DNA of 64,000 nt from Luteibacter yeojuensis (GTDB taxonomy: Bacteria > Pseudomonadota > Gammaproteobacteria > Xanthomonadales > Rhodanobacteraceae): the NCBI RefSeq assembly GCF_000964085.1, contig NZ_JZRB01000025.1, positions 62,001 to 126,000 of the forward strand, given 5' to 3'. Below, one piece after another: positions 1 through 64,000 of this stretch. A program made the translations under genes and the position numbers. Each line of letters opens with the position of its first letter. The stretch's first letter is position 1. The notes beneath the pieces are model-generated. The model was given only the letters and a program-made list of their open reading frames with translations, was not told the DNA's origin and ran no database searches.

Positions 1-2680
<2,680 letters not shown>

Positions 2681-2732
2681 GGGCGCTTTGGTGGGTTGGG
2701 TTAACTCCCCAGCCTAGCATGTGGCCGGGCGT

Positions 2733-2936
2733 TCAAGGAGCGGGGGGCAGGCCTGCGCCGAAGCCGGTGACATGGAAGCCCTGAGCACGCAGCTTGGCGA
2801 GGAATTGCTGCACGTCGTCGCAATTCACCCACAGGTTGGCGCCGCCGGGGTAAACGATGGTGAGGTCGCCCGCGTGCTCGCGTAGCAACGCAGGGTCGCG
2901 CTCCCCCTCGAGCCGGGCCCAGCCAACGATGCGCAT
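2733..2936 (-). CDS. Small hypothetical protein (67 aa)
   Basis: I do not recognise this short protein. It has a plausible amphipathic core (TIVYPGGANLWVNCDDVQQFLAKLRAQGF) and a Pro-rich end, with no signal peptide or membrane helix. It lies alone between the hybrid kinase and the thioredoxin-like gene, on the same strand as both. GC-rich third positions support coding. A role cannot be inferred. Confidence 0.5.
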   Translation of the reverse strand: MRIVGWARLEGERDPALLREHAGDLTIVYPGGANLWVNCDDVQQFLAKLRAQGFHVTGFGAGLPPAP

Positions 2937-3026
2937 CTCTTTCCCCTGTCCTGCACGTGGTTAAGCAATTTCGGCCAAGGTGCCGGAGGGTTTGTCAAAG
3001 GAACATCAACGCCCGTGATGCAACCT

Positions 3027-4262
3027 TCACATTTGTGAAGTCGAGCCGTTGGCGTGGGCCCAGGCCTTTTCGATGGCCGGCCCATTGCCCTCCTTCGGCC
3101 AGCCAACCACGGTATCCACCACCTTGCCATCCTTGAAGAACAAAAACGTCGGCGTTTCCCAACGGGTGACCTCTGGCCACGCCTTGTCGCTCGCGGCAAG
3201 GTCGATGCGTAGCGTGGGGTGGCCCGCATTCCAGGCCACCCACGGCTTCAGGTCGGTGGCCGACCCGGTCGGCTCTATCCACGTCGAATGCCCGCCAAGG
3301 ATCCCTGCAAGCCGCGGGTCGTGTTCAATCGCCTGCGCTGCGTCACGGCTGAAATGGCAGCCAGGGCTTGCGACGACCACGATGTGCGCACCGCGCGCGA
3401 GGTCCACCACATCGGCCCTGACCACGGTCGCGCCATCGACGACGAGCGTCCTGTGCAGCCCCCGGGGCGATAGCTGCCCATCCAGCGTGATGGGGGCGAC
3501 CTCGGGAGCCTTGCGGGTCACGGCGCGAAACGCCAACAGCCCTTTGAAGTCCCGCGCACGAAAGAGTGCGCCGAACATATCGCGCGCCTGGCCATCGGTC
3601 GCCTGCCCTCGCCGCGCAAGCTCGTCGTAAACGCGCCGCATGGTGCCGAGGTGGCTCGCATCAGGGAACATCGCCGTCGTCGAAACGGTTGACCGGTAGA
3701 GCGCCGCAAGGTCACGGGATGAAAGGGCTCGCAGCTGTTTTTCGGCGAGCGCCGGTGCAAAGTGGGTGTCGAAAAACGATTGCACGGCAGCCGGCCTGGC
3801 CGTGTGTGCGTAGACCGCATCCGTCGTGTTCAACAGCGAGGCATAGGATGCCTCGTAGGCCGTGAGTTGCTGCGTGGCAAACGATTCGGCGGGAGGCACG
3901 GCGCGCTCCGTGGCCGCGGCGGATGACGGCGACGGTGGATCGATCATGTCCTGCGCGCCGACCAGGGCAAGCACCTTCCGGCCATCGGCCGGCGGCAGGT
4001 CGAACACGCCCTGGGTGCTGAACGTGGTGACACCTTTTTCGCCGAAGCGCAGGCTTTCGACGAAGACCTTCCGGTCGAGCGGCTGCAGCAGGTAGAGCGG
4101 CGAGTCCTTGGGCAAGAGGGCCATGTAGGCCTTCAGGTCGGCCTCGCTCTTGATGGGTGCGGCCGCGACATTGGCGGCCTCATCCGCCAAGGCGAAAGAT
4201 GGCAGACAGGCGAAAGCCATTCCAGCTAACGCGATACGTCCAACAACACGAGGGCAAGCCAT
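3027..4262 (-). CDS. Exported thioredoxin-fold protein with a single-cysteine active-site motif
   Basis: The 411-aa protein starts with a signal peptide (hydrophobic stretch followed by ALADEA), so it is probably periplasmic. The N-terminal two thirds are helical and not recognised. The last ~140 residues read as a thioredoxin-like fold: a beta-strand ending in VVASPGCHFS, and later the cis-Pro-like strand TPTFLFFKDGKVVDTVVGW. The usual CxxC is replaced by Cys302-His-Phe-Ser, giving a monothiol centre. It could therefore act as a thiol reductase-like or peroxidatic protein, or purely as a binding domain. It is preceded by the DUF2252 gene on the same strand, about 45 bases away. The start is the ATG at 4262, in front of the signal peptide. 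Confidence 0.72.
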   Translation of the reverse strand: MACPRVVGRIALAGMAFACLPSFALADEAANVAAAPIKSEADLKAYMALLPKDSPLYLLQPLDRKVFVESLRFGEKGVTTFSTQGVFDLPPADGRKVLALVGAQDMIDPPSPSSAAATERAVPPAESFATQQLTAYEASYASLLNTTDAVYAHTARPAAVQSFFDTHFAPALAEKQLRALSSRDLAALYRSTVSTTAMFPDASHLGTMRRVYDELARRGQATDGQARDMFGALFRARDFKGLLAFRAVTRKAPEVAPITLDGQLSPRGLHRTLVVDGATVVRADVVDLARGAHIVVVASPGCHFSRDAAQAIEHDPRLAGILGGHSTWIEPTGSATDLKPWVAWNAGHPTLRIDLAASDKAWPEVTRWETPTFLFFKDGKVVDTVVGWPKEGNGPAIEKAWAHANGSTSQM

Positions 4263-4306
4263 GCGCCATCACTCCGTTGACCGGGTTACCAGACGCCCGA
4301 CGATAC

Positions 4307-5518
4307 CTACGAAAGCTCCCGGTTGGCAAACCGCCGGCAATGCTCGAGGTAGCCGCCCTCGTGCGCCTGCATCAGCGCCACGACGCTGCGCCATAGCCAC
4401 GATGGCGCGTCCAGCGTGGCTGGCCGGTTTCGCGTCAGTTCGCCCAGCCATGCCTTGCGCTGCGCGCGGTCGAGCTGGCCGGCGTGCGCACGCCCCACGA
4501 CATTGCCGAGGTAGCGCGCTACGTCCATCGCGTCCTTTTCGTCCAGTCGTTCCAGGTCGATCTTGAGGTCTTGCGGCCGTAATTCGCGCACGAACACGGG
4601 GCGATCCTTCACCCGGCCCGTCATCATGCGCTTGCCCAGGTTGGGCGCCAGGTGCACGGCGGCCTGGCGCACGCGCTCGGCGTCGTCGTCGGGCATCGCG
4701 TCGTCACTGTGCGGCGCCGCGGCGGTCACGGCCTCTTTCACATCGACGAGGCAGAACTCTTCGCCGCGTTCCTTGCCGTGCACGCGCATCAACAACGCAT
4801 AGCGCAGGCGGCCCAGCGAACTGCAGCCTTTCACCCAGTACTTCGCGTCGACGAGCTCGAGCTGCGCATCGTCGTCACGGTGCAGCAGCTGCAGCACGAG
4901 GTGGCGCATACCCGGCGTGGCGGCGATGGCGGCGAGATCGTCGCGCTCGGCAGCCGTCACCGGCCAATAACGTCGGCCCTCGGGGATATCCGGCTGCACG
5001 CCATCGATTCGCTCGCGCGCCAGGTGCTTCCACCGGCGCTTCAGCGCCGCCTTCATCACCAGCTTCATGCTGGCGGGCCGTGCGACGATGCGTGCATCCT
5101 TCCTGCCATTGCCCAGCGCGAGCTCGTAGCCCGCCATCAGCTCCTCGACCATGCGCGCGGTGATGACGCCCGGCAGGTCGGAGCCGCGCGCCGCCGTAGC
5201 GAGCGACACCGCCAGCCGGATGATGTCGTGCGCCGGGTTGCCGAGCACGGCCTGGTCGAGGTCGCGGATCTGGATATCCACGCCACCCTCCTTGTCCGCC
5301 ACCGGGCCGATGTTGCTGACGTGGCAGTCGCCGCAGATCCACACCGTGGGCCCCTGCGGGATGGTGAACGTACAGCCGGCCAGCCACTCGTAGAACTGCA
5401 AGGTGTTGCCACGCACGAACGCGTGCGCGGAGCGCGCCATCTTCAGGTTGCGGCGTGCGTTAAGCACGGCGGCGCGCCGGGCGGGCGGCGTCGACGTCAC
5501 GGGCTGGATCTTCGGCAT
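4307..5518 (-). CDS. DUF2252 family protein
   Basis: The 403-aa protein matches the DUF2252 family, which has a kinase/phosphotransferase-like fold and is found in many proteobacteria and actinobacteria. Family features visible are the N-terminal RxxxM...FxRGxxxxFY segment (SAHAFVRGNTLQFYEWL), the WICGDCHVSNIG block that resembles an aminoglycoside-phosphotransferase catalytic loop, and the following DIQIRDLDQAVLGNPAHDIIRL. The substrate is not known for the family. There is no signal peptide, so it is cytosolic. The gene is upstream of, and probably cotranscribed with, the thioredoxin-like gene. The start at 5518 is the first ATG. Confidence 0.85.
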   Translation of the reverse strand: MPKIQPVTSTPPARRAAVLNARRNLKMARSAHAFVRGNTLQFYEWLAGCTFTIPQGPTVWICGDCHVSNIGPVADKEGGVDIQIRDLDQAVLGNPAHDIIRLAVSLATAARGSDLPGVITARMVEELMAGYELALGNGRKDARIVARPASMKLVMKAALKRRWKHLARERIDGVQPDIPEGRRYWPVTAAERDDLAAIAATPGMRHLVLQLLHRDDDAQLELVDAKYWVKGCSSLGRLRYALLMRVHGKERGEEFCLVDVKEAVTAAAPHSDDAMPDDDAERVRQAAVHLAPNLGKRMMTGRVKDRPVFVRELRPQDLKIDLERLDEKDAMDVARYLGNVVGRAHAGQLDRAQRKAWLGELTRNRPATLDAPSWLWRSVVALMQAHEGGYLEHCRRFANRELS

Positions 5519-5597
5519 CGTAATTTCTTGCGCTCATGGTGGGCCAAACCATGGAAGCGTGGCGACGCGTGCATGAATGCCGCGCGATGGCGCGTGG

Positions 5598-6032
5598 CTA
5601 ACCGAAGCGCGCCCTCACCTCGTCGACGGCACCCTTCGCGAGCAGCAGCCAGATCGCGCGCGCCTGCGCCCTGTCCACGATGCGATCGAGCGGCGGCGCA
5701 AGCTCCACTTCGTAATCCTGGTCAGCCCATTGCGAAAACGTCGCCCTGCCCGTCCTCGTGATATCCACCACGTGCATCGGGCCGTCGTCATAGCCATGCC
5801 GCAGCGACGCGTCGCCGTGCTCGTCGTCGTCGTCGCGTGGATCGAACAACTCGTCGAGCGCGGCATCGATGTGCTGCGCAGTGGGGCTCCCCACTTCCCT
5901 GCCATGGCGACACAAAAGATATGCCCACGGTGTGTCCACGGCGTGCCCTCGATAGCCCGCCCCAAGTAGACCACATGCTGCATTGCAGCGCGTCGCGGGA
6001 CACAAAACACGCTTAAACGCCCCACTTGACAC
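5598..6032 (-). CDS. Hypothetical protein, acidic middle segment
   Basis: This reads as up to 144 aa. The first ~30 residues (Cys-rich, Arg-rich) are less convincing, and translation may start at an internal GTG giving VDTPWAYLLC. The central section carries DDDDEHGD, followed by a beta-rich stretch (MHVVDITRTGRATFSQW) and a helical end. The general look is that of a small immunity-like or SMI1-like protein, but I recognise no family. It is divergent from the GH76 gene and follows the DUF2252 gene with a short gap. Confidence 0.5.
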   Translation of the reverse strand: MSSGAFKRVLCPATRCNAACGLLGAGYRGHAVDTPWAYLLCRHGREVGSPTAQHIDAALDELFDPRDDDDEHGDASLRHGYDDGPMHVVDITRTGRATFSQWADQDYEVELAPPLDRIVDRAQARAIWLLLAKGAVDEVRARFG

Positions 6033-6199
6033 GATCTAAAAAATGGGCGAATCATCGCGGCACCATATCGGGGCTTGAGCCACCAACATCATTTTGGCCG
6101 TCTAAACGGCATGCCAAGGGATAAGCCAAGCCGGGTCTTCACCCACGGTCCGGCAGGGGAGCTGGCGTCGTGGGTAACCCTTCAGGAGCGCCTCTGATC

Positions 6200-8122
6200 A
6201 TGAACCTGATGATCAAGCTTGATGCGGTACGCGTTCGCGTCCGTACGTTGTTCATCGTGGCCGGGCTCACCGCCCTCGCGGCCACCTTCCCATCCATGGC
6301 GGCACAACCCGACAAGGCGCCGCCGCCAGCCGATGGCCCGACGTCGATGGCCCGCGCCCGCGTCGCCGCCGACGTGCTGATGAGGTCCTACGACCCCGTC
6401 AAAGCGTGGTTTCCGTCCAGCTGGTGGAACTCGGCCGTGGCGCTGCAGACCATCGGCGATTACATGGAGCGCACGGGCGACCGCCGCTACCTCGGCCAGC
6501 TCGATAACACGTTCGAGAAGGACAAGGGCGTGTTCCCCGCGGGCGTGCTTTCCGGCGACCCGCTGCTCGGCAACTTCACCAGCCGCGCCATCGACGATTC
6601 CGAGTGGTGGGGCCTCACCTGGATCCAGGCCTACGACCTGACGCGCAACCCCAAGTACCTCGACATGGCGGTGAAGATCGCGACGTACGTCAACGGCTAC
6701 TGGGATACCAGCACGTGTGGCGGCGGCGTGTGGTGGGATGGCGAGCGCACGTACAAGAACGCCGTGACGAACGGCTTGTGGATCCGCCTGACGGCCGAGC
6801 TGCATAACCGCATCCCCGGCGATTCGCTGTGGCTTGGCCGCTCGAAGACCGCATGGGCGTGGTTCCAGAACAGCGGCATGATCAACGCCGACGGCCTCGT
6901 CAACGACGGCCTCACCAACGCGTGCACCAACAACAACGGCACGGTGTGGGCCTATAACCAGGGCCTGGCCATCGGCGGCGGCCTTGAGCTGTTCCGCGCC
7001 ACGCGCGATCCGAAGATCCTGACCAGCGTCAAGCGGCTCGCCGATGCCGCGATCAGCCCGAAGGGCCTGAACAAGGCCGGCGTGCTCACCGAGGCCTGCG
7101 ACGCGCTTGACCAGACCTGCGACGACAACGGCAAGCAGTTCAAGGGTATCTTCGCGCGCTATTGGACCGACCTGGTCGATACCACGCACGACAGGACGTA
7201 CGCGGCCTTCCTGGAAGACCAGGCCGAATCGATCTGGAACCATGACCGCGACGCGGCGAACCGGCTGGGCACGCGCTGGTCGGGCGCCACGAGCGACGAT
7301 CATCCCAACGTGTTCGACTGGCGCACGCAGGCCAGCGCCCTCAGTGCCCTCGTCGGCGACGTGCCGCGCTTCACGCCGATCGAATCGATGGCGGGCACGC
7401 TGTCGCCGGCCCAGCCGGTGGTGATGCCGGCCGCGTCGGGCACCACGACCATCCCGGTGACGCTCAGTGCCTCGGCCACGGGCTTCTTCCCGCTGCTGGC
7501 CCTGGCCAATGTCGACGCACCCGCCGGCTGGACGGCGACGCCGCGCAGCTCGCTGGTACGCCTGCTGCCGCGTGGTAACGCCAACCCCGTGGGCACCACG
7601 GTGCCGCTGAAGATCATCGTGCCCAGCTCGGCGAAGGACGGCCACCAGTTCGTCACGGTGAACCTGACCGCGGCGGGGCTGCGCTTCACCGCGCAGGCCG
7701 ACTTCCTCATCGCGCACAAGATCGACTTCGACACCGGCACGGTGGACGAGAACCCGTGGCTGTTCGATCCGGATGGCTCGCAGAGCAACGGCGTGCAGAA
7801 CCGCTTCGCCGATGGCAATGCGCACTTCACGTACCGCTTCCCCTTCCCGGCGGATACCACCGCGGCGCACGTGACGCTGACGATCGACGCGGAGTTCCTG
7901 GTGCAGGCCAGTTCGGATAACCAGACCTGGACGACGGTGCTGCAGGAAGCCAACCCGGTGACGGATGGCTCGAACAAGGCCGACCGTACGATCGACCTGA
8001 CACCGTTCCTCGGCACGGCCACGAACGGAGCCAAGCCGGTGTACCTGAAGGTCTCGGATGCGTTCCCCAACGATGGCTGGGGCGGGCGCGTCTACCACGT
8101 GACGGCGGATATCGCGCAATAA
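6200..8122 (+). CDS. Exported glycoside hydrolase family 76 protein (alpha-1,6-mannanase-type)
   Basis: GH76 enzymes cleave alpha-1,6-mannan backbones such as those of fungal cell walls. The mature part opens with an (alpha/alpha)6-barrel, including SSWWNSAVALQTIGDYM. The paired catalytic aspartates typical of the family are seen in AIDDSEWWGL, followed by CGGGVWWDGERTYKNAVTNGL and TVWAYNQG. The barrel is followed by a NEW3-like beta-sandwich (about 390-510) and a C-terminal jelly-roll-like domain with SSDNQTW and a final WGGRVYHV. A signal peptide ends near SMAAQPDK. I chose the ATG at 6200 because AGGAG at 6184-6188 lies 11 bases upstream; an in-frame ATG at 6170 lacks such a site. A strong terminator follows. 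No transporter is adjacent, so products may be taken up elsewhere. Confidence 0.88.
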   Translation: MNLMIKLDAVRVRVRTLFIVAGLTALAATFPSMAAQPDKAPPPADGPTSMARARVAADVLMRSYDPVKAWFPSSWWNSAVALQTIGDYMERTGDRRYLGQLDNTFEKDKGVFPAGVLSGDPLLGNFTSRAIDDSEWWGLTWIQAYDLTRNPKYLDMAVKIATYVNGYWDTSTCGGGVWWDGERTYKNAVTNGLWIRLTAELHNRIPGDSLWLGRSKTAWAWFQNSGMINADGLVNDGLTNACTNNNGTVWAYNQGLAIGGGLELFRATRDPKILTSVKRLADAAISPKGLNKAGVLTEACDALDQTCDDNGKQFKGIFARYWTDLVDTTHDRTYAAFLEDQAESIWNHDRDAANRLGTRWSGATSDDHPNVFDWRTQASALSALVGDVPRFTPIESMAGTLSPAQPVVMPAASGTTTIPVTLSASATGFFPLLALANVDAPAGWTATPRSSLVRLLPRGNANPVGTTVPLKIIVPSSAKDGHQFVTVNLTAAGLRFTAQADFLIAHKIDFDTGTVDENPWLFDPDGSQSNGVQNRFADGNAHFTYRFPFPADTTAAHVTLTIDAEFLVQASSDNQTWTTVLQEANPVTDGSNKADRTIDLTPFLGTATNGAKPVYLKVSDAFPNDGWGGRVYHVTADIAQ

Positions 8123-8140
8123 CCGCGGTGTGAGCGAACA

Positions 8141-8175
8141 CCTCCGCCCCCGAGGAGGGGGCGGAGGTTTTTTTT
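8141..8175 (+). terminator. Rho-independent terminator after the GH76 gene
   Basis: A perfect 11-bp GC stem (CCTCCGCCCCC / GGGGGCGGAGG) with a 5-base loop is followed directly by eight T residues. It ends transcription of the GH76 gene 19 bases after its stop codon. Confidence 0.95.
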
Positions 8176-8224
8176 CGGCCTTCCTGCGACGCCACCGTCA
8201 CGGCCGGCAACCTAGGGTCGCCGC

Positions 8225-8485
8225 ATGGAAATCGCCGCCGCCATCATCGGCCTGCTCCGTCAGCGCGCGGCGACGGCATCGATCTGCCCCTCCGATGTCG
8301 CACGCCAAGTGGCAGGCGATACGACCGAATGGCGAAGCCTCATGCAGCCTGTGCGGGACGAGGCGGCGAAGCTCGCGTTGAGGGGTGTCATCAACATCAC
8401 GCAAGGCGAGCGTCAGCTCGACCCCGGTGCCGTCAACGAAGGCGCGGTACGCCTGCGGCGTGGCACGGCGTTCCCTGCCGACTAG
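8225..8485 (+). CDS. DUF3253 domain protein
   Basis: The 86-aa protein fits the DUF3253 family, small winged-helix-like proteins common in proteobacteria: ICPSDVARQV, then WRSLMQPVRDEAAKLALRG, then the basic ITQGERQLDP. The molecular role is not established, although the fold suggests nucleic-acid binding. Its stop codon overlaps the stop of the convergent PAS gene through a shared CTAG at 8482-8485. Confidence 0.82.
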   Translation: MEIAAAIIGLLRQRAATASICPSDVARQVAGDTTEWRSLMQPVRDEAAKLALRGVINITQGERQLDPGAVNEGAVRLRRGTAFPAD

Positions 8486-8904
8486 CGGGCAACGACCCGG
8501 AAGAACACCACGGAGCCCACCTGCCGCTTCGCCGCGTCGAACAGTGGCCGGGCGGTGACGTTCAGCAGGTAGGTGATGCCGTCGGGCCGACGCATCAGCA
8601 GCCGCTCGTTCTTCGTGGTCTTCTGGAAAAGGACCGCACGGGCCAGCGGCAGGTCGGACGAAGGATACGGGCGCCCTTCCTCGGTGAACACGCCGTGCAG
8701 CACGCTGTAATCCTCGACCCCGGCGCCCATTCGCACGATGCCCATGATCTCGGTGGCCATCTCATCGGCGTACACCATCTCGCCCGTGGCATCAGCGATG
8801 ACGATACCCTCGCCTTCGGCGCCGGGCCCCGCGAGACGGACCAGCTCCGCCACCTCCTGCGTCAGTTCGCCTGCACCGCTTCCCACCATACGAGATGTGC
8901 CCAT
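8482..8904 (-). CDS. PAS-domain protein
   Basis: About 140 aa containing a single PAS domain: GIVIADATGEMVYADEMATEIMG, the central loop with YPSSDLPLARAV, and the C-terminal beta-sheet TYLLNVTARPLFD...GSVVFFRV. There is no attached output domain, so it is a stand-alone sensor module or binding partner. I prefer the ATG at 8904 (MGTSRMVG); an upstream ATG at 8982 would add an unlikely Cys/His-containing leader. It is divergent from the HAD phosphatase gene. Confidence 0.75.
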   Translation of the reverse strand: MGTSRMVGSGAGELTQEVAELVRLAGPGAEGEGIVIADATGEMVYADEMATEIMGIVRMGAGVEDYSVLHGVFTEEGRPYPSSDLPLARAVLFQKTTKNERLLMRRPDGITYLLNVTARPLFDAAKRQVGSVVFFRVVAR

Positions 8905-9025
8905 GTGGCCTGCCCGTGCCCATGAAACCGGGGTGCAGGTTAGCGCCGCGTGACGCGGATGGGCAACGTTCAGATCCGTCACGCGCTACAATGCTGCGTT
9001 TGCACATCACCCCGGACCCTCCACG

Positions 9026-9874
9026 ATGGATATGGCACGACACCCCACGGTCGAACTCCTTGCGATCGACATGGATGGCACCCTCCTCGACCCTGGCCAC
9101 AAAATCACCCCGCGCGTGAAGGACGCCGTGCACGCCGCCATGGCCCTTGGCGTAAAGCTGGTGCTGGCGAGCGGCCGGCCTATCACGGGCCTGCTGCCTT
9201 ACCTCGACGAACTCGGCATCCATGGCGCTGACGACTACTGCATCGCCTACAACGGTGCAGTCGTGCAGAACATCGGCACGGGTGAAAACGTGGTCGAGTT
9301 CACCCTGGACGTATCCGATTACCGCTACTGCGCCGCGGTGGCCCGCGAGTTGGGCGTCCATTTCCATGGCCTCGGCAACAACCGCATGTACACGCCCGAC
9401 CGCGACATCAGCCCCTTCAGCGTGGCCGATTCGCACATCACCCGCGCGCCGCTGAGCTACCGCACGCTGGATGATATCGAGCCGGGCATCCGCTTCCCGA
9501 AGCTCATGATGATCGACGAACAGTCCAGGCTCGACGCCGCCATCAAGCGCCTGCCGCCCGAGATATTCGACCGCTTCAGCGTGCTGAAGAGCTCGCCCAC
9601 GTTCCTCGATATCTTCGACAAGCGCGCAGGCAAGGGCCCCAGCCTGGCGACGCTTGCCAGCCGCCTGGGCATCCCCCGCGAGAACGTCATGGCCCTGGGC
9701 GACCACGAGAACGACATCGCCATGCTCGAGTTCGCGGGCACGGGCGTGGCCATGGGCAACGCCATCCCGGAAGTGAAGGCCGCCGCGCGCTTCGAGACCA
9801 CCACGAATGCCGAAGGTGGCGTGGCCGATGCGATCGAACGCTTCATCCTCGATCGCAAGAACGTCCATAGCTGA
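9026..9874 (+). CDS. yidA: Cof-type HAD-IIB phosphatase (YidA-like sugar phosphatase)
   Basis: This is a cytosolic phosphatase of the Cof/YidA subfamily, which dephosphorylates sugar phosphates and related metabolites. HAD motif I is AIDMDGTLLDP near the N-terminus. Motif II is VLASGRP. The large C2B cap follows, and motifs III/IV are visible as KGPSLATLASRLG and MALGDHENDIAML. The 282-aa length is normal for the family. The start ATG at 9026 is chosen because motif I follows shortly after. Substrate specificity cannot be read from sequence, so the symbol is by similarity. Confidence 0.88.
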   Translation: MDMARHPTVELLAIDMDGTLLDPGHKITPRVKDAVHAAMALGVKLVLASGRPITGLLPYLDELGIHGADDYCIAYNGAVVQNIGTGENVVEFTLDVSDYRYCAAVARELGVHFHGLGNNRMYTPDRDISPFSVADSHITRAPLSYRTLDDIEPGIRFPKLMMIDEQSRLDAAIKRLPPEIFDRFSVLKSSPTFLDIFDKRAGKGPSLATLASRLGIPRENVMALGDHENDIAMLEFAGTGVAMGNAIPEVKAAARFETTTNAEGGVADAIERFILDRKNVHS

Positions 9875-9951
9875 TTTTTTTCATCGCTTTCACCTTGGGC
9901 CGCGCGCATGCCGTGACATCGCGATGACGTGGGTGCCGATACGGTGCATCC

Positions 9952-10197
9952 ATGGACGCTCGGGACTTCGGCAACACCGTGACTCTCTACCTCCCGCAAG
10001 GCGCGGGTGGCGGCCCGCCTTACGCCGTTTTCCAGGACCGCTCGAAAGCCGGTGATTTCCCCACCCGGGACGAGGCATTGCGCTTCGCCGTCTCGCTCGC
10101 GGTGACCATCCGCGACAGCAAGGGCGTCAATGTCCGCATGCGGATCGAAGACGAGGCTGGCGGCTGGGAGACGCGCGATTCCGTCGCAGCGGGGTAG
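9952..10197 (+). CDS. Small hypothetical protein (81 aa)
   Basis: It has a compact alpha/beta pattern: TVTLYLPQG, YAVFQDRSKAGDFPTRDEALRFAVSLAVTIRD, then NVRMRIEDEAGGWETRDS. This recalls DUF2188-type small proteins in which a strand is followed by F..R.EAL.FA, but I am not certain of the family. Its stop codon abuts the stop of the convergent anti-sigma gene with no gap. Confidence 0.65.
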   Translation: MDARDFGNTVTLYLPQGAGGGPPYAVFQDRSKAGDFPTRDEALRFAVSLAVTIRDSKGVNVRMRIEDEAGGWETRDSVAAG

Positions 10198-10977
10198 TCA
10201 GTCGCCCTGCACCTGTGAATCGAGCAAGTCGCGGAAGCGCGTGAGCTCAGCGCGATCCATGTCCGACACGATGGCGACCGCCTGGCCGCCGAGCATGGCG
10301 CGCTCAAGCACGTAGCCCTGCATTTGTACCGGGCTGCCGTCGCTTGCAACGCCTCCCCCCGGCAGGATGAATACGTCGACGAGGTGCTTGCCATGCTGGT
10401 ACACGAGCACCGGCACGCGGTCGTTGCCCACGTAGTCGATGCGCCCGCCGATGAGGGCGTAGCCTTCCGCCTTGAAGTCGCGCACCACGGGCGCCGTCGC
10501 GACCTTGCCGGCAAACCACGGCTTTACCGTGTGCTGGTCGGTCGACACCACGTCGATCGGCGACGTGGCGGCGAGCGCACGCCAATGGCTGGCAAAGAGA
10601 TCGCGGGTTTGCTGCGCCTCCACGGCCGATGCCGACGACGCGCGCTGCCATGCGGCCAGCGCCGCGCCGCCAGCGACAAACGCGAGCAGCAACGATGCCG
10701 CCATGGCCATCCACGGGCGCAGGGCGACGCGAAACTGACGCGCTTCCGGGGTGGGCATCCCGGCGGCGCTCGCGATCACGCGAGCCCTCAAGGCCCCGGG
10801 CGCGTCGAATCGAGGCGCTTCGTGACGTAGCGCCTGCCGCAGTGCGTCCAGCGCGACCAACGCGTCGCGGCAAGCCGGGCAGGCGTCCACATGCGCCTCG
10901 AATCCACGGCTGGTGGCGCGGTCGAGCTCGCCGTCGAAATACAACGGCAACAGGTCGGAGGCGGTCTTACAGTCCAT
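10198..10977 (-). CDS. Anti-sigma factor, membrane-anchored with zinc-finger N-terminus
   Basis: This 259-aa inner-membrane protein carries an N-terminal zinc-binding anti-sigma domain (MDCKTASDLLPLYFDGEL and the H-x3-C-x2-C motif in HVDACPACRD). One transmembrane helix follows near residue 95 (AMAASLLLAFVAGGAALAA), then a periplasmic domain. It should hold the ECF sigma factor encoded just upstream until a periplasmic signal arrives. The start ATG at 10977 overlaps the end of the sigma gene by 11 bases, which supports translational coupling. Confidence 0.9.
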   Translation of the reverse strand: MDCKTASDLLPLYFDGELDRATSRGFEAHVDACPACRDALVALDALRQALRHEAPRFDAPGALRARVIASAAGMPTPEARQFRVALRPWMAMAASLLLAFVAGGAALAAWQRASSASAVEAQQTRDLFASHWRALAATSPIDVVSTDQHTVKPWFAGKVATAPVVRDFKAEGYALIGGRIDYVGNDRVPVLVYQHGKHLVDVFILPGGGVASDGSPVQMQGYVLERAMLGGQAVAIVSDMDRAELTRFRDLLDSQVQGD

Positions 10978-11518
10978 GCGGAGGCTCCGTCGGGCCGTTA
11001 TCGGTCAATGCCTTGTGCAGGAGCGTGCGGCCGCGCGCGAGGCGCGACATCACGGTGCCGATCGGCGTTTCCAGTACATCAGCGATTTCGCGGTACGAGA
11101 GCTCTTCGATCTCGCGCAGTACGAGAACCTCGCGGTACACGTCCGGCAACCCGCGCAGGTACTGCGCGACAAGGCTCCGCCGCTGCTCGCTGTCGAGGCT
11201 ATCGCCAACATCGTCGTCGCCTTGCGGCATGGCCCGTTCCGCGGCCGCGGGGTTGCCATCGATGGCGACGTTCTTCTTCTCCTTGTGGCGCACCGCCAGC
11301 CGCGCCAGGCAACAATTGCGCACGATGGCGAGGAACCACGCCCGGGCGTTGCCCCCGGCGTAGGTGTCGCACGCGCGCGCCGCGCGGAGGTACGCATCGT
11401 GCACCGCGTCGGAGGCGTCCTGCTCGTTGCCGAGCAACCAGCGGCCGAGGTTGTACGCGGCATCGAGGTGGCGAAGCGCCAACTCGTCCACGACCGCCCG
11501 GTTACTCGTCGATATCAT
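10967..11518 (-). CDS. ECF-family RNA polymerase sigma factor
   Basis: This 183-aa extracytoplasmic-function sigma factor has region 2 (HLDAAYNLGRWLLGNEQDASDAVHDAYLRA) and region 4 (LPDVYREVLVLREIEELSYREIADVLETPIGTVMSRLARGR). The ATG at 11518 overlaps the cytochrome b561 stop codon as ATGA. The order cytochrome b561, sigma, anti-sigma suggests one transcription unit. In several proteobacteria such a set also contains a catalase-related peroxidase (SrpA-like), which is absent here. Candidate targets are oxidative-stress genes, possibly including the nearby katE; that is inference. Confidence 0.9.
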   Translation of the reverse strand: MISTSNRAVVDELALRHLDAAYNLGRWLLGNEQDASDAVHDAYLRAARACDTYAGGNARAWFLAIVRNCCLARLAVRHKEKKNVAIDGNPAAAERAMPQGDDDVGDSLDSEQRRSLVAQYLRGLPDVYREVLVLREIEELSYREIADVLETPIGTVMSRLARGRTLLHKALTDNGPTEPPHGL

Positions 11519-12087
11519 GCGCGCAACATACGCCGTATCAGGCCGTCGCGGTCGATGAACTGATGTTTCAGGGCGGCGCCCAGGTGGCCCACGACGAGGA
11601 TGCACAGCACCCACACGAGGCTCACGTGCAGGGTATCGGTGAGAAGGCGCAGGGGCTCGTCCTTGCCGATCAGCACCGGGAGGTTGCCCAGGCCGAAGAA
11701 GCTAACGGGGTGGCCGCCCGCCATGCGGTGCAGGTAACCGGTGAGCGGCACGGCCAGCATCAGCACCTAAAGCACCCAGTGCAGGCCATGGGCCAGGTGC
11801 TGCTGCCAGGACGGGATGTGCGCCGGAAGCGGCGGCGGCCGGTGCGTGGCGCGCCAGAACAGCCGGAACACGGCCAGCCCGAAGATAAGGCTGCCGAACG
11901 ACGCGTGGTAGAACAGCACCTCGTCGTGGCCCGGCGCTTTCTTCGGGAAGGTTTCCATGAAGAACCCAAGGCCGATATTGAGGAGGATAAGCAGCGCGAT
12001 CAGCCAGTGGATGGCGGCGGCGACCTTGGTATAGGCGGTGGGCTGCACGAGGGGAGCGGAACGGAGCGCCTGGGCAGGCATGGACAT
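11515..12087 (-). pseudogene. Cytochrome b561 family gene interrupted by an in-frame amber codon
   Basis: The first part from ATG 12087 encodes a typical di-haem cytochrome b561 N-half (AAIHWLIALLILLNIGLGFF and a second helix with His). It ends at LHWVL, followed by TAG at 11769-11767. Translation then continues in the same frame with VLMLAVPLTGYLHRMAGGHPVSFFG and the last helix with conserved His (VSLVWVLCILVVGHLGAALKHQ). Relatives usually have an aromatic residue, often Tyr, at the stop position, so a single base change explains the break. Reading frame, helix content and the ATGA overlap with the sigma gene are otherwise intact. Alternatives are a sequencing error or a very recent nonsense mutation. 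Restart at the GTG after the stop could make only the C-half. Confidence 0.85.
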
Positions 12088-12169
12088 GGCGGTGGCCTCG
12101 GGTTGGCGGCACCGGGAGGGTGCCCACGCCATCCAAGATCGTCGGCGCCCCGGTTTTATTCCCTGGCAT

Positions 12170-12206
12170 AAAAAAACCGGCAGCCGCTGTGTGGGCGGGC
12201 TGCCGG
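12170..12206 (-). terminator. Rho-independent terminator of katE
   Basis: Read on the minus strand, a 9-bp stem CCGGCAGCC / GGCTGCCGG encloses a 12-base loop and is followed by seven T residues. It lies 30 bases past the katE stop, so it separates katE from the b561-sigma-anti-sigma unit. Confidence 0.9.
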
Positions 12207-12235
12207 GATGCCCTGGGAGGGGCGGAAACCAACCC

Positions 12236-14317
12236 TCAGGGGAGCGTCCGCACGCGGGGCTCGCGATCGAAATAGCGCCCCTTCGCGCCTTCGATGAACG
12301 CCTTGGTATCGGTAGCGGCGATGACGCCATCGTCCGGATCCAGTCCCGTCACCTCGAACAACGCCTGCCCGCCGGCATCCAGCGCGATCGCTTTCAGGTG
12401 GCCGAAGGCATCCCGCAGGAAGTCGATCGCGGCCGCTTCGTCGCGCAGCTGCCCGGCACCATCGGCGCTGAGCACGACGGCCACGGCATCGAAGTTGATG
12501 GACGGCGTGCCGGCCAGTTGCCCGTCGGCGACGAGCTTCTTGCCATCCGACAGCTTCGCACCACCCACTTTCGGTGCCACGACCTTCACCGTCGCGCCCG
12601 CCGCTTCGGCCGCTTTGCGCACGGACGCCACGGTTTTCGCATCGGAACCGTCATTCACGAGGATCCCCACCACACGCCCTTGCAGCGTGCGCTTCATCTT
12701 GCCGATGATCTGCAGGGCCGGCGACGGCGGCATGTCGAGCACGGGCGCCTTCGCCTTCGGAGCCGGGGGCAGCTTGTCGAGGGCGAGGCCGGCCGCTACC
12801 CGCTTGGCCAGGTCATCGTCGATGTGGCGCAGGTGGCCGACGACGGCCTCGCGCACGTGCAGCGTCTCAACCTTGGAAAGCTCGAACACCAGCGCCAGTG
12901 CGATGTGCGCCTGCTCGTGCGTGGTCTGGCTGGTGTAGAAGAGCCGCGCCTGGCTGTAGTGGTCGGCGAACGTCTCGGAGCGGATCCGGCCGCGCTCGCC
13001 CGCCTCTTCGGCCGGGAAAGAGCGGAAACCGCGAGAGGCGTCTTCCCGGGGCGCATCGTCCTGCAGCGAACTCGGCCCATACGCCACCCGGCCCTTGGGC
13101 ACCTGCTGCTGCATGTGGCCATCGCGCTGGTGGTTCGCGAATGGGCACTTCGGCGCATTGATTGGCAGCTGGTGGAAGTTGGGTGAACCAAGACGCGAGA
13201 GCTGCGTGTCCAGATAGGAGAACAGCCGGCCCTGCAGCAGCGGGTCGTTGCTGAAATCGATGCCCGGTACCAGGTGCGACGGACAGAACGCGACCTGCTC
13301 CGTCTCGGCGAAGAAGTTGTCGGGCCAGCGATCAAGCACCATGCGGCCGATGATCTTCAGCGGCACCAGTTCTTCGGGGATGAGCTTGGTGGCATCGAGG
13401 TGGTCGAACGGGAATTTGGCGGCCTGCTCCTCCGTGAAGAGCTGGACGCCCAGCTCCCACTCGGGGAAGTTGCCGGCCTGGATCGACTCGAACAGGTCAC
13501 GGCGATGGAAGTCCGGGTCCGCGCCCGCGAGCTTCACCGCTTCATCCCACACCGTGGATTGCAGGCCCAGTTTCGGCCGCCAGTGGAACTTCACGAAGGT
13601 GCTCTTGCCCGACGCATTTACCAGGCGGAACGAATGCACGCCGAAGCCTTCGATCATGCGCAGCGAGCGCGGGATGGCACGGTCGGACATGGCCCACATG
13701 ATCATGTGGAAGGCTTCCGGCGTCAGCGAGATGAAATCCCAGAACGTGTCGTGGGCACTGGCCGCCTGGGGAAACCCGCGATCGGGCTCCATTTTCACGG
13801 CGTGCACCAGGTCCGGGAACTTCATGGCGTCCTGGATGAAGAACACCGGAATATTGTTCCCCACGAGGTCCCAGTTACCTTCCTTCGTGTAGAGCTTCAC
13901 GGCGAAGCCGCGGACATCGCGTGGGGTATCCACCGAGCCCGCGCCACCGGCGACGGTCGAAAACCGCGTGAACACCGGCGTCTTTTCGCCCACCTCGGTC
14001 AGGATCCGCGCCGTGGTGTAGTTCTTCAACGACGCCGTGAGTTCGAAGAAGCCGTGCGCCGCGGAGCCGCGCGCATGGACGATGCGCTCGGGGATGCGCT
14101 CATGGTCGAAGTGCGTGATCTTCTCGCGGAGGATGAAGTCTTCCAGCAGCGTGGGGCCGCGCTGGCCAACGCGCAACGAGTTCTGGTCATCGCTTATCGG
14201 CGTGCCCTGGTCCGTCGTCATGGGCGGGTGCGACCCGCCGGCGAGCTGGTGGAGTTCGTCGCCGTTACCGCGCTCTTCTTTCGCGGCTTTGGACGGGCTT
14301 TTCGCTTTGCTGACCAT
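12236..14317 (-). CDS. katE: Large-subunit monofunctional catalase HPII
   Basis: KatE dismutes hydrogen peroxide in the cytosol. The 693-aa length matches large-subunit clade-2 catalases. The haem-pocket region is [20 protein letters not shown] (with the essential His), followed by [25 protein letters not shown]. The proximal region has [22 protein letters not shown]. The extra C-terminal flavodoxin-like domain is seen in [12 protein letters not shown]...[10 protein letters not shown]. The N-terminal extension is Lys/Ser-rich, as in HPII enzymes. The start ATG is at 14317. The gene is divergent from the UvrA paralogue. Confidence 0.96.
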
Positions 14318-14425
14318 GGCGCACCTCGGCTGGGATCAGCTTCCGACCTTGCGTGAGGTGGTGTATACATCGCGTGCGCAGCCTGCATGCGGCACTGGCA
14401 CGATCCGTGCCGCATAATTGGTCTC

Positions 14426-16942
14426 ATGGCCAAAGAAACCGATGCGTTCGTCCACGTACGTGGCGCGCGCGAACACAATCTCAAGAACGTCGACGTGCGT
14501 ATCCCGCGTGATGCACTTGTCGTCTTTTCCGGCATATCCGGCTCGGGAAAATCGTCGCTTGCCTTCGGCACCCTCTATGCCGAGGCGCAGCGCCGGTATC
14601 TCGAGTCCGTGGCGCCGTACGCACGCCGGCTCATCGACCAGGTCGGCGTTCCAGACGTGGACAATATCGAAGGGCTGCCACCGGCCGTAGCGCTGCAGCA
14701 GCAACGCGGTACGCCTGGCACGCGCTCGTCGGTGGGCAGTGTCACGACGCTATCGAGCATGGCACGCATGCTGTACTCCCGCGCGGGCACGTACCCGGCG
14801 GGGCAACCCATGCTCTACGCCGAAGATTTCTCGCCCAACACACCGCAGGGCGCCTGCCCGCATTGCCACGGCCTGGGTCATGTGTACGAGGTGACGGAGA
14901 AGACGATGGTGCCGGACCCTTCGCTCACCATCCGCGAACGCGCCATCGCGTCGTGGCCGCCCGCGTGGCATGGGCAGAACCTTCGCGACATCCTTGTCAC
15001 GCTCGGCTACGACGTGGATATCCCCTGGCGCGACCTGCCGAAGAAGCAACGCGACTGGATCCTCTTCACTGAGGAACAGCCCGTCGCACCGGTGTATGCC
15101 GGCTTTACGCCCGCAGAAACCCGCGCGGCACTGAAGCGCAAGGCCGAGCCAAGCTACATGGGGACGTACATGGGCGCGCGCCGGTACGTGTTGCATACCT
15201 TCACCACCACGCAAAGCACGGTGATGAAGAAGCGGGTGTCCCGCTACATGGTCGGCAGCACATGTCCGGTGTGCGATGGAAAGCGGCTGAAGAAGGCCTC
15301 GTTGTCGGTGACTTTCGCGAGCCTCGACATCGGTGAACTGTCCGCCCTGTCGTTCGACCGGATGGCCGGGGTGCTAGCACCCGTGGCCGAGGGCAAGCAC
15401 GGGCGGGGCTCGCCGAAGCTTTCCGAGGAGAAACGCCTCGTGGCCCAGCGTATCGCCCAGGACATGCTGGTACGGATCGAAACGCTACGGACCCTCGGCC
15501 TGGGCTACCTCTCCATGGACCGCTCGAGCCCCACGCTATCTCCTGGCGAACTCCAGCGCCTTCGCCTGGCCACGCAGATCCGTTCCAACCTGTTTGGCGT
15601 GGTCTATGTGCTGGATGAGCCCTCCGCCGGGCTACACCCCGCCGACGGCGAGGCCTTGATGGCGGCGCTTGGGCAGCTCAAGGAAGCCGGCAACTCCATC
15701 TTCGTGGTGGAGCACGACCTCGACATGATGCGGCGTGCCGACTGGCTCGTCGACGTAGGCCCGGGTGCGGGCGAGCGCGGCGGCGAAGTGCTCTACAGCG
15801 GGCCACCGAAGGGTCTTCAGCATGTAGCTGGCTCGCATACCGCGCGGTACCTCTTCGCGAAGGAACGCGTGGCTAAGCGAGAGCCCCGCAGGCCCACCGG
15901 CTGGCTCGAGCTGCGCGGCATCACGCGCAACAACCTCCACGGGCTCGATGCGGCCTTTCCCTTGGGCGCCTTCACAGCCGTCACCGGCATCTCGGGCTCG
16001 GGCAAGTCCAGCCTCGTCAGCCAGGCGCTTGTCGAACTGCTCGGCGAACACCTTGGCCACGACATGCCAGCGGGCACGGACGAGAGCGACGAGGGCCCGA
16101 CGATCGCCACGCGGACGGGTGGGCGCATCCACCGCGGCGCCGACGCCATTACCCGCCTTGTGCAAGTGGACCAAAAACCCATTGGCCGCACGCCCCGGTC
16201 GAACCTCGCAACCTATACCGGCCTGTTCGACCACGTACGCAAGCTGTTCGCCGCGACGAAGGCCGCAAAGGCGAAGCGCTACGACCCTGGCCGTTTTTCG
16301 TTCAACGTCGCCAAGGGCCGCTGCGAAACCTGCGAAGGCGAAGGCTTCGTCAGCGTCGAGCTGTTGTTCATGCCGAGCGTCTATGCACCCTGCCCTACCT
16401 GCCATGGCGCGCGCTATAACGAGCAGACGCTCAAGGTAGCGTGGAACGGAAAGAATATCGCGGAAGTCCTCGGCCTCACTGTTGACGAAGCATGCGAGTT
16501 TTTCGCGGACGAACCCGCCGTCGCCAAACCGCTACACCTGCTGCGCGATATCGGGCTGGGCTATCTCCGGCTTGGGCAACCCGCCACCGAGCTTTCCGGT
16601 GGCGAGGCACAGCGCATCAAGCTCGCCACGGAGCTGCAGCGGCCCCAGCGCGGCAACACCCTCTACGTCCTCGATGAACCCACCACCGGCCTGCACCCCG
16701 CTGACGTCGAGAAGCTCATGGCGCAGCTGCAGGGCCTCGTGGATGCGGGCAACACCGTGATCACGGTCGAGCACGAGATGCGTGTTGTCGCCGGGAGTGA
16801 TTGGGTGATTGATGTGGGACCCGGCGCAGGCGAGGACGGCGGCCGGATCATCGCCAGTGGGCCGCCCGCGGAAGTCGCACGCGCGGAAGGCAGCTTGACG
16901 GCCAAGTACCTGAAGCGGCTGCTTATTCCACCGCACGACTAA
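14426..16942 (+). CDS. UvrA-like ABC ATPase (UvrA2 type, without UvrB-binding domain)
   Basis: This 838-aa protein has the two tandem ABC ATPase modules of excinuclease UvrA. The first Walker A is [25 protein letters not shown], and signature 1 is [15 protein letters not shown] with [11 protein letters not shown]. The second Walker A is [12 protein letters not shown], and signature 2 is [13 protein letters not shown] with [11 protein letters not shown]. Zinc-module cysteines are present ([31 protein letters not shown]). The segment that in canonical UvrA carries the UvrB-binding domain is missing: the chain passes from the [12 protein letters not shown] region almost directly to CPHC. It is thus a UvrA2/drug-resistance type paralogue rather than the repair-essential uvrA. 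The ATG at 14426 precedes the conserved [11 protein letters not shown]. Confidence 0.92.
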
Positions 16943-17012
16943 ACGCGCTTCCGTCACGCGGGGCAGCGCATCCTCCCCGCCACCAACCGCCATCCATGAC
17001 CGGAGACAAGCC

Positions 17013-17783
17013 ATGAACCGTCGTGAATTCTCGGCCAGCATGTTCCTTGGCTTGTCCGCGGCCGCCTTGGCGCGCGGTGTCATGGCGGCGCCGGCCATGG
17101 CTGCGCCCGCCAAGGCAAGGAACATCGTCATGGTCCATGGCCTCTTCGCCGATGGCTCGTGCTGGTCTGAAGTGATTCCCCTGCTCCAGGCGAAGGGCTT
17201 CAACGTGACGGCGGTACAGAACCCGCTGACCACCCTCCCCGAGGCCGTCGATGCCTGCCGCCGTGTGCTCGACCGGCAGGACGGGCCCACGGTGCTCGTG
17301 GGCCATTCGTTCTCCGGCATGATCGTGACCGAAGCCGGCGTGCATCCGAAGGTGGCATCGCTGGTCTATGTCGCAGCCCGTGCACCCGACGCCGGGGAGG
17401 ACTACACCGCGCTAGCCAAGAAGTACCCGACACCGCCGGCCTCGAATGGAATCGTGTTCGACGGTGACGAAGGCCGGCTCACCGAGGAATCCTTCATCCG
17501 CGACTTCGCAGGCGACCTGCCGAAGGAAAAGTCCCGTGCGCTGTTCGCCGTGCAAGAACCCTTCAAGAAGGCCCTGCTGACCGGCAAGACGACAAACGCC
17601 GCATGGCGCCAGAAGCCGAGCTTCTATGCGGTATCGGCCGACGACCGCACCATCAACCCCGACCTCGAGCGCTACATGGCCAAGCGCATGAACGCGCAGA
17701 CGATCGAACTGAAGTCGAGCCACGTGTCGATGATTTCGCACCCGCGAGAGATTGCCGACCTGATCCTCAAAGCCGCGGGATAA
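17013..17783 (+). CDS. Exported alpha/beta-hydrolase (EstC/salicylate-esterase-like)
   Basis: This 256-aa serine hydrolase has a Tat-like leader (MNRREFSASMFLG...AMAAPAK). The oxyanion region is VMVHGLFADGSCW. The nucleophile elbow is VLVGHSFSGMIV, and the catalytic acid and His lie in the C-terminal part (SADDRTINP, SSHVSMISHP). The HG.F....W pattern and length match the plant-esterase-like (EstC, methyl-salicylate-type) branch. The substrate is unknown. It sits after the UvrA paralogue with a 70-base gap, and may be separately expressed. Confidence 0.85.
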   Translation: MNRREFSASMFLGLSAAALARGVMAAPAMAAPAKARNIVMVHGLFADGSCWSEVIPLLQAKGFNVTAVQNPLTTLPEAVDACRRVLDRQDGPTVLVGHSFSGMIVTEAGVHPKVASLVYVAARAPDAGEDYTALAKKYPTPPASNGIVFDGDEGRLTEESFIRDFAGDLPKEKSRALFAVQEPFKKALLTGKTTNAAWRQKPSFYAVSADDRTINPDLERYMAKRMNAQTIELKSSHVSMISHPREIADLILKAAG

Positions 17784-17801
17784 GCGAAAGCGGGCGTCGA
17801 C

Positions 17802-18161
17802 CTAGGGCTCGCCGAAGCGCTTCCAGGCCCGTGCCGCCTTGATCAGGTACCAGATGAACATGGCTGCGAGCACGGAGTTGAGTGGCAACAGCAAGTCGAA
17901 CAGCCACGCGCCGCCGGGCCAAATGCGACTCTCGTCCGCGCCAACGGCTTGCACCAAGACGAGCACCAGCCCCAGCGGAAAGGACAGGACGTTGAGTGCG
18001 AGCGATCGCAGGGAACTCGCGCACCAGGCATGGTCCTCGCAGGCGATCTGGTAAGCCAGCGCGACGCAGAACAGCGAAAAATGGATGGCGGACATGACCA
18101 GGATGGCCATGACGGCTTTGGTTCGTGCGAAGCGCCGCCGCTTCGGCAACGTCTCTGTCAT
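17802..18161 (-). CDS. Small multi-helix membrane protein
   Basis: The 119-aa protein has three hydrophobic segments (AVMAILVMSAIHFSLFCVALAYQ, VLSFPLGLVLVLVQAVGA, LFDLLLPLNSVLAAMFIWYLI) after a basic N-terminus. No family is recognised. Its ATG overlaps the stop of the upstream lipoprotein hydrolase gene (ATGA), so the two are probably cotranscribed and coupled. Confidence 0.75.
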   Translation of the reverse strand: MTETLPKRRRFARTKAVMAILVMSAIHFSLFCVALAYQIACEDHAWCASSLRSLALNVLSFPLGLVLVLVQAVGADESRIWPGGAWLFDLLLPLNSVLAAMFIWYLIKAARAWKRFGEP

Positions 18162-20059
18162 GGGGTTGCGCCTTCCCTGTCTACGTTATCGTTAAGTATG
18201 CGCCGCACCTCCAACACCGCCTGCGGCGTCTCCTGCACGCTGTGCCCGGAGACGATCACCTTCTCGCTCGCTGCGCCATCGAGGTGCGAGCTCCAGTAAG
18301 GCACGAGCCCGTCATCGGAATCTTCGAGCGGGCCTTCCGGGTTTCGCCGCGCGATGATGGAGTGGTAACGCACGCGCGGGTCGATCGCCAGCCTGGCGGC
18401 CGCCTTGACGAAGGCGTCTTCACTGCGCAGGTTGTCGACGCTGTTGGGCACGAGCGGCACCTTCTTGCCTTGCGCCGTGCCGTCATCGTTCGCCAGGTCG
18501 GCCAGCATGCCGCCCACGCGCGTCACCATGGCGGCCGGGAGACGTATGAGGTTGGAGACCAGGCGTGCCAACGTATTGCCGGCGAACACCGTGCCGCGGT
18601 GGGGCGCGGCGATGAAGATGGCTTCGTCGAAGTTCGGCAGCGCGGTGAACCTGAGGTACGGGTCGATCTCGTTCGCCCGCCTGACGAGGTACGCCTTGCG
18701 CCGCGCGCTGCCCTGCGCCACGTCGTCGACGATGGTGTCGCCCGAGGACGACACCATGAGCCGCGCGATGACACCGCCCATGCTGTGGCCGACGATCACC
18801 ATGTGGTTCGAGGCCACGGCCTTGCCCGTGGGGTCGTAATGGGCCAGCGTCTTCGCGAACGCGTCGCGGATGGCGCGGTTGTTGATGGCGATGGGCATGT
18901 TGGTGGGGTAATACACCTGCCACACCTGGAAGTGCCGGCGCAGGCGTTCATCGCCCAGGATATCGTTGGCGACGTTCACCCAGGCTTCCGGGCTCGAGGC
19001 CAGGCCGTGCAGCAGCAGGATGACGCGGCGATCCGGGTCGTACGGCTGCATCAGGTAGATGCGTGGATCGCGGATGCCCCGTTCGCGCCCGAACAACGTG
19101 GCGAGGGATTGTGACGCGAACCCCGAACGGGCCAGCCACAAGCCGTAGCCGGCCGTGAAATTGCCGGCCAGCGGCACCGTGGTGGGCCCTACCGACACGG
19201 TGGCGTCCTGGAACGGGTCGTGGCCCTCCAGCACCGCGTTATCGGCGTGGAGCACGGCATCGAGGTTGTCGCCGGCAAAGCGCAGGAACGCGGTGGCCGA
19301 GGGTGTCGGCATGGAGCGATACGGGTCCTTGATATCCGCGCCCTCGTCGGGGCGCAGGTCGACCACCAGTTCCGCACCCAGGCCATCACGCCGGAACGTG
19401 CTGCGGATGCCTTCGAAGCGCATGGCCGATGCCGCCACCACCTCGCGGGGGTGTTCGTTGGCCCAAGCCAGGTCGTGGAGGTCGACCGCCACGTGCGTGC
19501 CGCCCAGGTCGATCGCCAGCGGCACGTTCGGGTTCCGCCGGGCGCGGTGGCCCAGCGCCACGGCGAACTGCTGCACCGCGTAGTTGTAGTAATCGCGGAC
19601 CTGGGTCTGCCGGTCCTCGAACGCCCGCTCCGGTGCGGTGCGCTCGGTGAAGAAAAGATAGGCGTAGGCGTGCCGCGCGACCTCGAGGTATGCCTCGGCC
19701 TGCTCGCGGTCGCCCTCCTGCACCACGCCGAAGCCCTTGCCGGTGGCACGGGCGAGCCACAACTCCGCCAGGGCCGACTGGCGCCGTTCCTCGCCCATGG
19801 GCGATACGGCCGCCAGCGCGTTGATGCACGGCAAGGGCTCGCTTTCGCAGGGCGCGGCGTCCACACCGGCCATGGCCAGCGTCTCGGCCGTCTGGCCGCT
19901 CAGGTGGCGGCTGGAGAGGATATCGCCGCGGCGCTGCGCGATGTATTCGCGCGGCGTGACATCGCCCACGGTGACCATGGCGCAACCACCGAGGAACAGC
20001 AGCATGCCGGCGACGAGCAGGCCGGTGAACCAGGTTGCATGCGGCAGCCGGTGCGGCAT
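18158..20059 (-). CDS. Lipoprotein alpha/beta-hydrolase (lipase-like)
   Basis: This ~633-aa protein has a lipoprotein signal: a hydrophobic run, then LFLGGC as lipobox. The N-terminal half is helical and probably a periplasmic or surface domain. The C-terminal hydrolase domain shows the oxyanion motif LLLHGLASSPEAW, the nucleophile elbow VIVGHSMGGVIARLM, and a late SDDGLVPYWSSHLDGA...VSGHSVQE with the likely catalytic Asp and His. This is the pattern of large triacylglycerol-lipase-like lipoproteins. I chose the ATG at 20059 (MPHRLPH), directly in front of the signal peptide, over an upstream in-frame ATG. It overlaps the following membrane-protein gene. Confidence 0.85.
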   Translation of the reverse strand: MPHRLPHATWFTGLLVAGMLLFLGGCAMVTVGDVTPREYIAQRRGDILSSRHLSGQTAETLAMAGVDAAPCESEPLPCINALAAVSPMGEERRQSALAELWLARATGKGFGVVQEGDREQAEAYLEVARHAYAYLFFTERTAPERAFEDRQTQVRDYYNYAVQQFAVALGHRARRNPNVPLAIDLGGTHVAVDLHDLAWANEHPREVVAASAMRFEGIRSTFRRDGLGAELVVDLRPDEGADIKDPYRSMPTPSATAFLRFAGDNLDAVLHADNAVLEGHDPFQDATVSVGPTTVPLAGNFTAGYGLWLARSGFASQSLATLFGRERGIRDPRIYLMQPYDPDRRVILLLHGLASSPEAWVNVANDILGDERLRRHFQVWQVYYPTNMPIAINNRAIRDAFAKTLAHYDPTGKAVASNHMVIVGHSMGGVIARLMVSSSGDTIVDDVAQGSARRKAYLVRRANEIDPYLRFTALPNFDEAIFIAAPHRGTVFAGNTLARLVSNLIRLPAAMVTRVGGMLADLANDDGTAQGKKVPLVPNSVDNLRSEDAFVKAAARLAIDPRVRYHSIIARRNPEGPLEDSDDGLVPYWSSHLDGAASEKVIVSGHSVQETPQAVLEVRRILNDNVDREGATP

Positions 20060-20205
20060 CGGGTCTCCAGCGCGGTGGGGCGCGGCGCAGGATAGCACCC
20101 GCCGCACGGATCAAATTTTAACGAGTGGGCGGTTCACGTCGCGCCGACATGCTAATAAGCTTCATCGACGTATCCCACGTTCACCTGGCTGCCAAGGAGC
20201 GTACC

Positions 20206-21207
20206 GTGAAGCTTCGCCCCGCCCTTTTCGCGCTCGCCGCCACCGTGATCACCGCGCCCGCGCTGGCGAAAGACGTGACCCTGCTCAATGTGAGCTACGA
20301 CCCCACGCGCGAGCTGTACAAGGCGCTGAACACCGCGTTCGTCGCCGACTGGAAGGCCAGCCACGCCGGTGACAGCGTCACCATCCGCATGTCGCATGGC
20401 GGCTCGGGCAAGCAGGCGCGCGCCGTGGTCGATGGCCTCCCGGCCGACGTGGTCACCCTGGCGCTGGCCTACGACATCGACGCCGTCGCCGATCGCGGCC
20501 TGCTGGCGAAAGACTGGCAGGCCCGCCTGCCCGACAACGCCTCGCCGTACACCTCCACCATCGTGTTCCTGGTGCGCAAGGGCAACCCGAAGGGCATCCG
20601 CGACTGGGGCGACCTGGTGAAGCCGGGCATCCAGGTGGTGACGCCGAACCCGAAAACCTCCGGTGGCGCGCGCTGGAACTTCCTCGCCGCATGGGGTTAC
20701 GCGCTGAAGCAACCCGGCGGCAACGACGACACCGCCAAGGCGTTCGTGAAGGCCTTGTTCCAGCACGTGCCCGTGCTGGACACCGGCGCCCGTGGCGCCA
20801 CGAACACTTTCGCCCAGCGCGGCATGGGCGACGTGCTGGTGGCGTGGGAGAACGAGGCCCTGCTGGCGAAACGCGAACCCGGCGGCGACCAGTTCGACAT
20901 CGTGGTGCCGTCCATCACCATCGTCGCCGAGCCGCCCGTGGCCGTCGTGGACAAGAACGCCGCGGCCCATGGCACCACCGAGGTGGCCGAGGCGTACCTG
21001 AAGTTCCTCTACACCCCGCAGGCGCAGGAGATCGAAGCGCGCAACTTCTATCGCCCGCGCTCACCCGAGGTGGCGGCGAAGTACGCATCGCAATTCCCGC
21101 AGGTGAAGACGTTCACGCTGGCCGAGGTGTTCGGTGACTGGCGCAAGGCGCAGGCGAAGTTCTTTGCCGATGGCGCCCTCTTCGACCAGGTCGGGCCAGG
21201 CAACTAG
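20206..21207 (+). CDS. sbp: Sulfate ABC transporter, periplasmic sulfate-binding protein
   Basis: This is the substrate-binding component of the sulfate/thiosulfate importer. A signal peptide ([20 protein letters not shown]) is followed by the family hallmark [14 protein letters not shown]. Ligand-binding stretches [26 protein letters not shown] and the late FYRPR are all present. The start is the GTG at 20206: AAGGAG at 20194-20199 is six bases upstream and the signal peptide begins there. An upstream in-frame ATG would add an unlikely leader. It is the first gene of a four-gene operon; the permease gene follows after two bases. Confidence 0.95.
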
Positions 21208-21209
21208 CG

Positions 21210-22034
21210 ATGCGGCGGCGCGTGCTTCCCGGTTTCGGCCTCAGCCTGGGCTACACCCTCACGTGGCTTTGCCTGGTGGTGCTGCTGCCGCTGGCCGCCC
21301 TGGCCTGGAAGGCCTCGGGCATCGGCTTCGAAGGCGTGGCCCGGTTGTTCACGTCACCGCGCACGCTCTCTGCCCTGAAGCTGAGCTTCGGCGGCGCGCT
21401 GCTGGCCGCCATGGCCAATGTCGTCATCGGGCTGGTGGTGACGTGGGCGCTGGTGCGCTACCGCTTCCCCGGCCGCCGCCTGCTCGATGCCCTCATCGAC
21501 CTGCCCTTCGCGCTGCCCACGGCCGTCGCGGGCATCGCGCTCACGGCCATCTACGCGCCGAACGGCTGGCTGGGCCAATGGCTGGTGCCGCTGGGCATCA
21601 AGGTGGCCTACACGCCACTGGGCGTGCTGCTGGCCATGGTGTTCGTCGGTTTCCCCTTCGTCGTCCGCACGCTGCAGCCCGTGCTGCAATCGCTGGAGCG
21701 CGACGTGGAGGAAGCCGCCGAGAGCCTCGGCGCCACCGGTGCGCAGACCTTCCTGCGGGTGATCCTGCCCACGCTCGTGCCTACCTTGCTCACCGGCTTC
21801 GCGTTATCGCTGGCGCGCGGCGTGGGCGAATATGGCTCGGTGATCTTCATCGCCGGTAACATCCCGAACCGCTCGGAAATCGCGCCATTGCTCATCGTGC
21901 AGCGGCTGGAGGAGTTCGACTACGCCACGGCATCGGCCCTCGGCATCGTCATGCTGGCGTTCTCGCTGCTGTTGCTGGTGCTTGTCGCCACGCTGCAGCG
22001 CTGGACGCGCCGCTGGGCGGAGCCGGCCACGTGA
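21210..22034 (+). CDS. cysT: Sulfate ABC transporter permease CysT
   Basis: Inner-membrane permease of 274 aa with six predicted helices. It has the EAA loop typical of sulfate permeases ([28 protein letters not shown]) and the characteristic ending with [24 protein letters not shown]. It forms the channel with CysW. Its stop overlaps the cysW start by four bases (GTGA context). Confidence 0.95.
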
Positions 22035-22903
22035 CCATGGTGCATCGCCGCCGCCGCGCCAGCACGCCGCGCCGCCTTGGCCGCCTGGCGCTTATCGTCG
22101 CCACGTGCGCGTTCCTGTGCCTGTTCCTGCTGGTGCCGCTTGCATCGGTGTTCGTCGAGGCGTGGCGCCAGGGTGCGCACGCGTTCCTCGAAAGCATCGA
22201 CGACCCGGATGCGCTGGCCGCGATACGCCTCACCCTGTTCGTGGCCCTCGTGAGCGTGCCGCTGAACGTGGTGTTTGGCGTGGCGGCGGCGTGGGCCATG
22301 ACGCGCTTCACGTTCCGTGGCAAGGCACTGCTTGGCGCCCTGATCGACCTGCCGCTCTCCGTCTCGCCCGTGGTCTCGGGCCTGTTGTTCGTGCTGATGT
22401 TCGGCGCGCAGGGGTGGTTTGGCCCGTGGCTCGCGGCGCATGGCATCAACATCATCTTCGCGGTGCCCGGCCTGGTGCTGGCGACCATCTTCATCACCCT
22501 GCCCTTCGTCGCGCGCGAGCTGATCCCGCTGATGCAGGCCCAGGGCACGGAGGAAGAAGAGGCGGCACGCGTGCTCGGCGCAAGCGGCTGGCAGACCTTC
22601 TTCCGCGTCACGCTGCCGAACATCCGCTGGGCGCTGCTATACGGTGTGCTGTTGAGCAATGCCCGCGCCATGGGCGAGTTCGGCGCGGTCTCCGTCGTGT
22701 CGGGCCACATCCGCGGCCTCACCACCACCATGCCGCTGGAAGTGGAGATGCGCTACAACGAGTACAACTACGTCGGGGCGTTCGCCATCGCTTCGTTGCT
22801 GGCCCTGCTGGCCCTCGTCACCCTCGCCGTGAAGGCCGCGCTCGAGTGGCGCTTCCACGCGGATACCGACGTGGTGGCCGCCGCGCGCCGCCGGGGAACC
22901 TGA
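22031..22903 (+). CDS. cysW: Sulfate ABC transporter permease CysW
   Basis: The second permease subunit (290 aa). It has multiple hydrophobic helices, the EAA loop [30 protein letters not shown] and the family block [19 protein letters not shown]. The GTG start at 22031 overlaps cysT by four bases. The stop overlaps the cysA ATG as TGATG. Confidence 0.95.
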
Positions 22904-23976
22904 TGACACTGGCACTGAAGCAGCTTACCCGGCAATTCACCGAACTGGCCGCCCTCGATGACGTCAGCCTCGATATCGAGCCGGGCGAGTTCATCGCGCT
23001 GGTGGGGCCCTCGGGCTCGGGCAAGACGACGCTGCTGCGCATCCTCGCCGGCCTGGACTACCCCGACCGGGGCACCGTCATGCTCAATGGCCGCGACTTC
23101 CTCGCCGCGAACGCGCGCGAGCGGAACGTCGGCCTGGTGTTCCAGCACTACGCGCTGTTCCGCCACCTCAGCGTCCGCGAGAACATCGCGTTCGGCCTGC
23201 GCGTGCGGCCCCGCAAGCGGCGGCCGCCGCGCGCCGATATCCGCACGCGCGTCGACGACCTGCTGAAGCGCGTGCAGCTCGACGGCCTGGGCGACCGCTA
23301 CCCCAGCCAGCTATCCGGCGGCCAGCGGCAACGCGTGGCGCTGGCCCGCGCGCTGGCGGTGGAACCGGAAATCCTCCTCCTCGACGAGCCGTTCGGCGCG
23401 CTCGATGCACAGGTACGCACGGCCCTGCGCCGCTGGCTGCGCGAACTGCATGAAGACCTCGGCCTCACCACGGTGTTCGTCACCCACGACCAGGAAGAAG
23501 CCCTGGAACTGGCCGACCGGCTCGTGGTGATGAACCGCGGCCGCATCGAGCAGGTCGGTTCGCCGCAGGAGGTGTACCAGGCGCCCGCCACGCCGTTCGT
23601 GTGCGAGTTCATCGGGCGGACGAACAAGGTGGCGCTGCGTCGCGACGGGGATGCGTGGCGCGCCGGCGCGTGGTCCATCCCGGGGCCGGGGACGGCCGGC
23701 AGCGCCGTCGCCTATATACGGCCCGAACACCTCGCGCTTGCCGCGGCGGACGGCGGCCCCGGCTGGGACGCCCAGCTGCGGCACATCTACCTCGCCGGCA
23801 GCGTGGCCCACCTCGATGTCCACGTGGCGGAGCTCGACCTTTCGCTCGAGGTGGACATGGCCAGCGACCAGCTGGGCGGCCTTGCCCCCGGTGCGCTGCT
23901 ACGCGTGGCGCCGCTGCACGGCGTGGCGTTCGCCGACGACTGCACGCGCTGGGCCTGGGGCACGGGGCTGGCCTAG
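22903..23976 (+). CDS. cysA: Sulfate/thiosulfate ABC transporter ATP-binding protein
   Basis: The 357-aa ATPase that powers the importer. Walker A is [11 protein letters not shown], the Q-loop is [11 protein letters not shown], the signature is [15 protein letters not shown], Walker B is [12 protein letters not shown] and the switch His is in [12 protein letters not shown]. After residue ~240 comes a TOBE-like regulatory domain. The start ATG at 22903 overlaps the cysW stop. Its own stop overlaps the stop of the convergent gene through CTAG at 23973-23976. Confidence 0.95.
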
Positions 23977-25106
23977 GGTCGCCCATCCACCTTCATCTTC
24001 AGGCCCCAGCCATAGCGCCCCCGCATGTCGGGCGTGTTGGCGTCGATGGCCACGACGATATCGTTGCGGCCTTGCTGCAGCGGAAGCGAGAAATGGCCGT
24101 TACGCAGGTCCAGCCGGCCATCCGGGGCCTGGCGCGCACCTGGCACGTTGTAGAGATTCTTGCCCGAGAACACCGGCTTGCCATTGACGAACACGGTGGC
24201 TTCGCGGAGATAGCCGATGGCCACCTCGCGCGCCTGCGCCTTGCCCGCCACCAGCCGCGTCCGAAGCCACGCGTACTGCCGCGCCGCGCCGCGCTGGGTG
24301 GCGGCGAAGCGGCGGGCGAGGTTCACGAGGCCGCCCGCCTCCGTCGCGAGCGGCTGCCACCCGCTCGCCGGCGCGTCGGCGATGGCCGGCTCGCCTGGAT
24401 GACCCAACGGCCCGGTCCCCGCCACCTCCCAGTCCGTCAACAAGCCCTCATCGGTTGGCGAGGCGACCGGTTCGCGTGGCGCGGGCAGCCCCGTCGCCGC
24501 GGCATCGAGCGTCAGGTTCGCGTATTGCGCCTTGCCCTCCAGCGCGATGGCGCCGCTGGCGTGGTCGCCTTCGAGGTGCTCGACAACGAGGCTGGGTTCC
24601 AGCTGGCGATTCACGAACACCTGCATGCGCCGGCCGGCGATGACCAGGCGCACGTGGTTCCATGCATCGGCCTGGACAGGCGCCGCGGCCTGGTATTGCG
24701 GGTACATGTCCCACAGGATGCGCGTGGCGGTGAGCGGCAGGTACTGCAGGCAATCCTGTGCGGCTGGGCAGTTGGGCCCGACACGGATGTAAAGCATGTC
24801 GGCCGACCCGTCCGCACCCTGGCGAAAGCGAATGCCGGGCATTTCGTCGGTCTGCGGCTTGATGTCGAACTCGATCGTGCCATCCGAGAACGTGGCGCCG
24901 TCGAACCTCGCATAGCCCTCTTCACTCTCCGTATCCAGCTGCAGCAAGCCATGGGGGAAGCCTTCGCGAACCAGGAAGTGGGCGGTGTCGGGCGCGTGCC
25001 AGGCCGCCGCGACGAGCGGGACGGCCACGGGGCCAGCCATGGCGGCGGGGGCGGCGCTGACGAGCGGCAGCAGGAGGGCGAGGCGGTGGCGTGGCGCGAT
25101 GGGCAT
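23973..25106 (-). CDS. Exported concanavalin-like jelly-roll protein
   Basis: The 377-aa protein begins with a signal peptide ending near AAMAG. The central region reads as a LamG/DUF1080-type jelly-roll: [14 protein letters not shown], then [18 protein letters not shown], then [21 protein letters not shown]. The C-terminal ~140 residues form a second beta-sandwich seen in glycosidase accessory modules ([10 protein letters not shown]...[11 protein letters not shown]...GRNDIVVAI). A carbohydrate-binding or lectin-like periplasmic function is likely, but no catalytic residues are evident. It is divergent from the sensor kinase gene. Confidence 0.72.
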
Positions 25107-25279
25107 GGTGGCAGTCAGCGTGGTCGGGGTGCCCGGACGTTACCGAGCCGGCGCCGTGCCATGCCGCGGGATGCGACGAAACGGCTTACCAGCGGCATGA
25201 ACCGGACGCCTGGCCTGGCGAATGCAGCCCGCCACATCGCGCTCGTTTCCACACGGCGTTTCCAGTAGCCTGCGCCTCG

Positions 25280-26368
25280 ATGCCCACGCGCGCCGCCCGC
25301 CTCCCCGTCCTTGCCACCGTGCTGCTTTCCGCCGCCGGCTGGACCGCCGTCGGCGCGGTATTTGCGCTACCGAACCTCGGCGGCGCGGACGGGCCGTGGG
25401 CGGCACTGCGCGCCTCGCTGGCCACCTGGTGGGCGTGGGCGCTGCTGTTGCCCGCCATCGTCGCGGTGTCACGCCGCCTGCCCGCCCAACCGCTGGCCTT
25501 TCGCATCGTGATCCACCTGCTGTTGTCGCTGCCGTTCGCGCAGGTCGCGGGCTATCTCGGGGCCGCGCTCGCCGCCCTGCTGGGCGTCGGGTCCTGGGCC
25601 ACCGCCGCCAGCAGCGCACCGTGGCAGGCCGCCATGCACGGTGGCGTACTGTGGAGCATGCTGGTCTACCTCGTCATCGCGGGCGCGAGCGAAGCGCTGC
25701 GCTTCCGCGACGATTTCCAGGCGGCGCAGTTGCGCATCGAGCGGCTTGAACGCGGGTTCTCCGAGGCGCGCCTTAGCGCGTTGCGCAGCCAGCTCGATCC
25801 CCATTTCCTGTTCAATGCCCTCAATACCGTCTCCGCGCTGGTGACCTCGCGCCCCGGCATGGCGCGGCATGTGATCGAGCAGCTTGGCGAGCTGCTGCGC
25901 CATTCGCTCGATGGCGGCCAGCGCATGCATGTGCGCCTGGACGACGAGCTCCAGTTCCTGCGCCGCTATGTGGCGATCCAGGAGGCTCGCTTCGGCGACC
26001 GCATCGCCGTCGTGACACACGTCGGCGAGGGTGCCGGGCGCATCCTGGTGCCCAGCCTGTTGCTGCAGCCGCTGGTGGAAAACGCGATCCGGCACGGCCT
26101 GGCCCCTGCCGTGGCAGGCGGCACCGTCCGCGTCGACGCCTCGCTGGTGGGTGGCTCGTTGCACCTGGTGGTCGAGGACGATGGTGTCGGCCTTCCTGCC
26201 GACTGGTCGTGGGCGCATGCGGGCGTCGGCCTGGGCGTGTCGCGCGAGCGGCTCGGCGTGCTGTATCCCGACGTTGCGGAACCCATCGTCGTCGCGCCGC
26301 GCGCCAGCGGCGGCACGCGCGTCCACGTGACCCTGCCAGCCGCCTTGGACCCTGCCGATGCCCATTGA
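25280..26368 (+). CDS. LytS/AlgZ-type sensor histidine kinase
   Basis: This membrane kinase of the His_kinase (PF06580-like) family is about 362 aa. Four hydrophobic N-terminal helices occupy roughly residues 1-140. A short coiled linker leads to the phosphoacceptor block LRSQLDPHFLFNALN with His175. The ATPase N-box is QPLVENAIRHGL, and the G-boxes are DDGVGLP and GVGLGVSRERL. Because the conserved protein begins with the first helix, I start at ATG 25280. Its 3' end overlaps the response-regulator gene by 11 bases, so the pair is one operon. Confidence 0.92.
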   Translation: MPTRAARLPVLATVLLSAAGWTAVGAVFALPNLGGADGPWAALRASLATWWAWALLLPAIVAVSRRLPAQPLAFRIVIHLLLSLPFAQVAGYLGAALAALLGVGSWATAASSAPWQAAMHGGVLWSMLVYLVIAGASEALRFRDDFQAAQLRIERLERGFSEARLSALRSQLDPHFLFNALNTVSALVTSRPGMARHVIEQLGELLRHSLDGGQRMHVRLDDELQFLRRYVAIQEARFGDRIAVVTHVGEGAGRILVPSLLLQPLVENAIRHGLAPAVAGGTVRVDASLVGGSLHLVVEDDGVGLPADWSWAHAGVGLGVSRERLGVLYPDVAEPIVVAPRASGGTRVHVTLPAALDPADAH

Positions 26369-27140
26369 ACGTCGGCGCATGCGCGTCCTCATCGCGGACG
26401 ATGAAGCGCCCGCGCGCCTGCGTTTGCGCGAGATACTCGAAGCCGACGCAGGCGTTGGCACCATCCTCGAAGCCACCAACGGCATCGAGGCGGTGGAGGC
26501 GATCGAACGCGAGTCACCCGATGTCGTTTTCCTCGACATCCAGATGCCCGGCATGGATGGCCTGGCCGTCGTACGCGCCATCGGCGCCGCGCGCATGCCT
26601 GCCACCATCTTCGTCACGGCGTTCGACGCCCACGCGGTGCAGGCATTCGAGGACGCTGCGATCGACTATGTGCTCAAACCTTGTAGCGATGAACGGATCC
26701 GCACCGCGTTGCAGCGCGCGACGACGCGCGCCGAGGGCGCGGCCTTGCTCGCCTTCGGCGGTGCCCTTGCCGCCTTCATGGGTACGCCTGCCGCGCCTCC
26801 TGGCCTTCCCGACCGCCTGCTCGTGAAAGATCGTGGCGCCATGGAGCTGGTGAGCGTCACGTCCATCGATTGCATCGAGAGTGCCGGCACCTACGTCGTG
26901 CTGCACGTCGACGGCAGGCGCCTTGTCCACCGCGCAAGCCTCGGTGACTTGCTCGCGCAGCTCGATCCACGCCGCTTCATCCGCGTGCACCGCTCGGCCA
27001 TCATCAATGTCGACAGCCTGGTGCGGCTCGAGCCCGCGGGCCATGGTGAATTTACGGCCGTGCTGCGGCACGGGCACAGCGTGCGCGTGAGCCGCACCTT
27101 CAAGCCTGGGCTTGAGGCCCGCTTCGGCCAGACGCTGTAG
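26358..27140 (+). CDS. LytTR-family response regulator
   Basis: Partner regulator of the upstream kinase, 260 aa. The receiver domain starts VLIADDEAPARLRLRE, with acceptor Asp60 in VFLDIQMPGMDG and the Lys switch in DYVLKP. The C-terminal LytTR DNA-binding domain is recognised by LLVKDRGAMELVSVTSIDCIESAGTYVVLH and RFIRVHRSAIINVDSL. Target promoters are not known. A start at the internal ATG seven codons downstream is also possible. Confidence 0.93.
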   Translation: MPIERRRMRVLIADDEAPARLRLREILEADAGVGTILEATNGIEAVEAIERESPDVVFLDIQMPGMDGLAVVRAIGAARMPATIFVTAFDAHAVQAFEDAAIDYVLKPCSDERIRTALQRATTRAEGAALLAFGGALAAFMGTPAAPPGLPDRLLVKDRGAMELVSVTSIDCIESAGTYVVLHVDGRRLVHRASLGDLLAQLDPRRFIRVHRSAIINVDSLVRLEPAGHGEFTAVLRHGHSVRVSRTFKPGLEARFGQTL

Positions 27141-27328
27141 CTGGTAGCCGCAAAGCCTTGCGACGGGGCTTTACATCACATCCGTCATATCCGTCACTTA
27201 TGCGCAGGGCCGGATGACATCCTTCGGCCGCAAACGGCGTCATTTCGCCACCAACCGTCCGAATTTGCGCACCTGCGGGTATCACGATCTGGAAATGCTG
27301 TCACCGCAGCAGTTGAGGGTGGCAAGCA

Positions 27329-27571
27329 ATGGTGATCGATCCGCTTCAGGCCATACGGCGTACGAACCTGCGCCGGCTTATTGTCGAATTGAAGGGTGAC
27401 GGCATCGCCACCAGCAAGGCGCTCGCCCGTGCGCTGGGCATGGCATGCCACACACTGGCCGACCTGCGCGAAGGGGCGCATATCACCGCCGCGTTGGCAC
27501 GCGACATCGAGTGGGCGATGAACCTGCCGCGGCACTGGCTCGACTGCGAGCACGACCGCGAACCGGCCTGA
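27329..27571 (+). CDS. Small helix-turn-helix-like DNA-binding protein
   Basis: The 80-aa protein has the look of a Cro/XRE-type regulator: IRRTNLRRLIVEL, then TSKALARALGMACHTLADLREGAHITAALARDIEWAMNLPRHWLD. The pattern (LARALG...L..L..G..I....AR.IE.A..LP..WLD) resembles the small phage-style repressors common in Xanthomonadales. It lies between the LytTR gene and the convergent chemoreceptor gene, and its partner is unknown. Confidence 0.65.
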   Translation: MVIDPLQAIRRTNLRRLIVELKGDGIATSKALARALGMACHTLADLREGAHITAALARDIEWAMNLPRHWLDCEHDREPA

Positions 27572-27572
27572 C

Positions 27573-29243
27573 TCAGAACTCGCGCCAGGCGGTGTCACCG
27601 TCCGCGAGCGCCACGGCGGGGGCTGGCATGGGGCGGCTACCCGCGGCGGGCGCGGCCTTCGCCGGCACCGCCACCGAGGGCGCGGGCACCGACGCCACGC
27701 GCGCGGCCGGTTCACCCGCCACGGTGAAGAAGGCGACCTGCCGCAACAACTCTCTCGACAAGTCGGATGCGTTCTTGCTCGCGGCGCTGGCCTCCTCCAC
27801 CAGCGCCGCGTTCTGTTGCGTCACCTCATCGAGCGTGAGCACCGCCTGGTTCACCTGGCCGATGCCCGCCGATTGCTCCTGCGATGCCGCGGCGATCTCG
27901 GAGACCACCGCGTGCACGCCGCGCACGCCACGAGCGATGGTTTCGAGCGATGCGCCCGTCCGCGCCACGAGCGTGGCGCCGCATTCGACGCGCTCCACGG
28001 TGGACGCCACGAGCGCCTTGATATCCTTCGCGGCGGCCGCGCTACGCTGCGCGAGGTTACGCACCTCGGTGGCGACCACGGCGAACCCCCTGCCCTGCTC
28101 ACCCGCCCGCGCCGCTTCCACCGCCGCGTTCAATGCCAGCAGGTTTGTCTGGAAGGCGATTTCGTCGATGAGCGACACGATGTCGCCGATCTGCTGGCTG
28201 GCGTGCGTGATCTCGCCCATGGCCGCGGTGGCCTCGTGCGAGACGCGGCTGCCGTCCTCGGCATCCGTGCGCAGCGCGTTCGCCATCGCCTTGGCCTGCT
28301 CGGCGCCTTCGGCGTTCTGCTTCACCGTGGCCGCCAGTTCCTCCATCGACGCGGCGGTTTCCTCCAGCGAGCTGGCCTGTTCCTGGGTGCGCTGGGAAAG
28401 GTCATCGTTGCCTTGGGACATGTCCGCCGCCGTGGCCGTCACCTGCTCGGAGATGTGCCGCACATCGGTGACGATGCCGGCCAAGCGCTTATCCATCTGG
28501 TCGAGGGCGCGCAGCGTATCGGTGAACTCGTCGTTGCCCGTCACCGCGGTCACGTTGTTGAGCTTGCCGTCCTGGATGGCCTGGGCCAGCGCACGCGCGC
28601 TCGAGAGCGGCCTTACCACGGCCCTGACGATCGACAGCGCGACCACCAGCAGCACGACGAGCGCCACGACGAGGAGTGCCAGCGCGCCATAGCGCGTCTT
28701 GGCATAGCTGGCATCCGCTTCGGCGGACGCTTGCGCGGCCTCCTTCGCGTTCATGTCGACGATGGCCTGGATCTGCTCGGCCATTGCACCCAGCGCGACG
28801 GAGGTCTTCGTCAGCAGTAGCTGGCGTGCCTCGTCGGTCTTGCCGGCGTCAAGCAATTCCACCTGCTGCTGCATAAGCGGCATGGCCGCCTCGCGCAGCT
28901 GGATGTAGCGCTCGGCCGCGGCCTTTTCTTCCGGCGAAGTGACCTGGCTTGGGTAGTAGCGCGCCCACGCCGCTGCCTCCTTCGCCACATCCTGCTTCAC
29001 GCGCTCGCCCGTATTACGTGTGCTGGTATCCACGAGCGCGCGGTTGATGGCGATGCGCTGGTCGACCACCGCGCGCTGCGTCTCGGCCACGTCAACGATG
29101 GCCCGTACGTTGGTGGCGTACATCGCGCCGACCAGGCGGTGGGTCGATTCCACGCCCATGAGGCCATCCACGCCGATGGCGACGACCAGCGCAAGAGCGG
29201 TGCCCATGGCGGCGAAGATCTTGGAACGCACGGAGAAGCGCAT
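27573..29243 (-). CDS. Methyl-accepting chemotaxis protein
   Basis: This 556-aa chemoreceptor has an N-terminal membrane helix (residues ~10-30), a four-helix-bundle periplasmic sensor (4HB_MCP, ~35-185) and a second helix ([26 protein letters not shown]). A HAMP domain and the cytoplasmic signalling coiled coil follow, with the conserved hairpin tip [36 protein letters not shown]. The extreme C-terminus AWREF fits the x-W-x-x-F pentapeptide that tethers the CheR/CheB adaptation enzymes. The ligand is unknown. A small gene precedes it on the same strand with a gap of 28 bases. Confidence 0.95.
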
Positions 29244-29271
29244 GAGGGTGGATCCTCGTTGTCGGCAGCGG

Positions 29272-29619
29272 TTACATCGTGGTGGCGACCCATCCTTCGC
29301 TGGTCATCGCCCAGACAAGCGCCTGGAAGGCGCGGAACACGGGACCGGCATCGCAGTCGCCGCAGGCGATCAGCGCGTACTCCAGCGCTTCGGCCGCGGC
29401 GCGCGTGGCGTCGGAATGGTTGTCGAGGGCGGCGCCGCGCACGCGGTTGGCGCAGAAGGCCGCCTCGGCGAGGTCAGCGGCGCGCAGGGCCGCAAGCAAG
29501 GCCACGGCATCGCCGACCAGCTCCGCCGGGGAAGAAGGCGCCGCGTAGTCGGCAGGCACCGACAGACCCGGCGCGAATGCGTCAGCCACGGGATATTCCT
29601 GGTAAGCGTCGCTGGCCAT
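29272..29619 (-). CDS. Hypothetical protein upstream of the chemoreceptor
   Basis: This 115-aa, all-alpha, Ala-rich soluble protein ([55 protein letters not shown]) has no known family that I recognise. It appears to be cotranscribed with the chemoreceptor. Its bundle-like helices would fit an accessory role, but that is speculation. Confidence 0.6.
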
Positions 29620-29745
29620 GGGCCGTCCCCTCGCAAGATCTATAAAGGGGGCACAGCACGAGTTATGCCAACTACAAGTGGTTGTTTTTACTCAGGCGGC
29701 GGCGGATCGAAGCGTGACGCGTGACACAAAAGTGCCGTATTTGAC

Positions 29746-30690
29746 CTATTTTGCCGATTTCGTGTCTTTCGCATGGTTCTCGTTCCACTGCCATGCCGGC
29801 TGCGCCAGCACCTCGGCGAAGTAGTTGGCCACCGCCTCGACTTTCGCCGGGCGGTGCCGCGTGGTGGGGCTCACGAAGTAGAGGCCACCCATCGCCTGCT
29901 TCCAGTCGGGCATGAGGGCCACGAGGCGGCCGTCGCGCAGGTATTCGCCGGCGATGAATTCCGGCAGCTCGGCGACGGCCTGCCCGGCAAGCAGCACGGG
30001 GAGCAAGGCGTCGGAGTTCGTGACCCGCAGCCGGCCCATCGGGTGCACGACGGCATCCTTGCCGCCCTTGCGAAAGCGCCACACGTCGCTGCCGGCACGC
30101 AACGCATACGCAAGGCAATGCGCGGGGTCCAGGTCACGCGGGTGCCGCGGCGTGCCGTGTGCCGCGAGGTAAGCCGGCGCGGCCACGATGAAGCGCGAGA
30201 CCGTGCAAAGCCGCCGTGCCGCAAGCGAGGAGTCGGGGAGCACCGCGATGCGCAGCGCGGCATCGAAGCCGTCGCCGATGAGGTCCACCGGCGCGTCGGA
30301 AAGATGCAGGTCGAGCGAGAGATCGGGGTAACGCTCGAGCAGCCCGGGGATGGTCGGTGCCACCCAGCGCATGCCGAACGCCATGGGCACGGCCAGCCGC
30401 ACCGTGCCGCGCGGTGAGGCCGACTGCTCGCGCGCCAGGGCCTCGGCTTCTTCGGCGTCGCAGTAAAGCCGCGTGGCGCGCTCGAGCAAGGCGCTGCCGA
30501 AGGCCGTCAGCGCCAGCTGCCGCGAGGTGCGGTTGAACACCCGCGCGCCGAGGCGGCTCTCAAGGCGGGCGACGGCCCGCGACACCGTGGCAACCGAGAG
30601 ATCGAGGTCGCGGGCGGCCCCCGCGTACGAGCGGCACTCGGCCACTTTCGCGAACAGCGCCAGGCCTTCGAAGTCGGGTAGCTTGGACAT
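29746..30690 (-). CDS. LysR-family transcriptional regulator
   Basis: This 314-aa regulator has the LysR winged-helix N-terminus (FEGLALFAKVAECRSYAGAARDLDLSVATVSRAVARLESRLGARVFNRTSRQLALT) and a substrate-binding-like effector domain (GTVRLAVPMAFGMRWVAPTIPGLLERYPDLSLDL). It is transcribed divergently from the SDR gene 96 bases away and probably controls it, the usual arrangement for this family. The effector is unknown. Confidence 0.93.
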   Translation of the reverse strand: MSKLPDFEGLALFAKVAECRSYAGAARDLDLSVATVSRAVARLESRLGARVFNRTSRQLALTAFGSALLERATRLYCDAEEAEALAREQSASPRGTVRLAVPMAFGMRWVAPTIPGLLERYPDLSLDLHLSDAPVDLIGDGFDAALRIAVLPDSSLAARRLCTVSRFIVAAPAYLAAHGTPRHPRDLDPAHCLAYALRAGSDVWRFRKGGKDAVVHPMGRLRVTNSDALLPVLLAGQAVAELPEFIAGEYLRDGRLVALMPDWKQAMGGLYFVSPTTRHRPAKVEAVANYFAEVLAQPAWQWNENHAKDTKSAK

Positions 30691-30786
30691 GCCATTCCTG
30701 CAACGATACTTTGCAATTGATTCTATTTCGTTGCCATGGGTGCGTCGATACCATGTTCTCCATCAACTCATCACTGGAGACACCCC

Positions 30787-31545
30787 ATGTCACGCAAACT
30801 CGAAAACAAGATCGCCGTGGTCACTGGCGGCAGCACCGGCATCGGCCTCGCAACGGCGCGCCAGTTCGCGCTTGAGGGCGCGAAGGTCTACATCACGGGC
30901 CGCCGCAAGGCGGAGCTGGACGCCGCTGCCGCCTCCATCGGCCCGCAGGCCGTCGCCATGCAGGTCGACTCATCGAAGCCGGCCGACCTGCAGCACCTCG
31001 TCGACACCATCCAGGGCGCCGACGGCCGCATCGACGTGCTCTTCGTCAACGCCGGCGGCGGCTCCATGATCCCGCTGGGTGGCATCACCGAGGAGCACTT
31101 CGACGATACGTTCAACCGCAACGTGAAAGGCACCCTGTTCACGGTGCAGACCGCCCTGCCCATCCTGGCCGATGGCGCCTCGGTGATCCTCACCGGCTCG
31201 ACGGCGGGCAGCAGCGGCACGCCGGCCTTCAGCGTCTACGCCGCCACCAAGGCCGCCGTGCGCTCGTTCGTCCGCAACTGGATCCTCGACGTCGACAAAG
31301 CCCGCAAGATCCGCTTCAACACGCTGAGCCCCGGCCCGATCCACACGCCCGGCCTCGTCGACCTGGCCGGCCCGGATGCCGCCCAGCAGCAGGGCCTGCT
31401 GGATTACCTTGCCTCGCAGGTGCCCATGGGCCGGGTCGGCGAGCCGGCGGAAGTCGCGAAGGCCGCCGTCTTCCTGGCCTCGGACGATGCCAGCTTCGTC
31501 AACGGCAGCGAGCTCTTCGTCGACGGTGGCGCGGCGCAGGTATAA
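30787..31545 (+). CDS. SDR-family oxidoreductase
   Basis: Classical short-chain dehydrogenase of 252 aa. The NAD(P)-binding motif is VVTGGSTGIGLATA, the structural NAG-like motif is FVNAGGG, the catalytic Ser is in LTGSTAGSSG, and Tyr and Lys are in YAATKAAV. It ends with the family's FVNGSELFVDGGAAQV. The substrate is not predictable. The start ATG at 30787 follows GGAG in the preceding bases; an in-frame ATG at 30736 adds an unlikely leader. Confidence 0.93.
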   Translation: MSRKLENKIAVVTGGSTGIGLATARQFALEGAKVYITGRRKAELDAAAASIGPQAVAMQVDSSKPADLQHLVDTIQGADGRIDVLFVNAGGGSMIPLGGITEEHFDDTFNRNVKGTLFTVQTALPILADGASVILTGSTAGSSGTPAFSVYAATKAAVRSFVRNWILDVDKARKIRFNTLSPGPIHTPGLVDLAGPDAAQQQGLLDYLASQVPMGRVGEPAEVAKAAVFLASDDASFVNGSELFVDGGAAQV

Positions 31546-31563
31546 GTGCCGCGCATATAAGCA

Positions 31564-31595
31564 GGGCGGCCCCACCCGAAGGTGAAGGGCCGCCC
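31564..31595. terminator. Strong hairpin after the SDR gene
   Basis: A 9-bp stem (GGGCGGCCC / GGGCCGCCC) encloses an inner CACC-CGAA-GGTG hairpin with a CGAA tetraloop. It lies 19 bases after the SDR stop, between convergent genes. There is no T-tract, so it may work as a 3'-end stabiliser or Rho-assisted stop rather than a classic intrinsic terminator. Confidence 0.5.
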
Positions 31596-31714
31596 CGGTG
31601 CCCGACCGGGCCTGGCGTTGGAGCCGGCCTCGTCGGGCAAGCTGATCATGCGGTGGGGATCGTAAAGACGACGCGAAGCGGCCGCTCAATCAGCGTTGCC
31701 CCGGGCACCGCGCG

Positions 31715-33445
31715 TCAATGCCGCGCGGCCCGCTCCGAAGCCCGGCGGGTGTAAAGCGCCCCGTCGGCGCGGGCGATCACCTGGTCCATCGTATCGCCCG
31801 GCTCGGCGACGGCCGCCCCTACACTCATGGCCCACTCCCGCCCGGCCATGCGCCGCGCGATGTCGCGCACCACATCGGGGATGCGCCCCGGCCGCGCCAG
31901 CACCACGAGGAACTCGTCGCCGCCCATGCGGACGACCGCATCGCCCTCCTCGCAAACCGCCCGCAGCACGGCGGCCGCATCGACGAGGATTTCGTCGCCG
32001 CGCGCGTGCCCATGGGTGTCGTTGATGCCCTTGAAGTGGTCGAGGTCGACCACGAGGCAACCCCATGGCGCGGCGGCGGCGTCACGGTGCTCGAGCGTGC
32101 CGAGGTACCGGCGGTTGTACACCTGGGTCAGGGGATCCTTGGTCGACCATTCCACGAGCGTACGCTCGGTGCGCATGTGCTCCGTCACGTCCTGCGCGTG
32201 GCCAAGCACATAGGGTTCGGTAGCGTCGTCGTCCAGCACGTTCTGGTAGCGCCAGTAGCGCTTGCTGCCGTCCTTGGCGATGAGGTCGAGCACGCCCGTG
32301 TCGGTATGCTCGACGCAGATGCGCGTGAGGTAAGCGAACAGTGCCTCCTGGCGGTGGGGCGGCATGAAGTCGACGAGGTTGCGGCCCACCAGTTCGTGCA
32401 CTTCGTAACCGAGCGACGCCGCGGTCGCCGGGTTCACCGACAGGATCTCGCCATCGAGCGCATGCGTGCAGATAAGGCCAAGGGAATACTGGAACAGCTT
32501 GCGAAAGCGCCGCTCGCTGACCTCCATGGCCAGCGTGGCCAGCTTGCGCTCGGTCACGTCCTGCACGGCGCCGGCCAGGCGCACGGCCACCCCGCCCTCC
32601 GTCTCGACGGCACCGACCAGCCGCACCCAGGTATCCCTGCCCGCGGCCGTCTTCATCGGCACCGTGATATCCCACGATTCGCCATCGACGATGGCCTGGT
32701 CCATCACCTGGGTGATCGTCTCCTGCACCTCCGGCGCATAGAACGACAGCGCCTCGGCCAGGGTGGGCTGGTAGCCGGTGGGCATGTCGTGGATGCGGCA
32801 GATGTGCTCGGACCACAGCACGCGTTGGCTCGCCAGGTCGAATTCCCAGCCGCCGACCCCGGCGATGGCGCCGGTGCGCTGCAGGAACTGCCGTTGCGCC
32901 TGCACCTCGGCTTCGAGCGCGCGCGCGTGGACGGCCTCGGCCTCGGCGGTCTCGCGCTGGTGCACGAGGTCGCGCCGCTGTTCCAGTGCCAGCGAGGCGG
33001 CCTGGGCGAGGTGCCGCAGGACGCGCACCTGGTCGGGGGCCAGGGTACGCGGCTCGCGGTCGAGCACGCAGAGGGAGCCGACGCACGTACCGTCGGACAG
33101 GATGAGCGGCGCGCCCGTGTAGGCGCGGATGCCGCCCTCCGCCGTGACGAAGGGGTTGTCGGCGAAGCGCGGGTCCAGCCGCGCATCGGTGACCTGGATG
33201 GTGGCGCATGCCCGCACCACGTGGTCACAGAACGCGTATTCGCGCGGGGTCTCGCTCAGCCCGGCCAGGCCCATGTTGGCCTTGAACCACTGGCGGTGGC
33301 GATCGATCAGCGTGACGAGTGAGATGGGCATGCAGGCCACCTCGGCGGCGGCCTGCACCAGGGCGTCGAAAAACGCCTCGGACGCGGTATCCAGCACGCC
33401 CAGTTCATGCAGCCGGCTTAGCCTGAGTTCTTCGGGGTCGGACAT
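31715..33445 (-). CDS. GAF/PAS diguanylate cyclase
   Basis: This 576-aa cytosolic protein makes cyclic di-GMP. An N-terminal GAF domain (about 15-160; MPISLVTLIDRHRQWFKANMGL, CDHVVRACATIQVTDARLD) and a coiled linker lead to a PAS/PAC pair (about 190-430). The GGDEF domain has the active motif RMGGDEF (residues 508-512). The inhibitory I-site position five residues upstream reads EEGD rather than RxxD, so product feedback is probably weak or absent. The start ATG at 33445 has GGGAGG just upstream. A longer in-frame extension upstream is not coding-like. No EAL partner is adjacent. Confidence 0.92.
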   Translation of the reverse strand: MSDPEELRLSRLHELGVLDTASEAFFDALVQAAAEVACMPISLVTLIDRHRQWFKANMGLAGLSETPREYAFCDHVVRACATIQVTDARLDPRFADNPFVTAEGGIRAYTGAPLILSDGTCVGSLCVLDREPRTLAPDQVRVLRHLAQAASLALEQRRDLVHQRETAEAEAVHARALEAEVQAQRQFLQRTGAIAGVGGWEFDLASQRVLWSEHICRIHDMPTGYQPTLAEALSFYAPEVQETITQVMDQAIVDGESWDITVPMKTAAGRDTWVRLVGAVETEGGVAVRLAGAVQDVTERKLATLAMEVSERRFRKLFQYSLGLICTHALDGEILSVNPATAASLGYEVHELVGRNLVDFMPPHRQEALFAYLTRICVEHTDTGVLDLIAKDGSKRYWRYQNVLDDDATEPYVLGHAQDVTEHMRTERTLVEWSTKDPLTQVYNRRYLGTLEHRDAAAAPWGCLVVDLDHFKGINDTHGHARGDEILVDAAAVLRAVCEEGDAVVRMGGDEFLVVLARPGRIPDVVRDIARRMAGREWAMSVGAAVAEPGDTMDQVIARADGALYTRRASERAARH

Positions 33446-33510
33446 GGCACCCTCCCGGTGGATGCCACGATGGTGCCCCGCCGAGGTGAATCCGGCGTTG
33501 GGCCTGCCGA

Positions 33511-33723
33511 TTACCTGCCGTGCATGCCGAATGGGCGCATGGACAGCGCCTGCCGGCCCTTGGCCGTTATGCGCCAGTAGCCATCGTCGGAGGCGACGAG
33601 GCCCACGCCTTCGAGCGCCCGGCAGTCGTCTTCGTCCAGCGGCGAGCGCGCCAGCAAGGCCGTATCGGCCAGCTGCTGCAAGGTGCGGAAGGTATCGGTA
33701 CGCGGCGCGGTGTCCGTGGCCAT
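33511..33723 (-). CDS. Small winged-helix-like hypothetical protein
   Basis: A 70-aa protein with TFRTLQQLADTALLARSPLDEDDCRALEGVGLVASDDGYWRITAKGRQAL. The pattern (L..LG.v......yWrIT.kGr.al) is that of a small winged-helix or PadR/MarR-like wing with a conserved C-terminal T.kG. GGAG lies ahead of the ATG at 33723. It sits in front of the diguanylate cyclase gene on the same strand, and its role is unknown. Confidence 0.65.
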   Translation of the reverse strand: MATDTAPRTDTFRTLQQLADTALLARSPLDEDDCRALEGVGLVASDDGYWRITAKGRQALSMRPFGMHGR

Positions 33724-33849
33724 CGGTGGTGCTCCTGGTTTCCCCGGCTGCATTCTTGCCGGGCGGGCGGGCCGCCGCATCCGTAAAACCCGCAAGCCGG
33801 CTTGGCGGTTGCACCGCACCATCACGCTGGTTCGGGTCCCATGCGCGGC

Positions 33850-35637
33850 ATGACTATCGAACTCGGCATGCTCCTTGCCCTGATGCTTGGCATCGGCTTC
33901 CTTTGCCAGTGGCTGGCGTGGCGCGTGCGCCTGCCTGCCATCCTGTTCCTCCTCCTCGCCGGGATCATCGCCGGCCCGGTCACGGGCCTGCTGCGGCCCG
34001 ACAAGGTGATGGGCGACCTGCTCTTCCCCGTCGTCTCCCTGGCGGTGGCCGTGATCCTGTTCGAGGGCAGCCTCACCCTGCGCTTCCACGAATTGAAAGG
34101 CATCGGCCACGCCGTGCGCGGGCTGGTGACCTACGGCGCCGTGCTGGCCCTCGTCCTGCTGGCGGGGGCCGCGCACTATATCGGCGGCCTTGGTTGGGAA
34201 CTGTCGTTCCTGTTCGGAGCGCTGACCTGCGTCACCGGCCCCACGGTGATCGCGCCCATGCTGCGCACCGTACGGCCCAACGCGCGCATCGCCAACGTGC
34301 TGCGCTGGGAAGGCATCGTCATCGACCCCGTGGGGGCGCTGTTCGCGGTGCTGGTGTACGAGGCGATCGCCTCGCACCGCGAGGGGCACTCCCTGCAGGT
34401 GTTCCTGGCCACGGTAGCCTGCGGCGCCGCCATCGGCGCCATCGCGGCGTTCATCCACGGCAACCTGCTACGCCGGCACTGGATCCCCGAGTACCTGCAG
34501 AACTTCGGCACCCTTGCCGCCGTGCTGCTGACCTTCAGCCTCGCCAACGCCGCCGCCCACGAATCCGGCCTGCTGGCCGTGACGATCATGGGCATCGCGC
34601 TGGGCAACATGCGCGACGTGCATATCGACGACATCATGGATTTCAAGGAGCACCTGACCACGCTGCTGGTGTCGTCGCTGTTCATCCTGCTCGCGGCACG
34701 CCTGGACTGGCCGCTGCCGGATGGCGCGCTGGCCGGCGGCCTGGCCATCTTCGCCGTGGCCCAGGTGGTGGTGCGCCCCCTGTCGGTGTTCGTTTCCAGC
34801 CTCGGCAGCGGCCTGGCATGGCGCGAGCGCGCGCTTATCGCATGGGTGGCGCCGCGCGGCATCGTGGCGGCGTCGGTGTCGGCCCTGTTCGCCATCCGCC
34901 TCGAGAACACGGGCATGGTCGGCGCGGACAAGCTCGTGCCGCTGGTGTTCCTCATGATCATCGGCACCGTGGTGTTCCAGAGCGCCACGGCGCGGCCGCT
35001 CGCCCGCTGGCTGCGCGTGGCCGAACCCGAGCCGCGGGGCGTGCTGCTTTATGGCGCCAACGCGGTGGCGCTGGAAGTGGCCCGCGCGCTGCACGCCATC
35101 GAGGGCCTGCGCGTGGTGGTGGCCGACGATGACTGGCACGGCATCCGCACCGCGCGGATGGAAGGCGTGCCCACCTTCTTTGGCAACCCCGCTTCGCAGG
35201 CGGCTGACCGCAACCTCGACCTCGCCGGTATCGGCCACTTGCTGGCCATGTCCACGCACCGCGAGCTCAACTCACTCGTCAGCGTGCACTACCGCGAGGA
35301 GTTTGGCCGCGACAAGGTGTTCCGCCTGCGTAACCTCGCGCCGGAGGAAAGCCATGGGCGCGTGTCGCTGGCCGGCAGCCTGCTCGCCCCGGCGCTGTTC
35401 GCCGAGGACATGACCCACGCGCGCTTCGACGATCTGTTACAAGCCGGCTGGCGGGTGAAGACCACGCGCCTCAGCGACGCGTTCGACTGGGCGAGCTTCC
35501 TTGCGCAGAACGGCAACAACGCGGTGCTGCTGTTCGGCATCGAGCCGCGTGGCGACCTGCGGGTGGCGACCGGCGTGCGGCCGATCGAGCCGCGGCCCGG
35601 CTGGACGGTGATCGTGCTGGTGCCCCCGCAGGCCTAG
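33850..35637 (+). CDS. CPA1-type cation/proton antiporter with NAD-binding domain
   Basis: The integral membrane antiporter has about 12 helices over residues 1-390, with family stretches FEGSLTLRFHELKG, CVTGPTVIAPML, ANVLRWEGIVIDPVGALFAVL and WVAPRGIVAASVSALFAI. The cytosolic C-terminal ~200 residues form a TrkA-N-like Rossmann unit (GVLLYGANAVALEVARAL). This is the architecture of NhaP/KefB-related Na+ or K+/H+ exchangers. The ion cannot be assigned. I start at ATG 33850, though ATG 33841 is equally possible. Its stop overlaps the convergent kinase stop at 35634-35637 (CTAG). Confidence 0.88.
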   Translation: MTIELGMLLALMLGIGFLCQWLAWRVRLPAILFLLLAGIIAGPVTGLLRPDKVMGDLLFPVVSLAVAVILFEGSLTLRFHELKGIGHAVRGLVTYGAVLALVLLAGAAHYIGGLGWELSFLFGALTCVTGPTVIAPMLRTVRPNARIANVLRWEGIVIDPVGALFAVLVYEAIASHREGHSLQVFLATVACGAAIGAIAAFIHGNLLRRHWIPEYLQNFGTLAAVLLTFSLANAAAHESGLLAVTIMGIALGNMRDVHIDDIMDFKEHLTTLLVSSLFILLAARLDWPLPDGALAGGLAIFAVAQVVVRPLSVFVSSLGSGLAWRERALIAWVAPRGIVAASVSALFAIRLENTGMVGADKLVPLVFLMIIGTVVFQSATARPLARWLRVAEPEPRGVLLYGANAVALEVARALHAIEGLRVVVADDDWHGIRTARMEGVPTFFGNPASQAADRNLDLAGIGHLLAMSTHRELNSLVSVHYREEFGRDKVFRLRNLAPEESHGRVSLAGSLLAPALFAEDMTHARFDDLLQAGWRVKTTRLSDAFDWASFLAQNGNNAVLLFGIEPRGDLRVATGVRPIEPRPGWTVIVLVPPQA

Positions 35638-38480
35638 AGGTAGGCGCGGGGCGCCTTGCAGCGGAACGATACCGCGGTGCCACCGCCTGCCACGGCCTCG
35701 ATCACGAGCGCGCCCCCTGCCGCGCGGGCGCGCTCGCGCATGCCGAGCAACCCCCAATGCCCATGGCGCTCGGCCGCGGGGTCGAAGCCGCGGCCGTTGT
35801 CGACGATGCGCAGCGAGAACGTGCGCCGCCCATAGCCCACCTCGATGGCGACCGACGGCGCCGCGGCATGCTGCAAGGCGTTGAGCACCGCCTCGCGTGC
35901 GATCGCCACCGCATTCGTGAACACATCCGCGGCCAGCTCGCGTGGCCGCCCGTGGGCCGTCACTCGGAACGAGGCGGCACTGAGGTCAGCACGTTCGACA
36001 CCGATGCCGGCGAGTGCCGCGGCCAGGTTGCGCGACCCTTGCGCCTCCGCGCTATCGCGCAGCAGGGCGACCGTCTCGCGCCCTTCCACCAGCGCGGCAT
36101 CGGCACGGGTGAGAGCCTTGTCGATCATCGCCTTCACCTTCGCGTCGGCCACGTGCCGCTCGATGGCCTGGAAGCGCAGCACAAGGCCCTGGAAACCCTG
36201 CAGCAAGGTGTCGTGCAGGTCGCGGGCGATGCGCTCACGCTCGTCCATGCGGATCCGCAGGCGCCGCGTTAGCGCACGCACGCGGTAGCGATAGGCGAGC
36301 CACGCCGCGGCGATGGCCAGCAGGCCCACGCACGCGAGGAACGTATAGGTCTGGTACCACGCGGGCGCGATACGGAAGTGGTAGACGGTATCCTGGGCAC
36401 TGCCCACGCCATCCTCGTTGAACGCGCGCACACGGAACGCGTAGCGGCCCGGCGCAAGGTTGGTGTAGTACGCGCTGCGCCGCGTGTCGGCCTGCTGCCA
36501 GCCCTCGTCCACCCCGCTCAGCTGGTACTCGAACCGGGAACGCTCGGGCCAGCGCAGCATGGGCGCGGTGTAGTCGATGCGCAGGGTGCGCGTCAGCGCC
36601 GGGATGACTTCGCCCGCCGCCGCGGCGCGCACGGCCTGGTCGGCGACAAGCGCGTCGACCTTCACCGACGGGCGCACCGTGTTGAGCACCACGTGCGCCG
36701 GATCGATCCAGGCCACGGCGTCGCCGCCGGCGACCCAGACCTTGCCGGCGGCATCCACCATGAGGCTCGACGGCGTGTAGGCCCCCGCGGGGTTTTCGCC
36801 AATGCCCTCGCCCACCGCGATGTGGACGGGGCTGCCGCCACCGATGCGGTCGACGCCATCGTGGTGGTAAAGCCACACGGCGCCCGCCGTGTCGCGGGCG
36901 ATGCCACTGACATCGCGGTACGGCGTGCCGCCGGCGGCACGCACGGCATGCGCGGCGCCATGGGCGATGCGTGCGAGCCCATGCGTGCCGCCCACCCACA
37001 TGCCGTCCGGCTCGATGAGCCAGGCCAGCGGTGCGCCCACGCCCACCTCGGCCATGCCCGGGATGGCGTGCGCGCGGCCGTTGGCATACGCGAGGAACCG
37101 GCCCGAGCCGTACGCGAAGCCAATGGTCGCGTCGGGCAAGCGGCGCATGAGCGCGGGCGTCTCGTCCGGAAAGCCCGCGGTGCCGTTCACGCGCGTCCAC
37201 GCGCCATGCTCGACGTGGTAAAGGCCAAACGTGGCAGCGGTGACCCACCAGCCCCCGCCACCATCCTCGATCACCTGCTTGAAGCGCGTGCCGACGTGCG
37301 CGAGGGCGGCAGGCACCGCCACGGCCTGCACCGCGCCACCGTGCCAGCGGCGCACGCCGCCCAGGCCCGCGACCAGCACCGAGCCATCGGCCATGGGCGT
37401 AACCGACGAGATGCCATCGCCGAGGGCGTCCATGGCGGTGAGCCGGCCTTCCGCATAGCGCAGTGGCGGGCGCCGGTTGCTGGTGATCCACAGCGAGCCA
37501 TCGGGCATCGGCGTGATGATGGGGCGGCCCAGCGGGCGATCGAATACCAGCGGCGTGAAATGGGGCCGGCGGAAGCGATCGAGCCCCTTGTCGGTGGCGA
37601 GCCACACGTTGCCCTCGCGGTCCTCGAGCACATCCATCACCTGGCCGCCCGACAGGCCGTCGGCATAGCTCATGTGTTCGTGCACGGCAGGCGTGCCCCG
37701 GACGGGGCCGTCTGCCCAGGTGAAGCGGTCGATGCCCTCGGTGGGCGAGAACCAGAGCGCGCCGTCGCTCGTCATCCTGGCTTGCCCGTCGTCTTCCTGG
37801 CTGAGCGTCCACGGCACGCCGGCCGGCAGGCCCGCCGCGGCGTGGTCGAGTTCGGTGCGGGGCACCGCCTTGAACGGCGCCTGGCCACCGCGCGACACCA
37901 GCGCCCCCTGCTCGGCATCCTGCACGTAGACATCGCCCGTGGCCGCGTCGATGACCATGTTCTCCGGGTGCGGCTTCGCCCAACCGAACGACGACGGCAG
38001 GCCCTGCCATGCCCCATCGACGAAGCGCGCCACGCCCCCGGTGGTCATGGCCCAGACGATGCCCGCGCGATCGCGCTTGATGGCAAAGGCCGTGCCCGGT
38101 GGAAACGCGCCGCCCTCGTAGTGCGTCACGACGCCATCGACGATGTGCGTGATGCCATTGCGCCTGTGGCCCACCCACATGTCGCGGCTTTCGCCGCGCG
38201 GCCCAAGCAGGATCGCCATGGGCGCGGGGAACGACGCCAGCGGGCCGGCGTAAGGCGCGACGGCCTGCTGGCCATCGAAGCGCAGCAGCCCGCCATTGTG
38301 CGTGGTCAGCCACAGGAACCCGTCGCTGTCCTGCGCCATCGACAGTATCTGGCCGAGCGGCTCGCCCCCCGGCTGCACCACGCTGTGCTGGAGCTGGAAT
38401 AGCCCGATCGGCGTGGCAGGCGCCACCCCCACGGCACACGCCATGGCGAAAGCGATACCTGGAACGATGCGCTTGAACAC
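35634..38480 (-). CDS. Two-component-regulator propeller sensor histidine kinase
   Basis: A 948-aa kinase with a signal peptide, then a periplasmic beta-propeller of repeated short blades (GFLWLTTHNGGLLRFDG, GNVWLATDKGLDRFR, GAVWLYHHDGVDRIGG, GKVWVAGGDAVAWIDP). A Y_Y_Y domain (RSRFEYQLSGVDEGWQ...LAPGRYAFRVRAFNEDG), one membrane helix and a NarL-type HisKA_3 follow, with His756 in ERIARDLHDTLLQG and an ATPase domain (DNGRGFDP, GHWGLLGMRERA). This class commonly senses polysaccharide fragments. No NarL-type response regulator is next to it, so the partner is elsewhere. Confidence 0.92.
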   Translation of the reverse strand: MFKRIVPGIAFAMACAVGVAPATPIGLFQLQHSVVQPGGEPLGQILSMAQDSDGFLWLTTHNGGLLRFDGQQAVAPYAGPLASFPAPMAILLGPRGESRDMWVGHRRNGITHIVDGVVTHYEGGAFPPGTAFAIKRDRAGIVWAMTTGGVARFVDGAWQGLPSSFGWAKPHPENMVIDAATGDVYVQDAEQGALVSRGGQAPFKAVPRTELDHAAAGLPAGVPWTLSQEDDGQARMTSDGALWFSPTEGIDRFTWADGPVRGTPAVHEHMSYADGLSGGQVMDVLEDREGNVWLATDKGLDRFRRPHFTPLVFDRPLGRPIITPMPDGSLWITSNRRPPLRYAEGRLTAMDALGDGISSVTPMADGSVLVAGLGGVRRWHGGAVQAVAVPAALAHVGTRFKQVIEDGGGGWWVTAATFGLYHVEHGAWTRVNGTAGFPDETPALMRRLPDATIGFAYGSGRFLAYANGRAHAIPGMAEVGVGAPLAWLIEPDGMWVGGTHGLARIAHGAAHAVRAAGGTPYRDVSGIARDTAGAVWLYHHDGVDRIGGGSPVHIAVGEGIGENPAGAYTPSSLMVDAAGKVWVAGGDAVAWIDPAHVVLNTVRPSVKVDALVADQAVRAAAAGEVIPALTRTLRIDYTAPMLRWPERSRFEYQLSGVDEGWQQADTRRSAYYTNLAPGRYAFRVRAFNEDGVGSAQDTVYHFRIAPAWYQTYTFLACVGLLAIAAAWLAYRYRVRALTRRLRIRMDERERIARDLHDTLLQGFQGLVLRFQAIERHVADAKVKAMIDKALTRADAALVEGRETVALLRDSAEAQGSRNLAAALAGIGVERADLSAASFRVTAHGRPRELAADVFTNAVAIAREAVLNALQHAAAPSVAIEVGYGRRTFSLRIVDNGRGFDPAAERHGHWGLLGMRERARAAGGALVIEAVAGGGTAVSFRCKAPRAYL

Positions 38481-38678
38481 GTGCCCTGCCCGATCGGAAC
38501 CGATGCGGTCGAGTAAACCAAATCACCGCGGCCACGCGAAGGCTTTTGCCGCCATGCGACGGCACCGCGGCAGGATCGCCCAAAAAACGCGGGCCGGCGA
38601 TAGAAACGTGCAACGGCGTCATGCCCCCGTGACATCGCGCGGGCCAGACTTCCCGCGACACCCCCTGGAGTGAGCGGA

Positions 38679-40214
38679 ATGCGCCACCTGGTCGTGGTCC
38701 TTGGCGATCAACTCAATCTTGATTCGCATGCGTTCGACGACTTCGACGAGGCGGCGGACTGCGTGTGGATGGCCGAGCGGCTGGGTGAGTCGACGCATGT
38801 GTGGTCGACCAAGGCGCGCAGCGCGCTGTTCATCGCCGCCATGCGGCACTTCGCCAGTGAACTGCGGCAGCGCTTTCCCCTGCTCTACACACGGCTGGAT
38901 GACCACGGGCCGGGTGACCTGGTCGAACACCTCGCGGCCGCGCTGGACGAACACACGCCCGAACGCCTCGTCATCGTGCGGCCCGGGGAACACCGGCTCA
39001 GGGCCGGCATCCAGGCGGCTTGCAAGGCACGCGGCGTGCAGTACGTGGAACGGCCGGACAGGCATTTCCTCTGTGCCACGGCGGACTTCCACGAGTGGGC
39101 CAGGGGCAAGACGCAGCTGCGCATGGAGCACTTCTACCGGTGGATGCGGCAACGCCACGGCATCCTGCTGGACGGCGGCAAGCCGGTCGGCGGCCGCTGG
39201 AACTTCGACGCGGAGAACCGCGGGCACTTCGGCCGCGAAGGCCCGGGCTGGGTGCCGCGGCCCATCGGCTTCGAGCCCGACGAGCTGACGGCGTCGGCGC
39301 TTGCCGACGTGGCCAGGGCGCTTGCCGACCACCCCGGCGAGCTCACGGGCTTCGACTGGCCGGTAACCCGCGATGCCGCCCTGCAGGCGCTCGACGATTT
39401 CATGGAACACCGCCTGGCGGCGTTCGGCCAGTGGCAGGACGCCATGTGGACCGGCGAGCCCTACCTCTTCCACGCGCGCGTTTCCGCCTGCATGAACCTG
39501 CGGCTGCTCGATCCGCGCGAAGTCATCGATGCCGCGCTGGCACGGTACGACCAGGGCAAGGTGGGCCTGCCCGCCGTCGAAGGCTTCGTGCGCCAGATCC
39601 TGGGCTGGCGGGAATACGTGCGCGGCGTGTACTGGCTCGCGCCCGAGCGCCTGCTGGCCAGCAACGCGCTGCGCGCCCACGCGCCCCTGCCCTGGTTCTA
39701 CTGGACGGGCGATACCGACATGACCTGCCTGCGCGAGACGGTGACGCAGACGCTGCAGACGGGTTACGCGCACCACATCCAGCGGCTGATGGTGACGGGC
39801 AATTTCGCGCTGTTGCTAGGCGTGGAACCGAAACAGATCCACGAGTGGTACCTGGCCGTCTACGTCGACGCCGTGGAATGGGTGGAGGCGCCCAATACGC
39901 TGGGCATGAGCCAGTTTGCCGACGGTGGCCGCATGGTATCCAAGCCCTACGCCGCGTCCGGGCGCTACATCGAGCGGATGAGCAACTACTGCCAGGGTTG
40001 CCGGTTCGACCCGGGCGAAGCGCTGGGGCCCACGGCGTGCCCCTTCACCACGCTGTACTGGGATTTCCTCGACCGGCACCGCACGCGGTTCTGGAACCAC
40101 CCGCGCGCTGCCATGCAGTGGCGATCGCTCGACCGCCTGCCCGAAGGCAAGCTCGGCAAGATCCGCGCGCAAGCGCGGGAGCTCCGCGATACCCTCTCGT
40201 CATCAACCGACTGA
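38679..40214 (+). CDS. Iron-sulfur bacterial cryptochrome/(6-4) photolyase (FeS-BCP, PhrB-like)
   Basis: This light-dependent DNA-repair flavoprotein is about 511 aa. The N-terminus is the antenna domain (HLVVVLGDQLNLDSHAFDDFDEAADCVWMAE). The helical FAD-binding domain follows with VEGFVRQILGWREYVRGVYW. Four Cys expected to bind a 4Fe-4S cluster are visible: one in DMTCLRET, and three in CQGC followed twelve residues later by TAC. This matches the spacing of PhrB-type (6-4) photolyases. GGAG lies eight bases ahead of ATG 38679. The gene ends 12 bases inside the end of the convergent helicase gene, exactly where base composition drops. Confidence 0.93.
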   Translation: MRHLVVVLGDQLNLDSHAFDDFDEAADCVWMAERLGESTHVWSTKARSALFIAAMRHFASELRQRFPLLYTRLDDHGPGDLVEHLAAALDEHTPERLVIVRPGEHRLRAGIQAACKARGVQYVERPDRHFLCATADFHEWARGKTQLRMEHFYRWMRQRHGILLDGGKPVGGRWNFDAENRGHFGREGPGWVPRPIGFEPDELTASALADVARALADHPGELTGFDWPVTRDAALQALDDFMEHRLAAFGQWQDAMWTGEPYLFHARVSACMNLRLLDPREVIDAALARYDQGKVGLPAVEGFVRQILGWREYVRGVYWLAPERLLASNALRAHAPLPWFYWTGDTDMTCLRETVTQTLQTGYAHHIQRLMVTGNFALLLGVEPKQIHEWYLAVYVDAVEWVEAPNTLGMSQFADGGRMVSKPYAASGRYIERMSNYCQGCRFDPGEALGPTACPFTTLYWDFLDRHRTRFWNHPRAAMQWRSLDRLPEGKLGKIRAQARELRDTLSSSTD

Positions 40215-42818
40215 ATCCGGTCGCGTGGGCGAAAAGTTAGGAACGGCAGCTTGAATTTCCGCCTGGATCGCTTTCTCTGAGTCCGTGAGGCCCGGCTCGT
40301 TCGCAAACACCCTTCCGTACAGCTGTGCGTAGAAGTCGGCCTGCCGATCCCGCAAGACCTGGACATGATGTTCATCGTAGGTACCTGAGAAGATTACCGG
40401 GTGGATCTCGATTCTTGGCGGCTCGCCGCCCTTCTCATTATCGTCCAGCCATTCACGCATTTTTTGTTCCCAGAGCGATCCTACGCGGTCCACCCTGCCA
40501 ATCTGCTGTTCAACGACGCCAGGGTTCCACTCAGGATGCATCAGGACAACGCAGCGACATGCGCGATGCAGATTCAGGCCCTCTCGGCCAACAACCGATT
40601 GCGACACTAGAACACGCGGGAAGCTATTGGGCCGGTTGAAGGCCAGCTGCAGCAGTCGGCGTGTGGACTGACCGGTCGCGCCATACATTAAGCGCGCAAA
40701 CTTTCCAGTGGGTGCTGCCAGTTCGTCTTCCAGATACTGCTCGACTTCGCTCCAGGTACGATCGTTGCGGCGTTCTGAATCTTCATCCGAAACCGCTTCG
40801 TCCTTGGTTATAAATCGATCCTGGTCAATGCAGGCATTGATAAGCTCATCAAATGCACCCGCCCAGTCGGCCGTTTGTCCCAGACCAGCCTCGTCACCTA
40901 CATGCTCGCAGAGCGCGCGCGTAAGCTTCGCAACGGAAGCCGATGAGCCGCTTTTGCCCAAAGATCGGTGCAAGCCCTCAAGCGCCGCCCTTGATACAGG
41001 ACGTAACTCATGTGCCGTTGAAATCAACCAATCAACCAGATGCTCACGAATGAGCTGGCGCGCGCCCTCCCCTTTTTCATAGTTACGCCGCAATCGCTCA
41101 TCAAGTTCTGCCAGATCCACATCAGGAATTTCTCCCGCCTCTGCCAATTGACTATATGCCACCCTGACCGCGGGCCAGTCCGAGTGCTCGAGACCACCAT
41201 CGTGACGACCATGGACGGCTTCCTGGGGCCAGTGCGCGCCGTGTTGAACCCGACGCAAAAGCTCCCGGGCGTTCAAAAGAACGGTCAGCGCGCGCAGCGG
41301 CCTGACAAATCGACCGAACACGAGCACCTTCTCCCCCCTAAGGGTGTGCCGTTCGACGACCTCAACAACCGCCTTGATCCTCGGATGTTGCAATAATATT
41401 GTGTCGGAATCTTCTGTCACGCGAGAGACGCCACCCAGAACCTGAATCCACCAGTTCGCGCGCGCCACCTTCGCCTCGTTCTCTTTTTTTACATGGGACG
41501 GCAAGTTCGACACGTCGCCATCGTCCTTCGCAGACGACCAAAGAACGTCAAGCGACGTCATCGCCCCATGGCCGCTCGCCATGGTCAACCTATGGCGCAA
41601 AAGGCTCTCGGACCCACCGCCCTTACCAACCACGCTCAGTGCCTCAGACGCGCATATCGCAGCCTTCCATTCATGCGAAAGACTGGGCGTATCAACGAAG
41701 ACACACTCTTCCTGTCGATAGTGGCTGGAACCGCCGGTTCGATCCACGAATTTCTGGATGTACGGATCCTCACCCTTGTCTCGCCTTAACACGTACTTTC
41801 CAAGCGCGCTCTGATAGGTGCGAGCCGCGTCAGCGAAACGCGCCCGACACTCGTCACTGGCACGCCATGTCGTCCTGAGGCGGTCACAGGCAAGTTTGTA
41901 GGCCTCAATGGCGCGAGTGATGGGATCGATGACCTCGGCTCTTAGTCCGATCCGTGCCAGCGAGCCAGCCCACTGCACATGCGAAAGCTCCACGGGAGTC
42001 GCCGTTAGCGCAACTCGCCTTGCCGTCTGCGCCGGCTGGGCGACCAGCCCAGAGCCTTGCAGCTTTGAAAGTCCGCTGTCATCACCTCGGTCCTTATGCG
42101 CTTCATCAATGATGATTAGCTCAAACTCGCCCATGCCCAAAGACAGGCTAGGAAAAAGAACTGCCTCAAGTTCGCCTTTTTCCTTGGGATTTCGAATTGA
42201 TGCTTTCTTGTAGTCTCCGGCAAGGCGCGAAAGCAAGCTGCGCCCATGACCTTTCCGGTCCAAGACGTGCAAAAGAATGTCTATCGCCGCGCATCGCGTA
42301 GCCTCATCCACTGGGGTCCTACGTCTTGGAGCCTCTCCATGACGTCGCTGCCACTCAATCATGAGCTCACGATGCAAATTTTGCCCCAGCGGGCCGCCAT
42401 TGTTAGGCCTTCGGAAGTTCGCAAATCTGTGGGATATGAGGACGATGGGTTCGTCATACCAAGGCTTGACTGACGATGCGCGACCAGGGCTCCACGCCGC
42501 CATGTAAGACGTCAGTCCACGGATGAGGTCAGGAGTCTGAACTCCAGCCTGCCTGAACTCATCCTTCCACTGATATCCAAGGCCTGGAGGTACCAGCACC
42601 GCGACCCTGCCACCTGCCTGGATCACTGCCTTAGCCAGCTCCACGGCGACACGCGTCTTACCCATGCCAACCTCATCTGCGATGAGCACGCCGTGGTCTG
42701 GCAGGCGAGCGGCGATACCCACCAGCGTGGCGCGCTGCCCGGCATTCAATCGCTCATCGCCGGCACCAGCCGCTGCACCTCCAAGCGCCTTCGAGACATC
42801 AAGCCAGCTAGAGAGCAT
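40203..42818 (-). CDS. SNF2-type DEAH helicase, component of a candidate defence operon
   Basis: An 871-aa SF2 ATPase. Motif I is ADEVGMGKTRVAVEL (residues 48-62), followed by motif Ia AVLVPPGLGYQWKDEF. Motif II is IIIDEAHKD (Asp238-His241), motif III is ALTATP. The C-terminal lobe includes VLVFGRFVRPL, SQSVVGREGLNLHRACRCVVLMHPEWNPGVVEQQIGRVDRVGS (motifs V and VI, ~745-781). This resembles RapA/SNF2-like translocases found in DISARM, Dpd and similar antiphage systems. Codon use is clearly less GC-rich than the flanks. The ATG at 42818 overlaps the PLD gene by 11 bases. It is the last gene of a three-gene operon. No methyltransferase is encoded with it. Confidence 0.88.
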   Translation of the reverse strand: MLSSWLDVSKALGGAAAGAGDERLNAGQRATLVGIAARLPDHGVLIADEVGMGKTRVAVELAKAVIQAGGRVAVLVPPGLGYQWKDEFRQAGVQTPDLIRGLTSYMAAWSPGRASSVKPWYDEPIVLISHRFANFRRPNNGGPLGQNLHRELMIEWQRRHGEAPRRRTPVDEATRCAAIDILLHVLDRKGHGRSLLSRLAGDYKKASIRNPKEKGELEAVLFPSLSLGMGEFELIIIDEAHKDRGDDSGLSKLQGSGLVAQPAQTARRVALTATPVELSHVQWAGSLARIGLRAEVIDPITRAIEAYKLACDRLRTTWRASDECRARFADAARTYQSALGKYVLRRDKGEDPYIQKFVDRTGGSSHYRQEECVFVDTPSLSHEWKAAICASEALSVVGKGGGSESLLRHRLTMASGHGAMTSLDVLWSSAKDDGDVSNLPSHVKKENEAKVARANWWIQVLGGVSRVTEDSDTILLQHPRIKAVVEVVERHTLRGEKVLVFGRFVRPLRALTVLLNARELLRRVQHGAHWPQEAVHGRHDGGLEHSDWPAVRVAYSQLAEAGEIPDVDLAELDERLRRNYEKGEGARQLIREHLVDWLISTAHELRPVSRAALEGLHRSLGKSGSSASVAKLTRALCEHVGDEAGLGQTADWAGAFDELINACIDQDRFITKDEAVSDEDSERRNDRTWSEVEQYLEDELAAPTGKFARLMYGATGQSTRRLLQLAFNRPNSFPRVLVSQSVVGREGLNLHRACRCVVLMHPEWNPGVVEQQIGRVDRVGSLWEQKMREWLDDNEKGGEPPRIEIHPVIFSGTYDEHHVQVLRDRQADFYAQLYGRVFANEPGLTDSEKAIQAEIQAAVPNFSPTRPDSVG

Positions 42819-44781
42819 TCGTGTCGGCCTCTATAGAAGGAAGCCCGGACAAGCCCCACGCCTGTTCCACCTCGCTCAGCATCGCCTCGTAAATCTTGTT
42901 GGAGCCTGGCTCCCACGAATGCTCGGGCCGGAACGGCGACTGACGCAACGGACTCAAGACATTGATACCAAGCATCTTGCAATAGACAGCAACATTGGTA
43001 CCTCGTGCTTGTAATAAAGCCGTCCCGAGGCGCACGCACCACCCGGGCCATTCAGCAGAACTCAGCGCGCATTGGCGCTCGGCGATACTCTCAACAAGGA
43101 CCATCGCCTGCCGGATCGGATAGCTCGCTGATGTTGCGGGAGACGGCGTGGTTGCGTTTCCGCCGACGTCATTCCCGACCCACGGATCTGGCGACGGATC
43201 GTCGACAATCCATCCAGCGGGGAATAGCTCAATCTGCGAAAGTACGTCCTCGATCTCCATTCGTCCCAATGGCACCGCGGCAATGCGCCCTTTTTCGTCT
43301 ACCACGGGAATAAGCGCAGTACGGCTGCCGGCCCAGACCACGCAGACTTCGCGTGGAAGGGATCCATGCCAAAGAAACCTTCCATGAGACGCTTCGATGA
43401 TTAACCCGGCGTCTGACCGAACGTGAAAATACTGATCGCATGTACCTTGAGGAGTCAGCCAGCAATCACCTGACGGGGAAATCTGCTCACTCGTAAAGAT
43501 GGATACCGGCGCCGCGATGAACGCATCTGGCTTTTCCTCCATTGGGTCGCCTCCAGCGACATCCTCTGGGCTGAGCTCATGACCTGAAAGTGGATCAAAC
43601 GGCAGCGCTTCCTTGATATCGCGCCAAATCATGCCCTCGATGCCAACAATAACGCCTGCTTCCAGATTCCCGCTCGCCCCGGCTGGACTCAGGAACCCGG
43701 GTTTCGTAAGGTTCCCGGAGCCAAGGTATAACCACGCATGCTTACAGGAACTGTTGCCCCGCTTATCCTTGTCATTCCACATTGCACTGAAAATAAACTT
43801 ACCATGGAGGGACGCAATCGGATTCTCGCCGAGATGAGCGGGAGAAACAGCCGGGACAATCTTCCAGCCCTTGGCCTGGATCGCGGCCGCGCTGGTTGCC
43901 ACGCTCTGGCAAGCCTCGGGAGAAACGACGATCGCAACGTTGGCGCGCGGAGTCAAATGGCCGGCATTAGAGAGATTGGCAACGATTTTCTCCAGAACGC
44001 CAGGCACCCGATCACTGACTGTACCTGACTCAAAGAATCCCGAGCCGAGTGCAATATAGTTGCGACGCTTGCCACCGAAGCGCCCCACTCTCGCGGCGAG
44101 CTGACTGACTAGCGCCTTACTTTGATTATCAATGAACTTTCGGGGTCGTGCGGGAGCACCATCCCGTACCGAAGCGAGTAGTTCCTTCGCGTACATTGAT
44201 TCGACGTGAGACAAAGTTGGCGTATCTTTGCCAAGATCGCCCAAGGCACCTTGATCGAACAGCGGCAACAACTGTTCTATAAATCTCCATGCCGCCGCGA
44301 CATCAGCCGCGTCGCCCTGCGATCGCAGGCTTGCCGAGCTGTCCACGGTGCCAATCCACGCAAGATCAAGGCTCGATGTGAGGGTCTGGAGTGTCCAGTT
44401 GCCTGTGCTGACGACAAGCCGCACCTCCCAGCTGGCCAAACCGGTTGTCGAGCGAAAGACCAGCAAGGCCAACTTCGCGTGTAATAAGCGAAAGCTTCGA
44501 CGAGCCGACGGAAGCATTGGCATATGGAGCAGCCCCGGCGCCGCGGTAGACGGGACTTGCGCTGCACTAGGGTCGAGCATCGCCGCAAGGACCACCTGCC
44601 CAGACGCTGCTCTCTGTGCATCCGTGGCGCCAGAGAACGCCTCCGCAGCGAGGTTAAGGAACGCTGCATCCGCCGAGTATCCGCACAGCCAGCCAAAAAC
44701 ACCTCTGAAGCCGTCACGCGGAGCGAAGCACTCGACCAAGGATCGCTCGATTCGACCGTCACGCCCCGGCTTAGCTGGCAT
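42808..44781 (-). CDS. Tdp1/phospholipase D-like protein, component of a candidate defence operon
   Basis: A 657-aa protein with two HKD-type half-sites in the Tdp1 style. The first has His101-x-Lys103 (LLHAKLALLVF) with Asn128 in VVSTGNWTLQT. The second has His326-x-Lys328 (SLHGKFIFSAM) with Asn357 in YLGSGNLTKPGF. The Asp of canonical PLD HxKxxxxD is missing in both, as in Tdp1. It may be a nuclease or a DNA-end-processing phosphodiesterase. The ~250 C-terminal residues are not recognised. I prefer ATG 44781, which overlaps the upstream gene by 11 bases. A TTG at 44808 would add nine residues. Lower GC than flanks suggests transfer. Confidence 0.8.
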   Translation of the reverse strand: MPAKPGRDGRIERSLVECFAPRDGFRGVFGWLCGYSADAAFLNLAAEAFSGATDAQRAASGQVVLAAMLDPSAAQVPSTAAPGLLHMPMLPSARRSFRLLHAKLALLVFRSTTGLASWEVRLVVSTGNWTLQTLTSSLDLAWIGTVDSSASLRSQGDAADVAAAWRFIEQLLPLFDQGALGDLGKDTPTLSHVESMYAKELLASVRDGAPARPRKFIDNQSKALVSQLAARVGRFGGKRRNYIALGSGFFESGTVSDRVPGVLEKIVANLSNAGHLTPRANVAIVVSPEACQSVATSAAAIQAKGWKIVPAVSPAHLGENPIASLHGKFIFSAMWNDKDKRGNSSCKHAWLYLGSGNLTKPGFLSPAGASGNLEAGVIVGIEGMIWRDIKEALPFDPLSGHELSPEDVAGGDPMEEKPDAFIAAPVSIFTSEQISPSGDCWLTPQGTCDQYFHVRSDAGLIIEASHGRFLWHGSLPREVCVVWAGSRTALIPVVDEKGRIAAVPLGRMEIEDVLSQIELFPAGWIVDDPSPDPWVGNDVGGNATTPSPATSASYPIRQAMVLVESIAERQCALSSAEWPGWCVRLGTALLQARGTNVAVYCKMLGINVLSPLRQSPFRPEHSWEPGSNKIYEAMLSEVEQAWGLSGLPSIEADTNAL

Positions 44782-46075
44782 AGTCGAACATACCCACGTT
44801 GCCACCAAGGTCGTGCCATAAGCTGTAGAGGTTTCCCAAGCGATACGACGCCCCGGCTGGCCATTTTACCCCGTCAGCACGTTGCGCTTCGTCGTTAGAC
44901 CTGTCGCCCTCTGTACCATCGGCCATCGAATTCGCCCCCTGAACGAACGCGTGGCCCGGCACAACATCATTACCTGAAAGTCTAAGTACTCGCCCATCGC
45001 GCATGACGAGCATTCGGATTAAGCTGACATCAGACTCATCGCAACAGTCAAGACAAAACGAACGTGCATCCTCTCGCGTGAACTGCTTATCACGTTCACC
45101 TCCGAGGAAGGCCCGGGCCAGATGCCTGAGGCTGTCGAGATGGCCTTCAAGTCGCTCATCGCCCTGGCTAAGCTTGAGTCGCGCGGTACTGGTGCGCCCG
45201 AGTAAGCTTTCCAAGCAGTTGAGGACGGCTATGGCCGAGTCGCGCACCTGGGTAAAGGCGGCGCCCTCAGACAAATCGAGCCAGTGGTCCCTGGCAAGCA
45301 TGGCGGGCGGCCTTTCCCAGCTGATTCTGGAACCCTCGTTCAGTGTCTTCATCCACTCCAGTGCTTCCAGCCTACGCACCGAGCCATGCACGCCGTCCGG
45401 AGCACGCAAGCGATTAATCAGCTGGAGACGACACTCCTTCGGAAGCCTAACGTCGGGAGAGAGCGCCTGGCGTGCGGTGCTTGAACCGAGGTTAAGCGAT
45501 TCACCTTTGACCCAACGCATGAGATAAGCGTCAAGAAGGACTTTCGATGGCCTATAGCTCGAATAGAAAGCGGCGAGTAAGCACGCACCCGCTTCAGAAA
45601 CAGTGAAGCTGTTGAACCGATCGTTTCTCGCATTCACAAGGCCCAGGGATACCAAGGGCTGTATGGTTTGCTGTCGCATGGTTTGAGATACGTAATACCC
45701 TGGGGCTGCGACGGTCTTAAAGGCTTCACTTCCAGCGCCGTGGCGCTTCAGCTTTTGGCTACCTCGAAGCATTGGGTGCGCAACCCACCTGCGATGCGCA
45801 AGCGCCACTTTGCAGCCAATGGCCTCAATGGCGTTCGCCACGACGATGGGCTGCGAGCCACTTCGCTCCGCTAGATCGATCCCGACGAGGGCAAGCACGA
45901 GCGGCTTACCAAACCAGATGCCTCCAAGGCCGGGAACGGCCAATTCATTGTAAGCCCGTACGGTCGCGCCTAGCCCAAGCGTACGCGTACGAATGGTTCT
46001 CCCAACAGCGTGCGGACGCAATAAAAACCACCCGCGAGAACCGAATTCCTCGGTATAGGCAACGCCATCTGCCAT
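44771..46075 (-). CDS. Protein of unknown function, first gene of the candidate defence operon
   Basis: A 434-aa protein I do not recognise. The N-terminal ~130 residues are alpha/beta. Residues ~115-185 look like a winged helix (QQTIQPLVSLGLVNARNDRFNSFTVSEAGACLLAAFY). A long helical middle follows. Near the end is SFCLDCCDESDVSLIRMLVMRDGRVLRLSGNDVVPGHAF, whose Cys-x2-CysCys cluster could bind metal. There is no signal peptide or membrane helix. It could be the sensor or specificity subunit for the downstream PLD and helicase. The start ATG at 46075 is chosen over a TTG four codons upstream. The gene is AT-richer than the flanking chromosome. Confidence 0.75.
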   Translation of the reverse strand: MADGVAYTEEFGSRGWFLLRPHAVGRTIRTRTLGLGATVRAYNELAVPGLGGIWFGKPLVLALVGIDLAERSGSQPIVVANAIEAIGCKVALAHRRWVAHPMLRGSQKLKRHGAGSEAFKTVAAPGYYVSQTMRQQTIQPLVSLGLVNARNDRFNSFTVSEAGACLLAAFYSSYRPSKVLLDAYLMRWVKGESLNLGSSTARQALSPDVRLPKECRLQLINRLRAPDGVHGSVRRLEALEWMKTLNEGSRISWERPPAMLARDHWLDLSEGAAFTQVRDSAIAVLNCLESLLGRTSTARLKLSQGDERLEGHLDSLRHLARAFLGGERDKQFTREDARSFCLDCCDESDVSLIRMLVMRDGRVLRLSGNDVVPGHAFVQGANSMADGTEGDRSNDEAQRADGVKWPAGASYRLGNLYSLWHDLGGNVGMFDYAS

Positions 46076-46186
46076 ATCGAACCCCAATTTGATGTACCCA
46101 AACGTCGTTACGACGCCCCGCCCGATCCTTTCACGCCCAAACTGCGCGCAAAAGTAGATGCTGGTTCCAAATCAGGAGAATACGAG

Positions 46187-46642
46187 ATGACCCGAACCTT
46201 TGCGATGCCAATGGCCGGTTCCCTTCTATTCGCCGGCCTGCTCGCCACTGCGTCAGCAGCTGCCACGAGCAGCGCCCCGAAGCCGACGGGCGTCTACCAC
46301 CTCATCCCCGGCATCTATGTGGCGAAAGGTACCGATTGCGCATCACCGCCCAACGCGGCGATCAAGCAATACGATGGCAAGGGCATCAGCACGGCGCATA
46401 CGCGCGAGTGCGTGGCCACCGTGGCGTCGCAGAAGGCCGCGGGGAAAGGGGCCACGTATGAAGTGAGCCAGACGTGCGTCGATGCCGGTGCCGGCCCCGG
46501 CAAGCCGTATACAGAAAAGCAGACGGTCGACGTGAAGGGGCCGGGCCGCTTCGCCATCACCTCGCAGGACCCGACGGTCTACCACTACTGCCCTGTCGCC
46601 AGGCTCCCGCCTGAACTGCGCAGTGCGGCACCAGCCGGCTGA
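46187..46642 (+). CDS. Small exported hypothetical protein
   Basis: A 151-aa protein with a clear signal peptide (AGSLLFAGLLATASAAAT). The mature part is beta-rich with four Cys (TDCASP, RECVAT, QTCVDA, YHYCPV), so two disulfides are likely. The residues TGVYHLIPGIYVAKG begin the mature domain. AGGAG lies ten bases before the ATG. It returns to high GC and marks the right border of the defence cassette. Function unknown. Confidence 0.75.
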   Translation: MTRTFAMPMAGSLLFAGLLATASAAATSSAPKPTGVYHLIPGIYVAKGTDCASPPNAAIKQYDGKGISTAHTRECVATVASQKAAGKGATYEVSQTCVDAGAGPGKPYTEKQTVDVKGPGRFAITSQDPTVYHYCPVARLPPELRSAAPAG

Positions 46643-46660
46643 GTCACCCCAGCCGGCTGG
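46631..46660. terminator. Perfect inverted repeat between convergent genes
   Basis: CCAGCCGGCT and AGCCGGCTGG form a perfect 10-bp stem with a 10-base loop, spanning the stop codon of the small exported protein and ending 12 bases before the GH27 stop. There is no T-tract. It is likely a bidirectional 3'-end hairpin. Confidence 0.5.
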
Positions 46661-46671
46661 CCCGCGGCACG

Positions 46672-47889
46672 TCACTCGTGGATGCGGTACATCACGGTGG
46701 CGTGCGGTTCCAGCTTCGCGGTGATCGAGCCATCACCCTTGCTATCGGTGTGGGCCCACAGGTCACGCATGGTGTACGCGCCACCCTTCTTCAGGCCAAG
46801 CTCGGCCGCGGTGACGGTGACATCCTTCGCCTTGTCGCCTTCGTTGAACACGGCGACCGCCTTGCCGCCATCCTTCAGCGGCTTGACGATGACATGGATG
46901 CCCTCGGCATCACGCACCTGCTTGCCCTGCACGCCAAGCGGATCCTGGTCGATGGCGATGACGTCCTTGTTCAGCAGGATCTTCAGCGCCTCGGGCTTGA
47001 TGGTGCGCAGGTCGGTGCCGATCAGCAACGGCGATGCCATGATGGACCACAGGCTGAAGTGGCTGCGGTATTCGACGTCGGTCATGCCGCCGTTACCCAC
47101 TTCGAGCATGTCGGGGTCGTTCCAGTGGCCCATGCTGGCGTACTGGTCGAGCACCACGTTCTGCTTGAAGATCTTCAGCATCGACGCGTAGGTGTCGGTG
47201 ATATCACCCGTGGTACGCCACGACTGGGCGCCCACCGGTGCCTTCGACGCCCACAGCCACGGCTTGTTCTCGCCCCACTCGCACATGCTGAAGAAGATGG
47301 GCCGGCCCGTGGCGCGCAACGCTTCGGCCATGTCGGTGTAGCGCTTGTGCGCGTCGAGCTTGTTGTTGTGGCAATTATCGTACTTGAGGTAATCGACATC
47401 CCACGAGGCGATGGAGGCCGCGTCGTCCTTCTCGTGGCCCAGGCCGCCGGGGAAGCCACGGTTCTCCTGCAGGGGCTCGCAGGTGGAGGTGCCCGCGCTG
47501 GAGTACACGCCGAACTTCAGCCCCTTGGAGTGGATGTACTCGGCCAGCGCCTTGATGCCGCTGGGGAAGCGCTTGGGGTTCGGCTGCAACTTGCCGTCCG
47601 CGCCACGCTTCCAGTTCGCCCAGCAGTCATCCACGTTGACGTAGGTGTAGCCGGCGTCCTTCAGGCCCAGGCTGATGAACTTGTCAGCGATGCCACGGAT
47701 CATCTGCTCGTTGAACTCGTCCCGGCAGTGGGTGGAGTTCCAGTTGTTGAAGCCCATCTGCGGCAGCTGGTTGGCGAACTCGTCGGCCGCCTGCGCTGGC
47801 GCCATGGTGAAGGCCGCCGTACCGACGAGGGCGCTAAGCAGCGCGCCCTTGAGGCCATTGGCCAGGGTATGTCGCATCGTTGTCTCCAT
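46672..47889 (-). CDS. Exported alpha-galactosidase, GH27
   Basis: A 405-aa GH27 enzyme that releases terminal alpha-galactose (some members act on related alpha-linked sugars). It has a signal peptide ending at AQAADEF. The family N-terminus MGFNNWNSTHC is followed by GYTYVNVDDCWA. The nucleophile Asp is in VDYLKYDNCH. The acid/base Asp is in GHWNDPDMLEVGNGGM. The small C-terminal beta-domain ends in YRIHE. The ATG overlaps the TonB-receptor stop (TGATG), so both genes form one operon for galactoside use. Confidence 0.95.
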   Translation of the reverse strand: METTMRHTLANGLKGALLSALVGTAAFTMAPAQAADEFANQLPQMGFNNWNSTHCRDEFNEQMIRGIADKFISLGLKDAGYTYVNVDDCWANWKRGADGKLQPNPKRFPSGIKALAEYIHSKGLKFGVYSSAGTSTCEPLQENRGFPGGLGHEKDDAASIASWDVDYLKYDNCHNNKLDAHKRYTDMAEALRATGRPIFFSMCEWGENKPWLWASKAPVGAQSWRTTGDITDTYASMLKIFKQNVVLDQYASMGHWNDPDMLEVGNGGMTDVEYRSHFSLWSIMASPLLIGTDLRTIKPEALKILLNKDVIAIDQDPLGVQGKQVRDAEGIHVIVKPLKDGGKAVAVFNEGDKAKDVTVTAAELGLKKGGAYTMRDLWAHTDSKGDGSITAKLEPHATVMYRIHE

Positions 47890-50786
47890 CAGAAGGTACC
47901 CCGCACGCCGACGGTGTACACGGTGCCATCCGCCTCGGCATAGAGGAAGCGGTTGCGGTATTCCGAGTAGTCGTACAGGTGCTCGTGGGTCAGGTTGGTA
48001 CCCGACGCGAAGATCGACAGGTGTTTGTTGACGGCGTAGCTGGCGCTCAGGTCGATCTGGCCGTAAGCGCTACGCGTGGCCGGCGTGGCGCCCGCGCCGT
48101 ACGACAGGCTCTCGAGGTACTTGCCGCGCCAGTTGTAGGCGGCGCGCACCTGGATGGGGCCCTTCTCGTAGTAGACGCTGGCGTTGGCCGAATCGCCGAT
48201 GCCCGGCACCGCGAACTTGCCCGAGGCCGCGATGATGCCCGGGCTGAGGTTCGTGCTGCTCTTCACATGGGTGTAGTTCAGCGCCACGCCCAGGCCATCG
48301 AACGGATCGGGCAGCAGGTTCTTGAACTGGTAGTTGAACGTGGCCTCGCCGCCGTAGATCTTCGACGAGTTGAGGTTGATCGGCTGGGTCAGGGTCCAGA
48401 CGAACGGCTGGCCGGTGTTCTCGTTGGTCAGGAAGTTGATCGGCGTGCTCACCAGGGTGCTGAAGTTGCCGACCTTCTTGTGGAACGCCTCGATGGCCAC
48501 GTAGCTGGCATCGTCGATGTACCACTCCAGGCCCATGTCGAAGTTACGCGACGTGTACGGCTGCAGCTGCGGGTTGCCCTGCGAGATGGTGAGGGAGTTC
48601 GGGCGCGTGCCGAAGCTCTTGTTGTAGTACAGGTTGCTCAGCTGCGGCGGCGTGATCGTCTTCGAATAGGAGAAGCGGTACACCAGGTTATCCAGCAGGT
48701 TCCACTTGAAGTTCAGGGCCGGCAGCCACTTGTGGTAGCCACCGCCATCGGACTGCGGCGCGAGGGGGCCGTAGGTGACCTGGCCGTTGCTGGTGTCGTT
48801 CGGGTCGACGCGGTAGGTGATGGGTGGGCGGTTCACGGCCGTCGACGTCGAGACGACATCGAGGTAGCGGACGCCGGCATCGACCGTCCACGGCATGTTC
48901 CACATCGTGCCTTCGAAGATGGCCTTGGTGAAGAACGATTTCTCGTTCTCGCCCACGTAGTTGTAGCTACCCGGGTTCACCGCCGCATCGAACGTGCCGC
49001 CATTGGCCGCCAGGCCCGCGAGCAACGCGTCACGCTTCTCGGGGGAGAGCTGGTTGTAGGCGGCGGGCGTGGTCAGCCATGAAAGATAGGCACGCGGATC
49101 GTACTGGATGAACGAATCAGGCAGGCCCGGCGACGTCACCCCATGCACCCTGTCGGGCACGTTGTAGACATACGCACCGATGGCATCCGGCGGCACGGCC
49201 ACCTGGTAGCCGCAGTACGCGTTGCAGAGGATGCTGTCCGGCGTGCCGAAGCTCACCGACTTCACGTACTCCTTCGTGTACTGCACGCCGGCGCTGAGGC
49301 GCGTGAGCACGCTATCGTCAAACTGCTTGTCGAACTTGAACTGATAGTTGTTGATCTTGTTGGTGACGTTGTTACCCGAGCCGGCGTTGCAGCAATGCGC
49401 CGTCAGGTTGTCGGTGGCCGTCGGCGAAAGGATGTTCGAGTAGCTCGGCGGCACGCTGTTGCCACCGTTCGTCCAGGTGGGATTCGTGCCGAAGTTCTTC
49501 GCACCGACCACAAGGAAGTAGCCATCCGGGCTTTCCTTGTTCCACGCCTTTGAGGTGGACACATCCAGGCTCAGGTGCGTCGTCTGGTCGATGTCGAAGC
49601 CGAGGTTCAGGCCGTTCTGGTAGCTCTTTTCATAGCTTGGCGCGTACGAGGCGACGTAATCGTTCGCCATGACATTCGCACCGGCCGCCTTGCGCACGAA
49701 GCTGGTCACCGTGTTGTTCTCGTCGGTGGTCAGCGACTGGATATCGGCCGTGTTGCCGTACTCACCGAACTCGTGCTCGATGGCATCCACCTTGTAGCTC
49801 GAGTACAAGGTATCGAACTGCACCGTGAGCTGGTCGATGGGCTTCCAGTCGATGGCGCCGCTGACACCCTTGCGCGTGCGCGTCTCGTCCAGGATGTTGC
49901 TGGCGAGCGTCTCGGGCACGGCCACGTTGGTGTAGCGCGGATCGTTCAGGCCCGACAGATCCGAGATGTTCTGGTTCTCGTACCAGGAGTTGGCCTGGGT
50001 GTTGAGCTGGATATCCTTGCGCTTGTAGTACTGCGCGGACGCCATCCAGCCGAAGGTATGGTCGTTGTTGGTCCAGCCGACCAGGCCCGAACCCTTGGGC
50101 GTGGTCTTGCCCTTCCAGTCGCCGTCGAGGTTGCTGTTGACCCCCGCCAGGCTCCACGCGCCACGCCAGCCGCTGAAGTCGAGCGGCCGGGCGGTCTGGA
50201 TGTCCACCACGCCGCCGATATCCACTTCGTTGATATCGGCCGACGAGGTCTTGGCCACCTGGGCCACGCTGATGATTTCCGACGGCAACACGTCGAAGTT
50301 GAAGGCACGCGAGCCCGAGGCCGTGGCCATGGGCCGGCCGTTCACGGTCACCGCGACGAATTCCGGGCCGAAGCCGCGGACGGCCACCTGGCTGGATTCA
50401 CCGCCGCTGCGGTTCACCGACACGCCCGGCACGCGCTGGAGCGCGTCGGCCACGTTCGGGTCGGGGAACTTGCCGGTTTCTTCCGCCGAGATGGAATCGA
50501 CGACATTCACCGCGTCCTGCTTGATCGCCTGCGCGCGCTGCAACGCCGCGAGCTGGCCGGTGACGGAGACGCCACCCAGGTCGGTGATCTTCTTGTCGCT
50601 ACCATCCGTGGTGCCCGCCTTGGCCGGCTTGGCCGGTGCCGCGGGCTGCGGCGGCGTGGCGGTGGATGACGCGGCGGCAGGGGCCGCGTCCTGGGCAAGC
50701 GCTGGCGCGCCAAAACCCACCAAACAGGCGACACTCGTCGCCACCAGCGACCGCCGTACGGCGACCGCGAGTTTCGTCAGCTTCAT
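47889..50786 (-). CDS. TonB-dependent outer-membrane receptor
   Basis: A ~965-aa outer-membrane transporter with a signal peptide (KLTKLAVAVRRSLVATSVACLVGFGAPALAQ), an Ala/Pro-rich linker and an N-terminal plug (EETGKFPDPNVADALQRVPGVSVNRSGGESSQVAVRGFGPEFVAVTVNGRP). A long beta-barrel ends in an aromatic residue (VYTVGVRGTF). The plug matches the sugar-uptake TonB-receptor class typical of Xanthomonadales. With the GH27 gene downstream and the GH95 gene divergent, it likely imports galactose- or fucose-containing oligosaccharides. GGAGAAGG precedes ATG 50786. Confidence 0.94.
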   Translation of the reverse strand: MKLTKLAVAVRRSLVATSVACLVGFGAPALAQDAAPAAASSTATPPQPAAPAKPAKAGTTDGSDKKITDLGGVSVTGQLAALQRAQAIKQDAVNVVDSISAEETGKFPDPNVADALQRVPGVSVNRSGGESSQVAVRGFGPEFVAVTVNGRPMATASGSRAFNFDVLPSEIISVAQVAKTSSADINEVDIGGVVDIQTARPLDFSGWRGAWSLAGVNSNLDGDWKGKTTPKGSGLVGWTNNDHTFGWMASAQYYKRKDIQLNTQANSWYENQNISDLSGLNDPRYTNVAVPETLASNILDETRTRKGVSGAIDWKPIDQLTVQFDTLYSSYKVDAIEHEFGEYGNTADIQSLTTDENNTVTSFVRKAAGANVMANDYVASYAPSYEKSYQNGLNLGFDIDQTTHLSLDVSTSKAWNKESPDGYFLVVGAKNFGTNPTWTNGGNSVPPSYSNILSPTATDNLTAHCCNAGSGNNVTNKINNYQFKFDKQFDDSVLTRLSAGVQYTKEYVKSVSFGTPDSILCNAYCGYQVAVPPDAIGAYVYNVPDRVHGVTSPGLPDSFIQYDPRAYLSWLTTPAAYNQLSPEKRDALLAGLAANGGTFDAAVNPGSYNYVGENEKSFFTKAIFEGTMWNMPWTVDAGVRYLDVVSTSTAVNRPPITYRVDPNDTSNGQVTYGPLAPQSDGGGYHKWLPALNFKWNLLDNLVYRFSYSKTITPPQLSNLYYNKSFGTRPNSLTISQGNPQLQPYTSRNFDMGLEWYIDDASYVAIEAFHKKVGNFSTLVSTPINFLTNENTGQPFVWTLTQPINLNSSKIYGGEATFNYQFKNLLPDPFDGLGVALNYTHVKSSTNLSPGIIAASGKFAVPGIGDSANASVYYEKGPIQVRAAYNWRGKYLESLSYGAGATPATRSAYGQIDLSASYAVNKHLSIFASGTNLTHEHLYDYSEYRNRFLYAEADGTVYTVGVRGTF

Positions 50787-51006
50787 GACTACCTTCTCCC
50801 CGACATAGTGGAACACCCCAACGAGCACCTGCGGCTTGCCGCCCCTGGACCCATGGGCGCTGTCCCCCCGACAGCACCAAGAAGCCCTGACATCCCCGAT
50901 CAGCAGCGACCGTTCATTTGTAGTATTTATTGATCGTCACCTAAATCTGGCACGCCGAACAAGCTGCGTTGCAACATGACAGGCGCCATACCAGCGGTTT
51001 AGATTT

Positions 51007-51021
51007 ATTTGTCTTACAAAT
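51007..51021. promoter_or_regulatory. Inverted repeat ATTTGT-CTT-ACAAAT, candidate operator
   Basis: A perfect 6-bp inverted repeat with a 3-base centre lies 24 bases ahead of the GH95 start. A weaker copy (ATTTGT-AGT-ATTTAT) lies at 50919-50933 on the receptor side. Both are in the AT-rich 258-base divergent promoter region, placed suitably to control both operons. The regulator is not encoded next to it. Confidence 0.5.
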
Positions 51022-51044
51022 CCAATTCTTGAAGGGAGCGCCCC

Positions 51045-53408
51045 ATGGATCGTCGCCGGTTCCTTGGCCTGACAGGTACCGCGGCAACCCTCCTCCCCTG
51101 GCTCTCCCTGCCCCGCTTTGCGGCGGGTGGCCCCGTCAAGCGCCCTACCGGCCCCCTGGCACCGGCCACCACCACGCATGCCCTCTGGTACGGCACGCCC
51201 GCTGCGGAAACCCGCCTCCTGCGTGAAGGCCTGCCGATCGGCAACGGTCGCATCGGGGCGCTGGTGGGCGGCGACCCCGCCGCCACCTGCCTGTACCTCA
51301 CCGACGGCTCGATGTGGCTGGGCAAGCGCGACGTGCCGCTGGGCGACGACGGGCAGTTCGAATACACCACCGCGGGCTTCGGCAGCCTGGTGATGCTGGC
51401 CCGGCTGCACCTCACCATCGAGGGGCACGATGCGGCCCTCGTCAACGATTACCGGCGCGAACTCGACCTGGGCCAGGGCGTGCTGCGCGTGAGCTACACG
51501 AAAGATGGCATCGCCTACGCGTGGGCCGCCTACGCCAGCCACCCCGATGACGTGATCGTGCTGCAGCTCACCCAGGGCGGCGGCGGCGCCTTCACCGGGT
51601 CGCTTGCCCTGCAAGGCATGCATGGGGACACGTCGCGCGCCGACGGCACGGCGTGCCACTTCAGCGGCGTGCTGGCGAATGGGCTGCGCTATGCGGCGGC
51701 CGTGCAGGCCTCGGCAGCGGACGGCACCGTCACGGCCAGCGGCCAGGGCCTTCGATTTGCGAACTGCTCCGCACTTTCCGTCATCGTGTGCGGTGGGACG
51801 AACTACACGCCCGAGCTGGCCAAGGGCTACATGGATGCCTCGCTCGACCCGCTGCAGCTCGCCATGCAGAAGATCAACGCGGCCGCCCGGGAAACGCCGG
51901 CGACGCTGCTGGCCACGCACGTCGCCGACCACCGCGCCCTGTTCGACGCCATGCGCGTGGACTTCGGCACGTCGAGCAAGGCGCAGCGCGGGCTGGATAC
52001 CTGGACCCGCCTGAAAGCGCGGGCCGCGCCCGGCTCGCCCGCCGACCCCGAACTCGAGGCCACCTACCTGCAGTACGGCCGCTACCTCACCATCGCGGGC
52101 TCGCGCGACCGCCTGCCAACCGGCCTGCAGGGCCTGTGGCTCGACAGCAACACCTCGCCGTGGATGGCCGATTACCACGGCGACATCAATATCCAGATGA
52201 ACTACTGGCTGCCCGACCGCGCCGGCCTGCCAGCCTGCTTCGAGCCGTTCACTGCCTATTGCCTCAGCCAGCTGCCTGCATGGACCGCCTCGACCCGCGA
52301 GCACTTCAACGACCCGCGCAACAGCTACCGCAACAGCACCGGCAAGATCGCCGGGTGGGCCGTGGGCATCTCCACCAATATCTATGGCGGTGGTGGCTGG
52401 CGCTGGCACCCGGCCGGCAATGCGTGGCTGTGCAACAACCTTTGGCAGCACTACCAGTACAACCCGGATCGGGGGTATCTCGCGCGGATCTACCCCGTGC
52501 TGAAGGGCGCGTGCGAGTTCTGGGCGTCACGGCTGCTTACGGTGTCGGTGAAAGACCCTGCTTCGGGCGCCATGCGCGAAGTGCTGGTCGATGACGCGGA
52601 CTGGTCGCCCGAGCATGGGCCGACCGATGCCAAGGGCAATACGTATTCGCAGGAGCTGGTGTGGGACCTGTTCGAGAATTACCGGCAGGCGTGTTCGCTG
52701 TTGGGCAAGGATGCGGCGTACGCGGCCGCCATCGGAAAGTTGCAGGCGAAACTCTACCTGCCCCAGGTGAGCCCCAAGACAGGCTGGCTCGAGGAATGGA
52801 TGACGCCGGACGACCTGGGCGAACACGAGCACCGGCACCTTTCGCCGTTGATCGGGTTCTTCCCGGGCGACCGGATACGGGTGGACGGCAGCTCGCCCGC
52901 CCTGATCGAAGGCGTGAAACGGCTGCTTGAGGCGCGCGGGACGGGCGGGTACGGCTGGGCCTGCGCGTGGCGGGCGATTTGCTGGGCGCGGCTTGGAAAT
53001 GCGGCGAAGGCGTATGAGCTTGTCATCACCAACCTGAAGCCGTCGGAACACCTCACCAACGGCACGGCGTTGAACCTGTTCGACATGTACCAGCTGGATG
53101 CCACGAGCGAGGCATTCCAGATTGATGCCAACTACGGAACGCCCACGGCGATGCTGGAGATGGTGATGTCGTCGCGGCCGGGGTTGATCGAGTTGTTGCC
53201 GGCGTTGCCGGACGCCTGGCGGGCGCGGGGGAGCGTTGTCGGCCTGGGCGCGCGGGGTGGGTTCCGCGTCGACCTGGCGTGGGTGGATGGGAAGGTGACG
53301 GTGGTGACGGTGCGCAGCGTGGGCGGGGGGAAGACGACGCTGAAAGCCGGGGCGTGGACGAAGGAGGTTTCGTTGGATCCCGGTGGCTCGGTGACGCTAA
53401 GCGTTTAG
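51045..53408 (+). CDS. Exported GH95 glycosidase (alpha-L-fucosidase type)
   Basis: A 787-aa GH95 family enzyme; members are 1,2-alpha-L-fucosidases or alpha-L-galactosidases. A Tat-like leader (MDRRRFLGLTGTAATLLPW) suggests export after folding. Family blocks are EGLPIGNGRIGALVGG near the N-terminus, DINIQMNYWLPDRAGL, DDADWSPEHGPTD (general acid Glu), EHRHLSPLIGFFPGDRI, GYGWACAWRAICWARL and DANYGTPTAMLEM (Asp). The C-terminal beta-domain contains LLPALPDAWRARGSVVGLGARGGFRVDLAW. GAAGGGAG lies ahead of the ATG. It is divergent from the TonB-receptor/GH27 operon. Confidence 0.94.
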   Translation: MDRRRFLGLTGTAATLLPWLSLPRFAAGGPVKRPTGPLAPATTTHALWYGTPAAETRLLREGLPIGNGRIGALVGGDPAATCLYLTDGSMWLGKRDVPLGDDGQFEYTTAGFGSLVMLARLHLTIEGHDAALVNDYRRELDLGQGVLRVSYTKDGIAYAWAAYASHPDDVIVLQLTQGGGGAFTGSLALQGMHGDTSRADGTACHFSGVLANGLRYAAAVQASAADGTVTASGQGLRFANCSALSVIVCGGTNYTPELAKGYMDASLDPLQLAMQKINAAARETPATLLATHVADHRALFDAMRVDFGTSSKAQRGLDTWTRLKARAAPGSPADPELEATYLQYGRYLTIAGSRDRLPTGLQGLWLDSNTSPWMADYHGDINIQMNYWLPDRAGLPACFEPFTAYCLSQLPAWTASTREHFNDPRNSYRNSTGKIAGWAVGISTNIYGGGGWRWHPAGNAWLCNNLWQHYQYNPDRGYLARIYPVLKGACEFWASRLLTVSVKDPASGAMREVLVDDADWSPEHGPTDAKGNTYSQELVWDLFENYRQACSLLGKDAAYAAAIGKLQAKLYLPQVSPKTGWLEEWMTPDDLGEHEHRHLSPLIGFFPGDRIRVDGSSPALIEGVKRLLEARGTGGYGWACAWRAICWARLGNAAKAYELVITNLKPSEHLTNGTALNLFDMYQLDATSEAFQIDANYGTPTAMLEMVMSSRPGLIELLPALPDAWRARGSVVGLGARGGFRVDLAWVDGKVTVVTVRSVGGGKTTLKAGAWTKEVSLDPGGSVTLSV

Positions 53409-53455
53409 GCGCTGTGGTGACCAAGCCCACGGGACTCGCGTTGGGCGTGTGTTCC

Positions 53456-53872
53456 TCAGCGGGGTAATGCGGAGGGATGGGCGATGATGTTGATGTCTGC
53501 GTAGAAATCGGCGCGGAAACCCAGCTTGGCGTCCGGCGGATAAATAATCTCCAGATGGTGTTCGTCCCGCCATATCATGTCGATGCGCAGTGCATTGATA
53601 TTGGCAGCGGACGGGTTTGCCACCGTTAGTACATCGACCGGCGTGCCTTCTCCATCGGCGAAGCCTATCTTGACCGCGGTACCGACGGATGCCGTGCCGG
53701 GGCCGCTATTCTGTATGGTCTCCGCGGTCGCCGCATATGTCCCCGACGGCGAAACAGCCTTCGATTGCCAAACGACCGCCCAGTCCTTGCCACATCCAGC
53801 GCATGCAAGCGCGATGCCCATGATGGCGAGGCGGGTAGTTGTTGGCAGCGGCCCACGTCGTAGTTCCATCAT
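53456..53872 (-). CDS. Small lipoprotein, unknown
   Basis: About 138 aa, with start MMELRRGPLPTTTRLAIMG and lipobox LACAGCGKDW. The mature part is beta-rich (AVVWQSKAVSPSGTYAATAETIQNSGPG, HHLEIIYPPDAKLGF). It resembles small periplasmic immunity-like lipoproteins but no family is recognised. It is followed downstream by the convergent GH95 gene. Confidence 0.65.
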   Translation of the reverse strand: MMELRRGPLPTTTRLAIMGIALACAGCGKDWAVVWQSKAVSPSGTYAATAETIQNSGPGTASVGTAVKIGFADGEGTPVDVLTVANPSAANINALRIDMIWRDEHHLEIIYPPDAKLGFRADFYADINIIAHPSALPR

Positions 53873-53900
53873 CGGCACGGTCCTTCGTTTCTTTGGGAGG

Positions 53901-54218
53901 CTACCGGGGTGTACATTGATACCGCGCCACACCAGATTGCAAACTACCCGCCACCGGGAAGCCGGTCTTTGGATCGCTCTGCGGCGCGCCGAAGCTTGAC
54001 TCAAGCAGCAAGGCAGGACCATCACACGCTTCCCTCGCGCGCTCGTCGCAAGAAGCCATGTAATCGGTTCCGCCGCCGGTCATCATGCTGCAGCTGACGC
54101 GTACCGCGCCCGTGTCGTCCGGCTTTGGCGGTGTGAAGTCGAAGAGGCTGCATGCCGACGCCAGGCTCGTGATCGTCACGAGCGAACATACGCTTAAAAG
54201 CCTGCGGCATAGGTGCAT
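53901..54218 (-). CDS. Small lipoprotein, unknown
   Basis: A ~105-aa protein starting MHLCRRLLSVCSLVTITSLASACSLF with a lipobox (LASAC). Its mature region has several Cys (RVSCSMM, MASCDERAREACDG, ARYQCTP). AAGGA is seven bases upstream of ATG 54218. It lies between the tRNA-Ser gene and the other small lipoprotein, all on the minus strand. A longer frame upstream that reads through the tRNA is not a real extension. Confidence 0.65.
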   Translation of the reverse strand: MHLCRRLLSVCSLVTITSLASACSLFDFTPPKPDDTGAVRVSCSMMTGGGTDYMASCDERAREACDGPALLLESSFGAPQSDPKTGFPVAGSLQSGVARYQCTPR

Positions 54219-54341
54219 ACCATTCCTTAGTAGCCTGTGTTCGGCAAGCTTACAATGCGCGCCGGCCACGCCTAGCCGGCAAAAGAAGAAGGTCCCTTTC
54301 ATGCATCCGTCCTGGTCGGGTTGAAGCGCCACCCAACGGGA

Positions 54342-54431
54342 TGGCGGAGGGGGTGGGATTCGAACCCACGGTAGGCTTACACCTACGGCAGTTTTCAAGA
54401 CTGCTGCCTTAAACCACTCGGCCATCCCTCC
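54342..54431 (-). tRNA. tRNA-Ser(UGA), copy 1
   Basis: The 90-base gene includes the encoded CCA (54342-54344). The anticodon loop CTTGAAA carries TGA between GCAGT/ACTGC stems. The long variable arm typical of tRNA-Ser (CGTAGGTGTAAGCCTACC) and the TTCGAAT loop are present. The acceptor stem is GGAGGGA / CCCCTCC, leaving an A7-C66 mismatch not found in copy 2. Confidence 0.97.
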
Positions 54432-54479
54432 GTGTTTTACCGCGCCGTGAATGCGCCCCGGGATTGACCCGGCGCGGAG

Positions 54480-54485
54480 ATTGTA
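54480..54485 (-). promoter_or_regulatory. -10 element of tRNA-Ser copy 1
   Basis: TACAAT on the minus strand, followed by a GC-rich discriminator (CTCCGCGCCGGG), lies about 49 bases ahead of the tRNA 5' end. It is identical in the second copy. No good -35 hexamer is evident. Confidence 0.55.
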
Positions 54486-54500
54486 CCTGAATGGGTTGCT

Positions 54501-54788
54501 TGTGGCTTAGGAGACGCGACTGCGCACCTTGCTTCCTTAACCGCTCACCTTCGCCGCATCAAAACCTCGCTCTTCGATGTCTGACCGGATCAACGGCGAC
54601 TGTTGCAGGAAATTGCCATGTTAAAAAGGAAATTTGCACGACCGGCGACGCAGGCCCTTTGAAGCACGTATCACTGATGTCAATCAATTTCGTGGACGAT
54701 TACCGTACCGGTCGCCTTTCAGTTCGCTAAGATGCCCCCTGCCGCCGCCCAATGCGGTGTCCCCCAAGGAGCCACGGATGATGCCCCG
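54501..54788. other. Non-coding stretch between tRNA-Ser copy 1 repeat and immunity gene
   Basis: Together with the tRNA leader this gives about 357 bases without a convincing gene. It holds an AAGGAG at 54766-54771, followed six bases later by the minicistron ATG ATG CCC CGA TGA (54778-54792), whose stop overlaps the ATG ATG of the immunity gene at 54789. I see nothing else of note. Confidence 0.5.
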
Positions 54789-55421
54789 ATGATGCGTGCT
54801 GCCTTTGCCGTGACCGGTCTGGTGATGGCGTGCGCCGCGCCAGCTTCTGACATAAGCGTGCCCACCGCCGCTAGCGACGCCACCACGTCTCACCCTTCGA
54901 CTACCCTGGAACGCCCAATGACCTCCTCCCTTGAAGGCCATGCGCTGCCCGGCGCGCGTGCGGCCGTGGATCACCTGCTTGCTTTCCTGTCGACCCTGCA
55001 TAGCACTGCCACGCTCAAACCCGAACCTCTTGGGCAGGCCTTCGGAGTCCAACTTGGCCCCGATAGCACCAATGGGGCTGGCTGGACGGTCTATCACAGT
55101 CCGGACCTTGGCCGAGGCTGGACGTACTGGCTTCAGCAGTCTGATGCCCGGCCATCGATAAAGAACGGTTTCCGTTTTTGGTTCGACCATGCGGACCGGG
55201 CCGCCGATGCCACCCCAGTCTGTGCACTGCCCTTGGACCGGCTGCGCAGCACGCTGACCACGCATGGCTGGGTCGAGCGGCCAGTACCCTCGGAAATCGG
55301 CAGCATCCTGGCTGTCGAGTTCAGCAAGAACGACGTGGTGCTGACACTTACCCCGCGCGACGGAACCGACATTGGCGGCACCGCGTGCGTGCTGGCCATC
55401 CAGACCACCGACGGTCACTGA
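54789..55421 (+). CDS. Putative immunity lipoprotein (X-Tfi) for the adjacent T4SS effector
   Basis: A 210-aa protein with an N-terminal lipoprotein signal (MMRAAFAVTGLVMACAAPAS, lipobox Cys15), so it is periplasmic and membrane-anchored. The mature domain (ALGQAFG-like GQAFGVQLGPDS, GWTYWLQQSDARPS, FRFWFDHADRAADATPVCALPLDRLRSTL) is not a known enzyme. Its position 17 bases upstream of an XVIPCD effector is the standard layout for X-Tfi/X-Tfe pairs, in which the immunity protein neutralises the effector in the periplasm. The start is ATG 54789 or 54792. Assignment rests on context. Confidence 0.75.
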   Translation: MMRAAFAVTGLVMACAAPASDISVPTAASDATTSHPSTTLERPMTSSLEGHALPGARAAVDHLLAFLSTLHSTATLKPEPLGQAFGVQLGPDSTNGAGWTVYHSPDLGRGWTYWLQQSDARPSIKNGFRFWFDHADRAADATPVCALPLDRLRSTLTTHGWVERPVPSEIGSILAVEFSKNDVVLTLTPRDGTDIGGTACVLAIQTTDGH

Positions 55422-55438
55422 AGAACGAAGGACTGCCC

Positions 55439-57235
55439 ATGGCGACGCCTCACCCGGCCCTCGACGCGGCCGTGCATCAGTTTGCCCAACAGCCGGGCGT
55501 AACCCCCGCGGACGTCGCAGCGTTGCAAGTGGCCCTCGCATCCGACCCCGATGTGACCCGACGTTTGGACGGCGCAGCTGCGTCCGGAGCCCTGCATGGG
55601 TTCTCTCCCACGGCCCCCGGCACTAAGGACGCGCCCATTGGCTTCTACGACCGCGCGGCCGGCACGCTGACACTTCCAGCGGCAGCCTTCCCCACGAGTG
55701 GCTCTGCTCCAATGGCTGACTTGCACGCCGTGCTACGCGTACAAGCGATGGTCGTGGAGTTCGGCGCCAAGAGCTACAGGGACGCCGCCGGTGCGACACA
55801 CCCCGTCTCGCAGGACATGCTTAATAATCTTCAAGGCACGCTCAACGGCTCGCCGGTCCTTGCCGACGACATCAAGCGCGCAGCGACCATGGCGGACCCA
55901 CTACAACCCTCGCACCGCATCCTGGAGTCGTTTGCGTTCACCGCACCAGGCGCTGGCGTGGGTGGCAGCTTCAACGCGCCAGGCCACGCCATGAATCTGG
56001 TGAGCGAGTCGCTCATCACGCGTGGATCGCAAGGCGCCGGCTCCTACAATCCCCACGACTTGACCTTCGTCATCGGCCACGAAGTCCAACACGGGTTCAA
56101 CGCGCACGTCGCCGCGCAGGCGCGTACAGCGTTCGTGACCGATGTGCGCGCGCTGGCGGCCACCCGGGGGCCCGTGCACGATTACACTGCTTTAGTGGAG
56201 CGGTACATTCAGTCCGGTCGCGACGATGAAGCAGGTGCAGAAATAGCGGGATGGAATGCGCTGCGCAGCCGGGTCCAACACGATCAGGGACACGTCTCGC
56301 TGACGGACATGGCCAATGTGCTGCCCGCGCGCACTGCAGACTTTATTGAGCCGCATGGAGCAGGCTTCGTGGCTCACGCCAACCTCAAGCTCAACCCCGA
56401 TTTGAGCTTGGCGCAGACGCCGGCCAATGTGGCGGCTATGGGACATAACTATTTTGACCGTCCCACAGCCACGCACCGTCAACCAGGGGACACGCGCAAC
56501 ACCATGGCCTTAGGCCACGGCGGGGTGCAGGATTATCCAAACTACTACGCCGGCTGGGCCGTGGCGACCATCGGTGCGGAAGAGCGTGTGGCTGCACACG
56601 GCCGGGGTCCGGCTCCGCAGATCCAGCTCAACATGACGCACGCGGGGCTATATGAGGACATGATGGAGAAGGCCGGCCTGAATCTGGCGCCCTCCAAGCG
56701 GTCCATCCCCTACCTTGACAGCAGCGCTCAGCCGGCGGTGCCACACACGTTCGACCATACCGCCGACGGACCGCACCAGTACCAGCATGTACCGGTGGCG
56801 CCGCAACGTCTGGACGATCCTGCGCACCCGGACCACGCTCTGTATCAACAAGTCCGCGGGCACGTCGTGGCGCTGGATAAGAGTCTCGGTCGCACTCCCG
56901 ATGTGCACACTGACCAGTTGGCGTCGGCCACCGTTATTCAAGCCCGGGCTGATGGACTACAGCGCATCGATCAGATTGCGCTGTCCACCGATGGTCAGCG
57001 ACTGTGGGCGGTACAAACACCGCCTGGGCGCACGGACCACCTGTTTGACTTACGGACCAGTGTTCCCACGGCTGAGGCCATGACACCGATGGACCAGAGT
57101 GGCGCCCAGTGGCCGCAGGCCATGCAGCAGTTTGAGCAGCATCAGGCGCAACAACAGCAACAAACGCAGAGCCAGCAACTCAACGCACAGCAGGCGCAAG
57201 GGCCGGTCATAACGCATGGCGGGCATGGCATGTAG
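55439..57235 (+). CDS. Type IV secretion antibacterial effector: zinc metallopeptidase with XVIPCD (X-Tfe)
   Basis: A 598-aa protein. The N-terminal part contains a metallopeptidase site FVIGHEVQHGFNAH (His214, Glu215, His218), with a downstream acidic block DDEAGAEIAGWNAL that may supply the third ligand. Residues ~456-598 match the Xanthomonas VirD4-interacting-protein conserved domain: LDDPAHPDHALYQQV, then ADGLQRIDQIALSTDGQRLWAVQ, then a Gln-rich tail (HQAQQQQQTQSQQ). XVIPCD proteins are delivered by the X-T4SS into rival bacteria. GAAGGA lies before ATG 55439. No T4SS genes lie in the window. It might target cell-wall peptides, since several X-Tfes do, but that is unproven. Confidence 0.9.
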   Translation: MATPHPALDAAVHQFAQQPGVTPADVAALQVALASDPDVTRRLDGAAASGALHGFSPTAPGTKDAPIGFYDRAAGTLTLPAAAFPTSGSAPMADLHAVLRVQAMVVEFGAKSYRDAAGATHPVSQDMLNNLQGTLNGSPVLADDIKRAATMADPLQPSHRILESFAFTAPGAGVGGSFNAPGHAMNLVSESLITRGSQGAGSYNPHDLTFVIGHEVQHGFNAHVAAQARTAFVTDVRALAATRGPVHDYTALVERYIQSGRDDEAGAEIAGWNALRSRVQHDQGHVSLTDMANVLPARTADFIEPHGAGFVAHANLKLNPDLSLAQTPANVAAMGHNYFDRPTATHRQPGDTRNTMALGHGGVQDYPNYYAGWAVATIGAEERVAAHGRGPAPQIQLNMTHAGLYEDMMEKAGLNLAPSKRSIPYLDSSAQPAVPHTFDHTADGPHQYQHVPVAPQRLDDPAHPDHALYQQVRGHVVALDKSLGRTPDVHTDQLASATVIQARADGLQRIDQIALSTDGQRLWAVQTPPGRTDHLFDLRTSVPTAEAMTPMDQSGAQWPQAMQQFEQHQAQQQQQTQSQQLNAQQAQGPVITHGGHGM

Positions 57236-57245
57236 CTGGAGACGG

Positions 57246-57335
57246 TGGCGGAGAGAGTGGGATTCGAACCCACGGTAGGCTTACACCTACGGCAGTTTTC
57301 AAGACTGCTGCCTTAAACCACTCGGCCATCTCTCC
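57246..57335 (-). tRNA. tRNA-Ser(UGA), copy 2
   Basis: The same structure as copy 1: anticodon TGA, long variable arm and encoded CCA at 57246-57248. The acceptor stem GGAGAGA / TCTCTCC is fully paired. Only three bases differ from copy 1, so this appears to be the ancestral form. Confidence 0.97.
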
Positions 57336-57383
57336 GTGTTCTTCTGCGCCCTAGAAGCGCCCCGGGGTTGCCCCGGCGCGGCG

Positions 57384-57389
57384 ATTGTA
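57384..57389 (-). promoter_or_regulatory. -10 element of tRNA-Ser copy 2
   Basis: TACAAT on the minus strand with a GC-rich discriminator (CGCCGCGCCGGG), at the same distance from the tRNA as in copy 1. Confidence 0.55.
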
Positions 57390-57438
57390 CCTGAATGCAT
57401 TGCTGATCGCGCCCTCCAGTATCGCTCGCTCGGCCATA

Positions 57439-57780
57439 TCAAATCTGATCGACCACTAGGGAAAAATACGGCACCTCACCATCGGGCCCTTCAAAACAAG
57501 TGACATATTGCCGACTTTCAGCGATTGATCTGCGGGCGAGTGAATCCATGCTCTCACCAGGCAGGGCCTCCGTATACCAGTTCGCCAACGCGAGCCGTAG
57601 TTTTCCGCTGGACATCAAGTAAACATCCCCGCCGAGGATCGTTGCTCCATCCTCCGCCAGAATATCAATCGCATGAAGCGTGGATCGTCTATCGAGCGCG
57701 ATATCGGCAATGCAGAAGGCTTCCTGAAGGTCTAGCCCGTTGCTCGCGAGCAAATCCGCATATCGTTGAGGAAGGCTCAT
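57439..57780 (-). CDS. Imm40-family immunity protein
   Basis: A 113-aa soluble protein. Family traits are AIDILAEDGATILGGDVYLMSSGKLRLALANWYTE and the later RRSIAESRQYV, matching the ILGGDVY...NWY...RS..E...Y pattern of Imm40. Such proteins protect against polymorphic toxins. No toxin gene is adjacent, so it is an orphan. The ATG at 57780 (MSLPQRY) is chosen over an upstream in-frame start. It is the first of a run of small genes between tRNA-Ser copy 2 and serS. Confidence 0.75.
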   Translation of the reverse strand: MSLPQRYADLLASNGLDLQEAFCIADIALDRRSTLHAIDILAEDGATILGGDVYLMSSGKLRLALANWYTEALPGESMDSLARRSIAESRQYVTCFEGPDGEVPYFSLVVDQI

Positions 57781-58030
57781 GATCTCAATTCCCGGGGCGC
57801 GGCACACCAATCTGCGAAAGCTTAGCTTGGCGAAGATGAGGGGATGCAGATCTCCGGTCCTCCGCTACGCCTAGACACACTAAGCGCGAACTGAACTTGA
57901 CCCGGCATCCCGTGACGGAGTCAGGGACACTTCCAGGAACGAGTCATTTTCACCAAGCCGAGGGCATGACTGCGATAAAGAAGCCCCTCGCCCCCCTTTC
58001 TCTTGTGTGGACATCGAATGAGATTTGGCT

Positions 58031-58408
58031 TCACTTCATCCCAAAACTAAGCCAGTCCGGCTTCCCGATTGGACCAACGGCATGCTTGACCAATTCGAAC
58101 TCCAGCAAGCGATTGTTCTTGTCTAAATAGATAGCCATATCCATGTCGGTACCATCTGAATCCTTGACGGTTCCTTCTAAAGGAAAGTGATCTTTGCCAC
58201 GGAAGGCGTCTTGCCCACGGTACGGTGGACGCTGATAACCATCAATGTGGAAGACGACACGTGATCCATCGGGTGACGCCTCTTCGACGAAGCAATGCTC
58301 TAAGTCGGACATGAGCTGTTCGCGTTCATCATCCTTTCCAACCGCATTGGCCAAAGCAAAAAGCGCTTTCCTTTCCAGCTCTGTAAGTCGACGCATATCG
58401 ATCATCAC
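58031..58408 (-). CDS. DUF6984-like small protein
   Basis: A 125-aa protein starting with RRLTELERKALFALAN, then DDEREQLMSDLEHCFVEEASPDGSRVVFHI. A C-terminal TDMDMAIYLDKNNRLLEFELVKHAVGP matches the DUF6984 pattern (R.LT..E...L, then AxxxLDxxGxLxELEI). Proteins of this group are often found next to toxin/immunity genes. The ATG at 58408 has AGGTGA ahead of it. No partner toxin is present. Confidence 0.6.
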   Translation of the reverse strand: MMIDMRRLTELERKALFALANAVGKDDEREQLMSDLEHCFVEEASPDGSRVVFHIDGYQRPPYRGQDAFRGKDHFPLEGTVKDSDGTDMDMAIYLDKNNRLLEFELVKHAVGPIGKPDWLSFGMK

Positions 58409-58498
58409 TTCACCTGGAATACCGTGCCAACGTTAACTTGACCGCCAGATAGAGGCAAAGCCCGGTATACGACGTGCATATCGTTAATCACGGGCCGC

Positions 58499-58783
58499 TC
58501 ACAACGCGAGCACCCGGCCGGACCCAGCCATCCCGCCTTCCATCAGCCCGAGAGGCGTCCGCAACCCAATTCCGGGGACAACACTTCCGTGGGATACGAA
58601 CACCACGTCGACTCCTCGTCTCTCACCCGGCTTGAGCTTTTCGGTGAGATTGGCGGTGAAGCGGTGTCGAAGCTGCCCGTCGAAGGAGATTTCTGCTTCA
58701 AACGGTCCCTCGGGTATCGGAGCCTCTCTTCCACCTGCCGATGTCGCCAAAAGCTCCAAAACAACCGTTGCGTCTCGCCTCAT
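58499..58783 (-). CDS. EF-Tu domain III-like small protein
   Basis: A 94-aa beta-rich protein: VVLELLATSAGGREAPIPEGPFEAEISFDG, then LKPGERRGVDVVFVSHG, then LGLMEGGMAGSGRVL. This order matches the third beta-barrel domain of translation factor Tu as a stand-alone unit (P....G...f.g...l.pG...f...eG...G.G.v). Stand-alone versions are of unknown function and are seen in immunity-type gene clusters. Confidence 0.5.
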   Translation of the reverse strand: MRRDATVVLELLATSAGGREAPIPEGPFEAEISFDGQLRHRFTANLTEKLKPGERRGVDVVFVSHGSVVPGIGLRTPLGLMEGGMAGSGRVLAL

Positions 58784-58941
58784 CTCATTCCCCGCGCGCG
58801 ACGATCCCCGCCTCCCCTTGCAACGACTCAGTTGGCAAAAAGTGTTTCCTCGCCGTCGCTAAGGACGAAAGATGAAGGGCCCTCGGAATGAAGCGCATAG
58901 ACGGCGCGCATACGGGGCGCACCCCATGAATTCATACCCGG

Positions 58942-59352
58942 TCACTTCTTCTTTCGCTTGGGAACAATAGCCTTGATTGCAGTACCCGGCGCCCCATGCA
59001 GGTCGATGCCTGTCTCCCCGCACACCATGAGACTGATACCGTAGGTAATGTTATCTGTTACGAAAGTTCCCGTGATTTCAACGAGTTTACCCGACAAGCC
59101 AGCTTCCTTGTCGATGTCACCGACGTTCACCAGGCTCAAGCAACCTGACGCCCTTTTCCAACCATCATCAGAATAAAAACGCCTGTCGACGATATACAGC
59201 TGCTCAGGGCCTATCCACAGGTAACCCTTGACCGTAACTTCCTGCCCTGAGAAAGATTCTCTATTCGCGTTGAGCGTGGACACATTTGGAACGGTTCGGG
59301 GTGGATCAGCGTCAGCCGAGGACAGAAGCGCAGACATGACCCAGACAATCAT
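58942..59352 (-). CDS. Small exported OB-fold-like protein
   Basis: A 136-aa protein with a short signal peptide (MIVWVMSALLSSADA) and a mature OB-like beta-barrel (GQEVTVKGYLWIGPEQLYIVD, LSGKLVEITGTFVTDNITYGISLMVCGETG). Two Cys could form a disulfide, and the tail is basic (PKRKKK). Periplasmic location and neighbours suggest an immunity-type protein, but no family is recognised. Confidence 0.6.
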   Translation of the reverse strand: MIVWVMSALLSSADADPPRTVPNVSTLNANRESFSGQEVTVKGYLWIGPEQLYIVDRRFYSDDGWKRASGCLSLVNVGDIDKEAGLSGKLVEITGTFVTDNITYGISLMVCGETGIDLHGAPGTAIKAIVPKRKKK

Positions 59353-59589
59353 GGCGAATCTCCGTGCAGGACCGGGACGTCCGAGAAATAATTATTCTGA
59401 CTTCGACCGAAGCGGTCATCGGTCGCGTTAAGATAACCTTCAATCTGCACTGCAAGCTGGTCGCAGCAGAAAAGGGGCACGGCCGTCTAGGACCATCCCT
59501 AGGTAACCACGCCGCTCGGTTGACCACCTCGTCGCCGCAACTCACCGATTCAATCTCAAAGAGCCGGCGATCCTAGCCCCGAGCATGCT

Positions 59590-60012
59590 TCACGGTGGCC
59601 CAACAGGCGTGTTTCTGGCGACACGCCAGAAGACGAACCCCGTGAACGCGCCGAGCAGTGAGTCAAGCACTCCGACAACGATAGAGGGCGCCCACGCCGA
59701 CGCCCGTGGAGACGACATCGCTTGAGTCAGTGAGTTGGTCATGAAATAAAGCGTCGCAACCCAGCTGCACAGGACTCCAATGCACATGCAACCCCAGACG
59801 GTATCCCACCGTAGGGAGCGAAAGAGATAGAACGTTGGCACGCCTGGCACGATGGCGACGACGTAACACGCTGGAACCACAAGGAGGGTCGCCCACAACC
59901 CTTCAAGCGGGTTGCCGAAGAGGGACAACAACACAAGTATCGCCGCTGGCGTCAGGGGCGCCAACAGGAAGGCCAAGCCGATACGTCGTCCCGCTGTTCT
60001 CATCATGGGCAT
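59590..60012 (-). CDS. Small four-helix membrane protein
   Basis: A 140-aa integral membrane protein with four helices (LAFLLAPLTPAAILVLLSLFG, LWATLLVVPACYVVAIVPGVP, VWGCMCIGVLCSWVATLYF, SIVVGVLDSLLGAFTGFVFW). It may act as an immunity protein for a membrane-active toxin, judging only by context. Confidence 0.65.
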   Translation of the reverse strand: MPMMRTAGRRIGLAFLLAPLTPAAILVLLSLFGNPLEGLWATLLVVPACYVVAIVPGVPTFYLFRSLRWDTVWGCMCIGVLCSWVATLYFMTNSLTQAMSSPRASAWAPSIVVGVLDSLLGAFTGFVFWRVARNTPVGPP

Positions 60013-60177
60013 ACATCGTCCGACACAAGGTCAGCCTACGTTTTTTCAAACCACGCGAAAGGAATCACAGTCAGATGCCTTGATGTGCTCTCCGTCGTGG
60101 CGCAGCGACTCGAGCTCAAAAAGCCGTTGCACCGAAAATGGCCTGATGCGGCAAAGCTACACGCGGAGGTCTCCGGC

Positions 60178-60541
60178 TTAGCTAACGAGCACCTCGAGAA
60201 TCTCCGCCGTTCCAATAGTGTGACCGTAGATCAACTCGCAAGCTTCTTTTTCGATTAAGAACGGACGAGCATCGTCTGGTGCAAGAAAGGAAGGAGGTGT
60301 ACCCGTAAACGCACGTCCGCATTCATCGTAAGTCCTAGTCCCATGGAAATTCCATGTGATAGCGCACCATCGGCTTGAACTGCTCCTGTTGCTGTTCGCG
60401 CAAGGCGGAGGCATCAATATTTCCGTCTACTGTAACGCTCTCAGCTGCCTTCAATACCGAAACTGGAATCGCCATACTTACCATGGTGTAAGGGCGCATC
60501 ACCAATTCGCTGCATCGCCATGCGGGCATGGTAAGAGACAT
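60178..60541 (-). pseudogene. Probable frameshifted small gene
   Basis: A frame from ATG 60541 encodes MSLTMPAWRCSELVMRPYT to MVRYHMEFPWD and stops near 60335. The next frame continues with a protein-like stretch, GTRTYDECGRAFTGTPPSFLAPDDARPFLIEKEACELIYGHTIG, to a stop at 60178. A one-base shift near 60345 would join them into one ~120-aa protein similar in size to its neighbours. Alternatively the upstream frame is complete and the rest is decayed. No family is recognised. Confidence 0.45.
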
Positions 60542-60629
60542 GGCTTGCGGACGACTAAACGCTTGCTCCCATCACCAGCACGCCGACTCAGACGCCGAGT
60601 GGGATTGTTCGCCGCTTCGCGACGATCCC

Positions 60630-60658
60630 TCCCGTTGGTCGGGACCGCCCTCCGGGCG
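60630..60658. repeat. Two tandem hairpins downstream of serS
   Basis: TCCCG-TTGGT-CGGGA (60630-60644) and CGCCC-TCC-GGGCG (60646-60658) lie next to each other just after the serS stop. They may form the serS 3' end or a REP-like element. No T-tract follows in the serS direction. Confidence 0.45.
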
Positions 60659-60676
60659 TCCTGCGGCGGCTGCGCT

Positions 60677-62616
<1,940 letters not shown>

Positions 62617-62696
62617 GGCGGCTCTCCCGGGTCCATTTGCCCGAGCGTACGACTGGGCGTGGGGCTGGGGAATCTGACTTATGGCACGGGTGCCGT

Positions 62697-63899
62697 CTAC
62701 TCCTGTGGGAGCGCGCTCGCGCGCGATGCCTCCTGCCCCGAAACCATCCGCCCCAGCCCCAACGCCGCCGCCATCACCACCGGCATGCCAATGAACCACG
62801 GCAACACCGGCGACAACGCATACAACGCGGTACCCATCGCCGGCGCCAGTGAATCCTTCAGGTCCACCGCGACCGACGACGCCGCCATGTACGACGCGCG
62901 CCGGTGCGGCGGCGACAGCGCACTCACGGCCGTGGGCACGAGGGGCCCGACGAGCATGTGCGCGAGGCTGACGAGGCCCAGGGCGATGATCGCCGCCGGC
63001 AGGCTGGCCGAGGCCGAAAGCACGGCGAACGCGATGAGCGTGGCGACGCCTGCGACGAAGGTCAGCGACGAGGCCGGACGTTGCTCGGTGACGCGGGTGA
63101 CAACGAGCTGCAGCACGGCCATCACCGCCGCGGAACCGGCGAACAACACGCCGACGCCCGACGCGCCCAAGGTGCCGGCATCGCGCATGTAGATCGGAAG
63201 CACGGCTTGCACCCAGTTGCCCACCACCTCGAAGGCGACGACCCACACCAGCAACATGGCGAGGCGGCGGTCGCGGAAGATCGGTGCGAGGGCCGACAGG
63301 CCTTCCTCCTCTTCGTCGTCATCGCCTTCGCCGTTGATGCCATGCGCAGTCTCGGCAAGGAACAACGCCACGACGAGGCCACCGACGAACAGCGGCGCAC
63401 CTGCGACCAGGAACACCTGTTTCAACGAAGTCATGGCCACGAGGGCACCCAATAGCGGCCCCACCACATGGCCCACGCCCGACGCCACGACGGCCACGCT
63501 GAACCACCGGCGATGGCCCTCCTGCGGGATGACGTCGGCGATGACGGCCATGATGGTCGGGTGCAGCACGGACTCGAACAAGCCGGTCACCAGCAGGACG
63601 CCGGCGGCGGCGAGCCAGCCATGGACGAAGAACAAGGCGGCGATGCCGGCACCGACGCCCAGCGACGAGGCGATGAGGACGACACGCCGGCCCACGCGGT
63701 CGGCGATGCCGCCGACGAAGGGCGCGGCGAGCAGCTCGCCACCGGCATAGCAGCCGAACAACAGGCCCACCAGGGCGACCGGCACATGCGCCTCGCCGGT
63801 GGCCCACAAGGGCAGGAAGGGCACCAGCACGCCATCGGCGAGGCCGGCACAAAACATCAGCAGGCAGGCCAGCAAGGCCTGGGGAGGTATCTTGGTCAT
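62697..63899 (-). CDS. MFS transporter
   Basis: A 400-aa major-facilitator transporter with 12 predicted helices and the loop-2/3 motif (GGELLAAPFVGGIADRVGRRVVLI). An acidic cytoplasmic loop (EGDDDEEEEGLSAL) lies between the two halves. It is drug/metabolite-exporter-like; the substrate is unknown. The ATG at 63899 is preferred over a GTG three codons upstream. Its last residues (ASRASALPQE) are encoded by a REP-like palindrome. Confidence 0.88.
   Translation of the reverse strand: MTKIPPQALLACLLMFCAGLADGVLVPFLPLWATGEAHVPVALVGLLFGCYAGGELLAAPFVGGIADRVGRRVVLIASSLGVGAGIAALFFVHGWLAAAGVLLVTGLFESVLHPTIMAVIADVIPQEGHRRWFSVAVVASGVGHVVGPLLGALVAMTSLKQVFLVAGAPLFVGGLVVALFLAETAHGINGEGDDDEEEEGLSALAPIFRDRRLAMLLVWVVAFEVVGNWVQAVLPIYMRDAGTLGASGVGVLFAGSAAVMAVLQLVVTRVTEQRPASSLTFVAGVATLIAFAVLSASASLPAAIIALGLVSLAHMLVGPLVPTAVSALSPPHRRASYMAASSVAVDLKDSLAPAMGTALYALSPVLPWFIGMPVVMAAALGLGRMVSGQEASRASALPQE
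62700..62731. repeat. REP-like palindrome overlapping the end of the MFS gene
   Basis: TCCTGTGGGAGCGCGCTCGC continued by GCGCGATGCC is a CG-rich palindrome of the short interspersed type common in Xanthomonadales and Pseudomonas intergenic regions. Here it overlaps the MFS stop codon. Confidence 0.55.
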
Positions 63900-64000
63900 G
63901 TCAACCACTCGGCAAGCGACCTTCCACCCGGAAGGCCAGGACGCGCGTTGGTTGACGTGAACGCCTACGGCCGCCCGGACGGCACAGCGTGGAGCCCCGG

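Follow-up and report, generated by a model that had tools for sequence, protein, structure and literature searches.

A cytochrome b561 gene with one in-frame amber codon at the head of an ECF sigma factor operon in Luteibacter yeojuensis

In the window analysed here, a 64,000-nucleotide stretch of the Luteibacter yeojuensis genome, the gene for a cytochrome b561 carries one in-frame amber codon; we favour, with confidence somewhat better than even, the explanation that a nonsense mutation arose very recently, and is now fixed or polymorphic, in the otherwise intact b561 gene of an ECF sigma factor operon. We infer that the mutation is real rather than an error of the sequence. As a broken gene, this b561 is of an ordinary kind, and its ECF setting makes it modestly interesting; it also serves as a warning that a single stop is insufficient for calling amber recoding.

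The interrupted b561 frame and its operon

The features of the frame are the following:

11515..12087, minus strand: cytochrome b561 frame with one internal TAG, 190 codons plus TGA; PF01292 E 8.2e-33 when read through
11770..12087, minus strand: N-terminal part of the frame, 106 codons, with H27 and H61; PF01292 E 1.1e-13
11767..11769, minus strand: amber codon in frame (codon 107), where relatives have Tyr
11515..11766, minus strand: C-terminal part of the frame, 83 codons plus TGA, a separate open reading frame with H154 and H168; PF01292 E 2.1e-13

The coordinates given in an earlier note on this DNA proved correct to the base: on the minus strand, 11515-12087 comprises 190 codons and a terminal TGA, and its one internal TAG is found at 11767-11769, in the context HWVL-TAG-VLML. 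In the profile search, the read-through frame scored 114.1 bits against a PF01292 cut-off of 30.1, and each half by itself was above the cut-off, in agreement with the earlier description of two well conserved halves; the b561 identity and the otherwise intact frame were likewise upheld, by the read-through E-value and by the uninterrupted orthologues of 8 genomes. The frame has the PF01292 score and the four histidines at heme-ligand positions, and it stops being a single polypeptide at codon 107; because of this TAG, it is classed as a broken member of PF01292. The C-terminal part opens with GTG directly 3' of the TAG, with an ATG two codons on, where a ribosome could restart.

As for the rest of the window, a codon-usage scan (33 predicted genes over 44.8 kb) returned the b561 TAG as the only stop flanked on both sides by the required 40 stop-free coding-like codons, and this sole interrupted frame argues weakly against an error-ridden assembly; the scan called zero genes in two lower-G+C stretches, so that parts of the window were weakly tested. 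Genes were lacking from its output between 40214 and 46672 and between 53408 and 60677, and the G+C content was 0.56-0.59 at 40001-46000 and 58001-60000 compared with 0.61-0.72 in the other 2-kb steps; these two low-G+C stretches are possibly acquired DNA. A separate observation regards two tRNA-Ser(TGA) genes on the minus strand, which lie within the copies of a 159-nt direct repeat (54342-54500 and 57246-57404; 91% identity, 2.9 kb apart); between them is a long plus-strand frame (55178-57235) whose true start is unsure and whose Gln-rich tail may be similar to XVIPCD, a domain of type IV secretion effectors in Xanthomonadales.

A screen of the window for more broken genes against 100 kb each of three relatives (G008, G006 and G003) was abandoned, the shared sequence consisting of scattered, rearranged blocks only. 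Protein matches with at least 55% identity numbered 23, 30 and 23 in these genomes, with stops in 14, 13 and 6 of them, respectively; the b561 orthologue was among the stop-containing matches in all three, and most of the others were judged by eye, not individually, to be antisense or shifted-frame matches.

Within its operon, b561 is the first and sole non-regulatory gene, and the features around it are:

10198..10977, minus strand: anti-sigma factor with a zf-HC2 zinc finger, 259 aa; PF13490 E 6e-12
10967..11518, minus strand: ECF-type RNA polymerase sigma factor, 183 aa; PF08281 and PF04542, TIGR02937 above cut-off
12136..12163, minus strand: promoter-like element GGGAATAAA-N14-GATCT upstream of b561, from the alignment of 9 upstream regions
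12170..12206, minus strand: intrinsic-terminator-like hairpin plus T run in the gap between catalase and b561; fold -24.2 kcal/mol, z -3.43
12236..14317, minus strand: long HPII-type catalase upstream of b561; PF00199, PF06628, PF18011

All 8 other carriers have the genes in the same order, b561, sigma, anti-sigma; within the genus, a search for b561 (E up to 1e-60) and one for this sigma factor (E up to 1e-40) pick out the very same 8 of 23 genomes, the own genome included. Regarding the coupling of the two genes, which the earlier note had described as retained, the b561 TGA (11515-11517) does overlap the sigma ATG (11516-11518) as ATGA in the window; the overlap recurs in only one of the 8 orthologues (G008), and in the other seven sigma starts 19 nt or more past the b561 stop (the starts in G001 and G024 being our reading of the sequence). 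The stop may, as that note proposed, lower translation of sigma, although ribosomes could restart at the GTG that follows the TAG. Inspection by eye revealed no clear Shine-Dalgarno sequence upstream of the sigma start or of this GTG.

A wider occurrence of the module was sought at the best 80 of 284 confirmed b561 loci and not seen there: sigma and anti-sigma genes lay near b561 in three of the 80 (L031-L033), and these are the already counted loci of G019, G024 and G006. Among the paper titles listed in literature searches aimed at this operon, none describes it, and no claim of unpublished status is made.

The element GGGAATAAA-N14-GATCT is conserved in all 9 aligned upstream regions. Each of the 8 genus carriers has a single copy of its exact form and the 15 non-carriers have none, an absence that speaks only of close copies, because the pattern was defined on the same sites; the reversed control pattern had no exact copy in the genus genomes scanned. 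With one mismatch allowed, the window genome still had one site and G016 and G019 gained one each, while the reversed control gained one each in G019 and G001. The sigma factor likely drives its own operon and at most a few further promoters of this kind, which would leave b561 as the one conserved non-regulatory product under its control; with the element as the putative promoter, the operon would represent a self-contained, autoregulated ECF circuit. Given such a closed circuit with one effector, as it appears to be, the strain would offer a natural test of a sigma/anti-sigma pair without its cytochrome, if the stop is real. A pattern scan of 10100-14500 returned no sigma-70-type promoters (0.6 expected) and three terminator-like sites, all on the plus strand (2.8 expected); it missed the hairpin at 12170..12206.

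The catalase was considered as a further part of the module and left out of it, because among the 9 genomes compared it directly adjoins b561 only in that of the window; the terminator-like hairpin lies between the two genes, and no catalase match was found in the other 8 b561 loci with 1.5 kb flanks. Against this rejection, a match to the catalase gene with 79% nucleotide identity is present in G008 at some 8 kb from the operon. The own genome has at least two long catalase genes, the second of them on contig C55 (87% identity), and contig C107 carries a 158-aa piece at its edge.

Relatives, selection and the age of the stop

Orthologues of b561 were found in 8 of the 40 related genomes searched besides its own, with 78-84% identity, and the remaining matches had 47% or less; the genus, represented by 22 other genomes, accounts for seven of the eight carriers, and the eighth is G024. 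The alignment to relatives that the earlier note had proposed as a check was run: all eight frames are uninterrupted, as expected if the window copy is a pseudogene, and all have Tyr at codon 107 (TAT in five, TAC in three). That Tyr was the original residue, as had been suggested, is further corroborated by its presence at this position in 101 of 101 wider loci (L010-L110, composed of 21 of the 30 loci from related genomes and the best 80 of 284 confirmed; three of them are the same as orthologues). Only one of these 101 alignments contains a stop, in L042; it is also a TAG, and it probably lies outside the gene because the alignable domain continues from a Met that lies 3' of it. Two distant matches, in G027 (34% identity) and G033 (26%), have one TGA each. 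The own genome encodes two diverged paralogues of b561 (44% and 37% identity), which could buffer the loss.

A second difference, absent from the earlier note, concerns codon 108, which is GTG (Val) in the window versus Ser or Thr (TCG, TCC or ACG) in all eight orthologues. At this position, the 101 wider loci have Leu in 49, Val in 27, Ile in 9, Ala in 7, Ser in 3, Phe in 3, Gly in 2 and Met in 1; because Val is so common among them, this change may be older than the stop and unrelated to it. Across codons 107-108, three neighbouring bases differ between the window and the orthologues, and, together with a site 26 nt upstream, the new sequence makes up a perfect 8-bp inverted repeat, as only 1 of 48 stop-plus-NNG variants does. 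When the criterion is relaxed to 12 complementary positions out of 15, however, 7 of 67 places along the gene and 1 of 32 sense variants reach it as well, and the RNA fold at the stop site is ordinary (z -0.33); a templated origin of the stop was therefore set aside, and only a weak hint of it remains.

Selection was analysed with a codon model written for this analysis and fitted to 9 orthologues; support within their tree ranges from 45 to 99 and is weak in places, and the window genome (G000) has a long branch at synonymous sites. Relaxed selection along this branch was looked for and none was seen: omega for b561 is 0.0647 overall, with 0.0651 on the branch and 0.0646 elsewhere (2dlnL 0.00). 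The part before the stop has 0.114 against 0.086 (2dlnL 0.24) and the part after it 0.048 against 0.030 (2dlnL 0.69), neither difference being significant. As for the regulators, omega is 0.054 against 0.099 for sigma (2dlnL 3.57), in an alignment whose G001 row starts two codons before the Met, a small flaw that leaves b561 unaffected, and 0.084 against 0.113 for anti-sigma (2dlnL 1.02).

When the end of the window genome's branch was made neutral, the cost for the whole gene was 2dlnL 2.9 at a share of 4% and 4.7 at 6%, and neutrality over more than about 5% of the branch fits it poorly; the downstream part alone sets a looser limit, with a cost of 3.8 at 8% and a marginally better fit at 1% than at 0. 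The unchanged omega and the cost of a neutral phase together imply that the stop must be young: if b561 is dead, its death would fall within roughly the last twentieth of the branch, and a pseudogene fits only if very young, the limit being about 5% of the branch when the whole gene is considered and about 8% for the downstream part. Young inactivated genes are ordinary in bacterial genomes, according to Kuo and Ochman (PMC2916853). The change is so either very young, or an error, or masked by a restart at the adjacent GTG.

Suppressed stop, restart or sequence error

The earlier note had rightly offered a recent loss, a suppressed stop and an error as explanations. The second of these, in which a suppressor or near-cognate tRNA reads through the amber codon and yields some full-length protein, is in our judgment very improbable, even though the frame is otherwise intact and under purifying selection, and Belinky et al. 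(PMC7918605) argue for a wide occurrence, among bacteria, of in-frame stops in genes whose dN/dS is below 1. The window stop is a singleton and therefore fails the filter against artefacts described in that work, namely presence in two or more species. The test for an amber suppressor tRNA, also proposed in the earlier note, gave none: the genome has 46 tRNA matches, a list unchanged with the E-value limit raised to 10, and none of them has a CUA anticodon, with ARAGORN assigning an anticodon to every one. Ile-GAT and Ala-TGC are missing among the 46, so that the list is probably short of a few tRNA genes located in assembly gaps. Release factor RF1 (prfA) is present (528.5 bits) and has no internal stop, and TAG terminates 11 of the 33 predicted genes of the window; with no CUA tRNA, an intact RF1 and TAG in ordinary use, recoding is unlikely, and the suppressed stop is not supported.

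Between the other two, a recent loss is favoured, and a sequencing or assembly error that hides an intact gene is a less likely yet serious contender, to which we give perhaps a chance in five. It agrees with the presence of only one discordant codon in a gene that otherwise shows no decay, with a draft genome of 144 contigs, and with the invariance of codon 107 in the compared orthologues and the wider loci; against it, the assembly was scored 100% complete and 0.14% contaminated, no other interrupted frame emerged from the window scan, and codon 108 also differs from the orthologues, though Val is common in the family. Selection does not help here, because a young mutation and a sequence error are inseparable when both predict the same absence of decay. 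Translation in two pieces, with a stop at the TAG and a restart at the GTG or ATG, after which the parts may reassemble and the coupling to sigma is kept, is improbable. The position of the GTG and ATG suits it, as does the low omega of the 83 downstream codons (0.048 on the window genome's branch, background 0.030), which is equally explained by youth; against it, none of the 8 orthologues is split, the L042 stop falls 5' of the domain's Met, a clear Shine-Dalgarno was not seen by eye, and each CybB heme is, we take it, ligated from both sides of the break, as placed by alignment. The boldest form of this idea, in which b561, as the effector of a conserved ECF switch with a promoter of its own, is turning into a two-piece protein whose parts reassemble around the hemes while sigma translation is maintained, is the least probable of all the readings considered. 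The very recent nonsense mutation is thus kept as the preferred explanation in what follows.

Consequences of the break and comparison with known systems

The sole match with a solved structure up to E 0.001 is E. coli CybB (PDB 5OC0, E 4e-11), with whose H13, H45, H137 and H151 the residues H27, H61, H154 and H168 align; H103 and H175 align with CybB H87 and H158, and codon 107 with Tyr91. We take H13, H45 and H137 of CybB to be heme ligands, and each of its hemes presumably has one ligand from either side of the position that matches codon 107. Of the four histidines at heme-ligand positions, two lie beyond the TAG, and the first 106 residues consequently hold only half of these positions. 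In CybB, a superoxide oxidase, the protein is described as having four helices and two hemes, with H151 ligating heme 1 and H87 and H158 as residues of the quinone site (PMC11869295).

By comparison with CybB, translation would end at codon 107, which appears to lie within helix 3; the truncated product would keep two heme-position histidines and lack the other two along with helix 4. With these parts gone, the binding of both hemes and the work as a membrane electron carrier should fail, which points to a probable loss of b561 function.

The window b561 resembles CybB in that its whole read-through frame belongs to PF01292 and its histidine positions align, and it differs from it in being a distant match and in having its copy broken at codon 107. 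It missed the NCBIfam equivalog cut-offs (44.5 versus 170 bits for NF008566, the E. coli-type CybB, and 23.5 versus 121.5 bits); with a match this distant, a chemistry identical to that of CybB is only putative.

As for b561 genes linked to stress, the peroxide-induced genes reported for Burkholderia cenocepacia include the b561 gene BCAL1106, and the list also has catalase and sigma factor genes that lie elsewhere by number, the consecutive BCAL3477 and BCAL3478. LcoA, the lipocalin-associated b561 of the same species, is tied to oxidative and lipid-peroxidation stress (PMC9113575); the terms 'sigma factor' and 'ECF' are absent from the main text of that paper. The two proteins differ in their genetic partners, LcoA being linked to the lipocalin gene bcnA (PMC9113575) and the window b561 to an ECF sigma/anti-sigma pair.
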